From Hymenopus coronatus (taxonomy: Eukaryota; Arthropoda; Insecta; Mantodea; Hymenopodidae), in the NCBI GenBank assembly GCA_030762935.1, contig CM060900.1, positions 394,557,632 through 394,621,631 on the forward strand: DNA of 64,000 bases, written 5' to 3'. A model generated the notes under the pieces. That model saw only the letters and a list, made by a program, of their open reading frames with translations, did no database searches and was not told the origin of the DNA. Made by a program: the position numbers and the translations under genes. Numbering within the stretch: the first letter of the stretch is position 1; every line of letters starts with the position of its first letter. Of this stretch, positions 1 to 64,000 are shown one piece after another.

Positions 1-875
1 TGAACTTATAATAGGCATCCTTGATTTATTAAAAAGTCAGACCGAGAGCTGCAATAGTTTATCTAAATAAGGCGATGCAATGCATAGCTGTTTGCATTCA
101 TCAACGACATTCCCAACTCAGACTTTACAGTGTACATATGTGTTTGAAAACAGATTTAATTTATGAAATAATGATAGCTATTACCATACACTAACCGTGA
201 AAAACCATATGATAGAAAATAGCCCTGAGTTGGTGGGAATTTCGGAAATGGTCGCTTTACCTTGTCTTTTGTATACCTCTGGTTAATTGTTATAATAATT
301 GCGGCATAATAGTTCATGATGTAGTTTTGTTTGTTTTATTTGGGAACCGGTAAGATTCCTAAACATGTTTAGAAGCGAATAAAACGCGTTCCTTTAGCGA
401 GCACTGTGTACGTACATAGAATTTGTTTATTTGTTTGCTCATTCATTAAGTAAATTAATACAATAGACATAGTCAAAATAATATATACAAAAAGATATAA
501 AGTCAGTCATATAACTATTTTACTATGAAAAAGTATCCAAACTTTTAAACAGAATAACCATCAGAAAGTGAAATCTTGTTATATGATAGTATTTAACGCC
601 TGTTCTTATTACTATGGCACCGCAGAAGAAATGACTGATTCTTGCTTGTGGCCATGTCAGTTGTCGGTAGCAGTAAACGGGCTGGCCTAGAAAGCAATAA
701 TACAGATTGCTGCCTTAAAAAGTTCCTTTCACTGTTTATTTAACAATCAATCAGCAATATAGACACAAAACTGGCTTGAGATGTATTCTCGCCAAGTTTG
801 GCAATCAAGCTTATCTAATTACAATGGCTCAGGGTAAGCTGCGACTATCCGTATCTCAACTTACGTTTGTTTGAC

Positions 876-1130
876 TCTTTTTTTTTTATTTTGTTTATAC
901 AAATACCGTGCCGGAGACTTCTCGGTACTCCGGCGCTGTATTCCTTTTTCTTCTTTTTCGTTTCCTTGCATTTACTCCTTAGATTTTTGCTTCTAGAGTA
1001 CACACACATATAAACATTTTACAATCATACAAACACCCATGTACAATCCGGTACTTGACCCACGATCCCCTGCGCCACGAAGCACCAAAGCGAGGCACCT
1101 TAGCGAGCGCGGCGATGGTGACCGGCACTC
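876..1130 (-). mobile_element. tRNA-derived SINE, family A (copy 1)
   Basis: Read on the minus strand, a tRNA-like head starts near 1128 and contains box-B-like sequence near 1055. The body carries the family phrase ctccggcgctgtattcc (plus strand, about 928-944), and an A-rich tail appears as a poly-T run near 879. The same element occurs at 8246-8440, 20188-20432 and 49245-49502. This copy and the one near 8.3 kb sit at equivalent places in the segmental duplication, so insertion predates it. Box B is degraded here, while the copy at 20.3 kb keeps ggttcgagtcc. Confidence 0.75.
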
Positions 1131-1389
1131 TTAACACCAGGAACACTATAGCTCGCAGCAAATAATACAGGTTGAAATTGGGTTGTTTGATGCCAAAACA
1201 TGTTTACTAATTGAGTAGATGAGGCCCATGAATTTTTGAACCTATAATAGATAGACACGCATTCATTTGATACTAAGCAGGATCCATCGTGAGAGGTTAG
1301 AAAGCAACTAGATCTTAAAAAAAAAAAACGTTGTTTATTGATAAGTTCGTTTGACATTAAGCCGTCGCATTCCATTTAACTTGAAAATA

Positions 1390-1812
1390 TCTTACACACA
1401 TAATATTTTAATTAAAATCGCAACAGCTGTTTATGAGAAAAACATTTTTTTTAAAAATGTTCCGTGTAATGTGTAGTTGGGGTTCTGAAAACCTATTTCA
1501 CACATCCCTGTAAGATACCGAACTTAAGTTCTATGTTTGGTATTTAACTGCCTTTAACCTTTTGAATTATGCTGTCCGCATATTACAGTCAGACAGGTGG
1601 ACTGACTCACTCACACACAGACTGATTAACTGGCGGTAAACACATACACATTTACACACACCAACACATCTCTTTCTAAACACCTTCGTTTTTTGGATTC
1701 AGGTACCTAAAAATATATATTTATGGTGGAACATCGACATGGATTTTTTTGGGGCAGAATATATAATACCTTTTCTTCCTACTATGTACATAGTATGTAT
1801 AGAAAATGTAAA
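1390..1812 (+). repeat. Dispersed repeat R (copy 1)
   Basis: Shares a series of blocks with 2060-2430, 8695-9080, 18060-18250, 21265-21660 and, inverted, 22735-22925. The blocks are: a 5' block around tattttaattaaaatcg, a middle block ending in a CA-rich stretch, and a 3' block starting ggattcagg that ends in a palindrome around tactatgtacatagta (about 1781-1796). No coding capacity is seen. It is probably a non-autonomous element, but its ends are not defined. Confidence 0.65.
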
Positions 1813-2059
1813 AAAGTGAGTAATTAATTCATATTTGAGATAACTTTAAGAATTGGAAATTTTTACATCAATACCAACAAATATCTCGGAATTGGTTAGC
1901 TCTACAACAAAACTGTGTATGAAATAAATCGCCTTTTTAACGAAATTTACATTTTGTACACTAAGCTGTTGTCTAGTATATTTTACGGTTTGGCAATTGT
2001 AATATATGTAAAAGTCATTCAAAATAAAGGGAATTTCAGGGGAAATTGCAGATATCTTG

Positions 2060-2430
2060 CCACACAGATATTTTTAATACAGGGTATTTTAATAAAAATC
2101 GTTAGTTAGTTGTTTTTTTTTTTTTTTTTTTTTTCGAGAAAATGGAACGCTTCGAAAAAGACTCCGTGTTAAGTATAGTTTGGGGTGAGCGGCACTTTCC
2201 TGAAAATTTTCATGTTGCATCATTGGAATATACTGAACTCCGATACCAACTTTGGTATTCACCCAACGTTTCGTTTTTAATATTTGTCTTCCAAACGCAT
2301 GCGCACAGAAACACATATGGACAGTTTTTATAATGACAGTTCCTTTTTTGATTCTGAGACTCTCGAAAAATGTATTTCCGTTGAAAATTCAAATACCCCT
2401 GACCTATTCACATTTCACACATTATTGCTC
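2060..2430 (+). repeat. Dispersed repeat R (copy 2, diverged)
   Basis: Keeps the R blocks in order: tattttaataaaaatcg near 2085, a poly-T run at 2113-2135, a cytosine-adenine-rich stretch around 2300, and the gattctgagactctcgaaaaatgtatttccg-type block near 2350-2385. It is more diverged than copy 1 and lies only 250 bp downstream of it. It is absent from duplication copy B, so it was inserted after the duplication or lost from B. Confidence 0.45.
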
Positions 2431-3090
2431 ACTAGAGATGGGACAAAAATAACACAACAGCTATTTTGAAACGGTTTCATCAACACAAGTGTTTGTAACA
2501 GTTGCACCAGTAAACCTGATTCATAAAGCATTTCTGCAAATTGTGTTATTCTTTCATGTATCGCTTCCCCGCAAAAGACCCCTGCAACAATAACAGCAAG
2601 GCCAGAATAGTTGTTTTACTTATTGTAACAGATATTACGGTATGGTTGTTGCGTACCATAACGTAAATATTTTGGCATCGCTTCCAAAGTTTACCGCAAG
2701 TTGCGGCTTTGTACCTTGTAGCGCGCATTCAGATAGTACCGCCAAATTCGAATGTAATAAGCAGACTCATTCCTTCTCGTTAATGCGCAACAATGCATCG
2801 GTCCCACTAGATAAGTTGTTCTTCGTGCACCTAATGAGTGGTTGCATTGGTCGCATTGTGAGTTTACCAATGGACTGTATTTATCTCAATAGTATTTGGT
2901 GCTACACAACATGTGTGCAACAGATTTGCAGCGGATCAATGCGTCGAAACGTTTTAACTTGTAGCGAATTACTGTTGCATGAAAATGTTATTTGGAAACT
3001 GTACCGCGGTAGCAAAAGAAACAGGTTAATCAGTTTTGCAACAAGACCAAAACTGTTAATTTCACAACATAACCTATTCTAATCGCGAAG
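2430..3090. other. Insert specific to copy A, unidentified
   Basis: This stretch has no counterpart in duplication copy B. A 146-codon ORF runs 2642-3082 on the plus strand, but I recognise no domain in it and its composition is not clearly protein-like. The left part begins near agagatgggacaaaaataac, which resembles hAT-type termini. Segments near 2490-2525 and 3025-3050 (minus) look loosely alike, so a decayed DNA transposon is possible. No function is assigned. Confidence 0.25.
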
Positions 3091-3669
3091 GGTTGGTAAT
3101 TTAATGAGCCCTTATTGCGCGTTGAATCACGTTCACTAAATAACTCAATTCCGCTTCAAAAAATCCTACTTTCAGCAAATGACGATCTTCACCTAACACT
3201 AATTTATTGTAAATTATACACTAAAGTATAGCCTTTAAGAAAATCTTTCATTACTACAGTTAGCTATAACTTGCATAATAATGACGCTTTGAGTAATAAG
3301 ATTAAAATTGATTTTAAACAAGTCAACTAAAAATCATAAAATTAAATTTTAATCGTACTTCTTGATAAACATTTCATTTTGGCTTTTAATGTAAAATAGC
3401 TACAATTTATTACACGTACTGCCCTCTTTTGTCCCTTCTATGAAATGGTTTGGTCCTCTGCAAGCAGATGACAGAGTTTAAGCACTGCGCCTCCAGCTCA
3501 CTAGATGGCAGTATTATTATTGAGGCCGCAAAAGGATAATAGCCATCAGGTCTGGTCATAAACGGTTTATACGGAGAAGTCATTGTGGGTCTTGCGTTCC
3601 CGCATATAATTGTAAATTCATATAACTGTTTCAGGGATGAAACCGTGCAATCAGAATAAATAATCAACA

Positions 3670-4620
3670 ACCTAATTTAGAATTCTTAAAATGTATTATT
3701 CTGTACACTACCACGTAAAAGACACCGTAAAAGCTTTAAAGTACAAAGTGGACACAGAGGAACATTAGTAAGTCTGAAAGCGTTGCAATGGGGAAAACTA
3801 CCTGAACAGCTGCGCTTCCGGGGCCTCCTCTTTAGGCAGAAATCCCGATTGCTAAAAAAAATGGAAAAGGTATAGCAAAATCTAATTTTAATTCAGGTTA
3901 CTCTAGGTACTTTAATCCATTTTTATTTCTCTGCTTCGTAGATATTAGTTGCATCCATGGTCCAAAAATGATTCATGTCTGGAATTCCAAATATGTCCAA
4001 GTCCTACACGGTACAGCGCCTTGTGTACACCATCCGCGATACTCTGTGTAGCGTCAGCAAGAAGCTGTCAGAAGTTCCAAATCTTAATATTACTAGCCCA
4101 TTTGATCAGTAATCATAATCAAGTACATAACTTGAGCTTCTTCATAAAACAAACTATCAGTTATAACTAAGAATATTAACGACACAAAACCCATGATACA
4201 ATTCGTAATGTTGTACGTTGCAAAACCGGCGACCTGCCATGTTTGTTCACTAATACAAACGCAAAACGAATCTTACTCTTCTGGTGAGCGCTACAGGTTC
4301 GAATCTCGCATGTAGCAAAGTTTTTTTCTTCTCTTAATGATGGTGAACCAATAAATAGCCGTTATTTATTTTTGACATCCTTTTTGCCTACATGGCAATC
4401 GGTAGAATTAATAATATATTAGCTATTATGATGCTTTCTAAAGTGTATATTCTACCTACAGCAACACGCTGCACACGAAAGCATGTGTTACGAATATAGG
4501 TGCGCAAACGCATTAGGCGTGAACATTTCTTTTTCAAAAAGTATTGTGAATTAAAACAATGTTTTGACACTTTTTAGAAATCCAATCATGGGCCCATTTT
4601 GCAGGTAGGAACTCTTTTTG
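3670..4620. other. Gene-free stretch
   Basis: No convincing coding region or structured repeat is seen. Near 4285-4305 there is a lone box-B-like caggttcgaatctcg, which may be the remnant of a tRNA-derived SINE head, but no matching box A or body is clear. The rest is AT-rich unique-looking sequence. Confidence 0.4.
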
Positions 4621-5240
4621 ATTTTTTTTTTTTTTTTTTTTTTTGATACTCAACACAAACCTCACAAACCGATACTACAGGACAAACCCATCCGCAACTG
4701 GAATAACTTTATATTCTCAGACAAGGCGACATTTTCTTCCACACGTAAGAGATGGGTTCTTGCCTATCGTACAAAGGGGTCCCAATACGATGCTAATATG
4801 ATAGCTTCAGAATTCCATCATGGCCGCGTATCTGTATCGTGTTGGTACTAGATATCAAGGAGCGGTCTGGGTGTGCTGTGGCAGCTCGACGATTAACTAC
4901 GGTCTGTAGTACACGTAATACTCGATAATATTTTGATTCTCTCTGTGAGAATGTGATATCCTGATGGAATTGTTGAATCTGTACTGAATTATCTTCCATT
5001 CTCGAAAGGTTTCAAATTCGTTCTCAGAAAGGTAGGCTATCAGAGGATAGACTTGAGTCCCTGTTCAGTAGATTCGAGCCCTATTGATAATGTGTGGGCT
5101 GAGGTAAAAAGAGAGCTGCGTCTTTACCTTTAGAAAGGAGAAGGACAAAGAATGGCTTCTGAGCACAAATTGAAGAAGCCTTGTACCAAAGATTCAGGAC
5201 AATTATACCGGATGAGGGTTAATACACCGGAAATTAGTTA
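4618..5240 (+). pseudogene. Tc1-like transposase fragment
   Basis: The frame at 4655-4850 reads a Tc1-type catalytic-core segment: WNNFIFSDKATF, then TKGSQYD and FHHGRVSVSCW. In the family the first catalytic Asp lies in the FSDE motif, and it is retained here as FSDK. Frames then break, and at about 5082-5125 the C-terminal signature SPIDNVWAEVKREL reappears, corresponding to the family's SPDLNPIEN region. The middle Asp region is not readable. The 5' half of the gene (helix-turn-helix domains) is missing; a 20-nt poly-T run lies at the 5' edge. The fragment is dead. No terminal inverted repeats were identified. Confidence 0.75.
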
Positions 5241-5778
5241 TGGTTAATTTTGTGTTAAAGTTTTAGAAGATAATAGATTAGCTACAGATACTGTTTTATT
5301 TATGTAAGCCGAATGTTAACTGAATTTTGCTTTTGTGTCGGTATATAGGACCATGACTTCAAATGCTAAAGCCATATTAATGCAACACTATGTTCTATAT
5401 GTCCAAGGATAAGATTAACCAAAAAGTGACAAGCAGCGCGAGATTTGTACCTAGGAACTTCAGAGTGGAAGGAAGCTATGCTTAACCTCTTGGCCACTGT
5501 AACATTACTATGTGATCACTTATGGGTACTCATAATTTACCCACAGACCATCACGTGCTTTCGTGTGCATTGTGAACGCAGCATTTAAGAAGGTACATAA
5601 AGCCCTTCGATCCACACCTGGAAATTGCAGATGAACATTTTTTGTGTCCTCGGCTGTACATAGAGAGGGTTCCACCAACATATTTGTACCGAGATTTCAC
5701 TGTATATGCACGCGCAAGAGTCCGCTGAATCTAAAAACAGGAACAGAACGCACGTGTGTGCATGTGATAAAGCATACA
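5240..5778. other. Gene-free stretch
   Basis: AT-rich sequence without recognisable coding or repeat structure. A 65-codon minus-strand ORF at 5585-5782 shows no family signature and is taken as chance. Confidence 0.35.
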
Positions 5779-6018
5779 TCAAAAACGAAAAGACGTTAAA
5801 AAAATAATTTTAAAGTTCTACTTCTTTCAACGAAGCAACACAAAAATTTTAAAGTCAATGTCACCACCCCAAACCACCTTTTACAGAGAAACATTTTTCA
5901 AAAACGAAAAGACGTTAAAAAAATAATTTTAAAGTTCTACTTCTTTCAACGAAGCAACACAAAGATTTTAAAGTCAATGTCACCACTCCAAACCACCTTT
6001 TACAGAGAAACATTTTCC
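5779..6018 (+). repeat. 121-bp tandem duplication
   Basis: Two adjacent direct copies, 5779-5899 and 5900-6018, each beginning tcaaaaacgaaaagacg and ending in ttttacagagaaacattt. Only a few substitutions separate them by eye, so the duplication is recent. It has no coding content. Confidence 0.9.
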
Positions 6019-6227
6019 AAATTGTTTGACTTTCTCAAAGATAGCTTTTGGTCTCTTTTGGGGGTAACCATTTCCAAGATATTGCTTGATATTGGTTTAA
6101 CTTTTCCAATACTTATACTTTGCTGAATTAGGAAGCAGTTAATAATATTTTTTCAGTCTAGTCAAGCCAACACAACGGAATTTAAAAACCATCACTTAGC
6201 GACCAGGTTACAGAAATTAAGACTCAA

Positions 6228-6258
6228 ACGTCAAAGCGGCGCAGGTGCGGGTTTTCTC

Positions 6259-6289
<31 letters not shown>

Positions 6290-6480
6290 AAATGGGGTTT
6301 AAAGGCGCCCAACAGCTAGGTTATCAGCACCCTGTGTTTTCTCTGAGTGCTCAGGTTTCTCCCGCCATCACATATCACCGGTGCTCCATCTTCAATCCAC
6401 GTATCATCTACATCATCTCCTACGGTGCCCCAAGCAGTAAAAGTGGGCATTAAACACTACCAAAGGAAAACTAAAAGGTC
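6228..6480 (+). mobile_element. SINE, family D body with (GAT)n
   Basis: The body phrase gcggcgcaggtgcgggtttt matches the family D body at 33190-33210 (minus) and 59815-59840 (plus). The body is interrupted by a (GAT)n microsatellite at 6261-6290, followed by a segment aaatggggtttaaaggcgccc that is also found, degraded, near 57815-57880. The tRNA-like head is not visible, so the element is 5' truncated or mosaic. Confidence 0.55.
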
Positions 6481-7817
6481 AGAGGACTTTAGTTGAAAAC
6501 ATTTTGTTGGTTTAGAGTCCTTAACGTTTATACAAAGAATGAGTTCATATTCACCTGTGCATGTGATAGTTAAATTTTGCCACAACTGTGTAACTGATAC
6601 TGGTTCCGACAGAGTTGGCTACTGTGATGGTTATATGCTAATTTACTTAATTATTGTAAATATTTTCTATATTTTAAATTGTGCTGAAGCACAGCTACTT
6701 TTTGCTGTAAAATAAGTTAGTGAATTATATTTACACATACGCTACAAGGCTAATAATGGTTTGCATTTGTAAAAGAAATCCTTGATTTGTTGAGAATTGG
6801 GTACTAGAGCTCCACAAGTTTATTTAAATATGGCAATGCTTTGTTTAGGAGTTCGTATTCATCAACGACATTCTCAACTCCGACTTTACAAGGTACATAT
6901 ATGTATGAAAACAAATTTAATTTATGAAATAGTGATAACTATTACCAAACACTTACCGTGCCAAACCAAATAAAAAAAATAGCCCTGAGTTGGTGGGAAT
7001 TTCTGAAGTTGTCGCTTTACCTTTTCTTTTCTATGCCTCTGATTAATTGTTTTAATAATCACAGCATAATATATAATAATATAGCTGTATTTGTTTTATT
7101 TTTTAACCGGTAATATTCCTAATCATGTTTAGAATCGAGTCAAATGCGTTCCTTTACCGAACATTGTGTGCGTACATAGTATCTGCTTATTTGTTTATTT
7201 GTTTCTTCAGTCATTAAGTACATTATAGACATGGTCAAAATAATATATACAAGTAAGATATAAAGTCAGTCCTAAAACTATTTTACTATTAAAATTTCAT
7301 CCTGATTGTAAAATACAATGACCATCAACTATTGTTTTACTTTAGTCTTAAACTGTACCAAATTCAGATCTCTCATATGGTGAGGAAGCTTATTATAGGC
7401 TATAATGCTGGTTACTGAAAAACTACCTTTATCTTTCTGCAGCCTAGTGAATGGAACATGTAGTTTATCAAAATTTATGGTATTTAATAAGTGTACATGT
7501 CTGTTCAATTTAAATTAATTTACATTCTGTGGACATATAATGGTAATTGTAATCTATAGCAATTGTACACTGTTCAATTTTTCCGATGCGTAAAAAGTGG
7601 TCTACATTGTAAGACGTATAACTAATAGTCTCATGGTAGCGAGGGCAGGTAGGGAAGCTATTCTAAACCTTTTTTTTTGTTATTCATGTAGTAAAACCAT
7701 CTATATTTTCATTCTAATTTCATTCAACACACCATGATTACGATTACTTAAAGCAGAGTGAGCAGTTTATGAAAATAAAATTCCGTACCAAATAAGAAAT
7801 AGTCTGCATTCCAATTC

Positions 7818-7825
<8 letters not shown>

Positions 7826-7865
<40 letters not shown>

Positions 7866-7877
7866 TTCTCTCTTTCT
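7826..7877 (+). repeat. (TC)n microsatellite
   Basis: A run of ctctctctct interrupted by ttt near its 3' end. It lies in the block present only in duplication copy B. Confidence 0.95.
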
Positions 7878-8245
7878 GTAAAGTGGCCCTTCAGTCCTTA
7901 ATTCGAGTTTACTATCTGCAGAAGTAGAAATCTTGTTATATGATAGTATTTAACGCCTGTTGTTACTACTACCGCAGCGCAGAAGATGAAATTGAGCAGT
8001 CAGATAATTGATTCTTGCTTTTGACCATGCCAGTTGTAGGTACCAGTAAACGGGCTGGCCTAGAAAACAATAATATAGACCAGTGCCTTAAAATGTGTCT
8101 TTCACACTTTAGTTAGCAATCAATCAGCATTATAGACACAAAACTGATTTAAAATGTATTTTCGCCAAGATTGGTAATCAAGCTTATCTAATTATGACTC
8201 GGGATGAGCTGCAACTAACCGTTTATCAACATATGTTTCTTTGGC

Positions 8246-8440
8246 TTTTTTTTATACCAGGACTCCTGCGCTATATTCCTATTTCTTCTTTCTTAATTTC
8301 CTTACACTTACTTTTTGTTTAGCTTTTTGCTACCTATTTTACAAACAGCCATGCACAAGGCGGAAGTCCACCCAAGATCCCCTGCGCCACGAAGCACCAA
8401 AGCGAGGCACCTTGGCCATGGGCGATGGGGACCGGCACTC
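8246..8440 (-). mobile_element. tRNA-derived SINE, family A (copy 2)
   Basis: Orthologous within the duplication to the SINE at 876-1130. The head region (plus strand cctgcgccacgaagcacc, then accggc at 8431) matches it closely, and the body phrase gcgctatattcc lies near 8269. The left part is shorter, with a poly-T tail at 8247-8254. Confidence 0.7.
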
Positions 8441-8694
8441 TTAACACCAGGAACACTGTAACCCGCAGCAAATAACTGAAAGTTGGAATTGGGTTTTGAT
8501 GCCAAAAGATGTTTATCAATTGAGTAGATGCGGCTCATGGCCTGTTCAAAACTATAGAAGATAGACATGCATTCATTAGATACTAAGCAGGATCCATCCT
8601 GAGTGGTTTAAAAGGCAACTGTATCTTTAAAAAAAAGTTGTTTTATAGTTAGGGTCCTTTTCCATTAAGCTGTGGCATTTCGTTTGACGTGAAA

Positions 8695-9080
8695 ATATCT
8701 TACACATATAGTATTTTAATTAAAATCGTAACAATCGTTTATGAGAAAATCAAATTTTACGAATAATGTTCCGTGTAGTGTGTAATTGAGGTGGGGAGAT
8801 GATACTGAAAATCTATGTTTCATATACCTGGAAAGTGCCGAACTTAATTATGGAGGTTTGGTATTTAACCACCCTTAACTTTTTGAGTTATACTGTACAC
8901 ACGAACGCGCACAGAATCACACATACACGCTTGGACCTTTTTTTAACGAATTATTTTTTTATTCAGGGATTTTAAAACATGTATTTCCGGTGAAATTTCG
9001 GAATAGATTTTTTGTATTGAATACTGTATCGTCTCTATCTTTATGTATGTACACAGAAAGGCTAGAGAAAGTAAGATTCG
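8695..9080 (+). repeat. Dispersed repeat R (copy 3)
   Basis: Same block order as copy 1: tattttaattaaaatcg near 8712, gttatactgtacacacg near 8886, and a gtatttccggtgaaatttcg block at 8981-9000, followed by a weak palindrome around tatgtatgtacaca. It is positionally equivalent to copy 1 in the duplication. Confidence 0.65.
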
Positions 9081-9983
9081 GTAAATGATTCCAACCGTAA
9101 ATTTAGGTAAAAGAAAAATACGCACAGTCAGTTTGAAAATAAATGCAATAACTGTTGAGCTATTTTCTCCTCTATCCATTTACTACGTTATGATTATATG
9201 AGTCTACTTCTTAGTATAATTCTTTAAAAGAACCCCCTACATAGCTCTTGTGATTTGAAATACTTCTTTTCTATTTGCATTTCACATTTAACCACCAGTG
9301 TTAAAACCCTCTGTGTTATTGGTAGAATTTTGTTATCAATCAAGACCTTCTGCCAGTAGAATCACGCTCACTAAGTAGCCCGCTTAAAAATTTCGTTAAA
9401 TATGCATTGTTGAAGAGTTAATGTTTGTAAATGAGAACCTATTTCAAGGTTATACCTCAAAGGATAGCCTATAAGGAAATCTTACATTACTTTAGTTAGC
9501 GACAATTTACAAACCCATGACGGTTTGGCTAATTTATGATAAAAATTGATTTTGAAGGCATAACTAAAATCACAGAAGTAAATTTTAATGGTATTTCTTA
9601 ATAAGTGCTTAATGCGTTTAATGTAAAGTAACTACAACTTATCACATGTACTGACTTCTTTTGTCTCGTTTTTGAGATACTTCAGTACTCTGTGAACAGA
9701 TGGAACAGTGCAGCTCGCTATGTGGCACTGTTATTAATGAACTAGCACAAGGAGTATAGACACACACTTGCCAATTATGCTTACTCTACTGACTTGAATG
9801 TTTACATGTGCGTATTCTGAAAATTGAATTAAATTAATATATTAGGAATATCTAAATAACAGTTAAGTGTCTTTACAGCGCATTATTACTTTCTTAACTT
9901 AAGTAATGTGACATATATCCTATTGAAAGTTTGCAAGCCTGAGAAAGCGGAGAAGTCTGCTTTGCTCTAAACCAACCTCAAAA

Positions 9984-11290
9984 ATGGAACATAATCAAAT
10001 ACAAAGCGTGCAAAATGCTGTTAGACATTATCCTGGACCAAAAGAAAAGCTCAGTATGAATCAACAAGTACATGAAAATAATCAAGTTGGAACAATGGAT
10101 ATTACACATGTTAATGCAGAAGAAGAAATAGACATGGAAATAACTGAATCCTAGCTATAAAGAAAAAGACGTATGGAAGACGATTTCCAAATAATAAACA
10201 GGAAACACGCCTTCAAGAAGTCTCGTTTATCTGAAGATCACAATCCTGTAAGTACACAAAACAAACTTGAATTTCTGGCGGAATCTACAGCCTCAAAGGC
10301 CCAAGGAGCCTCTACTTCTTCCTCAGAAAACAAAGTGAGTACCAGGACTTATTCCTATTCTAACTCCAGTTATTCAAAATAAGAAACCAACATAAAAAGG
10401 CCCATACCAATAATTCTCATCACCAAAGTGCCTTCTTTTAGACTACGTGAGTCCTTTGCAAACATGAAAATCCAATATGACAGTTATGCCCAAGAGAACT
10501 GAAAATCTATCCTAACAACGAGGAAGATTCCTTAAAAATCATGCAACATTTCAAAGATCAAAAACTTGAATTCTACACTTTACTTTTGCAACGGGGGAAT
10601 ATAAAACCTTCAAAATTATAATGAAAGGTCTCCCTGTTGATACCTTAACAGCAGAAATTGAAAGAGAATTAAAAGAACTTAAATATCCAATAGAGAAAGT
10701 GAGACAAATGAAAAGAAAAGTGATAGACCGCTGGAACGAGGCAAATATTACCATTATGGGTCATAACAGTAAACATAAAACCCGCCAGACATTCGCCAGC
10801 AGACAGCGCTGTATAATCTAAAATTGAATTTTACAGATTAAATTGTTCAAATCTGTCCACAACAATGCTTCAGTTGCCAAAGTTTTGGGTACAAATCCTC
10901 GGGGTGCTACATAACTGCAAAATGTGCGAAATTTGGACAAAATCACTAATCACTAGAATGTAACAAAAGACCAACTGAACCTCCAAAATGTGCAAAGTGT
11001 AACGAGCCCCACCCTGCGAGCTACCACCAATGCAAACTTTTCTTAGCATATGTCAATGACCCTAAGGAGGAACCAAAGGAACAAAGAAACTGATTCTTCT
11101 CTTCCAAAAGTTACACAAGAGACTTCCACAGGCTACCATTAAAAATGGTGATCCGGTCCTACGTGAAGAAACAACTGCAAGTACTTCAATTTTCCGCGAA
11201 ATTAAAGGTATGCTTTTATTCGCGAAGGAAGTTATGAAAGGCCTTCAAGCGGTTGTCAAAGAAATTAAGAAGGAAAATGACTCAATATGA
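9984..11290 (+). pseudogene. Jockey-like LINE-2, ORF1 (gag-like), broken
   Basis: Reading starts at ATG 9984 (MEHNQIQ...). In-frame stops follow at about 10152 and 10158, and the same frame continues from 10173 to 10380. Frames then shift. A segment at 10621-10821 (MKGLPVDTLTAEIE) fits the PRE_C2HC domain that precedes zinc knuckles in Jockey-group gag proteins. At 10862-11042 cysteine-rich knuckles are readable: CFSCQSFGYKSSGC, then CAKFGQNH, and CAKCNEPHPASYHQC. Gag-like ORF1 proteins of this group bind element RNA. Multiple stops and shifts make this a pseudogene. It lies directly upstream of the endonuclease of the same element. Confidence 0.8.
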
Positions 11291-11383
11291 AAGTTATTCA
11301 TATTAGTAGAAGGAATTACTTCAGCTCTAAATGATATCGACTAATCGATTGAATTACATTCATAGGAACCTTAAGCTACTTTT

Positions 11384-12301
11384 TGGAACGCAAATGGGCT
11401 GCAGCAAGATAAATATTTAATAGAAAATGTTATACAGGAATAAGATATAAAAATATTTATGATAAACGAAACTCATTTAAAACCGCAGTCAAGGTTAGGT
11501 TTAAAAGGCTATGAATTGCAAAGAAATGATAAAGGAGCTCATGGTGGTACAGCAATAATCATAAGGTTAACATTAAATCACAGACTAATAAACACGCCTC
11601 TGATTACTCACATAGAAGGAACATTCATCGAAATAACTTTTCTAGGAGAATCAATTGTATTCGGCGCTATTTATTGTTCGCCAACAAAACTGTTGTTACA
11701 ACATGATCTCGACATGCTAGTACCAATAGGTCCAAATTTTGTGTTCGCAGAAGACTACAACGCAAAAAATATACTTTGGAATTCAAGACTCACTACCGCT
11801 AGAGATCGTATGTTAGCCAAGCATTCAAAATGTCAGAAATATTATGTCCTAGGCCCTGCTACTCCCAAGTATTATTCCTATAATCCTTTGGCGACGACCA
11901 CATCTGATCACACCCCAGTTATAATAATCATTAATCTCAATATAAACAAAGTGCCATATTCCAGCAACTCTTATCAAATCACAAACTGGGCACTCTTCAG
12001 AGGTTATCTAAATACTTCTCTGCAAGGAACTCCACAACTTTCATCATTGGAAGAAGTGAATGCGGAGGCAGAAATAACTACCAATACAATAACAGCTGCA
12101 ATGAATACATCTACAACAGTAATATCTTCAGTTCGGTATGCACCTCTTCCGAATAGAATTACGCAAATGATAAGGGAAAAGAAGAAAGCCAGAAAGCTAT
12201 GGCAAAACATACACAATACAGAATATAATCAGGAGTTCAACAGATTAAAGAACCAAGTCCACAAACCGGAACTCACAAATGTCCTTGACAAATTAGACTA
12301 A
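11384..12301 (+). pseudogene. LINE-2 ORF2, endonuclease part
   Basis: The frame opens with WNANGLQQDKYL (11384 on), which is the start of the apurinic-type endonuclease domain. One stop intervenes near 11438, and the frame is then open 11459-12301. Readable motifs are NETHL, GGTAIII and TSDHTPV. The GDxNAK motif reads AEDYNAK, so the conserved Gly is changed. The stretch between SYNPLAT and TSDHTPV looks about 30 residues too short compared with the younger LINE at 52.5 kb, indicating an internal deletion. The downstream linker is rich in basic residues. The domain normally nicks target DNA to prime reverse transcription. Confidence 0.82.
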
Positions 12302-13930
12302 GATATAAAAAATACTTATACCTGTTCAAACATATGGAACATCAGAAGCAGACAACTAAACCGCGCACCAACAGATGTAAGCCAGTGCAAACTGTAACAG
12401 AACCTGTGTACACGGACGCAGAGAAATCGGCTGTAGTTGCTGATTATGTGCAAAATCAGTTTAAGACTTAAAAGGAAGACCCGAAAATTTCAAACTTTTA
12501 CAATGAAATAGATCATGAAGCAGATTTCTTAGCAGAAATCCTACAGTAAAAATACAAGTAACATCCCCATCGGAAATAAAAGCTATTGTCCAAAGGATAG
12601 AATAACAAACATAGCAATACAAACTCTACCGAAATAAGTCTGGACAAATATAGCAACGCTCCTTAATAGTAACTTAAAGCTACACTATTTCCGCACTGTT
12701 GGAAACATGCTATTATAATTATGATCTCAAATGTGCATAAAAATCCGGCATTGCCAGAGAATAGGTGACAAGCTAGCCTTCTTTCAGCATTAGGAAAACT
12801 ATTGGAAATAGTGATTTTTTTTACCTATAAAGGAATACAATATTAACCTAATTCCAGATCACCAAATGACCTTTAGACCTGGATGCTCAACTTCACATCA
12901 AGTACTTCGACTAGTAGAAACAATTACTCAGACGTTCAGCTATTGGGGGATTCATACCAGCATTTTTTGGATGTGGCTAAAGCTTATGATTCAGTATGGT
13001 ATGCCGGATTAATTCATAAGTTAATGCATGCAGGGCTTCCGGATGCACTAATAAAGCTACTAGGAAGCTAATTGGATAGCAGAACCTATCAAGTAAGGGA
13101 ATGGTCATATCGTTCAGCATAGTATCCTTTACATACCGGAATCCATCAGGGATCAGTCATCGGACCTGTACTATACAACATCTTCACGTCGGATATATCT
13201 ACAACAACAGGATCAAATGTTTCTCAGTATGCAGATGATATAGTTTTGTTTTCAACAGATATTGATCCTACAAGAGCAGTTAGAAAGTTGTAAAATCACA
13301 TATATTTATACAAGAACTAGGCCAGTCATTGGAAAATACATCTTAACACTGAAAAAACACAAATCATCTGCTTTACAAAATGTTCGCTCAATAGAATAAA
13401 TACGCTAAAAATCAGAAATAAGGAACTAAATTACACTACTCAAGTTAAATACCTCGGTGTGCTATTAGATCAGCTCTTGTTATGGCATAAGCATGTACAA
13501 CAAATAAAAGGAAAAGCAATAGCCAGGACAATCCAACTTTATCTACTATTCAAGTCAGGATATCTATCGATAAAAAGGAAGCTACAACTCTTCAAAACTC
13601 TGATTCTACCAATACTGGTTTGCGCGGCTCCAGCTAGGGGTAAATGGACGATTCACCTTTAAACAGCTGCAGGTTGCACAAAATAAACGTTTAAGAATTA
13701 TTCACGTTGGCGACAGTTATAACACAACTAAAGAAATCAACGAGAACTTGTCTGAGACTTACTTCGAGAATATATTTCACAACATATGCAAGATTTCTAC
13801 CACCGTTTTCAACTGAGTCCAAATCCAGCAGTACGACAACGTGGAAACCACAATATTAATCAATACTTAAGATACAGCACACCAAATACTGCCTAAAACG
13901 ACTGATTTTCCTGTTCTAAATTTTAGGAAG
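12302..13930 (+). pseudogene. LINE-2 ORF2, reverse transcriptase part
   Basis: The domain is broken into several frames. Readable pieces in order are: PDHQMTFRPGCSTSHQVLRL (about 12855), VWYAGLIHKLMHAGLP (about 13000), GIHQGSVIGPVLYN (about 13140), QYADDIVLFSTD (about 13225; the catalytic YADD is intact), and the thumb-like KYLGVLLDQ (about 13450). Stops interrupt at 13069, 13291 and elsewhere. The C-terminus fades near 13680, and the 3' end is probably near 13930, where LINE-3 begins. Dead copy. Confidence 0.8.
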
Positions 13931-13969
13931 GTTTTATAAAAGCATTCATTAACTTTGTAACACAATTTA

Positions 13970-15507
13970 TGTATAGTCAGGGACCATTTGGGCATTTTCG
14001 GTTCTTGTGCCGGCCCGAGTGGGTGTTATTAAGTGCTGTTCTCATGTTACTTGTCATGTACGTTTTTCGCTTGGAGATTTTTCGTTCAAATTACTTTGAG
14101 TACATTGTGATTTTTTTCTTTTGTTCTTCAGTGTTATATTCTTCGTTGGTGTTGTGTGTTTCTCAACAGTTTGTTACCGTACCATGTGGTCATGGAATGC
14201 TCACGGTGCAATGCGCTCAGGGAAGATAGTTCTGCACATCGTATTTCACCATGTTCTGATAAATTACCATTTAAGTCACCAACACGCGCATTTTCACGCA
14301 CCAAGCTCCTGAGTCACGTAGTTTTTCTACAGATAGATCGTCGCAACGCCGTATCCTTGCAATGAATACGAACGATGTTGACGCGGACCTTGACGATAGT
14401 ACCTTAGTTGACCATGACTTACTGGGTTCTCGGTCCTCGTCTATGGGTTGCGACACTGCTGCTGGTTGCAACAACCTAAGCCCCCCATTCGCCCTGCTGC
14501 TATGAATTCAACCTCACCTTGTGTACACAAAATCAGTACTCAAGTCTTCCTATGCACGTTGCATTGTCATCTGTTTCCGCACAGCCTGCGGTATCTGAAA
14601 CATCAGCTCTACGTCTGTCCAAACAACCAGACATTTTTGTCGCTCCCTGCCATGAAAGTATATTATCTTCTCTCATGTCTAACCTTTTTTCTAAGTCTAA
14701 AATCCCTTTTCGTACAAGCTACATGAGAAATGGTCTGAAATTTCTTCTGGATACTTTCTCAGATTTCACTACCGTCAAAAATGTTCTGGAGCATGAAAAG
14801 CTTCAGGTTTATACTTTCACGCCAAACATGAACCCTGTTGTTGTATATTACTTAAAGGTCTACTTCGTGACACTCTTTTAGATGACATCAAACACGAGCT
14901 GCAGAATCCAAATATCGAAATTCTGCACATTAGTCAACTACGTAGTAACAGCGTGGATCCGGAAACCAAGATTAGACAGTCTCTTCCGTTTCCCATCTGG
15001 ATACTTACAATGCAGCAGTGTAAAACCAACTTGAAAATAAAGTCTCTTAAATTCCTACTTCATTTTAAATGGGTATATTCAACGTAGCAGTGCTACCGCT
15101 GTCAGGTTTTGGTCAAAGTCACATAATTGTGCACTCCACGCTGCGTCAAATGCGCTGGACATAAAAACACAACAGATTACGACAAAGATGCTCACCTTCG
15201 TGTTCCTGTGTCAACTGTCAGGGTGCTCATACTGCCAACTATAAGCATGTCCACACCTTCTTTTCCACGTCAAAGCAGTTTCCAACTCTTCCCAGCTACC
15301 ACTTCTACTCCTGCTTCTCCACTAACGGATGCCCCCGCTTCGGAATTTTCGTCTCTTCGAGACTTCATTACTTTCCTGAAAACCATCAATTTTACTACTT
15401 TGCGGGATACCTCCATCAAGATCCAGCAAGCTCCGGACATTTTTACTAAAGCCATCCTCCTACTAGAAGATCTTTGCTCTATGTTTAGCACAAACAACGT
15501 CGAGTAA
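13970..15507 (+). pseudogene. Jockey-like LINE-3, 5' region and ORF1, broken
   Basis: The sequence changes character at about 13970 (cagggaccatttgggcattt), taken as the start of a second LINE in the same orientation. Short ORFs at 14156-14365 and 14519-14881 cover the low-complexity N-terminal gag and a probable PRE_C2HC-like segment. A knuckle-like CTPRCVKCAGHKN is readable at about 15130. The frame 15127-15507 continues into a Ser/Pro-rich linker and an acidic C-terminal helix ending LLEDLCSMFS, as in other Jockey gag tails. Repeated frameshifts and stops; not functional. Confidence 0.6.
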
Positions 15508-15519
15508 CCTTCCAAATCC

Positions 15520-16090
15520 TCCCTTGCGTCTTCTGACTTGGAATGCTCGTGGTCTTCTAAATAAGCTGTAAGAGTTTCTAACGTTTCTTCACATCGAAGC
15601 TATTGACATTGCATTAATGCAAGAAACACATTCGCGTCAGATTTGCAGCATACTTTATTATACATCCGATCGGTATTCTCACTCCACTCAGCCTATTATT
15701 GGGACCTGCATCTATATTAAATCCTATAGTCCTCATATTTTTGTTCCAACTCTGGCTACTCTAAAATCTGTCTACTATACTGCTGTGAAACTCACGACAC
15801 GGCATACGTAGTCTACCATTGGGTCAGTTTATCGTCCTCGTACTACCAAGCTTGTCGATTTTTTGCTTGCTGTCCTGCTGGTTATAAACGCATCCTCTCA
15901 TGCATCCGCAAATGGTTTCTGTTTTCACTACTGACTGGCCTGCATACAAAGAGTACCTTAATGCCTCTCTACCTTCTGCTTCTCACCTGGCTGATATTTC
16001 ACAGCCTGAACTTGGCTCCGCTGTATTCACTTTTACGAGCACCTTGAAAGTGGCATACAACAGCTGCAGCACCGTTCAGCGGTGTAACTA
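15520..16090 (+). pseudogene. LINE-3 ORF2, endonuclease part with deletion
   Basis: The domain starts at PLRLLTWNARGLLNKL (about 15520) with a MQETHSRQ motif near 15617. After GSVYRPRTTK (about 15820) the frame moves to TTDWPAYKEYL by about 15930. In the intact relative at 52.5 kb the same interval (AYDLPN to TPDWIN) is about 350 bp, against about 105 bp here. The GD-N and SDH catalytic motifs are therefore deleted. Endonuclease activity is impossible. Confidence 0.7.
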
Positions 16091-16529
16091 ACCAGTTCAG
16101 TCTGCAGATTTCTCCGACCTGCTCAGACTTGTGCAAGTCAAACGACATGTTCGCCTTCTTTGGCAGCGTAGCAGGAACCTCAGTCATAAAATGGAGTAAT
16201 ACAGGCATTCGGCCATTTTGAAGCGACACATCCGAACTTATCACGAACGTGCTTTTCTCCTGAAAATTCCGGATGCCGCAAAGAAAAGAAATCCGAAAAT
16301 CCTTCGCCCCTCACGTTTATACTGCTAATGGTACCATCTATGCTCCAGCAGATATCTGTGACACTCTGGCTACCCATTATGCTGAACAATTTCAACTTCA
16401 TTCTTCTAATCCTCGCTATTTTATTCCCAATCAAAGTATTGTGACTGCTGTCCGTGTCTTTCTTTCTCTTCCTGCTGTTCAGCCGTGTTTCTTCGCAAGC
16501 ATTACTGAATTTCCTTAACCACTGCACGG

Positions 16530-17880
16530 AGTATCTACCAGAGAATCTCCTGGATTTGACCACCTTTTTGTTGAGCAACTTAAATCTCTGCCACAGAAAT
16601 TATCCACTTGTTTGTTGAGTTTATTCAATTCCTGTCTTCAATATGCGTGCTTCCCAGCGCAATGGAAAATTGCAACGGTTATTTCTATCCATAAACCCGG
16701 AAAATATGCATACCTTTTCTCTTCCTATCGTCCTATCTCTCTACACTGGGAAAACTGTAAGATAAACTAATTCTGAAGCGACTGTATCCACATCTGCACA
16801 CCCACACTCCAACCAGTTTACATGTACTAGGCAGAAATCAGCAGAATTTCAAGTTGCTAGTGTCACAGCTTATATCTCGGCAATAAAAAGACAAGGCATA
16901 TTTTCTTTCCAGAGTTTTCGACTCAGTGTGACATGATGACCTTCTTTATAAGTTACTTCAACGAAACATTCCTGATAAACTTATCCATCTACTCCCATGT
17001 ATCTCCGATCCAGATAATTTGCTTTTCGCAAATTGGGTCGGTCTTCATTCCTCCGGAATATTCACGGGGGAGTGCTAAAGGGGTCTGTTTTGGCCCCTTT
17101 TCTTTATAACTTTTATATATCCGTTATGCCCCTACATAGTAAAATTCAACTGGTGACTTATGTGGATAACATCATTATTCTTCATTCTCATGCTTCTGCT
17201 GTTCATTTGGATCGTGAGTTACATGGCTATGTTGGCCGTTTCAATAGTTTTCTGGAGGCCTGGAGGATACTTCGTAAACTCTGATAAATGTCATATTCTT
17301 TGCTTCTTTCATACACATTCCGTTGGATACACGTTACATGGTCAAGTCATTTCTGTTTCATATAGTCCCAAATATTTGGGGGTTCATATTGATCCCCGGC
17401 CCGGTCTGCATTTTCATAACTCAACAGACTTTCGAAGCACTTAGTGTACTGTTCACTTCCGAATATCTCTCTCTGAGGATAAAGTTTGTACTCTACATTG
17501 CTGCAATTTTGCAAGAAACGTTATATGCAAATCCTGCATGGTTAGATATTTCCCACACCGGTTTACCATCGCTTGCAAGTTAACACGTGCTTTTTCTCAA
17601 ACCCATGACAATTGTTTATCAACACAGCTACAATAACCATACCGTTCAGGCCATTACAAATATGAAATCCTTTCCTGCTATTCTGCAATAACTGGATGAT
17701 CAACAGCGATAACACTTGAGTTGTATTCATGACAAAGCTCATGTTAATTTTCATGAGTCAGCCGAAGGGGCAATAACATTGCTTTTAAATAGCCTCTCAA
17801 AATTTCAATTTCAGTTATTCATCAGTAACATTGCTCATGTTTTCTACATTACACATTCTTCCATATAAAGATCCACAGGA
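16530..17880 (+). pseudogene. LINE-3 ORF2, reverse transcriptase part
   Basis: Readable pieces are: FNSCLQYACFPAQWK with ISIHKPGK (about 16625-16700), SSYRPISL (about 16715), GVLKGSVLAPFLYNFYIS (about 17070), TYVDNIIILHSH (about 17156), and SPKYLGVHIDP (about 17365). The catalytic YxDD box has become YVDN, and many stops intervene. The C-terminus fades before 17900, where the inverted composite repeat starts. This is the most decayed of the three Jockey-like copies. Confidence 0.75.
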
Positions 17881-18059
17881 GGCCTGGAAATAGATGACTT
17901 TGATCCGGCTGTCTCTATGTCGTCGACTCAAATTTTTTAACGGCTATCGCCATGTGATTGACATTGAAATTCGGTTTTCTTTCCATGGCCAGGAGTAAAA
18001 CAAAAGAGAGATGAAACGGACGAGAGCTTTCTTTTGGTATTTAGCTATTTTTTTGTTTT

Positions 18060-18250
18060 TGAGTTATCCTGTACTCATACACGCACACTAAACTTTTTTT
18101 TTATAAAAATGCCCTTTTTTTTGGTTTCAGGGATCCTCAAAAGATGTATTTCCGAAGAAATGTCGGTATTGAATTTTTGGGTGGAGCACAATATCTTGTC
18201 TACCTACTATGTACACTTCACACACCTATTAGAGAAAGTGAGATGACAAA
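18060..18250 (+). repeat. Dispersed repeat R (copy 4)
   Basis: Contains the R 3' block: ggtttcagggatcctcaaaa, gatgtatttccgaag, and the hairpin around ctacctactatgtacac ending in tagagaaagtg. The 5' blocks are missing. Confidence 0.65.
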
Positions 18251-18289
18251 ATATTTGTCTAAGTAAGGTGGATTTGCAGACTTAAAGTG

Positions 18290-18364
18290 TAATAATAATA
18301 GTAGTAGTAGTAATAATAATAATAATAACCATAATAATACGACTACTAATACTACTACTACAAT

Positions 18365-18396
<32 letters not shown>

Positions 18397-18482
18397 ATAA
18401 TAATAATAATAATAATAATAATACGTCTACTACTACAAATAATAATAATAATAATAATAGTAATAATAATAAAAACAAATAA
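18290..18482 (+). repeat. Trinucleotide microsatellite (TAA/TAG/ACT)
   Basis: About 190 bp of interspersed AAT, TAG and ACT trinucleotides. The minus-strand 95-codon ORF across it (long Leu and Val runs) is a by-product of the repeat and not a gene. The matching microsatellite at 22672-22700 is much shorter. Confidence 0.95.
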
Positions 18483-18521
18483 TTGTCCACGAATTTGTAA
18501 GGCAATACTTTGGTGGTTTGT

Positions 18522-18905
18522 ACGAGTGCTATGGTTCAGGCGCTAAGGTCAGTGACCCATATTTGGGAAATCCCGGGATTGATCCTCGGAGAACGGTCAC
18601 TCTGAAACATGAGGTTTTCGTGGTTTCCCCGGGTCGACAGACGAATGCTGGGGTGATTCGTTGCCTATCACGACTTTCCATTCCATAATTTCCCTACCCA
18701 TCACTTCCTGGACATCTATTTCAGGATTGCATGTCCGGACACTGGTGCTTGATGGGTTGCGGTTGGACAGTGACATGCGCTCTAGGGTTTCTTTCTGGAA
18801 TGACTTCAATGTCCTGCCGGAGAGAATCTGCTTCCGTAATCCTTCGGGTTGGGCGCTCTCTCGTAGTGCCATCAGGGTTCTGGGACTTGTTGGAGTGCGC
18901 CACGC
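18522..18905 (+). mobile_element. SINE-like element, family F (copy 1)
   Basis: The tRNA-like head (gagtgctatggttcaggcgc, then a box-B-like gggattgatcctcgg) begins near 18522. It is followed by the family body phrase gtggtttccccgggtcgaca and a GC-rich 3' part. Inverted counterpart at 22255-22620. Shorter relatives lie on the minus strand at 61500-61685 and 62930-63105. ORFs in all frames are incidental. Confidence 0.65.
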
Positions 18906-20188
18906 GAAATTGGATTTGTTCTATCTGGAAACATCATGAACTCCGGCCAAGCTTGCGCTGATCGTCATCCATGCGGGTTACTCTCCTTATCCCTCCCTAG
19001 AGGGTCACGTAAGTCACAAAGAGCCACAAGGTCCCACAGACAGGTTGGGGGCCCCATCCACGGTAATCCTAATCCTGATGATTATGGTTTGTCATCAATT
19101 ACGCTATGTCCGAGAACTGGAACTACCATTGTAATTCATAATTGAGCAGCGCGCACCGCAGGCTACCTCGACAGCCACGACAAAATGTGTTATCATTAGT
19201 TGTTTAACTGCTTGCAAATAAAAATTATGATACCAACCTCAGCACATAATAAAATAAGTATACGTATCTGAATCTCATGGTACTTTACCTGTTTCTAAAC
19301 CTGCAGCATGCTGGATCTACTGCAGGCTGGATATAGGGCTCCCCGTATTCTTTGTGGGTTGGAAAATATTACTATTGTTATTATCATTATTATTATTGTT
19401 ATTATTATTACTATTATTACTACTATAAATAGTATAATCCAGGCTTGTGGGCCGTTGTCTATCGGGCTCCTTCTTCTTCCCAGACGTTTCGTCTGCAACT
19501 ACAACAGTCATCTTCTGTGGCAATGGCGAGGTCGATGTACTATTGTGGAAGTTCTAACTTCAACTGTGCTGGCTGTCAAGGTTAAGGTCATTCATTATAT
19601 GCGTTTAATATACGTTTAAGTCTTGTTCCAATACATTGGATCCAGCTTACTGGTTAGATTTGCATTTATTAATTCATTTGGTTGTCTTTTTGGTTATTGC
19701 CGAATCTATAACAAGGCGCTCTTTGAGCCTTTGAGTATAGTTTAGTTTCTCAGATTTTTTCAGTAGAATTCCTTTTTTGAGATTTGGTTGTTTTTGTTTC
19801 GTTTTACATATTTACACTATATACACAGTTATTTACACAATATATACACCCATCCACACTTAGGCACACATACTGTGGTTTGTAGTATTTATATCAACGA
19901 CCTCTGCAGGAGATCTGCAGTGAATGGCTCGAGATGGCGGTGGACTGACCTTTTCTCGACGGAGTGCTGCGTTCCGTTGGCGTCAGATTCGCTCGGGTGA
20001 TATTTTTAATGTTGACTTTCGTTAGTGCTGTTTGGCACATTCTATTTAATATATGAGGGGCTTTTTGCGATTAATGTTGTTTTTATGTTTCTGAATTTCA
20101 ATGGCTTCACGATATAAACGGGAATGGTAATGAGATGTTGATACCGGAGTATCTGTATTTTCCCTCTGAACAATATGTTCTCCTTCTT
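18905..20188. other. Gene-free stretch with repeat fragments
   Basis: Contains an ATT-type microsatellite (19365-19432) and, at 19440-19560, a segment with ccagacgtttcgtctgcaac followed by cagtcatcttctgtggc. Its reverse complement resembles the gaagatg...gacgaaacgtc motif of dispersed retroelement ends. A (TA/CA)-rich tract lies near 19800-19870. No gene is recognised. Confidence 0.4.
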
Positions 20189-20432
20189 CTTTTTTCAAAT
20201 ATACAGATTCGGAGTCTTATTTTGTTTTTTGTTTTCCTCTCTCTTGCTTCCCTTTTTTCCATTTTACCAACTTTATCTTTAGTTTTCTATTTCATTACCG
20301 TTTTGCTTTTTGCTTCTAATACACACCCATGCACACATTTACAAACACAGGTGGGACTCGAACCCACGATCCCCTGTGACATGAAGCACCAAAGCGAGGT
20401 ACTTCAGCGAGCGCGGCCATGGGGACCGGCAT
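20188..20432 (-). mobile_element. tRNA-derived SINE, family A (copy 3)
   Basis: Best-preserved head of the family. The minus strand begins gccggtccccatggccgcgc near 20430 and carries box B ggttcgagtcc near 20355. The body runs through a CT-rich stretch to the tail near 20190. Confidence 0.75.
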
Positions 20433-21265
20433 TCTTCGAGTATGGCATGTTCCTATATTGCTGTTTTTTCTGTCTGGCCCAAACGACAATTCCTTTTGTG
20501 CTCGTTAGTGCGAGTTTTTATGCTTCGCTGTGTGGTACCAATTCACATTTTGCCGCAAGAACAGGATATTCTGTACACTCCCACTCTGGTTAGTGGATCT
20601 CTAGAGACCTTGGCTGAATGGAGCGTATTGCTGATCTGTTTGGTGGGCTTGAAGCTGGTGTCAATATTGTGACGTTCAAGTATTTTTCCGATGCTATTTG
20701 CGTGATGCTGGAACTTCTGTTAGGGTGTAACACTCTATTGATTTCACTCCTTGTGCAGCCATTTGTTTGATGTGCTTTCTCTAAATACTGGAGTTCTTGA
20801 TGTAAGTACTGTGGTTCACAGATGCGTGTCGCTCGGTCTGCCAGAGTTTTGTCACGGAGCGCCTTTGTTTCGGGTGACGGTTGGAATTCTTTTGGAGATA
20901 TTGGTCAATGTGAGTCGGTTTATGGTATACTTTATGGCCTAGTGTACCATTTCCTTTCCTGATCACCATGACTCCCGAAATGACAATTTTTCGTCTTCTT
21001 TTCCATGGTAAACTGAATTTGATTAATAATCAAATTGAGAGATATTTAAGTCTTTTAAAACTGAAACAAAAAACAAGGAATATCTCGACAACGATTAAAT
21101 CTACAAAAAATGTATATGGCATAAATTGCGTGTTTTAACGTGATTTACATTTGTTGTGTTGTAAGTTTGTCTTTTATGGTTTACCAGTTATACAAACCAT
21201 CCATAATGAAGGTGTCTTGAGGCTATTCCCATAAAATTCCAGATATGAATTCTGCTTGTGAAATT
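20432..21265. other. Gene-free stretch
   Basis: No recognisable gene or repeat. Short ORFs here show no family signature. Confidence 0.35.
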
Positions 21266-21660
21266 ATCTTAAACATATATATTATTTTAATTAAAATCAT
21301 TAGAAATATTTGAGAACATCAAAACTTTCGGAAAATGTTACATGTAATGGGTGTTTAGGAGTGAGAGGATTTTCCTCAAAATGTTCGTACCGCATTCCTG
21401 GAAGATGCTTGACTTAAATGCCAAGTTTGATATGTAACGGACTTTTCGTTTTAAAGTAAAGCTGCCCACACGCACACACATACACAGAACGATAAAAACA
21501 TATACAGACACACACACACAGACATTTTCTAAAAAGTTCTGTTTTTGGATTCAGGGTGTCTCAAAGCATATTTCCGGTGAAATTTCGGTATCGAACTTTT
21601 GAGTGGAATACACGCCTTCTCTACCTGTGTACTATGTAAGACGTAGAGTGAATAAGAATA
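21265..21660 (+). repeat. Dispersed repeat R (copy 5, most complete)
   Basis: All three R blocks are present: tattttaattaaaatcatt (21283), the middle block ending in a CA-rich stretch (21470-21520), and ggattcagggtgtctcaaag with gtgaaatttcggtatcg (21556-21595), then the tail hairpin around tgtactatgtaagacg. It lies about 830 bp downstream of a family A SINE. Confidence 0.7.
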
Positions 21661-22255
21661 TTGGCACCATATTGTTTTATTAGAGTTAGAGATGTGTTAT
21701 TACAATGGTTACAAGTGATATAATGCGTTTCTTTGGCAGCAATAAGAATACACAATAGGTAGTCGCTCGTCCTGTTAATGACATCACATTACCCTCTGCT
21801 CCCTGACCAAGCAAATTCAATATATTACCTTTGCGGTCATCGTGATCACGACCGTACGTGTTTATTGGTTATTTACTCTCACGATGGGGGACGATACTCA
21901 AAATGATTTGCACCACATCATGTAATGATGTGAAATAGTTTACCAGTGTTGCAGAGGAAACAACTTTGCTATGTCGTTATTAACATTTGGTAAAACCTTC
22001 AGATACAACTGACTACAATATCTTCTTTCGTGATATAATAAAATCTAAGATACAAACTAGAAACGACTCTGGTATGAAGATTTTAGCAGATAAACTTACA
22101 AAGCAGTCATCTCTTTAAATAAACCTTCATCTGAATTTCTCTCCGTAGTAACCCAAACTAAGACATAGAGAAGTAATACATTGTATAGGGAAAGAAACAT
22201 TTCATTTCTCTTATAAGGATTTCTAGTGATGAAAAAATCTGTATGTGTCCGGGCT
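21660..22255. other. Gene-free stretch
   Basis: AT-rich sequence without recognisable features. Confidence 0.35.
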
Positions 22256-22620
22256 ACTCGCTTGGTCATAGGGCCCAGCGAGTCCCACAAGTCCGAGAAC
22301 TCTGATGGCACTACGAGTGAGCGCCGAACCCGAAGGATCACGGAAGCTGATCCTCACCGGCAGGGCAGTGAAGCCATTCCAGGAAGAAACCCTAGCGCGC
22401 ATGTCACTGACCAACCGCAACCCTGCAGTCCTGAAATAGATGTCAATGACAGGTATGGGAAATAATGGAATGTAAAGACGTATCGCCCCAGCATTTGTCT
22501 GTTGACCCGGTGAAACCACGAAAAACCCATGTTTCAAAGTGGCCGTTCTCTGGGGATCAATCCCAGTATCTCCCAAATACGGGTCACAGACCTTAGCACC
22601 TTAGCCATATCACTCGTGCA
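22255..22620 (-). mobile_element. SINE-like element, family F (copy 2)
   Basis: Minus-strand copy. The head is near 22600 (plus-strand ggggatcaatcccag carries the inverted box B), and the body contains the family phrase, inverted, as gttgacccggtgaaaccacg. Counterpart of 18522-18905. Confidence 0.65.
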
Positions 22621-22734
22621 AATCACCATTATTATTGGCCTACAAATTCGTGGACATGTCTTTGTTGTTTTTACTATTATTATTATTGTTGTTGTTATTA
22701 CACTTTAAGTTTGCATATCCAGGTGACTTACACA

Positions 22735-22925
22735 AATATTTTGTCGAATTACTTTCTCTAATACGTACGTACAATGTACACAGGTAGGCAAGATATTCTA
22801 CTCCACCCAAAAATTTGATACCGAGATTTCTTCGGAAATACATATTTTGAGGACCCCTGAATCAAAAAAGGGCATTTTTATAAAAAAAGGTCCGTGTGTG
22901 GACAGTTAAATACCAAAGCGAAGCC
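22735..22925 (-). repeat. Dispersed repeat R (copy 6, inverted)
   Basis: Reverse complement of the R 3' block: tcggaaatacatattttgag followed by gacccctgaatc, preceded by the hairpin region around acgtacgtacaatgtacac. Confidence 0.65.
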
Positions 22926-23128
22926 CTCATCCATTTCATTTCTCTTTTGTTTTACTCCTGGCCATGTAAAGAAAACTGAATTTGAATGACCATCACAGCC
23001 ATAGCCGTTAAAAATTTTGAGTATCGCTTTAACCTAGTGTATTCCCTTATTTGCCTTCTACTTTTAAGGTGCTAAGTAAAAACATCGTGATAATGTTTAT
23101 CTTTATTAGCATTAAGTAGATAAAAGGG

Positions 23129-23466
23129 GTCGCCTTCTTAGCGCGGTGGTAGCGCAGTTGCTTACCAAGCGAGAGACCTGGGTTTGATTCCCAGTACCGG
23201 CGTGGGGATTTTTCCCTCGCTGGGAGTCCTGGACCGGCCTCGTGAGATCCCTGGGGGGGGGCAATTGAGGAGCTACTTGTTGGAGAAGTAGCGGCTCCAG
23301 GTCATGAGGACCGCATTAACCGGCCGGAAGGGATTCGAGGCGCTGACCACGTCTCACCCTCCAATACTGCATCCCATCCATGACGTCTGTCATGAACCGA
23401 GATGGGGGACGCAGCGGCCGGGCGGTAGGCTAAGGTTCCTAGTGAGCTGTCGTGCCATGGAGTTGT
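23129..23466 (+). mobile_element. tRNA-derived SINE, family B (copy 1)
   Basis: The tRNA-like head has box A tagcgcggtggtagcgcag and box B gggtttgattccc within the first 75 bp. A GC-rich body follows (gaggcgctgaccacgtctca) and ends gtgccatggagtt. A near-identical element lies at 44068-44410, so the family is comparatively young. The boundary with AT-rich flanks is sharp. Confidence 0.88.
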
Positions 23467-23559
23467 AAGCAGATAAAAGCACGATCTTCTGTAAGAATAG
23501 TTTGTTTTAAGAACAGATAGAGATGGTTATGTGAATGAAACACATCAGATTTTTTCTGC

Positions 23560-23827
23560 CTAAATATAACGTCCTTTAACCTGGGAGGTCCTAGGACGAT
23601 GAATGAAATCAGCGAAATAATGCTCATATTTGCTAGTGGTCTATAGAGCTTAAAATTACTCGGTATTGTTATTATCTGGACAAGCGAAATCCAGGAAAGA
23701 TTAAAAAAAGAAAATAAAAGGAAGAAAAAGAAAAGACATCCGGGTAACTCATCTAACCGAGATGCGAGGTCGTGGACCTCTTGTATTAATGACGGAAACA
23801 CTACCACTATACTAAAGAGACGGGCTA
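23560..23827 (-). mobile_element. tRNA-derived SINE, family E (copy 1, degraded)
   Basis: On the minus strand, a head with box A-like tagtatagtggtagtgttt begins near 23820, followed by gagttacccggatg (inverted on plus) and the family tail acgatgaatgaaatcagcg near 23596. Box B is degraded. The better copy is at 29945-30187. Confidence 0.6.
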
Positions 23828-23910
23828 AGTGTTTTATTGAGTGGGCTACTTTGTATCACAGTACATAAAATATAGCTTACGAGAAAAGTATATAAGATAC
23901 CAGTAATATA

Positions 23911-25205
23911 CGTTAGATCTTCTGCTAAGTCCCGCGCCTGTCAATGAAAACAGCATTTAATTTTTTTTTTTTTTTTTGCTCTATTTGTCAATTTAATTTC
24001 CAGAAAGGCTAATACATTTGCCATATCGGTGTTCTAATTTAATTGAACCATCTCTGTAGTGTGATTTATCAAGGTCCTCATAATAGCTGTTTACCGCATC
24101 AATGACCTTATTGCTGTGAAATATTCGTCCTCCAAGAACTTTTTTGAGGTTTTGGGAGCAGGATGTAGTCACTGGGTGCTATATCTGACACATAGGGTGG
24201 ATGTTTAAGCAATTTGAACTTTAATTCGCACATTTTTCTCCATTGCAATGACTGAACGATGGACCGGAGCATTGTCGTGAGGAAACAACTTTTTGTTCTT
24301 GTTGACAAGCGAGGTCTTTTTCTTTTTACCTCATCACTCAAACATTGCAATAAGCTTGCGTAATAGTCACCAGTGATACTTTTACCCTTTTCCAAGTAAT
24401 CAATAAAAATTCCCTGTGTATCCCAGAAAACACCCTCCATAACCTTGTTAGCTGACAAAATTGACTTTGCCTTTTTTGGAGTTGGTTCACCTAACGCAAT
24501 CCACTGTTTTGACTGATTCACTTTCTGGAGTATAGTGATGTGTCCAAGTTTCATTCATGGTAATAAACTATCTCAAAAATTCAGTGGGATTTTTACGGTA
24601 GAGTTCCACATTCTTAACAGAAACAGTTTTTCTTTGCACCTTTAGATCAGGTGTTAACAAACGCAGCACCCATCTTGCACAGACCTCGTGAAAGTCCAAA
24701 ACATTACTTAAAATATTACCTGCACGTTCTTCCGATATTTTTACAGCCTCTGCTATCTCAAAAAGGTTTAATCTGATGTCTTCCAGTACTAAATGATGAA
24801 TTGTTTCAATGATCTCTAGAGATGTCACTTCCAAAAGGACGTCAAGAGCGAGGCTCAACGCTAGTGCTCGTACGTCCCATTTTAAACTCTGCAACCCACC
24901 TTGTAATCATTGAATGTGAAGGGGCAGAGTCTTTCAATGTACTCTCTATTTCCTTCTAGATTTCTTTGGGCGTTAAGCCTTTCCAATGGAATTATTTAAT
25001 CACTGCTCGTTTTTCCAAGTTCTCCATTTTTGTGAAATCTCTAAAGTTGTCTTGTTTAAAATGCTATCATTTGAAAACTAAACAAGATATTGACCTGCAA
25101 CTATGAATACAAGCTAGTTTAGAGTTAAGCTATATGATGCTACCGTCTAACTGGCCTAGTGGCGCCATATCTGTGTGAGGCCCGGGACTTATCAGCCGAG
25201 CCTCG
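23911..25205 (-). mobile_element. mariner transposon with both TIRs
   Basis: About 1.3 kb, the usual mariner length. The left TIR (23911-23938) contains tgctaagtcccgcgcc, and the right TIR (25178-25205) reads inverted as ggctgataagtcccgggcc, the known mariner-type terminus. TA dinucleotides flank both ends (23909-23910 and 25206-25207), consistent with the family's target duplication. The transposase lies inside on the minus strand. A poly-T run at 23959-23977 sits inside the left end. Confidence 0.88.
24100..25026 (-). pseudogene. mariner transposase, broken
   Basis: Starts at MENLEKRAVIK (about 25026), with a stop directly after. The N-terminal helix-turn-helix part is readable (IAEAVKISEERAGNIL), then WVLRLLTPDLK and PTEFLR. 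The core follows, with KQWIALGEPTPKKAK, GEPTPKKAKS and LPHP-type KHPPYVSDIAPSDYILL. The first catalytic Asp of the mariner D,D34D triad has become Asn (MNETW instead of MDETW). The second (HDNAPVH, about 24272) and third (PSDY) remain. Several frameshifts and stops. Inactive by both the substitution and the breaks. Confidence 0.88.
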
Positions 25206-26100
25206 TACATACAAGTAAAATATATAGGACATCAATGAAGAACTGTCAATTGCTAACTGTTCTTTAAATTACATACTGTAGTGCACTTGAATGTTCCAGC
25301 AACATTAAATCATACTTTCTTAAACCATTATAATGGAGAAGAAAAATGATCACACAACGGGGAAGCTAGAATAATTTTTTAATGTCACAATTCCTGTTAC
25401 TTTTACTATCTATGACGCCATAATTGTTCAACAGGAAACTTGATATGATCATTGTTTTCATAATCTTGTATATTTTACTATCTCGATAACACTCTCTAAT
25501 CTGTTTCATTTTAGATGTCATTTCAGAATTTTCCACCTGTGACACTTAGTGTATTTTTACTATTTACAAGCCTGTGTTTCCTAAACACTGGATTGAACAG
25601 ACGAACACCATATACTTTTACTGTATAAGTCAATAACTCTTCTTTTATAGTGATGTAAGATTGAACAGAGAATGTCTCGTTATTTACTTCCGATAAAGAA
25701 GTCTGTATTTCTTCGTTATTCCTTAAAATATGCCAGCTATTAGAATGTATTTTACGGAATTCTGCCAATGAAATAATATACTTCACATCCTTTGTTGTTT
25801 ACCGTTCAACGTATTGCTTACTTGTTGTAATACTGTTAGGAGTAGTCTGCTCAAGGTTTCCACATCAGCAAGACGTTTAAAATGAAATATGAACAAAACA
25901 TTAAAACATTAAAAGCACACATTTGATAATACGGTTATATCAATTCTAAACTTTAAAAAGGGTATCATTTTTCTCACTTGACACACTTTAACTACTAATT
26001 AAATGAAACTATACGGTCTGGCAGTGGGATATGACGGTTTTTAGAACGCGCTTGTTGTTAGTGGTTTTGAATGAAAGAATTAGCAATGTTGGTATTCAGA
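25206..26100. other. Gene-free stretch
   Basis: AT-rich, with no recognisable coding or repeat feature. An 87-codon minus ORF at 25523-25786 has no recognised domain. Confidence 0.35.
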
Positions 26101-26930
26101 TACGGATGCAATGAAATTGTTTTCTCACTGGCCTACAGCAGAACGCGTGTTCGTAGTAAGAACTTATTTTGAGTTAAAATCGATCAATGATATGCAGAGA
26201 AGGCTTATAAATGAATTTAATATCCGCACGCCTCAATACATTGCGAGAGTTAAAAAAAACTGTGCAACTAAGTCCAACTCGTTCTGTAATGTGCTCGATG
26301 CCTTTAAACATAACGGACGGAAGTTTTCGACTCATCCGTACAAAATTCAAATTTTGCATCATGTTAAACACAATGATAAACTTACTTGTTTGCAGTTTTG
26401 TAGACGTTCACTGGAATTTTGAATGCTAATCCAGATATTCTGAACAGCTGAAGATGTCGGATGAGGCATCTATTTATCTTTCTGGTTATATTAATATACA
26501 GAATTTACGCTACTGGAGCTACGAATAATCCTTTCAAGTGATAGAAAAACCACTCCAGAGTACAAAAGTAACACTCTGGTGAGGCGTCTCTTCCTTAGGA
26601 ATTATCCGCCCGTACTTTTTCGAAGAAGATGGTCGCTATATGACCGTCAACTCAGAACGATATCAACAAATGTTGACAATGTTGGAAATTCCTGCTGACA
26701 TTAATTTCGATGACGAATTATGGTTCCAGTAAGATGGCGCCATAGCGCACACTTCTCGTGGTTCAATGAACTGTTTGCGCAACATGTTTCCAGGACGCTT
26801 AATTTCACGATTTGGATACAGTTCCTGACCACGAAGATCTCCTGACCGTCATTCAGCCGAAACAAAACATAAGGAACGGAATCAGTGCCATTGACCCTGT
26901 TTTGTTGAGACGAGTTATGCAGCTGTTGCG
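26100..26930 (+). pseudogene. IS630/Tc3-like transposase, copy 1, broken
   Basis: Reads, across several frames: WPTAERVFVVRTYFEL (N-terminal helical domain, 26125), MSDEASIYLSGYIN (about 26455; family motif SDEAHFHLNGYVN with the first catalytic Asp), GIIRPYFFEEDG with YMTVNSERY (about 26600-26670), DDELWFQ then DGAIAHTS (about 26710-26760; second catalytic Asp), and NMFPGRLISRFG (about 26785). The region holding the third acidic residue is lost after SPD. Between the N-terminal block and the core, the sequence jumps from NCATKS to HPYKIQILHHV, so part of the helix-turn-helix linker is deleted. Dead copy. Confidence 0.8.
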
Positions 26931-26964
26931 TTGCCGAAAGTTAGACCTTGAATCGTAATGGGAA

Positions 26965-27665
26965 ACAATGGCTTTTAAGTGCCAGCACCCTATCCCTATG
27001 CTGGAAGCACTTTTTGAGTTCAAATCGTATGAAAGATGTTTAGAGACATGGAGAACGCTATTTCCCAATAATCCGTCAATAGGTAAAAATGGCACTTATG
27101 CACTTTTACGCCGGTTTCGTAATATGGGTTCCATGGATGATAGACGAAGAAATGGAAGACCGAATGCAGTCACACAAGATTTCGTTTATTATGTTGAGCA
27201 GTGAATGGTTACATCGCCACGAAAATCGGTAAGACATTTGGCGTAGCAAATTGGATCACAAATTGCATACTTACATAAAGTACTGTCACATACAACAACG
27301 TAGCCATTCTCGATAAGACTTTCTTTACGGATGAGGCTTAGTTTAATTTAACTGTCTACATTAACTCCCAGAACACTAGATTTTAAGCAACTGAAAATCC
27401 GCATGACTTTATCCCCAAAAGTCGGCGTTTGGTGTACAATATCGTGAACAAGAATTTTTGACCCCCTTTTCTTTGAGGACACAGTAAATGGTGACGTCTA
27501 TAAAGATATTATACAGCAGTTTGTACGTTAGAAGTGGACGAACGTGACAGTTGCTATTAACAAGATAGTGCCACTTGTTATACTGCAAACGAGTGCATAG
27601 AGATGTTGAAGAAATATTTCGGAAATCAAATACCTACAAAAATTTATTTGGACAAGGTGGTCAAC
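26965..27665 (+). pseudogene. IS630/Tc3-like transposase, copy 2, broken
   Basis: Same family as the preceding element and same orientation, starting within about 40 bp of where the first fades. It reads CLETWRTLFPNNPSIGKNGT, RRFRNMGSMDDRRRNGRPNA (27107-27165, the linker missing from copy 1), and TSPRKSVRHLA. Further pieces are TDEA (27328, first catalytic Asp region), TLSPKVGVWCTI (about 27410), and DPLFFEDTVNGDVYKDIIQQ (about 27460-27520). The C-terminal catalytic part is absent. Many stops. Confidence 0.75.
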
Positions 27666-27672
27666 CCGAGTA

Positions 27673-28093
27673 GCCACCGCAGAACACGTTTGAGCTCCTG
27701 CTAGAGCTCAACGTAATCTACACCCTCCTCCAGGAAACATATGACGCTAACACCAGAATCGTGGAAGCAATCCAGGACCTTCATGCGGAGGTACTGAACC
27801 TGCCGACAGGGTTAACTGCGCTGGAGGACCTGCTAACCAGCAAGCTAGCTGACAACCGCGCTGAAATCTCCAAATGTTACTCCAACGTTCTTGACAACCA
27901 GGAGCTGGTAGCGAACATCGTCAGAACAGTCAGAAGCAGATACTCCAGAAGTTGTGTAGCACTAGAGATCTACAGCCTTCAGCCAACACCAGACACCTCC
28001 TTAAAGGGAGGCACCACCCCAGTCAGTAGGTTTACGTCTGATCTTCGGTCGAGGCGCAATACTTACACTAAGAAGTCGTATAATCACTCATAA
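27673..28093 (+). CDS. Unidentified ORF fragment, probably element-derived
   Basis: Opens after a TAG at 27671 and stays open to TAA near 28093, with higher GC than its surroundings. The translation starts PPQNTFELLLELNVIYTLLQ and continues with regularly spaced Leu/Ile and charged residues (EAIQDLHAEVLNLP, LEDLLTSKLADNRAE, NVLDNQELVANIVRTVRS). This suggests a long coiled coil or helical bundle. It lacks an upstream Met and has no recognised domain. The downstream sequence to about 28260 is pyrimidine-rich and resembles a LINE 3' UTR. It could be the C-terminus of a gag-like ORF. I assign no function. Confidence 0.35.
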
Positions 28094-28099
28094 ACACCC

Positions 28100-29360
28100 G
28101 GATTGCTTCGGCTTCACTCCACCACCGTTCTCCCATAATAGAGTCACCACAGTATAAGATCCTTTCTCTCCTCTTCCCTTAATCTTCCCAAACATCCTAT
28201 ATATATGCTATCCTTATAACCTTTATTTCTGTTCCCCCACCCCCCAAAAAATGTAACCCCTTTCCGTACGAGAAATCAAACACGCAATTTCTAACCTAAT
28301 TGCTGGAATAACACCAGCAAGGTAAAAATTGTCGCAGAACATAGGCCGAGGTGTGGAATTGTGTCTAAAAGAGCATGGCGGTTATTTTCAGCAATCGTTG
28401 TGAAATATTCACATGAAAAGTGTTGTGGAACATGTGGTCTTATGTTTGGAAGAAAATAGTTGCGTGAAACAGGACCGTCGCAAAACTATTTCGCGCAAAA
28501 TAATTTACTGACATGACAATGAACTTATTGTTCTCAGAGATTGAGAAAATCTTAAGAATGGGGTTAAAATTTATTTAATGTATGAAAGGATATGTGCAAT
28601 AAATATGGAACTCAACTGTTGTATCCGCAATAAAATTCGAGAAAAAATTAATAAACTCTGAACTGTATGTACCTAAATTTATCAATGTACCGCAGTGTGA
28701 TGCAGTGCTTAGGCGATGACAGAAATATGGCATTGACTTAGAGACCTACTCCTCCAACATGCCCGCAGTCGACTGGTGAACTACTTCTCTAGTAACAACA
28801 GATATACAACTCGCTTCATGGCTCTCATTAAGATTTTCACAGATCTGTTGAGCCAGTTATAGTTTGTCTTCGAGTTATTGTAAATGCGTCATTACCACTG
28901 GTGTAGTACGTCTCACGTCTTGAATCTTATCTTTTCCCTGAAAGAAATTTAAGCAGCTGTGTACCATAGTAAATGTCAACACGCGTGAGGTGAAACCAAA
29001 AGTTTGTTCTATAAGAGTAGCATTTATATTTATTTATTGTGTTCGTTTTTACTGTACTAACACAAAGCTTTCTCATTATGCCAATGGTGCTGAATGAATA
29101 GTTATTAATGTCTTCTTTAGACATTGTGATAAAGACTCGTACTTGCCAGCAAAATAGGGTTGCTTGCGATGTTGCGGTATATCTACATATTTATTCTCAA
29201 GGCCAAAATGAAAGTGTCTGAATTAAAAAACCAAAGCAGAACAAGACTGTCGACTTTGTCGCCTAATTTCTATATCCACTCCAAAAAGACGAGAACCTTA
29301 GGGAGAGCAGAAAAGAACCCCGTATGTCAATAGTAATGAAGTACAAGTTTTCTTTTCATA

Positions 29361-29392
<32 letters not shown>

Positions 29393-29940
29393 TTTAAAAT
29401 ATTATAAGGTTGTTTCTTGAGTTAACAAATCTCTTGTTTACAGTCACTGCAAGAAACTGAAGCTTTTTATAAGAACCACGACTTTTCATGTAGTAAAATA
29501 TGTTATTAACACACATAAACAGGAACGTAGCTTATTTTATTCATTGAAGTAACTGTAACATGTTTATATAATACCTACTAATTATATACAGTTTGAAGTT
29601 GTTGCTTTCTTATTGGAAAATACTTTGGGCTCAGTACTTATTCTCTAATTTTGAAGGCTTGAATTATAAAAGTATAATCCTATTTGGGACATGTAAAGAC
29701 AAGATTTGTTACTGTTAGTTTTGAGATGCCTCCCATAGTTTAAGTATAATTCTGTTTTGGTCTTTCCTGTAAAATTTTCCTTTTTTGAACAACATGTGGT
29801 TTGAGGCGATACTTCTTAAACATACTGAAACGTCTAGGCATTTTTAACAGACCTATAAGCGAAGAAAAATATTATCGCCAGTCTACATAACTGATGCTCA
29901 ATATCGTGTTGACGTTACATTAGGTAACCCTACGTATGAG
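28100..29940. other. Gene-free stretch
   Basis: Pyrimidine-rich to about 28260, with a short poly-C/A run, then AT-rich sequence without recognisable genes. An ATT microsatellite lies at 29362-29390. Confidence 0.4.
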
Positions 29941-29944
29941 GACT

Positions 29945-30187
29945 TTTTGTTTGTTTGTTTGTTTAACGTCTTTAACCCGGCTATTCATATAGTACGATGG
30001 ATGAAAGCGGTGAAATGTTGTGCATATCATCTCTAGCTGAAGGTTCCTCGACTTTCGTCTTCTCAAGATAAGGGAAAATCTCGAAAAAGTAACCTTATCT
30101 GGGTAACTCACCGTAGGCGGGATTCGAACTCGCAACCTGTTGAATGTGAGGCAGATACGCTACCCCCACACTATCCAAGCGGGCTAA
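29945..30187 (-). mobile_element. tRNA-derived SINE, family E (copy 2)
   Basis: The minus-strand head starts near 30185 (tagcccgcttggatagtgtg), with box A tagtgtgggggtagcgtatc and box B gagttcgaatccc near 30125. The body runs to a (TTTG)n-type tail at 29945-29965 on the plus strand. The intact box B makes this the reference copy for the family in this window. Confidence 0.85.
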
Positions 30188-30539
30188 GAGGTATTCTTAA
30201 AAAGACTAAATTGAAAGTTTAAAGACTTACAGCCTATAACAGCATTGGCAAATATCGTATACTACCGATCACCAAATATTTCACCAACAGTCTGCATAAA
30301 TGCCATGCAATATATACCAGAAGCAATACAATTAACCGTTATGAACATTCACATTTACAAACTCAAAATACACTCTCAGTAATTGATTGTTTCACTAAAC
30401 ATATAATACAATATAACGCACCGAGGAAAGCCATATAAGTAGAATTACTGAAGGACACGAATTGGATGACATTTATGGCCAAAAACAGTACAGTTTTAGA
30501 ACAACACATACCACCATTCATTGCTGTAATATTCAGCAA

Positions 30540-31890
30540 AGACTAAATTGGTCAAATTTATTCTTGCAGCGCGCCTATCTCGTCAGCAACGAGATTATTT
30601 CGTAACTTAAACTTCAATGTTATTAAACAGAAGGTCTTAATGGAAACTGTATACGGAGCGACAGTTAGATCCACGATGACATACGGAGGAGAAATATGGG
30701 GGTGGGAACAAACAGGAAATCTGGATCAAGTGAGGACCCAATTTTTGAAAGGAATTCTGGGTGTAGGGAGGGGTACGGCAAACTGCGGAAAAATGAGGGA
30801 ATTCGGGTACATAGTGAAACGATAGAGTGCAAAATCAGAGCAGTTAAATATTGGATGAGAATCGCTCACGGAAACCAATCTCTAATTAGGGCAGTCTGCT
30901 ACCGTGAACAGTTGCGAATGGAAGGTAATTTGACGTGGGCATCAAAATTAAAGCAAGGGTTGGAAACCATTGGGATGGGAGACATTTGGATGGCGGGGCA
31001 GGAAAACAGGCGAAGTATTTGGAGAAAAATTAAGAAACGTCTCTGTGATATTGACAGACAGTAAATGATTGCGCAATGCACAGAGAAGGTGTCATTAGAA
31101 GTACAGTCTGGGCTGAAATCAGAGTGGGGTATGGAGCAATACATCAAAACAGGTACCAAACTCATTAGAGAGGGGCTCGCGTGGATTAGACTAGGAGCAT
31201 GGAGGAGCACGAACATTTCTGACGAGAATGGTACGAGAATCTGTCCCATTTGCGAGGAGGAAGAGTCGTGGACTCACATCTTGGCATTATGTAGGGGTAC
31301 GGAGGAATGGCGGGAAAAATATTTGCCGTGATTTTTCACCACTGCGAATGTAGGGATAGAAGCATGTTGGACGCTACTGGCAGGCACGGAAAACATGGAC
31401 GGGCTAGGTAAATTTATACTTAAGGCAAGACAGCTGAGATCTGAGGAGGCTGCCAATAGAGAAGGGGGGGATAAGATCAACTAAACAAAATGACTACAAT
31501 GTTCTACATACATATATATTATGTCATACTTAGGTCACTGTTGTGCTAGGGTTGTATATATATTATGTGTATATATGTCTTTTAAGTGTAATTATCTATT
31601 ATAAGAGGGTGCATTTATGAAGGTGTACTCTGTGCTGTAAATTTAAATTGCTATATTTGAAGATTTTTGTATCTTTATTTTCGGATTTACTCTTAATTTT
31701 TATTGTAGTTTAATATTGCTTTTGACTGTGTATTTCCTTTGTCTTTTTATTTTCGTGTTTACTCTTTTAATTCTTTGTTGTGGTTGTTGTTTTAATATTG
31801 CTTGTAATGTGTATTACAAAAGCACGTACGGTCTGTGGACCCGTGCGACTGTTGAAATTCTATGTATGATATTGCTATGTTAATAAATAC
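30540..31890 (+). pseudogene. 5'-truncated LINE, ORF2 C-terminus and 3' UTR
   Basis: The ORF at 30640-30825 (METVYGATVRSTMTYGGEIW) matches the region after the reverse-transcriptase palm of LINE ORF2 proteins. Frames then shift. The ORF 31065-31331 contains a C-terminal zinc-knuckle-like CPICEEEESWTHILALC, typical of LINE ORF2 tails. A T-rich 3' UTR follows, and aataaa occurs at 31881-31886 just before an (ATTC)n tail. Upstream reverse-transcriptase and endonuclease parts are absent, the usual 5' truncation. This is a different lineage from the Jockey-like copies. Confidence 0.75.
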
Positions 31891-31891
31891 A

Positions 31892-31946
31892 CTTATTCAT
31901 TCATTCATTCATTCATTCATTCATTCATTCATTCATTCATTCATTC
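31892..31946 (+). repeat. (ATTC)n tail of the truncated LINE
   Basis: About thirteen ATTC units directly after aataaatacactt at the end of the LINE 3' UTR. Short tandem 3' tails are known for several non-poly-A LINE clades, so this marks the 3' end of the element. Confidence 0.85.
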
Positions 31947-32301
31947 AAACAGAAAGCCGGAAGGCCAAACCATGTTAAACTTCACACGTTGCAAGAACTT
32001 ATTTCTCACAGACCAGTGTACTAAGTCACAAGACTTTAGTCTCATAAGCCCTTCTTCTATCCTGTTGTTCACCAGCCACTGTAAATTTACATATTCGTTC
32101 ATCATGCTTCTAAGGTCCTTGTGGATATCATCACTTTGAATGTACAAGGACTATCGAAGCTCCCCACAGAGCTTTGTTTTGTAAACCTTAATGTCTGATT
32201 TCTTAGTACAAACCCAGAACTCTATGTCGTAGGTCTAAACTGGATTTTATACTTGTTTGTAAAGTAAAATCTTATTTAAGCTTCCCCCAAGTAAAGAACA
32301 C
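31947..32301. other. Gene-free stretch
   Basis: No convincing gene. The 68-codon minus ORF at 31941-32147 has no recognised family. Confidence 0.35.
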
Positions 32302-32484
32302 CAGGAGGCCCAACTACCCCGTATTTGAGGTGTGCAGAGATACTTTTGTGGGATAAAAGTGTTGCAGAACTTAACAGAGCTATTTCAAATCAAAACCGGT
32401 CAGTGAGGTACTGGTGTGAGCGACCTTCGGTTTACCTTTCTCAATGAACTCGACCCGCTCACCGTCTCCGCTGATAAGAAAGTG
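32302..32484. mobile_element. Foldback MITE, half copy
   Basis: Begins caggaggcccaactaccccg, the terminus shared with the full copies at 40908-41224 and 47155-47451. It runs through the arm (gtcagtgaggtactggtgtg) to the centre (accgtctccgctgataag). The second arm is missing. Confidence 0.75.
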
Positions 32485-32985
32485 GCATTGTCACCACGAG
32501 TTCTTTGTGGTTTCTCTAGTTGGCAAAGCGATGCTGTTGTGGTTTCTCTTGAAACACAAAATTCTCTTCCTCATTTCCTATCATTTAGCTCCCTCTTTAT
32601 GTTTCAAATACGCTAAGGGGTTTGTCAGTCGGTGTCGGACAGGCGCTGCAGGTGCTTGCTCGTTGGAGGGTCCTCGGCCCTGCCAGAATGCAGCCTTCTG
32701 TGAACTGCCTTGGGTGGGTCAAGCTCTCCCCGTTTCCTCTAGAGGGAAATCTTCTCTATACAGTGCGCCTGTGTGACCGGATCATCAATCGTTAGGAACC
32801 TTGAACTTCTGTTTGGTGGCCTCCCTGAGGTCTAAAACCTCCTGTGGTTGCTTCATCTCATCCGTTCACCCTGGGGGTGATAGGGTCGAGTTGCGAGATG
32901 TCCATTTCATTCCCTGATCGGAGGTCATATCCACAGCATAGTCTTCTTTCTCTATTAGCCCTCTTCTCATGTAGGACTTACACCC
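32485..32985. other. GC-richer unassigned stretch
   Basis: Raised GC between a foldback MITE fragment and a SINE. A 110-codon ORF (32444-32776) crosses the MITE boundary and shows no domain. Probably an unrecognised repeat. Confidence 0.35.
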
Positions 32986-32987
32986 CC

Positions 32988-33274
32988 TCCTCAGGGCTTA
33001 CAAACCGCCGCCGCTGTTGAGGAGTAGGGGCTCTGGATCAGAGAGGTGTCAGGACAGATGATCAGTCCAATACCTGATATGACAGTAAAGAAGTAGATCA
33101 TATGATTGACGGCGAAAGGAATGAAAGGCAAGATGATAATGGAGCGACTGATGGAATGAATGACCCAAAGATAACCCTCCCAGACGCCGCTTCGTCCACC
33201 ACATATCTCTTAGAATCAAACCTGGACCACCTAGGTGAGAGGCGAGCGGTCTAACCACTCGACCAGGGCGCCAT
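32988..33274 (-). mobile_element. tRNA-derived SINE, family D (copy 2)
   Basis: The minus-strand head begins ggcgccctggtcgagtggtt near 33273, with box B aggtttgattcta near 33220. The body phrase gacgaagcggcgtctgggag follows near 33200, and the element ends near a GC-rich stretch at about 32990. The body is shared with 59755-60035 and 6228-6480. Confidence 0.8.
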
Positions 33275-36200
33275 AGTCATAGCGATGCCCTACTGTGATA
33301 TATTGGATAGTCATGCGTAAATATGTTCTAAGGGACACAGGGAGTAAACTTTTGTCTATAATCGATAAAAAATTCAAAAATTGTTTTATTCTTTTAGTAG
33401 CAAGTAGTTGTTGGAACCTTTGGGCATACGTAGAGAATAAAAATGTATATGTCCTTTCCTTGCCTCGGGCTCTGTAACTATTTAAAGATCGTAAAAAACA
33501 CCAGTTTTATAGCATACTATTTTATAAAAAAGCTCTTTTTTAACTTCATTTTTACACCCATAAAACCTTCCACGCATCCAAGTTTTGTTTAAATACAAAT
33601 AAATATCCCACAATGTGTAGAAATGTCTATTGTAGTACTGCAAATGACGTAATTATTCTAACACCAATAGTAATTTTTCAAAAACTATATGTGTACCAGA
33701 GAATGAAATTTCTAAACATTTTTAAATAATTAAAATAATTCAGTAATCAAAGTTATTGAAAAATGACCGTTTAAAGTTTTTTTACGTGGTTTAAAGATCC
33801 AATTCAAAATGTGCAAATCAATTGTCTAAAATTTCAAGCCGCGTGGAACATTTTGATTACGCAATTTATTAAATAAATTAATCTTACAAAGAATGTATAC
33901 AGTTTGAATAAATTTGATAATAATTAACATAACAGCAATACAACGAGAGTAAAATGTTCAGAAAATTCTATATCTAAATGTAGAAATTTTAAGGTTCACT
34001 CCAAGTACTTCTTAAGCAAAATTAAATATGACGCACATAACTTTACAGTAATCATACAAAACTAAACGAATGAATTGGAAGTTGTTAAATTCATAAGTCT
34101 AGTATTAATATTTTGTGGCTAGTACATTCATTTGGAAACCTAAGAGCCCACTTACTTCAATGGTGAGAAAATCTGCACTGAACCATTACACTCTGTGCTA
34201 AAATAAACTATATTACAGTTTCAGAACTTTAGCATTCGTGATGTCATTATCCCCTACACTATCAAACTGACTTCCCATTTACCTAGCATTCACTTCCACT
34301 TCTGGGTCTTTACCTTCATCGCACCATATCTTGAAAGGCTGTAGGAATCGATATTGGACGTTAAGGGCTAAATTTAGGTTCCTCGAATCCTTTCCTTTCA
34401 TATTACTCTTCCATCGACCACAAGCCTATCAGATTGATACAAGGGAAGCTTACTTTTGCTTCCAATTTTGAATTTTCTTTATTGGATATGACAATGTTGT
34501 CATGTGCAGTAGTCTAATACTCCAGTAGATTTTTAAACAATAGAATCAGTTATCACCACTTAGACATTACATTTATACTTAATGGTCTTATTAGCTTGGG
34601 CTATACAGAGTGTCATTTTATATTTGCCCCATAAATACCTCTGAAACAAAAATTGGAAATAAAAAGCGACATATGGAGGAGAGGCGCTCATTAAAATAGA
34701 TAATAATAGTTAAAATATAAGCAGGTAATGGTTTTGAACATAAATATGTTATTTTTGAATGCATACTCCGCATTATTTTCAACTCAGTAGATCATATGCA
34801 AAATAACGTTAGTGTCTTCATAATAGGTCAGTTACATCATTAGAAATTTTAACGTGAACCTGACGCTAGAGATACAAGAAAAGGGCTGAGGTATTCATAA
34901 CCCTTTGAACGCAAAACCTTCAATTATTGAGGAATTTTTGTCAAACCGTTACTGTTTCATAAGTAAACCAATAACAAGTGTTCAGTGGTAAAAAAGTGAA
35001 AAAAATGTTTTAATATATACACAAATAATGATTTTATTCAAAACATTCAAATAGTTAATAAAATATTCTAATTTTTATCTTTGGTTCGAGATATTTTTCA
35101 TTTTTGCACAATGCTCTGAATCTCAGAAAGTTATGCAATGTACATTTCTAAGTTAAAAAGTATGTTTCTATTTCTATTCATTTTGGAATTTTGTTGTTTT
35201 CCAGCCTTTTGCCTCAAAACATAGAGAATTTAATTTCATTTAATTAGATATAAGATAAAGCCGTTTAAGATGCTATGTGATGGGTGTAATATTACTTGAA
35301 GCTAAAAAAAAAAGCATAAATATCAATAAATGAGTAAACGAGGGACAACATTTTGGATTTTTGTAGGATTTCAGTGCTTCCAGCTAGAAAAATACAAAGA
35401 ATGGCCAATTAAAGCAACATATTATGTATATATAAACTAAATATATTTGTACAGCAGAAAAAATAAGGAACCAGAAAATACCAAAACTTAAAACCCCAAA
35501 AACTTTTTGACAAAAACGGCATTCTAAAGTGTTGTGAATACCCTAAAACTTTATTTTACTTTTTTTGACTGGAAAGTCAGCGCAGTTTACTCGTATGAAG
35601 GTTAATAGTACATTATGAAACAAAAGTATAGTTGTCGTAATTAAGATGCGAGTATGCTTATGATATGAAAAGACTGAGTTTCATAATTTGTATACCATTT
35701 TCTTAATTGCCATTATAGTCAAGTATCATGCGAATATTTATGCTCGACGATTTGTCTAAATTTAAAACACTGATCAATTATTTTTAATATTCTTCGCTTA
35801 TCTCAATAAATAAGTGCATTAGTCTTACCCTACGAAATGAAACAGGTGGCAGGGTTGTGATATGCGTGCAGACGCAAAAGTATTGATTTTGTTATCGAGT
35901 GTTGATTTCAAAATAGAGTAGTGATGGTTTCATACTATGTGCTTGTTCTTCGAAGTACACTAGAAATATATTTTCTGAAAATTAGGTAATGCATTTTGAT
36001 GTTCTCCAATCCTTACATTGCACTTGGAATTTTTCGTACATGTTTGTTTATTTTTGTGGCAATAAGTCGCATCGTGTGCCTTCGCGGAAAATTCTACTAA
36101 CAGTCGCACGTTCAAAGTCACCGCAGGTGTAACAATGTACGCTCATTCACCTTCATAGATTTCTGGTAGATTTTGAAGCACAGTACTTAACACTGTATGG

Positions 36201-36884
36201 GAACGGTGTTCAATACCCAACTTAACGTAGACACGCGTCTTGCGTATGCCAGCTTGGTCAGCAAAACGCAGTCTTCTTGGATGGTTGTATTCCAGTTTCA
36301 CCATATTCCGACACTTGTGGTTAGAATCTCATAAAGATTCGCCACAATATCGTAATAGTAATTGGAAATCACCTTACAATAATGAAATGCACGTATTTGT
36401 TTTATGTAATCAGTCATAAAAAAAATTAACACTTTGTATTTGTACCTTTGTAAGTTATCATCATTCATAATTATTTGGACAGATCTCCTCCAAATTCAAT
36501 TATAACTGTTCGATTCAGCTTCTAACCGACCTTCCTCTATTTCGATATACATCCACTGAAGTTGCGTCTGGCAATTAGTCTGGAGCTTATGAATAGTTTT
36601 CTTTTTACATGAGTAGGGTACCATACTACTGCACAATCCCCAACCTGGAGTGCCTGGAGTTGGATTTTTGAGTCCTCTCCTATGCCAATTATATTCTTCT
36701 TTACTAATAGTTTGGCCTATTTCCATGTATCCCTAAGGCCGGAATGCCTTCCAAAGTTATACTAAATTGAGTTTTACTTATGAATGCTCTTTGCCTACTA
36801 TGGCTTTTAGCGTCCCATTCCATATTGGGCGTGAAAGACTGCTTAATTTTGCTCAGAGACCTCTTCATCCTGCTCAAGGTTGTC
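33275..36884. other. Long AT-rich gene-free stretch
   Basis: 3.6 kb without a recognisable gene, transposon or tandem repeat on either strand. The only ORFs are under 80 codons, including a minus-strand one at 36496-36726, and have no family signature. It may hold old decayed repeats or unique intergenic or intronic DNA. Confidence 0.45.
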
Positions 36885-37050
36885 TTACGTGCCGTAAATC
36901 TACGACATAGACCAACGACTTTACTCCACTTCTGAAGTAAGCTACGCTAAGAAATTTAACGTCCGAAAAAAAAATCATCGCCTTCCGCCGGATTTAAATC
37001 CGCGACCTTGGGAACCAGAGCCTAGCATTTTACACCTAGATGGCGGAGGA
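36885..37050 (-). mobile_element. tRNA-derived SINE, family C (copy 1)
   Basis: Minus-strand match to the SINE at 63497-63775. Shared blocks are cttacgtgccgt (36890), taagaaatttaacgtccg (36950) and the head with inverted box B ccggatttaaatcc (36988). The head starts near 37046, about 20 bp from the first unit of the minisatellite. Confidence 0.75.
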
Positions 37051-37067
37051 CGACCACACTTTCCAGG

Positions 37068-39780
37068 TGCTACCTTCCGTGGCAGGAGAAGCTGGAGCTC
37101 ACTTAGCAGGAGAACCTGGATCTCACCTAGCAGGAGAATCCGAAGCTCACTTAGCAGGAGAACCTGGAGCTCACCTAGCAGGAGAATCTGGAGCTCTCTT
37201 AGCAGGAGAACCTGGAGCTCACTTAGCAGGAGAATCTGAAGCTCACGTAGTGAACCTGGAGCTCACATAACAGGAGAATTTGAAGCTCACGTAGATGAGA
37301 ACCTGGAGCTCACGAGCAGGAGAAAACCGGTGCTCACGTAGCAGGAGAACCTGAAGCTCACGTACCAGGAGAACCTGGAACTCACTTAGAGAAGAACCTG
37401 GAGCTCCCATGGCAGGACAGGATAACCTGAAGCTCCCATGGTAGGAGAACCTAGAGCTCACGTGACCGGAGATCCTGAAGCTCACGCAACCGGAGTTCCT
37501 GGAGCTCACGTAGCAGGAGAACCTGGAGCTCCCGTGGCAGTAGAACCTGGAGCTCACTTAGAGGAGAACATGGAACCCCCATGGCAGGATAGCCTGGAGC
37601 TTCCATGGCAGGAGAATCTGAAGCTCACGTGACTTGAAATCCTTTGCTCACGCGACCCGAGATCCTGGAGCTCACGTAGCAGGAGAATCTGAAGCTCCCG
37701 TGGCAGTAGAACCTGGAGCTCACGTAGAGGAGAACCTGGAGCTCAAGCAGTAGATAACCTGAAGCTCCCATCGCAGGAGAATCTGGACCTCACGTGACTG
37801 GAAATCCTTAAGCTCACGTGACCCGAGATCCTGGAGCTCACGCAGCAGAAGAATCTGGAGCTCCCGTGGCAGTAGAACATGGAGCTCACGTAGAGGAGAA
37901 CCTGGAGCTCAAGCAGTAGAAACCTGAAGCTCCCATGGCAAGAGAATCTGGACCTCACGTGACTGGATATCCTTAAGCTCACGCGACCCGAGATCCTGGA
38001 GCTCACGCAGCAGGAGAATCTGGAGCTACCGTGGCAGTAGAACCTGGAGCTCAAGTAGAGGAGAACCTGGAGCTCAAGCAGTAGAGAACCTGAAGCTCCC
38101 ATTGCAGGAGAATCTGGACCTCACGTGACTGGAAATCCTTAAGCTCACGCGACCCGAGATCCTGGAGCTCACGCAGCAGGAGAATCTGGAGCTCAAGCAG
38201 TAGGAGAACCTGAAGCTCCCATTGCAGAAGAATCTGGAGCTCACGTGACTGGAAATCCTTAAGCTCACGTGACCCGAGATCCTGGAGCTCACGTAGCAGG
38301 AGAATCTGGAGCTCCCGTGGCAGTAGAATCTGGAGCTCACGTAGAGGAGAACCTGGAGCTCAAGCAGTAGAGAACCTGAAGCTCCCATGGCAAGAGAATC
38401 TGGACCTCACGTGACTGGATATCCTTAAGCTCACGCGACCCGAGATCCTGGAGCTCACGCAGCAGGAGAATCTGGAGCTACCGTGGCAGTAGAACCTGGA
38501 GCTCAAGTAGAGGAGAACCTGGAGCTCAAGCAGTAGGAGAACCTGAAGCTCCCATTGCAGGAGAATCTGAAGCTCACGTGACTGGAAATCCTTAAGCTCA
38601 CGCGACCCGAGATCCTGGAGCTCACGTAGCAGGAGAATCTGGAGCTCCCGTGGCAGTAGAACCTGGAGCTCACGTAGAGGAGAACCTAGAGCTCAAGCAG
38701 TAGAGAACCTGAAGCTCCCATGGCAAGAGAATCTGGACCTCACGTGACTGGATATCCTTAAGCTCACGCGACCCGAGATCCTGGAGCTCACGCAGCAGGA
38801 GAATCTGGAGCTACCGTGGCAGTAGAACCTGGAGCTCAAGTGGAGGAGAACCTGGAGCTCAAGCAGTAGGAGAACCTGAAGCTCCCATTGCAGGAGAATC
38901 TGAAGCTCACGTGACTGGAAATCCTTAAGCTCACGCGACCCGAGATCCTGGAGCTCACGTAGCAGGAGAATCTGGGGCTCCCGTGGCAGTAGAACCTGGA
39001 GCTCAAGCAGTAGGAGAACATGAACCTCCCATTGCAGGAGAATCTGGAGCTCACATGACTGGAGATCCTGAAGCTCAGGAAGCAGGATAACCAAGAGCTC
39101 ACGTAGTGGGGGAATCTGGAGCTCCCCTGACAGGGGAACCCGGAGCTCACGTAGTAGGAGAACCTGGAGCTCACGTAACAGGGGAACCTGGAGCTCCCGT
39201 GGCAGGAGAAACTGGAGCTCACGTAACAGGGGAACCTGGAGCTCACGTGGCAGGAGGACCTGGAGCTCACGTAACAGGGGAACCTGGAGCTCACGTGGCA
39301 GGGGAACCTGGAGCTCCCGTGGCAGGAGAAACTGGAGCTCCCGTGGCAGGAGAACCTGGAGCTCACGTGGCAGGAGAACCTGGAGCTCACGTGGCAGGAG
39401 AAACTGGAGCTCACGTGGCAGGAGAAACTGGACCTCACGTGGCAGGAGAACCTGGAGCTCACGTGGCAGGAGAACCTGGAGCTCACGTGGCAGGAGAAAC
39501 TGGAGCTCACGTGGCAGGAGAAACTGGACCTCACGTGGCAGGAGAACCTGGAGCTCACGTGGCAGGAGAACCTGGAGCTCACGTGGCAGGAGAAACTGGA
39601 GCTCACGTGGCAGGAGAACCTGGAGCTTACGTGGCAGGAAAACCTGGAGCTCACGTGGCAGGAGAAACTGGTGCTCACGTGGCAGGAGAAACTGGAGCTC
39701 CCGTGGGAGGAGAACCTGGAGCTCACGTAACAGGGGAACCTGGAGCTCACGTGGCCGGAGATGGAACTCACGTAGGAAGA
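37068..39780. repeat. 24-bp minisatellite with higher-order structure
   Basis: About 2.7 kb built on a 24-bp unit ggagctcacgtggcaggaga plus acct. Three zones are visible. The left zone (37068-37640) has variable units. The middle zone (37640-39060) has a higher-order period: the marker gacccgagatcctgg recurs at 37654, 37820, 37985, 38151, 38271, 38437, 38604, 38770 and 38937. Its spacing is 165-167 bp except for one 120-bp step. From 38271 on, alternate units are alike, giving a dimer of about 333 bp. The right zone (39106-39770) is a homogeneous array of near-perfect 24- and 48-bp units. Because 24 is a multiple of three, long ORFs open on both strands. Confidence 0.95.
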
Positions 39781-39831
39781 ACATTACTCTCCGAAAACAG
39801 TTCTTACCGCCACCCATGGCTTTCTAAGTAA
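39106..39831 (+). other. Repeat-encoded ORF across the minisatellite
   Basis: 241 codons reading mostly GAHVAGEP and GAHVAGET octapeptides, ending in a short non-repeat tail (ENSSYRHPWLSK). Antisense ORFs of 374 codons (38693-39817, Leu-rich ELQVLLPR octapeptides) and 311 codons (38836-39771) overlap it. All are expected from a stop-free 24-bp unit, and no signal peptide, upstream coding context or splice pattern argues for expression. It is recorded because a real repeat protein could look the same; I think it is non-coding. Confidence 0.2.
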
Positions 39832-40907
39832 AAATTAAACAATATGTTACAGCCTTTCTCGACCACATATGTCCTTTGCATTAAACCGGTGACTGGAGAG
39901 AATAACATCGCTATGTGAGCAGCCTTAATGTTGAAACATTGCTTCTGTGAGCAATATTAGAGTAGATGTACGGCGTTAAAAATCTCAGGAAATGAACTAC
40001 TGTTTTAGACAGAAAAGGTATTTTGTTTCTTGCTGTCAAATGTATGCACTTACACCGAATGTGTGCGTATTAATTTGTGTTAACAATTTCCATTACAGGC
40101 AATCGGTTTTGTCAGGTTGAGAATTATATAAATGGAAAGACTTTATACGTTTAAATTATTTCTCTTTTCAAAATTCTTCCATAAAATCTTCCACTTATTC
40201 TGGTTGTTTCAATTTCATTTAGTTTAAGCACTATCTCAGTTCTACGCCTTCAAAGTTAATGTAATATTGAATAGAAAGATATGACTTTAGCAGTGCTCTT
40301 TTTCTAGCGTAACATGAAAGTAACGTTTTGTGTGGCACGTAAAGAGATTTTATTTACCCGTAAATCTGCAATTCATTTCAACTAAGCCCTTGAATATGTC
40401 TGAGTGAGGATAAATGAAAACTCCTAAGAAACAGCGAATAAGAAAAAGAAGGAAAACTGGAGAATAGGGTCTTGTTTGCTTAGAGTTTTGGCACGGAAGA
40501 ACGTTGGTTAGAAGGAAATGATAAAAACAAACAATTCGCTGTCAAGCAGGGTAAAGGTAAAGATTCCCTCTACGCTCTCGACAAAGGAAAGAGAGCAAGA
40601 AAAATAAGAAATCAATCACATGTACGAAACTGCATTGTATTTCCAACAACAGTTGGAGAAGGTCCATATTCAAGCAACAGGCAGTATGAAACTCAGCATA
40701 ATATATACTATCAGAAGAAAAAGTAAAAGCAATTTCTACGGCTAAATTTTCGTACCTGTAACTCGTTTTTTTTTTTTCTTTGGCGATTATGAGTTATGAA
40801 TTTTGGCATGCATATATACTTAGTATTTTGAACCAATAGCTGTATTGAGTATAACTTTGAGGTACCACAGGACAGTTTTGTATGAACCTAAAGCGTTGGT
40901 CTTATAT
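39790..40907. other. Gene-free stretch
   Basis: AT-rich sequence, with no recognisable gene or repeat on either strand. Confidence 0.4.
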
Positions 40908-41224
40908 CAGCCGGTCTAACTGCACCCCATTTGACGTGTACGGATATCCCTTCGTATGTTAAAAGAGTTGCAGAACTCAACGGGGCGGTTCCAAGTTAAT
41001 ACCGGTAAGTGGGGATCTGACTGAGCGACCTTCGTTTCACCTCTTTTGCTTATCAGCGGAGACGGTGAATGGTTTGCGCTCATTAAGGGGGGTAAAATGA
41101 AGGTCGCCCTCTCCAGTTTCCCACTGGCCGGTTTTAAATTGAAATATCTCCGTTGAGTTCTGAAACTCTTTGAACACACTAAGAGATATCTGAAAAAGTC
41201 AAATACGGGGCAGTTGTTCACCTG
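40908..41224. mobile_element. Foldback MITE, full copy 1
   Basis: The element is almost entirely two inverted arms. The left arm begins cagccggtctaactgcaccc. The right arm, read inverted, begins caggtgaacaactgccccg, and both continue through atttgac, gatatc, the gcagaactcaacgg region and gagcgaccttc. A short unique centre (about 41050-41090) lies between. It has no coding capacity. Same family at 47155-47451 (full) and at 32302-32484 and 46535-46680 (halves). Confidence 0.88.
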
Positions 41225-41227
41225 GTA

Positions 41228-41695
41228 TTAAGGGAATATTCAATACCATACACCATACAATACGATTTTTCATTAATTTTTTTCAAAATTGTTATAATGT
41301 CTCTAAAAAGTTCATTAAAGGAAACGGTCTTATACTTTATTGAAACACATTTTCACATATTGAAAACCATCACCTTTGGAAAACACGAAAAGTAATACTT
41401 TTTCACATTAATTAGAGTTAGTATAAAAGAGATAATATGGCAATTGTTTGCGAACTAATTTACTATAAAACTAGATTTAATGTGAATATTTTTAAAGATG
41501 CATCTAAGAGCTCATTTTTAGTAGAACAATAATTTGAGATAATATAAAATTATTATTTAAAGAATTATGCAGGTTAGAATTTTGATGAGTGGCAAAATTA
41601 TCACTATTATTTTGTATAATAACAGGTATAAATTTCAATAAAATATCTTACACATTCTGAATTTTCCAAATTTCACGGATGCATCACCTTAATTG
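41228..41695 (-). mobile_element. TTAA-associated MITE-like element M (copy 1, partial)
   Basis: About 460 bp collinear, in reverse orientation, with 45236-45715. Shared blocks include ttcattaatttttttcaaaa, aatttcaataaaatatctta and the terminal aaatttcacggatgcatcac. TTAA follows its right end (41690 region) and begins its left limit (41228-41231). About 200 bp found at the far end of copy 2 are missing here. A foldback MITE abuts it on the left. Confidence 0.75.
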
Positions 41696-42074
41696 CAGTC
41701 AAGAAAGCTCAAAAGCTGAAGGATGCAAGGCAAATTTTATTCCATAATACCCAAGATTAATCGACCCCTTTATAAGATGATAATTGCAGTTTTACGATTT
41801 TCAATTTGTCTTTGTGTATTTGCACGGTTATCCTCCATCCGGAAATTACGTTGTAATGTGAAGTATACGACACACATTTCATAAAATATTCGTTCACACA
41901 GCGACCGCTGTGGAGCTGGAGAGACACTTTGTAATAGTCTGCATAGCAGCCTGCAGATGTCAGCACGTCCTGGACAGGTTTCAAGCTTAACAAACGAAAG
42001 CTGGGCGTTGGGGATTATTGTTTACGCAGCTGTGTTCAACGGCCGCCAAAAGCATTGAAGTATTCATAATAATT

Positions 42075-42106
<32 letters not shown>

Positions 42107-42880
42107 ACATACTTATTTAAAACAAGTGTTTACATATTTATTATAGTTTTCCTTCTTTTATAGATGAGTTCATGTATCTGAGAGGTGATTTTCATGGCTT
42201 TGGAAAGTAATTTATCCACGTGAGTCGTACTGCTAGTTACCAAGCTCCATGTAGCTGGAAGGAATGCGACTAGTTTACGTTAAGCAAGAATGATATTAGA
42301 GTGGAAAGAGGAGCGTAGGGGTTGGGTAAGCAGTGGCGTATCACAGGTTTTAATGAATGCATAAAATATAGTGCGACTAAAAGTCAAACTACATCGGATA
42401 TGTTACTTCTCTAATTATGCAGCACACTACATCATTTTAAGGATTTTACAATCTGGCACGTGGAATACTCGCAGCTTAATGCTCTGAAGTGCTAGACCGC
42501 CACTGCTGGGTGCTGTGAGTAGTAGTAGTATTCATCTATCCAATAAATACCAGCAATACATAGCCAAGAGTTCCCCGGATTAACCGTCTCTCCCGAACCC
42601 CGCAAACACACGGAACTTGGATTCTAGCAGTGTACGACACATAGGATCTCCGTGTTGCAACAGTATTTTAGGTTATGATGTCGTTTTAACATTGAAATTT
42701 CAAAGATAAGTGTTTCTTTACGATATGTTATTATAACAAATTTCAAAGTAGTATTAAATAATCATTTAATAAAATAGTTAATTATAAATATGTTTTATTT
42801 TTCTTTAGCATCAGATGTAAAAATACTATCAAAGATAGAGAAGCTGTTTGATTTTGGCAAAAATAAATCAGATATTTAGG
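41695..42880. other. Gene-free stretch
   Basis: AT-rich with a (TA)n microsatellite at 42080-42106 and a short (AGT)n near 42518. No gene recognised. Confidence 0.4.
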
Positions 42881-42899
42881 GAATTAGAACTAATCAGGA

Positions 42900-44760
42900 T
42901 GAGCAGGCAATTGTTCGTCAAAGCATTTGCCAAGTGAAATGTATCTTCGGACGATGAGTCAGATAAAATCCAGGTATGCCAGATGATGTACAGATAAATG
43001 CGAGAAACTAAGAGATAACCAGAAAACCCTCCCTGACACCATACACAAGTTTTTGATGCACCAGTATTTGAAGAGGTAAAGACTTTGCAACTGAGAAATA
43101 TTTCTTGAGATATATTTCACATAATATTTTTCAGCTGATAGTCTCCTGTCATCATTTGCACCCACAGCTAAATTATTAGGCAAAAATTCTCAGGAGATTG
43201 AACTGTTTTGAAATATACTAAACTTTTATCGCAGGTTAAGAATGCACTGGACTATCGGTCCTAGGGTTGATGAAATAGTAGACATGATGTCCCGGAAACT
43301 TTTTTTCTATAAGAAGTTCACTAAAACTGGTGGTTGATGGTGAAGAACCTAGTGATCAACGAAATGAAGACACATTTTGAAAGGTACACACTTACTGGGG
43401 AGACGAAGATCAGGTTGTCTTGGAGAAGTGGAAAATTGGCTGTGGATGAACAAATTGCTCTTTTCTGAGGCCATGGCTCAATGAGGCAGTATATCCGTAG
43501 TAAACCAATGTGGATTAAAAAAAATTGTCTACTCCTCACCGAATGGTGTACCACTATATTTTTTCTGTCTATACGAGGGTAGAAATTACACCATTCTCAG
43601 GGGCTATGAATTTCTGAACACTGGTGGCAAAGCAGTTATACGGCTTGCAAGCTCATTATACCCAGGTTGAACTACCTATATGGATAGATATTTTATGTCC
43701 ATTGAAATATTAGATTGTTTGGATATCAGAAGAAGCTGCCAAGGCACTGGTACAATTCAGAACAACAGATTTCCAAGTATCAGCAAGCTGCAATTAGATA
43801 GTGTGATGAACAAAATGGGCGGGGCTCTGTTGACCACTGTATTAGGGGGATGACCAGATATCCACTATAAAGTACTATTACAAAAAGCCTATGCTGCATG
43901 CACAATTTATTGTAATGAAACTGCCTTTAGGACAGTGTTAGCATTGGTCTAAAAGCACCAAAAATACGTATTGGTAAATATAACTCAAATTGTATCAAGT
44001 TACAATGCAAATCTGGGAGGAGCAGACCTTTTGGGCACAATTATTACCAGCTATAGGAAAGAAAGGTCGTCTCCTTAGCGCGGTGGTAGCGCAGCTGATT
44101 GCCAAACGGGAAACCTGCGTTCGATTCCCAGTACCGGCGTGGGGATTTTTCCCCCACTGAGAGACCTGAACCGGGGTGCACTCAGCCTCATGAGGTCCCT
44201 GGGGGGCCAATTGAGGAGCTACTTGATGGAGATGTAGCGGCTCCAGGTCATGAGGACCGCATTAACCGTCCGGGAGGGATTCGAGGCGCTGACCACGTCT
44301 CACTCGCCAATACTGCACCCCATCCATGACGTCTGTCATGGACCGAGATGGGGGACGCAGAGGCCGGGCGGTAGGCCAAGGTTTCTTGTGAGCTGTCGTG
44401 CCATGGAGTTATTATAGAGGAAAAAACAAACAAATGGAAATGACAATTAGGTTAATTTTTCACAGTTTTGATTAGGTCTGCTCTGTATCATGGATCAAAT
44501 ACAGGAGGAATAGTGTAGCAGTGAAAAAGAAAGAAAGATATGCTTGGCTACCTCAAATTGAAAGTAAATGTATCTGAGTGACTGTTCTTCTCAGAAACAA
44601 AGAAAAAAGATGTTGAAGAGGAGTCGGAAGAAATCTTCATCACCTCATCTGAGCCAACCAGAGAAAAAAGTTGGAGGATCACATTTGCCAGATATCTCTA
44701 ATGATGAGAAAAATCACAGCTGCAAATTGTCTAGCTACAAAAGTGTTAGGGCAAGAGCGT
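42900..44760 (+). pseudogene. piggyBac-type transposase, broken and SINE-interrupted
   Basis: Readable fragments in order are: DDVQIN (about 42980), GKLAVDEQIALF (about 43430), GSMRQYIRSKP (about 43475), VIRLASSLYPG (about 43650), TYMDRYFMSIEILDCLDIRR (about 43674), GTGTIQNNRFPS (about 43740), and YNANLGGADLLGTIITSYRK (about 44003-44062). The SINE at 44068 then splits the frame, and MTIRLIFHSFD resumes at about 44442. These are signature blocks of the piggyBac transposase. All three catalytic Asp positions (VDEQ, MDRYF, GGAD) still read as Asp, although stops and frameshifts separate them. The Cys-rich C-terminal domain is only weakly readable. Inverted copies of element M lie on both sides. 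The gene is dead. Confidence 0.85.
44068..44410 (+). mobile_element. tRNA-derived SINE, family B (copy 2), in piggyBac
   Basis: Very similar to 23129-23466: box A tagcgcggtggtagcgcag, box B cgttcgattccc, and the same body and ending ccatggagtt. A likely target-site duplication flanks it: tataggaaag at 44053-44062 and tatagaggaaa from 44413. It splits the piggyBac coding frame between TSYRK and the C-terminal part, so the SINE is younger than the transposon. Confidence 0.9.
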
Positions 44761-45235
44761 ATTCCTCACACTGAAATATTCACTTATGCTAGTGAAGAAT
44801 TTGTTTCAAAGAGAGTCTTGTAATTAACTATTTTCTGATAATTATAATGTTTGAATATAGTAATTTTAAGGTATTTGTGAGCAAATATGCTGTGTTATGT
44901 ATCTATTCAGTTTAATAAATATTAACTATGTAAGCACTAATTTAAAATTGTTGTATTTTGTTAAATTGTTCCTATCCTCATTCCATTTCAGTAAAGCTAA
45001 TTGAAAAGCGTTTTAAAACTTGGGGAAAAAAAAACGATTATATTGGTTACATCTAATACAAAAATAATCAGAAAAATAAGTACATACTAGTAATGGATGT
45101 GAAGAGATTAACCTCAAATTTCCGGGCCAAGGATGGCCGTAAACTGCAATTATCTTCTTATGAAGCTAAGGAATTGTGGAATAGAAATGGCCTGTGCACC
45201 TTCATTTGTTGAAAAACTTTTTTGGCTGTTATAAG
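44760..45235. other. Gene-free stretch
   Basis: AT-rich sequence after the piggyBac relic. It may include the transposon's own 3' end, but no terminal repeat was recognised. Confidence 0.35.
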
Positions 45236-45921
45236 TGATGCATCTGTGAAATTTGGAAAATCCGCAGTAAATAAGATATTTTATTGAAATTTATATCCGC
45301 TATTATTCAAAATAATAATGATAGTTTTTCCCAGTATGAAAATTCTAGCTTGCATAATTATTTAGATAAACATTTTTCATTATTCAAGTTCATTTTTCTA
45401 ATAAAAATGAGCCATCTGATGCATTTTAAAATATTCACATAAAATCCATTTTTATAGTAAATGAGTTTTTAAACAGTTGTCATAATTATTATTTTTACAT
45501 TAGCGCTAACTAGAGTAGAAAAAATATTACATTTCGTATTTTCCAAAAGAGTTGATTTTCAAAATTTAATAATTTATTTCTAAAAATTGGAGCATTATTT
45601 CAAAACAGTATATGATCGTGTTCTTTAATGTAGTTTTAGAGGCATTATAAAAGTTTTGAAAAAAATTAATGAAAAGTTGCATTGTATGAAATATTTTGAG
45701 TATGAAAAAGTGTTGAATAAGGTTTGCTAGAAAATATGCTTTAAAGTTGGTAGTGCTTATTAATAAGCATCCGCCTTCCCAATCATAAATTCAACTAAAC
45801 TGCCCCAAGTAGGAAAAATTATATAGTTTCTGAAAGATTTGAATTGATGTTATTTTACTATGGATAAATTAGTTTTTTAATTTTTTACAATTTTTGATCA
45901 AATTTCACAGATGCATCACCT
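45236..45921 (+). mobile_element. TTAA-associated MITE-like element M (copy 2, complete)
   Basis: About 685 bp with a 21-bp terminal inverted repeat: gtgatgcatctgtgaaattt at the left and its exact reverse complement ending gatgcatcac at the right. The right end is followed by TTAA; the left flank reads tataa, a plausible decayed TTAA. No ORF. The TTAA target site suggests mobilisation by a piggyBac-type transposase, and a relic of one lies 0.5 kb upstream, but the link is inference. Confidence 0.8.
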
Positions 45922-46534
45922 TAATAACAGGTTCACTACTATGGCATAAATATATCTTGTTTTTTTCTGTGTTTATAGTGGAATCAATTGTGAAGGAGTG
46001 TTTAATATTTTTTGATTTCTTTTGGAAAAATGGATCATTTTTACTAACGTAAAAGCCATGTAATTGCCATGCAAAATACTGCGTTTTGTTTTAATAACAT
46101 TGCTAGTCATATATTTAACTTAGTAACAAATCATAATCACTTTTGTTTCCTTGGAGTGTATGTACTTACACGACGAAAATATAACAAATTTCTGAGAGAA
46201 TTTAACACTATTTTAAAAATATTCATATTAAAAATTTGAAGTTTTCTCGGTGTAAGTTATTAATGATGACTTCAGGGGAAAACAATCAGCTAAATTGGAG
46301 TCTTAAAAATCCCAGATATCGACCATCTTAACTCTGTGGTCTTCGTCAGTGAACTGACAAAACTGGAGTAAAAAACGAATATTTATAGCAGGAGGTGTAC
46401 CTGTAGATGTGTTCAATCCCAACCAATCAGATATGGCTCGAGATGTGCAATAGACTAACACGCCGCTTTCCGCTTAAGTTTCTTGATTGGTTGGGACATG
46501 GCACCGTGAGCGTACTTCGAAGAAACATATGCTG
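45922..46534. other. Gene-free stretch with a retroelement-end-like motif
   Basis: Mostly AT-rich. At 46296-46480, aaatcccagatatcgaccat is followed by gtggtcttcgtcagtgaact, then by caaccaatcagatatggc. Inverted, the first part reads ctgacgaagacc, a loop, then ggtcgatatc, which resembles the end modules of Penelope-like or other dispersed retroelements. No coding region. Confidence 0.35.
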
Positions 46535-46680
46535 ATAGGCAAAAGGGGTAAAGAGAAGGTCGCTCATACAGTTCTTCACTTACCGGTTTTAACTTCAAAT
46601 AGCTTCGTTTAGTTCTGCAGCTCTTTTAACTCACGAGGGATATCTGCACACGACAAATACGGCGCAGTTAGACCACCTAC
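46535..46680. mobile_element. Foldback MITE, half copy (right arm)
   Basis: Matches the right arm of the full copies: gagaaggtcgctcat, gttctgcagctcttttaac, gatatctgcacac and ggcgcagttagaccacct. The left arm is absent. Confidence 0.75.
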
Positions 46681-46689
46681 CGCTGGAAG

Positions 46690-47154
46690 TTTCCATAGGA
46701 CATTATATGGCTTGAGCCATAGGAGCTGCGTCACACAATTCAGGATTCTCACTCGAATCCGATGCCTAAACCACGAAATTGTGCTTATGAGTATTCAATG
46801 CAAGGTTATCGTTGCGTGAAATGATTTCCGGTAGGCATTATTTCGATATGAGGTTGTCTTCTGGTTCTATTTGATTAGTTTCCATAATGATTACATATTA
46901 CTGTTGATGTAATAGGATTACGAGGGGTAAGCGCATCGACTCTAACCATCTACTAAAATGTTGAAATTAGAATACTCTTATAACTTTCGTTACATTTGCA
47001 AAAACATTTAAGTCAGGCAGATGCAACGTTTCTAGTTCATAACTCATTCTGATGCTCCACGTTCCATTTTGACATAGAGATCAGTATATTTTTTTTTCAC
47101 GTCCTTAATAAGTGTTCCATTTTGAATAACAGAGTCCAAGGCTCTGATCCATAA
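46690..47154. other. Gene-free stretch
   Basis: No recognisable features between two foldback MITE copies. Confidence 0.35.
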
Positions 47155-47451
47155 CAGTTGGTCCAACTGCCCCGTATTTTATGTATGTAGATATTCCATC
47201 GTGCGTTAAAAGAATTTCCGAATTAAACGGAGCAATTTCATGTTTAGGCGTGTCAGATAGGAACTGACCCTCTCAATAAGCGCGACCCGCCTCCTCCTCT
47301 CCATGATAAGCATGAGGGGTAAAATGAAGGTCGCTCAGCCAGATCCTCACTGTTCCGTTTTAACTCTAAATAGCACCGTTGAGTTCTGCAGCTCTTTTAA
47401 CGCACGATAGGATATCTGCACACGTCAAGTACGGAGCAGTTGGGCCACCTG
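47155..47451. mobile_element. Foldback MITE, full copy 2
   Basis: Left arm cagttggtccaactgccccg; right arm, inverted, begins caggtggcccaactgctccg. The arms continue to a centre near 47300 (cctctccatgataag). Same architecture and length class (about 300 bp) as copy 1. Confidence 0.88.
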
Positions 47452-47841
47452 GTATAGAGCGATCTGCCTTATTAACGTTCTAAAAATACGCAGTTCGACT
47501 AATTGTGATTACGTATATTATAATATATACTATTTAATATTATGTTATTTAATATATGTGACTGACTGCTTAAAACATTACTTTTATCTTGCTTAATTTC
47601 AACTTCATTATTATTGTTACTAATTACTAGTGTGATCACATATTTACAATTGTCTACCTCTTAAAACCTCATCGAACGCATCTTTAGTTCATGTAATGGA
47701 TCACCTGCGTTCCTTCTATTTATCACATACTTGTTTTGTCGTTATTTATACTTAGGCCTATTCATTTGCCACATATCTCCTTTTACATATCTGGTCGCAA
47801 GTCCCACGGTTGCATCAGTATATGTTAAATATTACCTAGTT

Positions 47842-48100
47842 CTATGAATATAAAGCCTCCAAGATTAGCTTGGTGCTACTTATTATTTCATATAAGCATA
47901 AATTAAAGAGTAGGGTTGCCAGAGAATCTCTTTGTCTCAATTCCAACATCGTTTCGAAACTAGATGCTATCTGATGCTGTATATTCACTTTGTTGTTCGA
48001 TTTGTTCCATATTATTTTGATCAATCTTATCAGTTTACTAGGAATTCCAAAATTGTTCACTATCTGGGCTAATTGCAATCAGTCTACACTATCATAGGTC
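47842..48100 (-). pseudogene. LINE reverse transcriptase fragment
   Basis: A 78-codon minus-strand frame reads NNFGIPSKLIRLIKIIWNKS, then ASSFETMLELRQRDSLATLL and FNLCLYEII. This aligns with the palm region of LINE reverse transcriptases around the GLRQGD box, which is altered to ELRQRD. No other domain is visible on this strand nearby. An isolated, dead fragment of a lineage different from the Jockey-like copies. Confidence 0.75.
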
Positions 48101-48112
48101 TATTATAATGTA

Positions 48113-48210
48113 CAGTGCGTTCCCTGAGTGACCGAACCGCCCCACGGCTGTACCGTGACAGGTGAGGGCCGGCCGCCGCGAAACGGTCCGGTCGCTCAGG
48201 TAACGCACTG
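48113..48210. mobile_element. 98-bp GC-rich MITE with TA target duplication
   Basis: The termini are inverted: cagtgcgttccctgagtgac on the left; the right end read inverted gives cagtgcgttacctgagcgac. TA flanks both ends (48111-48112 and 48211-48212). The interior is GC-rich and partly self-complementary, in sharp contrast to the AT-rich flanks. The TA target duplication suggests a Tc1/mariner-type source transposase. Confidence 0.85.
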
Positions 48211-48249
48211 TATACAGAACAATATAACTCACCTGTATTGTAACAATAT

Positions 48250-48500
48250 ATTAAAGCTCGTACACTAGAATTTCTGGGACATGTGATGCGAATACCTTAT
48301 AATAGACTGGTTAGAGAGATTTTAAAAACTAAACCAGAAGGAAGAAGGTAAGATTAAGATGGATGGGCAATGTGGAGGAAGACCTCAGGAAACTAGGAGT
48401 GAAGCGATGGAGACAGAAAACTAGAAAGACTTCTGTGGGCATCAGTCATTTAGGAGATTATGGTCAAGCTTTAATATCGGTTACGCCAAATGAAGAAGAA
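48250..48500 (+). pseudogene. LINE ORF2 C-terminal fragment
   Basis: Reads LEFLGHVMRIPYNRLVREIL then KPEGRR and, after frame changes, a DLRKLGV-type segment. This matches the conserved tail of many LINE ORF2 proteins (LGHV.RM...R.....L...P.G.R). It is on the strand opposite to the reverse transcriptase fragment at 47842-48100, with the 98-bp MITE between them. Confidence 0.65.
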
Positions 48501-49244
48501 AAGCTATTACTTATGTATTATTTCAATTAATTTCGTTATAGTACGATATACAGAATTTTAATAATTAATTAGATTTTAAGCCGTGTTTAAAAAATCCTAA
48601 CTAAACGAAAACTCTGAAAGTCAGATTTATATGAGCGATTATCCAGTTTAGCTAATAAAACCAACGTCATATTTGGAGCAAATTGTGTAGTTTTAGCTTC
48701 CTGAAACTCATTTTATTGCCAAAAAAATTAAATATTGATGATATAAATGTTATTGATCACATGCATTTTCCACAAGTTTTAAGTTATAAAACTAGCATAT
48801 CTTCGGTTATGTAAATATTAACTGAAATTTTGTATTTCTGAGCAACCATTGGCATAATTTCATATGCATAGGTTTAAAAGTTTTTCACTCCATGTGCTTG
48901 GAGGTGGGAAAATCATATGTGACTTGCCTGAACCCCCCCCCCCCCCAAATTAAAACCAGTATTAAAAACTGCGTTATTGTTTTTTTCCAAAAGCTTGTCA
49001 TCTCCACAAGAGGGATATTATATCAAATTCAGTGTTTTGATCACATTCATGACATAATACAGCTATTTAGGATTGAGAAACTTATAATATTTTGATTTAG
49101 TGGAATAAAGGAGTTATATTGGGAACGGAACTTTGACTATTTAAATACCGCAATATTATTGATACTCAGTGATACTGAAGCATGGCATTTCTGTACAAAC
49201 TTGTGTTTTAGCTTACTCTAGGGAAGAAGTAAAAGGCTCCAGTA
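48500..49244. other. Gene-free stretch
   Basis: AT-rich, with a poly-C run at 48933-48947. No gene recognised. Confidence 0.4.
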
Positions 49245-49502
49245 CTTTTTTTTTTTTTTTTTTTTTTCCTTTTTTAAAAATACAGTTCCGGCGTCTGGTC
49301 GGGACTCTGGCGCTGTATTCCCTTTCCTTATTCCTCTCTTTTTCCCTAAATTTCCTTTGTTTACCGTTTTCTGACAAATACATATACACATTCACAAACA
49401 CACAAACACCCATACCCAAGAGGGGGCTCGAATTCACGATCCCCTGCGCCACGAATCACCAAAGCGAGGCGCTTTTAGCGAGCTCGGCCATGAGGCCCGG
49501 CA
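49245..49502 (-). mobile_element. tRNA-derived SINE, family A (copy 4)
   Basis: The long poly-T run (49247-49268) is the A-tail read on the other strand. The body carries ctctggcgctgtattccctt, and the head has inverted box-B-like ctcgaattcacg near 49428. The element ends near 49502. Confidence 0.8.
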
Positions 49503-49764
49503 ACACTTCGAAACGTTTAATCTACATACTCTTTAAGTTTGGGGGATTCATATCTAATTGTCTTTAATCGTGTTAGCTAATATACATGTCCTAATTACCC
49601 TTAATGGATAAAGTCACAAATCACAGACATAGTGCAGTGTTATTCATTTGCGAAGGATATTGTAAAATGCATTACTTTCTCTTTTAGAAGCTAAAAAATA
49701 AATAAATGCACAATTAATACTGTGTTTATTTCTATATGGATATAAAGCTCTTTCTGACTGCCTC

Positions 49765-49985
49765 TGTTGTCGGATAGTTAGCATGCTAATCTCCCAGCCC
49801 CGAGATTGTGGGTTCGATTTCTGGCTGAAAGTTGAGAAGTTTTCTTTAGCCAGGAATGCTTCCTATCCTCCCTAGAGTATACAAATATGTATGAAATTCT
49901 TAATGTGTATGCAAATTTAAAGATAACCAGTGAACACCTTTGCCACGAGCAATTGTTCCAAACGCAAAGCCGCCGATATTACCTA
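49765..49985 (+). mobile_element. tRNA-derived SINE, family G
   Basis: Head with box A-like cggatagttagcatgctaat and box B gggttcgatttctgg within 75 bp. A body follows (agttttctttagccaggaat) and continues to about 49985. Single copy in this window. Confidence 0.75.
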
Positions 49986-50680
49986 AAGTGTTAATTAAGG
50001 CAAAAATAAGCTTTTGCTACCAATTGGGACTTTAAAACGGTATAATAAGCCTAATCAAAATTTAGTAGTAAAATTTAAAGAGAATACTTAATAATTAAGC
50101 AAACACACCATTTCATTTAAGCTTTGTCATAACGCGAGTAGTCAGTATCAGTAATCGAAATACAGCTTTTGTATCGAGTTTCTTATTTTCTTCAACCAGC
50201 CATAAACGTTCTTAGAAAAACGACCAATCTAATTAAGACATTTCTTCAACATAGTATATCCTAATGAAAGGAAGTTTTGGTTCTGTAGGCATTCTGAAAC
50301 ATGCGAATAAATGTAAATTTTAGTACAAGTCTACTAGATGGAAATCTTGAACTTATGCGGGATATTGTTCTTAGCTGAAGTGTGAAACGGTAACATTCAG
50401 AAGCATAACAAATTACGGGTACATTAATTATTTATATAATATTTGTTTGTTCCCATGTATCATGTATAAACGTCTGTTTCAAGAAGTCTTTGGGAATACA
50501 GGATCTGACGAACAAGAGGGTTGAAGCCAGGGAGAATATCTTTGTTTAAGCTAAGGGAAAGTGTTTACAGCGTCGACTAGCGGATCTCCCTACCCCCGAA
50601 ATTGCATTGTAATATTTTAAGCATTCAGGAAAGAGGTGTATGTTTGCTACCTGGACAGAAGGTATGAGGACAGAAAGGGG
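49985..50680. other. Gene-free stretch before LINE-1
   Basis: AT-rich. GC rises near 50680, taken as the approximate 5' limit of readable LINE-1; the true 5' UTR start may lie within 50480-50690. Confidence 0.4.
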
Positions 50681-50687
50681 TTGAGAT

Positions 50688-52482
50688 GTGACGTGCATGG
50701 TTCGCACAGGCGCCTCCTCAAAGGAGGTCCGGCCCTCTGCGGACAGCCGAAGAGCAACCGCAACTACTTCGACTTGTAATAGTGGGCAGCAGCCCAGTAC
50801 CAGCAGACCTGCTCCCTCCCCAGAGACGGCTGAACCTTCGCGTAAGAAGCAGGACGTCTACTGGCGGCAGCAACAGGCGAAAACCATCTTCGCCACACCG
50901 CCTGGTTGCGGTAGAGAGTAACCCAACCAGTCCTTACACCATCCCCATGCCCGACTCCGACACCGACGTCGAGCCTGACGGGCCATGGATAACTGTCCAC
51001 GCGGGGGGCCGCAGAAGCGGCCGTTCCTCCCCCAACCCAACTACACCACCACAGGGAAACAACCAACCCCCAATCCAAAAGGGGGGCGTAAAATCCCGCC
51101 TATAGTTGCCGATGCTTTCCGCAACCACGTCGTGGTAATGAGGAGGCTGGCAACGAAACTTAGGGGGCCCTTCGAGGCCCGGCGGAAGCTAAAGAAAGTC
51201 CACCTCCATACCTCCTCGGAAGGGGACTTCGAGGCGGCGAAGGCTGTCTTACGGGACGAAGAAATCCCGTTCTACAGCTACTCGCTGCAGCGGCCCTACG
51301 TGGAGCGTAGGAATATACGGGGCCTTGACTCCGACTGTACCCCGGAGGACGTCAAGGCGGCCCTTCAGGACGAGTACAATATCACCCCTACCTCCGTGGC
51401 ACGTCTCAGTAAGACGGTGGCAACAGACGACGGCACTCAGCGAGTGCCTATGCCCTTATTCCTGGTCGTGGCACCAAATGAAGGCGCCCAGACAGTCCAG
51501 CCGATAGACGCTGTCGGCTTATCTTCACCGTCGTGCGTATCGAAAGATATCACGGCAAAGAAGGACCTGTGCAGTGCCATAGGTGCATGGGCTTCAACCA
51601 CTCCAGCAGTGTGTGCGAGCGCAAGCTCGCATGCCTGCGGTGTGGTGACGCCCATTTATGAGGGACTACACAAAGCCTTATGAAGCTCGCCACTGCGCGA
51701 ACTGTAATGAGGCGCATGTGGGCACATACAGGGGCTGTAAGGTGCGGAAGCGCCTGTTTGAGAGCAGCCGTGGAGGACTCCAGGAGCTACTGTGCACCCT
51801 GGGGTGTCCTTTGCGTCGACACTCAACCGCGCTGAGGGAACACTGCGCGCCGCAGAGGCAGCAGCAACTCCCGCCTCCGCAGTCACTGCAGAGACTGTGC
51901 CAGCTCTGTCCTCGACGGAGACCCCAACCCCCCAACCAGGTCCGTCTACATCGACGGAGGAAGCCGCTCCGACACCCTCGGCAGAGGGCCCACGCCGGAC
52001 TTCTTCAAAAAAGAAATTCAAGAAGAGAGGGAAGAAGACCCTCCGGGCGCGCGGCCAGCAGGGCCAATCAGAGGCTCCCACCACTGAGACCCGTGGCCCC
52101 GCCTCCCGCACGCCAACACCGACCAGTCCCGGAAGCTCCAGCAGCTCCCGCCGCAGTACCGACAACGGCGACTCCAGCGGCAACCCCGCTGGTAGTCCCC
52201 GCCACAACCCCGACAACGGATGCTCGTGCGGCAACCCCGCCGGTAGCTCCCGCTGCTCCTGCGACAACAGCGGCTTCCTCGGCCTTCTCAGCGGCCATCC
52301 CACAGGCGGACCTGGATGAACTTCAGGGCCTAGCCCTGTGGTTCGGTGACCTCCTAAGTAAGGTCTTACCTATACTGCGCAACTTTAAGTTGCAGTACAG
52401 TGACCCCAGACTCTCCCCCCTCCAGAAACACACCCTGTTCCTCCAAACGTTGGAGCAGTTGTACCCGGGTTCCGCTAAGTAA
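50688..52482 (+). pseudogene. LINE-1 ORF1 (gag-like), multiple frameshifts
   Basis: The protein is readable only by changing frame about six times: near 50905, 51080 (inside a run of six G), 51515, 51655, 51780 and 52290. The order of parts is a Ser/Pro-rich N-terminus, then VADAFRNHVVVMRRLATK, then a PRE_C2HC domain (NIRGLDSDCTPEDVKAALQD, about 51310-51500). CCHC knuckles follow: CHRCMGFNHSSSVC (about 51570) and CANCNEAHVGTYRGC (about 51697). Next come a Pro/Ser/Thr-rich linker and a C-terminal segment DELQGLALWFGDLLSKVLPI. Gag proteins of this type bind the element RNA. The stop TAA (52480-52482) overlaps the ORF2 ATG. Confidence 0.85.
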
Positions 52483-52484
52483 TG
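52480..52484 (+). promoter_or_regulatory. TAATG ORF1-ORF2 overlap
   Basis: The ORF1 stop TAA and the ORF2 start ATG share one A. Overlaps of this kind are known from some LINEs, where ORF2 is made by termination-reinitiation. The preservation here suggests the same coupling in the active ancestor. Confidence 0.6.
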
Positions 52485-55184
52485 GCCTCTAGATTAGTCC
52501 GGAGACCATTACGACTCGCGTACTGGAACGCGAACGGTATCCGGACCCAACGCCCAGGCGTTCTTGAGTTTGTACAATCGTACGGAATTGACATCCTGAT
52601 GGTCTGCGAAACCCATCTGGATGCTGTTACTGACTTTTCGCTGCCTAGTTACGTCACCCATCGGTCTGATCGGGTCGGCCGACAGGGTGGCGGTACAGCT
52701 ATCTTCATTAAGAACCACATAACCCATACTCCTGTCCAAATCCCAGCACTACAGCACGTGGAGGCCTGTGCAATCCGGCTTGACGTTGGCGGGCTCGAAG
52801 CGCTGCTGATAGCCGCATATGACCTGCCAAACCACCGCTTCCTCGAAGCGGACTATACCACTCTACTAAACCTTCACCCAGTGGTATGCGTCGCAGGAGA
52901 TCTCAACGCGAAACATGCCCACTGGCATAGCCGCACCAACAACCCCCGAGGCCGCGGGCTCTTCCGCCTCATCAGCGGTAACCCCAGCCTCGTCGCGCAC
53001 GGACCGAGAGGACCTAAGTGTCATCCGGCTCGCGGCAGACCGGATGTTCTTGACATCATAATCACCAAGAACATACCATTTCATCTAGACCTATCGGCGG
53101 TAAACGAGTTGGACTCCGACCACGACCCTGTCGTGGTTGATACAACCGAGACCGTATCAGCTCTGGTAACACCAGACTGGATAAATGAGATCGACTGGGA
53201 CGCAGCCGTCCTAGACCTAAATCAAACCGTGGATCCGCGACCTCGCATCGATTCCATCGAGGCGCTGGTAGCGGCAGCCACGGCTTTCTCCCGACAAATC
53301 CTGAATGTGGTACGCGCGCACACCTACCGCATCCTATCTGACAAGCCTAACCCGAGAAACATTCCTAACGAACTCCGACAGCTGCTAAAAGCCAAGGCAA
53401 CCGTACGGAAGCTATGGCAGCGCTTCCGCCATCCCAGGATCCAAGCAGTGTACCAGCGGTTCAAATCCCTGGCAAGGCGCCTGCTTCGCGCGCACTGCAA
53501 AGCGGCCTGGGAGCACACAATGGCAAATGTAAACCTGGAAGAGAAACAACCCTGGAGGATCATTCGATCCCTCTGGAAAGACAAAAGTCAGTTTCAGCAT
53601 CCCATCCATGGCACCCGTGGGAGACTCTCTTTTGAGCCCCAGGATAAAGCCACGGATTTCGCAGATTATCTGGAGTCTCAATTCGAACCCTGCGAAGACC
53701 CCCAGGACGAGGACTTTACTGAGCTCGTGGAAGCGACGGTAGACTACCTCTACGATGAGCCCCCGCCGCCCCACGATGAGATCCGCATTCCTTTATTCAC
53801 CCCGAAAGAGGTGGCTTCCCAACTCACCAACCTAAAGCCTAACAAAGCCTCTGGGCATGACGGCGTCACGGCGCCTATGCTCCAACACCTACCCCGAAAG
53901 GCCGTAATCCACCTGACGCGGATTTACAATTCATGCCTACACCTACGTCACTTTCCAACGTGTTGGAAGGAGGCGAGGTTGGTATGCATTTAGAAACCTG
54001 GCAAGGATCCGGTCTTCCCGTCAAGCTATAGATCTATTAGCTTACTTCCGATCGTCTCGAAAGTATTCGAGCGGTTACTCCTACCTCGCCTCACCCCTCT
54101 CTTCGAGGAGAGACTCCTACTCCCGGATCACCAGTTTGGTTTCCGTACTGGACATTCCACAACCCTGCAGTTGCTGAGACTGGCTGAGAAGACTGCCCTG
54201 GGCTTCCAGGACAACTTCAAAACAGTCGCGGTGCTCTTGGACGTGGAAAAAGGCTTCGCCACCACGTGGCATCAGGGACTCTTGTACAAACTCAAGAACG
54301 CAGAAATCCCTCCCCCCTACCTACACCTGCTTAGTAGCTTCCTTCGGGACCGCACTTTCAGGGTGAGCGTGGAGGGGAGGCATTCCACAGTCAGACCCAT
54401 AGCGGCGGGAGTGCCGGAAGGCAGCGTGCTGTCGCCGTTACTCTTTGCCGCCTACATGTCCGACTTCCCCACAGAACCCAGTACAGTTACTTGCCAGTAT
54501 GCCGACGATGTCCTCATAATGGCACGTAACAAGAACGCCCGGTATTGCTTCCCCCCGCTACAGAGACAGCTCCAGGCCATAGGCAGATGGAGTGAAAAGT
54601 GGCGGATGGCCATTAGCCCGCAGAAGAGCTCAGCTCTACTGCTGGCTAAAGTCCGTGGCTGGCGGCCGGAGAGGTCGCTGAGGTTGCGGCGGCGGTGGAT
54701 CCCCTGGGTCCGCACCGCCAAATACCTTGGAGTCCTCGACCGCGGCCTTACTTTCACTCCACATGTCAGGGAGAAGGTCGGTATGGGACACGCTGCCCTA
54801 CGGCAGTTGTTTCCCATCTTCCGCTCCGCCATGCCTACATACCTAAATCTACGGCTGTACCGCGCGGTCATCCCGCCCCTGATGCTGTACGACTGCGAGG
54901 TCTGGGGTTCGGTGGCTCGTTCCACCATCTGCAGAGTGCAGACCGTGCAAAACAGGGCATTGAGGATGATATATGGCACATACCATAGACTCCCGTCCCA
55001 CATTCTCCATTCCCATTCCGGAATACCTTACATAGTGGACGTTGTGCGAGAAAGAGCTCGCACAATATACACTAAACTTGCTCCTCACCCAAATCCTCAG
55101 GTGAACACTCTCGGTCTTTACGACCACACGCTGCCTAGGACACGCGTAAGCTACCGCCTTCCCAAGGACGCCTTGGGATGGTAG
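52482..55184 (+). pseudogene. LINE-1 ORF2 (endonuclease-reverse transcriptase), one stop
   Basis: A single frame of 900 codons, interrupted only by TAG at 53991-53993 (codon 504), just before the reverse transcriptase motif KPGK. The endonuclease domain lies at residues 1-225: LAYWNANGIR, CETHLD, AGDLNAKHAHW (about residue 138) and DSDHDPVVV. The reverse transcriptase spans roughly 440-750. It contains SSYRSISLLP, HQFGFRTGHST (about 550), motif A LDVEKGFATTWH (Asp 587 kept, but the usual AFD reads GFA), VPEGSVLSPLLF and QYADDVLI (about 672). The C-terminal tail is intact to DALGW. The enzyme would nick DNA and copy element RNA at the site. Apart from the stop, all catalytic residues look present. 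Confidence 0.9.
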
Positions 55185-55186
55185 TT

Positions 55187-55289
55187 TTCGGCCGCCTTTC
55201 CCTTCTATACAGTACTACCCGCCAAGTTAAGCAGCATCGGGAGCGGTCACAGCTCGGACGGGTGACCGTCCAGTTGTACTGCGACCGGA
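55187..55289 (+). ncRNA. 5S-rRNA-like module 1 in LINE 3' region
   Basis: Starts three bases after the ORF2 stop. It contains aagttaagcagcatcggg (5S box A plus intermediate element) and cggacgggtgaccg (box C region), in the order and about the spacing found in 5S rRNA genes. The ends ttcggccgc and gcgaccgga can pair in 8 of 9 positions, like 5S helix I. It is about 103 nt against about 120 nt in 5S, with the part before box A shortened. It is not a functional ribosomal gene in this position. Confidence 0.8.
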
Positions 55290-55345
55290 TCTGCAACACT
55301 GGCTTTCCCCCACCCCGTACCTACATCCTTTCAGTTCTCCCCGCT

Positions 55346-55461
55346 AGCCGGCACTGCTTTCCTTGACAGCCCGCAAGCGGCTGGCCAAGTTAAGCAGCAT
55401 CGGGCCTGCTCCCTCTCTGGGTGGGTGACCACTCCGGTAGGTAAGCCAGTCCGCGCCGGCT
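55346..55461 (+). ncRNA. 5S-rRNA-like module 2 in LINE 3' region
   Basis: Contains ccaagttaagcagcatcggg and gggtgggtgaccactcc, the 5S box A, intermediate and box C motifs. The termini agccggc and gccggct are perfectly complementary (7 bp), and the length (116 nt) is close to 5S rRNA. Outside the boxes it differs from module 1, so it is either an old duplication or an independent acquisition. Confidence 0.8.
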
Positions 55462-55783
55462 GCACAGAGGGAAACACCCTGCCCACATTACTTCGACACA
55501 GACATAAACGCTTGCACAAGACTACATCTTTTATATCACACGGGTAAATCGGCGAGAAAAGCGGATAGGTACCGTGGTGATGTGCCCCCGCCCGAGTACA
55601 CTCGGGCGACTAGTTCCGGCTCCTGGATCGTGGCATGTGACGTGCAAAGAGTCCGGGTGGATATGCAAGTGAAAGTGGTGAATGTGCTAGTGTCGAGCCG
55701 TAATAACATAAGTCCGAAATATTGTAGGCTCAGTGTTTGTACCAATAAGTATGCTACACTACGATGTACACTATTTTCAGTCA

Positions 55784-55789
55784 AATAAA
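55784..55789 (+). terminator. Polyadenylation signal of LINE-1
   Basis: aataaa, 600 nt after the ORF2 stop and downstream of both 5S-like modules. No A-tail follows directly, so it may be internal. Confidence 0.45.
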
Positions 55790-56149
55790 GTACTATATGC
55801 AGCAATTGTGTGTTGTGTGTTAAGTTAATTTAATGTGTATTCCCATTTGGTTCCCCACTGAGTGAATCCAAAAACATGCTCTACCATTGACTCCGAACCA
55901 AACTTCCTGAGTAGCCGAGGGCAACAAGTGTATCAGTGGCGGACTGTAACGTCAACCAGATACGTCACTCTGAGGACCTGCGATCTTGACAGGTACACTC
56001 ACACACATACATACATACACACAGTACGTCGCAAGTGATTGCTGTTATCATTAAACCACATAGACTAAACCTTTATGCCGAGTTGATGTTCCACTGGAAG
56101 ACATTTTAGCATATGCTGAGGACGTGACGAGTATTCAACCATGGCCTGG

Positions 56150-56340
56150 ACGGAATTGTAGGAGAGACCACAATCCGATCTCGGCGTTCAGGTAAGGCTG
56201 GTACTACTGGACGTTGAGGATGACAGGATACACACCCAGTCCTGCCAGCGGAAGAATATCCCCATACGGGTACCGAGAACTGAACCCTGGTCCCTCCGCG
56301 CCAGAGGAAAGTGCACAACTGTTTTAATGGAACGAACACG
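56150..56340 (-). mobile_element. tRNA-derived SINE, family H
   Basis: Minus strand: the head begins near 56335 and has box B-like agggttcagttctcgg near 56290. A GC-rich body runs to about 56150 (gagatcggattgtggtctct). Single copy in this window. Confidence 0.7.
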
Positions 56341-59300
56341 CATATTGTGCGCGGAGAAAATGCTTATTACGTTATTATTTATCTATTTACCAGAAATATT
56401 AAAACAAATATTCTCTGATTATGTAATTACAATCTCCCCATGCTTCTCGTCATTTGAGAGAAGTTGTTGCTTAGTTAGCTACATTTTTCATGCGTAAATG
56501 TGTTGTCTGACATATATAAACTCTGAGATTCAGCTAAAGTCTACAATTACTCAAACTGTTCAAGATGATGCATGTGAAGGAACAGAGAAGGAAGGTTTTA
56601 TACATAAACAATTTTTTTGTCATGGCATAAGTGGTATTGGTAACATGTTTCACTTATCATTTAAATGCCTAATATTAATAAATACTGAATAATTCATTTA
56701 AAATTTTAAATACATTATCGTTATAGCAAATAAAACAACAATAAAACACAGTAAAGCATACTTTGCGAAAAGAATGCAATTAATAAAGAAGAGAGAAACC
56801 CCTTTGGACCGCATTAGGTACGCTTATATATTCTCAACCCTGCAACATTCCTTATGGTGAAGGTGTTGCCTACTGACACGGCGACGGCGTAGCGTGATCA
56901 AAATTGGTCATTTCCTGGATATGTACTTGAGGGGACCGATGTGATAGGTTTAAAAATCTCAAAGGACCTTTCTGAGGCTTTTCAACTCTTTATCACATCT
57001 TATGTATGTATAAGAAAGTGTGGCTTCAAAGTGGATTATGCATTTTAAGACGAAAATTTATCAACTATTTAATAGAAGAAAAGTGACTTATAATGAAACT
57101 TTTGTACTTTACAACAAAATTTCAGGTTTAGCTTTAAATTGAGGCTGCTAAATAGAGTAATTTTAAGTTAATTGATTTTGTGTGATAATGTTTGTTGTAT
57201 TGAGAATTCATTTGGAAAACAATTGGGGTAGGCTTGGTGGCATAACACATTTTCCTCACAACAATAAACACTTAGTAAGATTTAGTCAAGCAAGTGTTAG
57301 TAAGGAAGTGTTGGGAAACTGTTCCAGAGTTTCATTTTGATAACTTAAAGCTATATTGTGAGGTAAATGCTGAAAATATTTAAAATATTACAGCAAAAAT
57401 ATTGAAAAACTAGGTTATACTATCTGGTTTACGTACTTTTTATGAAATATTGTAAGTTTTGCTTTAAAGCAATAATTTACAAACTGATTAGCATGTGTGC
57501 ACCACATTTACAAAAACTCTTAAAGAGAGTTTGGCAAAAGTGTTACAAATCTCAGCAGCATGCCTTCCGCTCTACTTTTTTATATTTTTAAGAAAGTTTG
57601 TCATTTTTACTTCGATATAAAACAATTATTAACACACGTGCCTAGGGAATTGGATATAATTATGAGCTAATCGTTTAAATTGGAATGTTTGACAATTTCT
57701 ACCCATTTTTAGCGATCGGTCCTTTAAGTTGCGAATGATCACAGTCTACTTATTACAGTCACCAAGTTGGATTTGTAGAGAATACGTATTGGTTTGTCAG
57801 TTCAAGCAATTGTGATGATGATGAGTGGGGCTTAAGGGTGCTCAACTTCTTGGTCATAAGTTCCCTGCAATTCTAGTGCTCCTGTTGGATAACCACTAGG
57901 ATCATCTAAACAGAAACAAAATAGGCTTACATTATTTTGAAAATATAAACACATTTCCCCTATTTTTCTGCCAATTGTTATTATTAGTATTATTGTTATT
58001 GTTTAAACACTATAGATCATATATTAGGTAATATTTTAATGAAGTATAACAAATGCATATATAAAACACGGAAACATAGGAAATACTAGCAGAAAGAATT
58101 ATTATTTGAGGTGTTTAGGCATAACGGCATTTAGAATAATATTGTACCATAATAATTGTTTCCATTCATAAGTTGTGCCAACCACAACTGGATCATTAAT
58201 ACTTGTATTTTTACGTTTCAGTGAGGTAGATCGTCTTACGAACACTTCTTACCGGATCTTTCGGAAATAAGAATAAACGTGGCCTCCATTTGTGCTGTTA
58301 GTACAATTTATAACATTATGAACATCTCGAACATAGGACAGTTCACAAACTGGTTGATTTTTCCTTTCATAGCGCAGAACCTGTAAACCTTTAGCCTCCG
58401 TGACACTAATATACGCAAGTAACCACCAAACCACCAACGTAAACTAGGTCGACGCTAGGACAAATTGTCGTTCTTGATGAAGACACAGAACTTTCTGTAG
58501 GCATTTTGTATAGATTCATTTCTAAGATAAGATATTTTAGTATCTATTTTCAACATTTTCGTCAACACATTAATTAAACTGGATATATTAGAACATACAG
58601 AAATGTTAGCTCGTGAGCACTTTAGATTACGTCGGGTTCATATATGAATAAGCAGTAGTTATAACTCCAAATACATATTCATATACACATGATCTCGCCA
58701 AAACATATGTACTTCACTTTTATCCTGATAAAGGCTGAATGAGAATAGTTTACGTCAAAGATTTTCAACCTAAGACTCCAACAGTAATTCGAGTAAAAGA
58801 ACCTCTTTTTTTCGTTCGAAGTTGCTCCTTGCGTTGCGTTAAATAGCAAAAGAGTGCGAAACAAGAACGTCAGTTACACAAATATATTGCGAAATTATTC
58901 AGTTGCTACTGTTACTTCACTAGGTGATCTAAATCAATTTTCGCTGTCAAGTAGGTAAATTATTACTGTTATTCACTAGAATGCAATTCAATATTCCTTG
59001 TCTACACTTTTGTTTGTGACGTAGCGACATAATGAGATACACGTAAAGCAGCCCTTTCTATAAATGGTTCACACGCTGGTGAGTTGAACACAACACGACT
59101 CTAATCTCTACCAGTAGCAGCAATCACTGTAGGTCACCAATGTCGTCACAAACTCACTCTTAGAATTGTACTTGATGTTGAATAAGAATCGCACTCATCA
59201 TTTCACTAAGTGATTGACTCGCAGGCGTGCATTCCAACATAGCCGCTGGAACGTTCTAGAGGGTTCTAGAATATTCGTTAAACGGAGAGAAGAAAAACTT

Positions 59301-59754
59301 CCAGAATATTCTGGTTATCTACCAATGCCACTTCTGATATTTACACTGGACAAAAGCGTCAAACAATTTATAGCTTGAACCACAGCTGCGTCACAGTATT
59401 GATTGTTTCTATTGCATATGTGCCAATCATCTAAAATGTGTGAGACATAAAATTTTAAAGTCTTTCCGACATATTTGCTTTGTACCTTTTAAAATTTAAT
59501 GTAGTAAGTGTATTATAAAGGTAATTGTAATACTTTTTAATAGTTGAATTTTTCGCACCATTCATTATTTGAATACTTAGTAGTTAAAAATATTAATTAT
59601 GAATTCGAAAGTTTTAAATGAGTAAAGGAGATTAAAAATTGTGGATGAATGAAACAGCTATCAGGCATCAGTAACTGTAATTGTAGAAAGTAGTTTGGAA
59701 TAATTACTGGAAGCCATTAGTTTAGATTATTATTAATTTTAGTTAGCAGCTTGC
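56341..59754. other. Long AT-rich gene-free stretch
   Basis: No recognisable gene. At 57812-57900 there is a fragment (gatgatgatgagtggggctt) related to the 3' part of the mosaic element at 6262-6340. Other ORFs are short and without family signature. Confidence 0.4.
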
Positions 59755-60035
59755 CTTCCACATAGGTGGCACCGGTTCGATCTCAAGCTCCCGTATGTAG
59801 GATTCGTGGTGGTTGAAGCGGCGCCTGGGCGGGTTTTCTCCGGGTTCTCCGGTTTCCTTCGCCACTAGTTCCACCGATTACCTTTTCTATGATCCATTTT
59901 GCTTGTATTTCATAACCTTCCCCTCCTCATGCTCATTCAACCACTCGTTCCAGGTTCTTCGTTCTCTGGTTCGTACCGTTGGCTCCCCGAAGGTTTCTGA
60001 CCTCAAGGCAACCTTGTAAGTCTTAGGGGGTGTCA
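59755..60035 (+). mobile_element. tRNA-derived SINE, family D (copy 3)
   Basis: Degraded head with box B-like ccggttcgatctcaag (59769), then the body phrase gttgaagcggcgcctgggcg, followed by gggttttctccgggttctccggtttcc. It ends near gggggtgtcagtcctacata. The tandem repeat that follows starts from its 3' end. Confidence 0.8.
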
Positions 60036-60044
60036 GTCCTACAT

Positions 60045-60510
60045 AAGGAGAGGGTAAGCTACTATAAGTACGATTTATTTTAGTTAATTAATTAATTTTC
60101 AAATGTCAATCTTACTGTAAATGAACGAGATCTTTTGGATGTAAAATAATTTTGAAACTCTGTCCTTACTTAGGAAACTAGATGCCAAGGTACAGGTGTC
60201 AGATTTATGTATATGTGTAGGTATGTGTGTATGTATAGGAGAGGGTAAGCTGACTACTCTGTCCTTACTTAGGAAACTAGATGCCAAGGTAAAGGTGTCA
60301 GATTTATGTATATGTGTAGGTATGTGTGTATGTATAGGAGAGGGTAAGCTGACTACGAGTAAAAATTTATTTTAATAAATTACTTTTCTAATGTTAGTCT
60401 TGCAGTAAATGTACAAGACCTCTTGGAAATAAAATCATTTTGACAGTCTGCCCTTACTTAGGGAACACGGTGTCAGAATAAAGGTGTCAGATTTACGTGT
60501 ATAAATATAC
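60045..60510 (+). repeat. Nested tandem repeat next to SINE D
   Basis: A 99-bp unit (ctctgtccttacttaggaaa to gagagggtaagctgacta) occurs twice almost perfectly, 60158-60256 and 60257-60355. The larger block 60045-60170 (gagagggtaagct, taaatgaacgagatcttttg) is repeated, diverged, at 60338-60465. The block therefore carries an older duplication of about 290 bp and a recent 99-bp one. Confidence 0.88.
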
Positions 60511-60524
60511 TGCGTCTGCGTGCG

Positions 60525-60815
60525 TGCAGGAATGTGTAAATGCCTGTATATGTGAGTGTGTGTGTATGTATGTACGTAAGTATCTATATATTAAGGGTGG
60601 ATAAATATATGCATGTACGTATATATGTATGTTTGTATGTATGTATGTATGTATGTATGTATGTATGTGTGTATGTATGTATGTATGTATGTGTGTATGT
60701 ATGTGTGTATGTATGTGTGTATGTGTGCATGTGTGTAAGTATGCATGCATGTATGTATGGATGGATGGATGGGCGGATGAATGTATATATGTGTGTATGG
60801 ATGGATGGTTGGATT
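60525..60815 (+). repeat. (TATG)n microsatellite
   Basis: About 290 bp of TATG, TGTG and GGAT variants. The long ORFs on both strands (Cys-Met-Tyr-Val runs on plus, His-Thr-Tyr-Ile runs on minus) are translations of the repeat. Confidence 0.95.
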
Positions 60816-61499
60816 GATTATGTAGTGGGAAATTATCACATTGTAAGAATAAATCTGGTGAAATACCACTGGAACAATCAGTATCGTGCAAAGATGGTAT
60901 ATTTATCTAGAACAAAAGAAGGAAATAATTCCGGATGTTTAGTAAAATAAGTTGTTATTAATTGTCATAACTCATAATTTGATATATACATTGAAATTTT
61001 ACGTCTGTAGCAACATTAAACTTTTTTAAAGCAACAGCATTAGTCTTAATTCAGAGAGTGTAAATCCACGTTATTAGCAAAATATCATCAGCACACAGCA
61101 AATAATTATAAGTCTGTAGTACAAAGTTTTCCCCGAGAATATGAATAATCCTTTTAAAACTGATAGATTGTTTAAACATGTTCAAATAAGCAATAGCAAT
61201 AGAAGCAAACAGAAACTATTATAGCAAACAAGCTCAAAATAGGAGAGAAAGTTGGATCAGTCTGGCTTTGGAGTTTTTTCTAGTTCTAAACCATATCAAA
61301 ACAAAGCTTTCCACGTTGAGTAATATGTTGAGATATGGAGCATAGAACGAAGGGAGGCATCTCGCTGAATGCATCCTACATGAACTACCATTTCACTAGG
61401 AGGATGAAGTAAAGCATTCATAGGAGGCTACAGGCCTCATATTTCCTGGATCAAAGAGACGTCCCTCTGTTGGAGTTGTTTAGAGAGGGCAATGAAAGA
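60816..61499. other. Gene-free stretch
   Basis: AT-rich, with no recognisable gene or repeat. Confidence 0.4.
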
Positions 61500-61685
61500 C
61501 CCTCAAAGGAACCGAAATGAAAGAAAAGCGATGGAAAAGAAAACTGATAAAAGAGCAATTTACGCCAGCATTCGTCTCCGACCAGGGGAAGCCACAAAAA
61601 ACTCAAAGTCAAATTTGGCGGGAGACGGGAATCGAAACCGGGACCTCCCAAATGCACGTTGCACCAGAATCATATCACTGGGTCT
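61500..61685 (-). mobile_element. tRNA-derived SINE, family F (copy 3)
   Basis: Minus-strand head near 61680, with inverted box B gggaatcgaaaccggg at 61628. The body contains cattcgtctccgaccagggg inverted, matching the family F body at 18640. Confidence 0.75.
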
Positions 61686-61699
61686 GTGTATAGAGTTAC

Positions 61700-62929
61700 T
61701 GAAACATACATTGTAACCGTACAAGCGCTCAAAAAGATGAAAACCTTAAATTCTATGATACTAAATAAACATATACACTCTTAGATTGCATTTAATCAGG
61801 TGCATAGTACAACTTAGCATAACACTACAATATCCATAAATGAACACGTCCAACGGGTGTTTGAAACTCTTGAATAAATATTGATTGACCACGTAAATAT
61901 AGATATAAGTTGGTCTAAAACTACAAAGACATTGGAACAATGTATTATCTTTGAATACGTTTATAAAGTCAAAATATTATTACACAATGAAAATGCAATG
62001 TTTTACTCAAACTATAAAAATTAAAGATCAGATTTAAATTCGTTTAAACCCTTTTTAGTTGATTTGTCACGTAGTTGAGTATACTACTTTTAAAAAGACA
62101 ACAAACATAATAACGCAATCATGGTTGTAGCGCAGAAGATATGTGCATGAGCAGAAATATGTTTAATATTTGTATAAAAAAAGAATGAAAATTATGTTTG
62201 TTTAATCAAATAAAATAATTCATTTAAATTAATTTAAACCGTTTTTAGATAAATACGTTACCAAACCTTAGGCTTAATGGACAAAATAGCATTGAAAATA
62301 TAAGTAATTTGAATCGAAGGAAAGGCCCCAGAGATCAAAGTCTACTATTGTTAGGAGTTCATTTTAAAACGTTACGAAATTAGACACATTATTAGGTAGT
62401 ACCTAGGACTTTATAGTGTATGTAAAAAACATTTGAGGCTCAGAGGATGGAGCAGGAAAGCAGTTTTCTTAAGAATCTTCATTACTTGGCTACACAGAAA
62501 AAGAAAGGAAGGAAGAAAGAAAAACATAAAATACACGATTTTGTAACCATTTTCGGATGTTTATTTTCCAAAATTATTTTTCGAAAATGTTTTTCCTCTG
62601 AAAGGAGGTCTTTAAAACAGTGTATCGAATATTATTAAACCCTAGTAGATTTGATACAGTTGGAGTTTGGCCCAGAATTGTGATCCTGTCCCATTTTCAT
62701 GGTTCATAATCATGAGATATCAGGGTTGTGAAGGAACTCCAGGAGGTTGTAGGCCACAGACAGGTGGACTGACAGAGATGCGCAAAGGTTCTTAATGATT
62801 CCAAGCACAGAACTAAATCGACTTGAGGTGCTTCAGAGAAGGCTATCATCTACCAGAGCCGAGAACTCTCCACCTGTCCTACACCGATAGATACTGTGCA
62901 GTTCTGAAGCATACCTGAAACATCAAAGA
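61700..62929. other. Gene-free stretch
   Basis: AT-rich. No gene recognised; the segment 62730-62900 is GC-richer and may be part of an unrecognised repeat. Confidence 0.35.
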
Positions 62930-63105
62930 GCAAGCAAAATGATAGTAAGGAGACAACAGAAATTTTTGGTGCAAGAGAAATTCTCCCCAACATTCGCCTT
63001 GGCAGCAAAGAAAGCCACGACAAATACTTGGTCACAATTGCCCGCACCAAGAACTGAACCGGGACCTGCCAATTGCGAGCCTTGTACGTATTTTTCTCAC
63101 TATAT
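62930..63105 (-). mobile_element. tRNA-derived SINE, family F (copy 4)
   Basis: Minus-strand head near 63095, with inverted box B-like gaactgaaccgggacc at 63051. The body aacattcgccttggcagcaa corresponds to the family phrase around attcgtc. More degraded than copy 3. Confidence 0.65.
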
Positions 63106-63496
63106 ACTCCTAAAACTATTAAAACCAATTGCTTTGACAATTCCATACTTTCAGCGTCAGATTCAATGCATTCGTTCTTGGTTGAATATATCAATACTTT
63201 TGAAAGTTCTAATGCTATTTGAAAAATTGGATTTGGAAATTGTTCCTATTGTAAAATATCCATACGGAGGATAATTACCTTTCTTAGTGATTCAAATTGC
63301 AAACTCGTCTGAATAATTTAAAAACTCGAGTAAAACATTTCACTGTAATGCATAAAATACGCTTGTTAGTGTAGCACTAATGGATTTATGAATTCGAACT
63401 AAACTTTCTTCAAAACTACCTGTATTTTTCAGAATTAATATATGAGAATTTCACTGGCGCGTGTATTTATTGTATACAGTTTCTATGTAGCTATGC
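63105..63496. other. Gene-free stretch
   Basis: AT-rich sequence without recognisable features. Confidence 0.4.
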
Positions 63497-63775
63497 CGCC
63501 CTCCGTGGTGTAATGGTTACCATCCTAACGTCATATACCCACGCTCACTGGTTCAAACCAGGCGGAGGACGACGGATTTTTTGGGCGTAAAATTCCTTAG
63601 CATGGCTTCCTTCGGAAGGGAAGTAAAGCCGCTGGTCCCGTGTCGTAGATGACGGCACGTAAAGGAACCTCCAGTCTTATAAAGAGGGCTACGAGCAAAA
63701 TTAAGCGGTATTTCGCGCCCAGGATAGAATGGAACGCTAAGAACCACCACAGTTCAAAGGCGTCCATAAATAAAA
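63497..63775 (+). mobile_element. tRNA-derived SINE, family C (copy 2)
   Basis: Head with box A gtggtgtaatggttacc and box B tggttcaaaccag, closing with cgccctccg/cggaggacg complementarity. The body is ggcttccttcggaagggaag, then gtcgtagatgacggcacgta and a 3' end near ggaacgctaagaaccacc. Inverted partial copy at 36885-37050. Confidence 0.88.
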
Positions 63776-64000
63776 CGTCAAATTTCATTTTTTCGATGTA
63801 CCTAATCCAGTCAGTTTTATTGAAACAATTCGTTGTAACTATTTCTAGTGCATGCATTCTCTAATAGTGAATTATTAGTAATGAAGAGTGTAATGAAAGT
63901 AATAAAATATCATTTAGTGACTAACAGCTTAGGTGTACGACGCCCATCCTTGCTCACTGTATTTTATCGTTTATTTTAAGCTTTCGCTGACTCGGCCGTT

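Follow-up and report, generated by a model that had tools for sequence, protein, structure and literature searches.

Mobile elements that have captured the promoter of the 5S rRNA gene have been described from several groups of organisms. In SINE3 elements (HaSE3, PxSE4, PxSE5, CsSE2 and SINE3-1_TC), according to the accessible parts of the reports, the 5S-derived region is best kept in boxes A, IE and C and is joined to the 3' end of a LINE (PMC3272025, PMC8010984, PMC7245038). In the TRIM element Ajax only the promoter part of the 5S gene was kept, and the predicted fold is not 5S-like (PMC10886601, available sections). Mammalian chimeras in which 5S sequence is joined to LINE-1 are also on record (PMC13174262, in the part available), and in Tribolium freemani Jockey-like LINEs are found next to 5S sequence, lying between the 5S genes, while 5S sequence inside a LINE is not mentioned in the available portion of that report (PMC11202950). 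The locus described here carries 5S-like sequence twice within what is probably the 3' untranslated region of a LINE. As a tentative explanation, which we prefer to each of the others without giving it even odds, we propose that this LINE acquired, where its 3' UTR begins, two stretches derived from 5S rRNA and that the boxes of the type-1 Pol III promoter survive in them at their natural spacing.

The window, by which we mean the whole 64-kb stretch of DNA that was analysed, contains one nearly intact LINE on the plus strand, with the following features:

50686 to 50697, strand not applicable: possible left target-site duplication of 12 bp, an exact repeat of 55635 to 55646
50698 to 55634, plus strand: probable extent of the LINE, from the flanking 12-bp repeat and the G+C content
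50979 to 51680, plus strand: first open stretch of ORF1 (Gag-like), an open frame
51649 to 52482, plus strand: second open stretch of ORF1 in a different frame, with one zinc-knuckle motif at 51694 and a stop at 52480 to 52482
52482 to 55184, plus strand: ORF2, endonuclease and reverse transcriptase, from domain matches (PF03372, PF14529, PF00078) and reading frames
55589 to 55608, plus strand: hairpin with a perfect 8-bp stem, located 26 nt ahead of where the LINE probably ends, from a hairpin search and the letters
55635 to 55646, strand not applicable: possible right target-site duplication of 12 bp, an exact repeat of 50686 to 50697

Assignment to the LINEs follows from ORF2, which unites an APE-type endonuclease and a reverse transcriptase in one reading frame (PF03372, PF14529, PF00078); it is interrupted by a single in-frame stop (53991-53993) and closes with TAG at 55182-55184. 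ORF1 consists of two overlapping open stretches in different frames, the first of which gave no Pfam or NCBIfam match and the second no Pfam match and, in a homologue search, no homologue. The stop of ORF1 and the start of ORF2 overlap in the letters TAATG (52480-52484); UAAUG overlaps couple translation in the LINE SART1. Nine relatives, unnamed or doubtfully named, were found at 26-44% identity, and the label 'Jockey-like' is a provisional one, given from domain order and similarity to unnamed proteins and not from a reverse transcriptase tree. With a ribozyme at the 5' end in mind, Rfam was searched over 50600-50900 and yielded no match. At the end of ORF2 a perfect 8-bp hairpin of the TCCCAAGGA-CGC-/TTGGGA type (55160-55178) is followed by TTTT at 55185.

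The limits of the LINE are approximate. The G+C content drops near 50698 and 55634 and climbs again at 55850 and 56150. The 12-bp flanking repeat may be the target-site duplication that bounds the element, and it is only weak evidence for these limits, since at least 12 shared bases were also found in 201 of 1348 random region pairs, about 15%, when the regions had the size of the original search (152 of 1500 draws were omitted). With the size unchanged and a 24-bp array elsewhere in the window left out, 158 of 1000 random pairs did as well as the flanking repeat; in narrower regions, which were chosen afterwards, 16 of 1929 pairs were as good, with 71 of 2000 draws omitted as too close. The array in question (37078-39761) comprises 112.5 copies of the 24-bp unit and is open on both strands, one frame matching the Cornifin family. 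Two further stretches, 11378-13620 and 15500-17269, are remnants of additional LINEs, whose endonuclease and reverse transcriptase are related, and two dispersed repeat copies (23128-23464 and 44065-44410, 88% identical) probably represent a tRNA-derived SINE, their start matching the Rfam tRNA model (23132-23202).

The 3' UTR of the LINE starts at 55185 and contains two 5S promoter cores:

55221 to 55267, plus strand: 5S promoter core 1, with the box A part at 55224 to 55241, the intermediate-element position at 55242 to 55247 and the box C part ending in GGGTGACC at 55260 to 55267
55384 to 55430, plus strand: 5S promoter core 2, with the box A part at 55387 to 55404, the intermediate-element position at 55405 to 55410 and the box C part ending in GGGTGACC at 55423 to 55430

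Both cores are 47 nt long, lie 163 nt apart and share the layout GCC, AAGTTAAGCAGCATCGGG, 18 bases, GGGTGACC. The 18-mer AAGTTAAGCAGCATCGGG occurs exactly twice (55224-55241 and 55387-55404) and, with up to 3 mismatches allowed, nowhere else in the 64-kb window, the expected number being 0.02. GGGTGACC closes both cores at an equal distance from it; box C alone is at chance in the window, with 2 found and 1.33 expected. A box A 12-mer with up to 2 mismatches was of no use as a marker (11 found, 6.34 expected). The promoter boxes of the 5S gene, which we take to be located at 5S positions 50-64, 67-72 and 80-97, are to be compared with two matching parts that span 5S 49-66 and 85-92. The internal promoter boxes stand at the natural spacing of a 5S gene, with the intermediate element only partly kept: module 1 reads AGCGGT, 5/6 of the element in the provisional Bombyx reference, and module 2 reads CCTGCT, 5/6 of that in the provisional human one. 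That the 5S internal-promoter motifs occur in order in both modules, as the preliminary description had stated, is confirmed here for motifs, order, strand and positions. A stretch of the LINE 5' UTR (50796-50818) resembles part of module 2 (55393-55415) at 78% over 23 nt, a similarity that may be due to chance.

Agreement between the two modules is confined to a part of their length. The box A and box C parts are identical at 26/26 positions and the bases between the boxes at 6/18 (Fisher p about 9e-7, an optimistic value because the limits between the classes were set where the matches lie). Ungapped 40-nt flanks of one module agree with those of the other at 7/40 and 6/40 positions (13/80), and when the 5' flank, the 3' flank and the spacer were aligned with gaps, 60, 46 and 132 of 300 shuffles, respectively, scored at least as high. 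Conservation is thus found to track the promoter boxes. A recent duplication would have kept the remaining sequence alike too, and it was probably selection that held the boxes, in the LINE or in ancestors such as SINE3, between which two copies cannot separate.

Comparison with provisional 5S reference sequences of Bombyx, Drosophila and human was made by local scores against 1000 dinucleotide shuffles. Core 1 agrees without gaps over 45 nt with 37/45 positions of the Bombyx, 34/45 of the Drosophila and 32/45 of the human sequence. Against Bombyx 5S, modules 1 and 2 score 50 and 34, with shuffle maxima of 24 and 22 (n=1000), and against Drosophila 35 and 28, with maxima of 26 and 27, a narrow result for module 2. 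The scores against human 5S are 25 and 29 (maxima 25 and 27), so that human 5S fails to separate module 1 from shuffles. In addition, a covariance model (R1) was built from five eukaryotic 5S reference sequences, likewise provisional; its two matches in 85,566 bases are both at these modules:

55187 to 55291, plus strand: 5S-like module 1, with 19.6 bits (E 0.0014) and a fold of its own that is not 5S-like
55347 to 55462, plus strand: 5S-like module 2, with 15.9 bits (E 0.02) and a three-way-junction fold

With filters off, R1 also gave 13.9 bits at an unrelated stretch inside ORF2 (54307-54380, minus strand), probably by chance. R1 accordingly backs the cores more than a whole 5S fold, and module 2, with 15.9 bits, barely rises above noise. 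No notable R1 score was obtained in 10500-19500, the region of the two LINE relics, where the best was 9.3 bits (E 0.23). The Rfam 5S family, presumably RF00001, gave no match at its gathering threshold over the whole window, and three short stretches remained without one even when E values up to 10 were admitted. Measured by the refuting outcome named in the preliminary description, the lack of a significant 5S covariance match, the Rfam result speaks against complete modules, and the result of the eukaryote-only R1 speaks for them.

The preliminary description had further proposed that each module can close with a terminal helix of 8/9 and 7/7 pairs. This proposal found no support: closing helices of 8/9 pairs in module 1 and 7/7 pairs in module 2 were reached in 199/400 and 200/400 shuffles, respectively, and an alternative of 9/9 pairs in module 2 in 37/400, so that full 5S modules closed by terminal helices were rejected as unsupported. 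Module 1 prefers another fold that is not 5S-like. Module 2 forms a three-way junction resembling that of 5S, whose energy was reached by 2/500 sequences with a shuffled 5' part; the topology as such appeared in 82/500 of these sequences, in 22/500 full shuffles and in 8/247 windows along the LINE. The letters of the 5S loop E were seen by eye in neither module. Considering the lack of an Rfam match, the helices at chance, the fold of module 1 and the noise of R1, we claim 5S-derived promoter cores and not 5S RNAs. Of the two tandem 5S-like modules originally reported after ORF2, the 5S-derived stretches are therefore upheld by sequence, but not as complete 5S modules, given helices at chance, no Rfam match and a junction in module 2 only.

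The folding results also bear on a role at the RNA level, which is a doubtful but serious candidate. A folded 3' UTR with 5S pieces might serve as a tag for the reverse transcriptase or Gag, in the manner of stringent 3'-end recognition, or as a platform for 5S-binding proteins. The 3' UTR (55185-55634) indeed folds below 100/100 shuffles (z -3.29), a finding that agrees with such a tag, as do the three-way junction of module 2 and the hairpin close to where the LINE probably ends. Five consecutive A do not occur within 55462-55660, as expected of poly(A)-independent elements if the LINE ends there, and stringent LINEs require their own 3' UTR, according to the accessible part of the literature (PMC3747384). 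However, the conservation between the modules follows the boxes of a DNA promoter and not a fold, modules 1 and 2 fold differently, the terminal helices are at chance, and loop E is not recognisable in either.

We consider it equally doubtful that the two stretches are passive fossils, brought in from 5S genes or from SINE3 through template switching or read-through and now without any function, their boxes having been conserved in the source. Such an origin would be in line with the mammals that carry a LINE joined to 5S sequence (PMC13174262, available part), and a possible route is indicated by Tribolium freemani, the 5S arrays of which are regularly interrupted by Jockey-like LINEs (PMC11202950, available part); the tandem arrangement of the two stretches would suit an origin in a tandem array. 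Yet the parts of real 5S genes outside the boxes should decay no faster than the boxes, and here the flanks cannot be aligned while the boxes agree at 26/26 positions. A SINE3 source with flanks that had already diverged escapes this argument.

Whether the cores belong to the LINE is judged from their position. R1 places the beginning of module 1 at 55187, the third base after the TAG stop (55182-55184), in agreement with the initial observation that the first module begins three bases after the stop codon. The cores are probably part of the LINE, on the basis of this position directly behind the ORF2 stop and of a flanking repeat that is only suggestive; that they are shared by the LINE family, and not only by one copy, would be an extrapolation from this single copy. 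In the contig collections, the core pattern had 0 matches among viral contigs and 0 among genome contigs, and a pattern of the single 18-mer had 0 in viral contigs. A control pattern from the 3' part of eukaryotic 5S found one viral contig, with a partial R1 match of 10.3 bits and no Rfam match, and the zeros in viral contigs say little because the control found almost no eukaryotic 5S there. Searches for the reverse transcriptase or endonuclease gave none that was confirmed with single proteins in viral contigs; query set A1 (8/9 relatives) gave two loci, and query set A2 gave none in viral contigs and two loci in genome contigs. The loci L001-L004 contained none of three motif strings and no R1 match.

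The position of the modules is also relevant to the possibility that one or two 5S-headed SINEs entered only this LINE copy, at a time when the LINE was already in place, which we regard as improbable. Insect SINE3 families that could supply such elements exist, as stated in the accessible parts of the reports (PMC3272025, PMC8010984). Against a later insertion, the regions searched showed no exact 8-nt repeat flanking one or the other module, the modules are not separated by an A-rich or simple-repeat tail, and module 1 stands directly behind the stop. Chance resemblance, which the absence of an Rfam 5S match, a box C that alone is at chance and the failure of human 5S to separate module 1 would favour, is very improbable in view of the two occurrences of AAGTTAAGCAGCATCGGG with 0.02 expected, of Bombyx scores (50 and 34) that exceed the maxima of 1000 shuffles (24 and 22), and of the equal spacing in both copies.

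Returning to the uptake of 5S-derived stretches whose promoter boxes survive, which we tentatively prefer, a mechanism can be proposed. TFIIIA and TFIIIC would bind the DNA of the cores. Initiation by Pol III takes place about 50 nt ahead of box A, which for core 1 would put the start close to the ORF2 stop. The first possible stop signal lies behind both cores:

55529 to 55532, plus strand: TTTT, the earliest candidate for a Pol III stop after the two cores, from a scan for T runs

Runs of four T within 55150-55650 are found at 55185 and 55529; that none occurs across 55189-55528 is, in our judgement, not unusual for G+C-rich DNA. The RNA from core 1 would be roughly 340 nt long if it ended at the TTTT at 55529. 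A read-through RNA would include the hairpin at 55589-55608 and the probable 3' terminus of the LINE, whose reverse transcriptase could copy it, and this product would be a SINE3-like RNA made from inside a LINE. Several points count against this reading: the sequence upstream of core 1 is ORF2, the intermediate element is kept at 5/6 and differs between the modules, no Rfam 5S match was obtained, the limits of the element are only suggested, and one LINE copy is at hand. Moreover, to judge from the available parts of the reports, promoters of the 5S type have a greater dependence on signals lying upstream, and those that were retroposed presumably have little or no activity (PMC3272025, PMC8010984).

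A stronger version, in which two functional Pol III promoters of the 5S type are maintained in the 3' UTR across the LINE family and give rise to short 3'-end RNAs that its own reverse transcriptase can copy, seems unlikely to us, more so than either the RNA tag or the passive fossil. If true, an autonomous element would make its own SINE from within, which would offer a direct route to the origin of SINE3. SINEs headed by 5S sequence occur in vertebrates and insects, and the joining of a 5S promoter to a LINE tail has so far been deduced, as an outcome of template switching. A LINE that already had 5S cores downstream of its stop codon and ahead of its 3' terminus would provide the intermediate ready-made, with a Pol III unit nested in a mobile element that Pol II transcribes. 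Should other copies share the cores, the origin of SINE3 would become testable within one genome.

Among the known systems, SINE3 elements share with these modules a 5S-derived head. They are short and non-autonomous and have the 5S part at the 5' end, whereas in the present LINE two cores follow the coding region, and a short non-autonomous element with its own target-site duplication was not recognised, no exact 8-nt repeat being present in the regions searched. Ajax resembles this locus in having kept only the promoter part, and its own predicted fold is not 5S-like. Ajax and Cassandra, however, are LTR elements without coding capacity that have one 5S part per LTR, while the present element is a LINE with endonuclease and reverse transcriptase; among 20 of the 30 repeat families listed for 50000-57000, no long direct repeat that could represent long terminal repeats was found. 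The mammalian 5S/LINE-1 chimeras, as described in the accessible part of the report, are single events on the 5' side of the LINE, as a rule truncated and in antisense (PMC13174262), in contrast to the sense orientation, the position 3' of ORF2 and the double occurrence found here. No LINE with 5S sequence in its 3' UTR was encountered among the matches listed in a search of mainly open-access literature other than Repbase Reports, a literature search by sequence strings gave no match, and the accessible parts of the reports cited above describe no autonomous LINE with 5S promoter sequence behind ORF2. Mobile elements with captured 5S promoters are a known kind, of which a LINE with such sequence behind ORF2 would, within the literature covered, be a new form.
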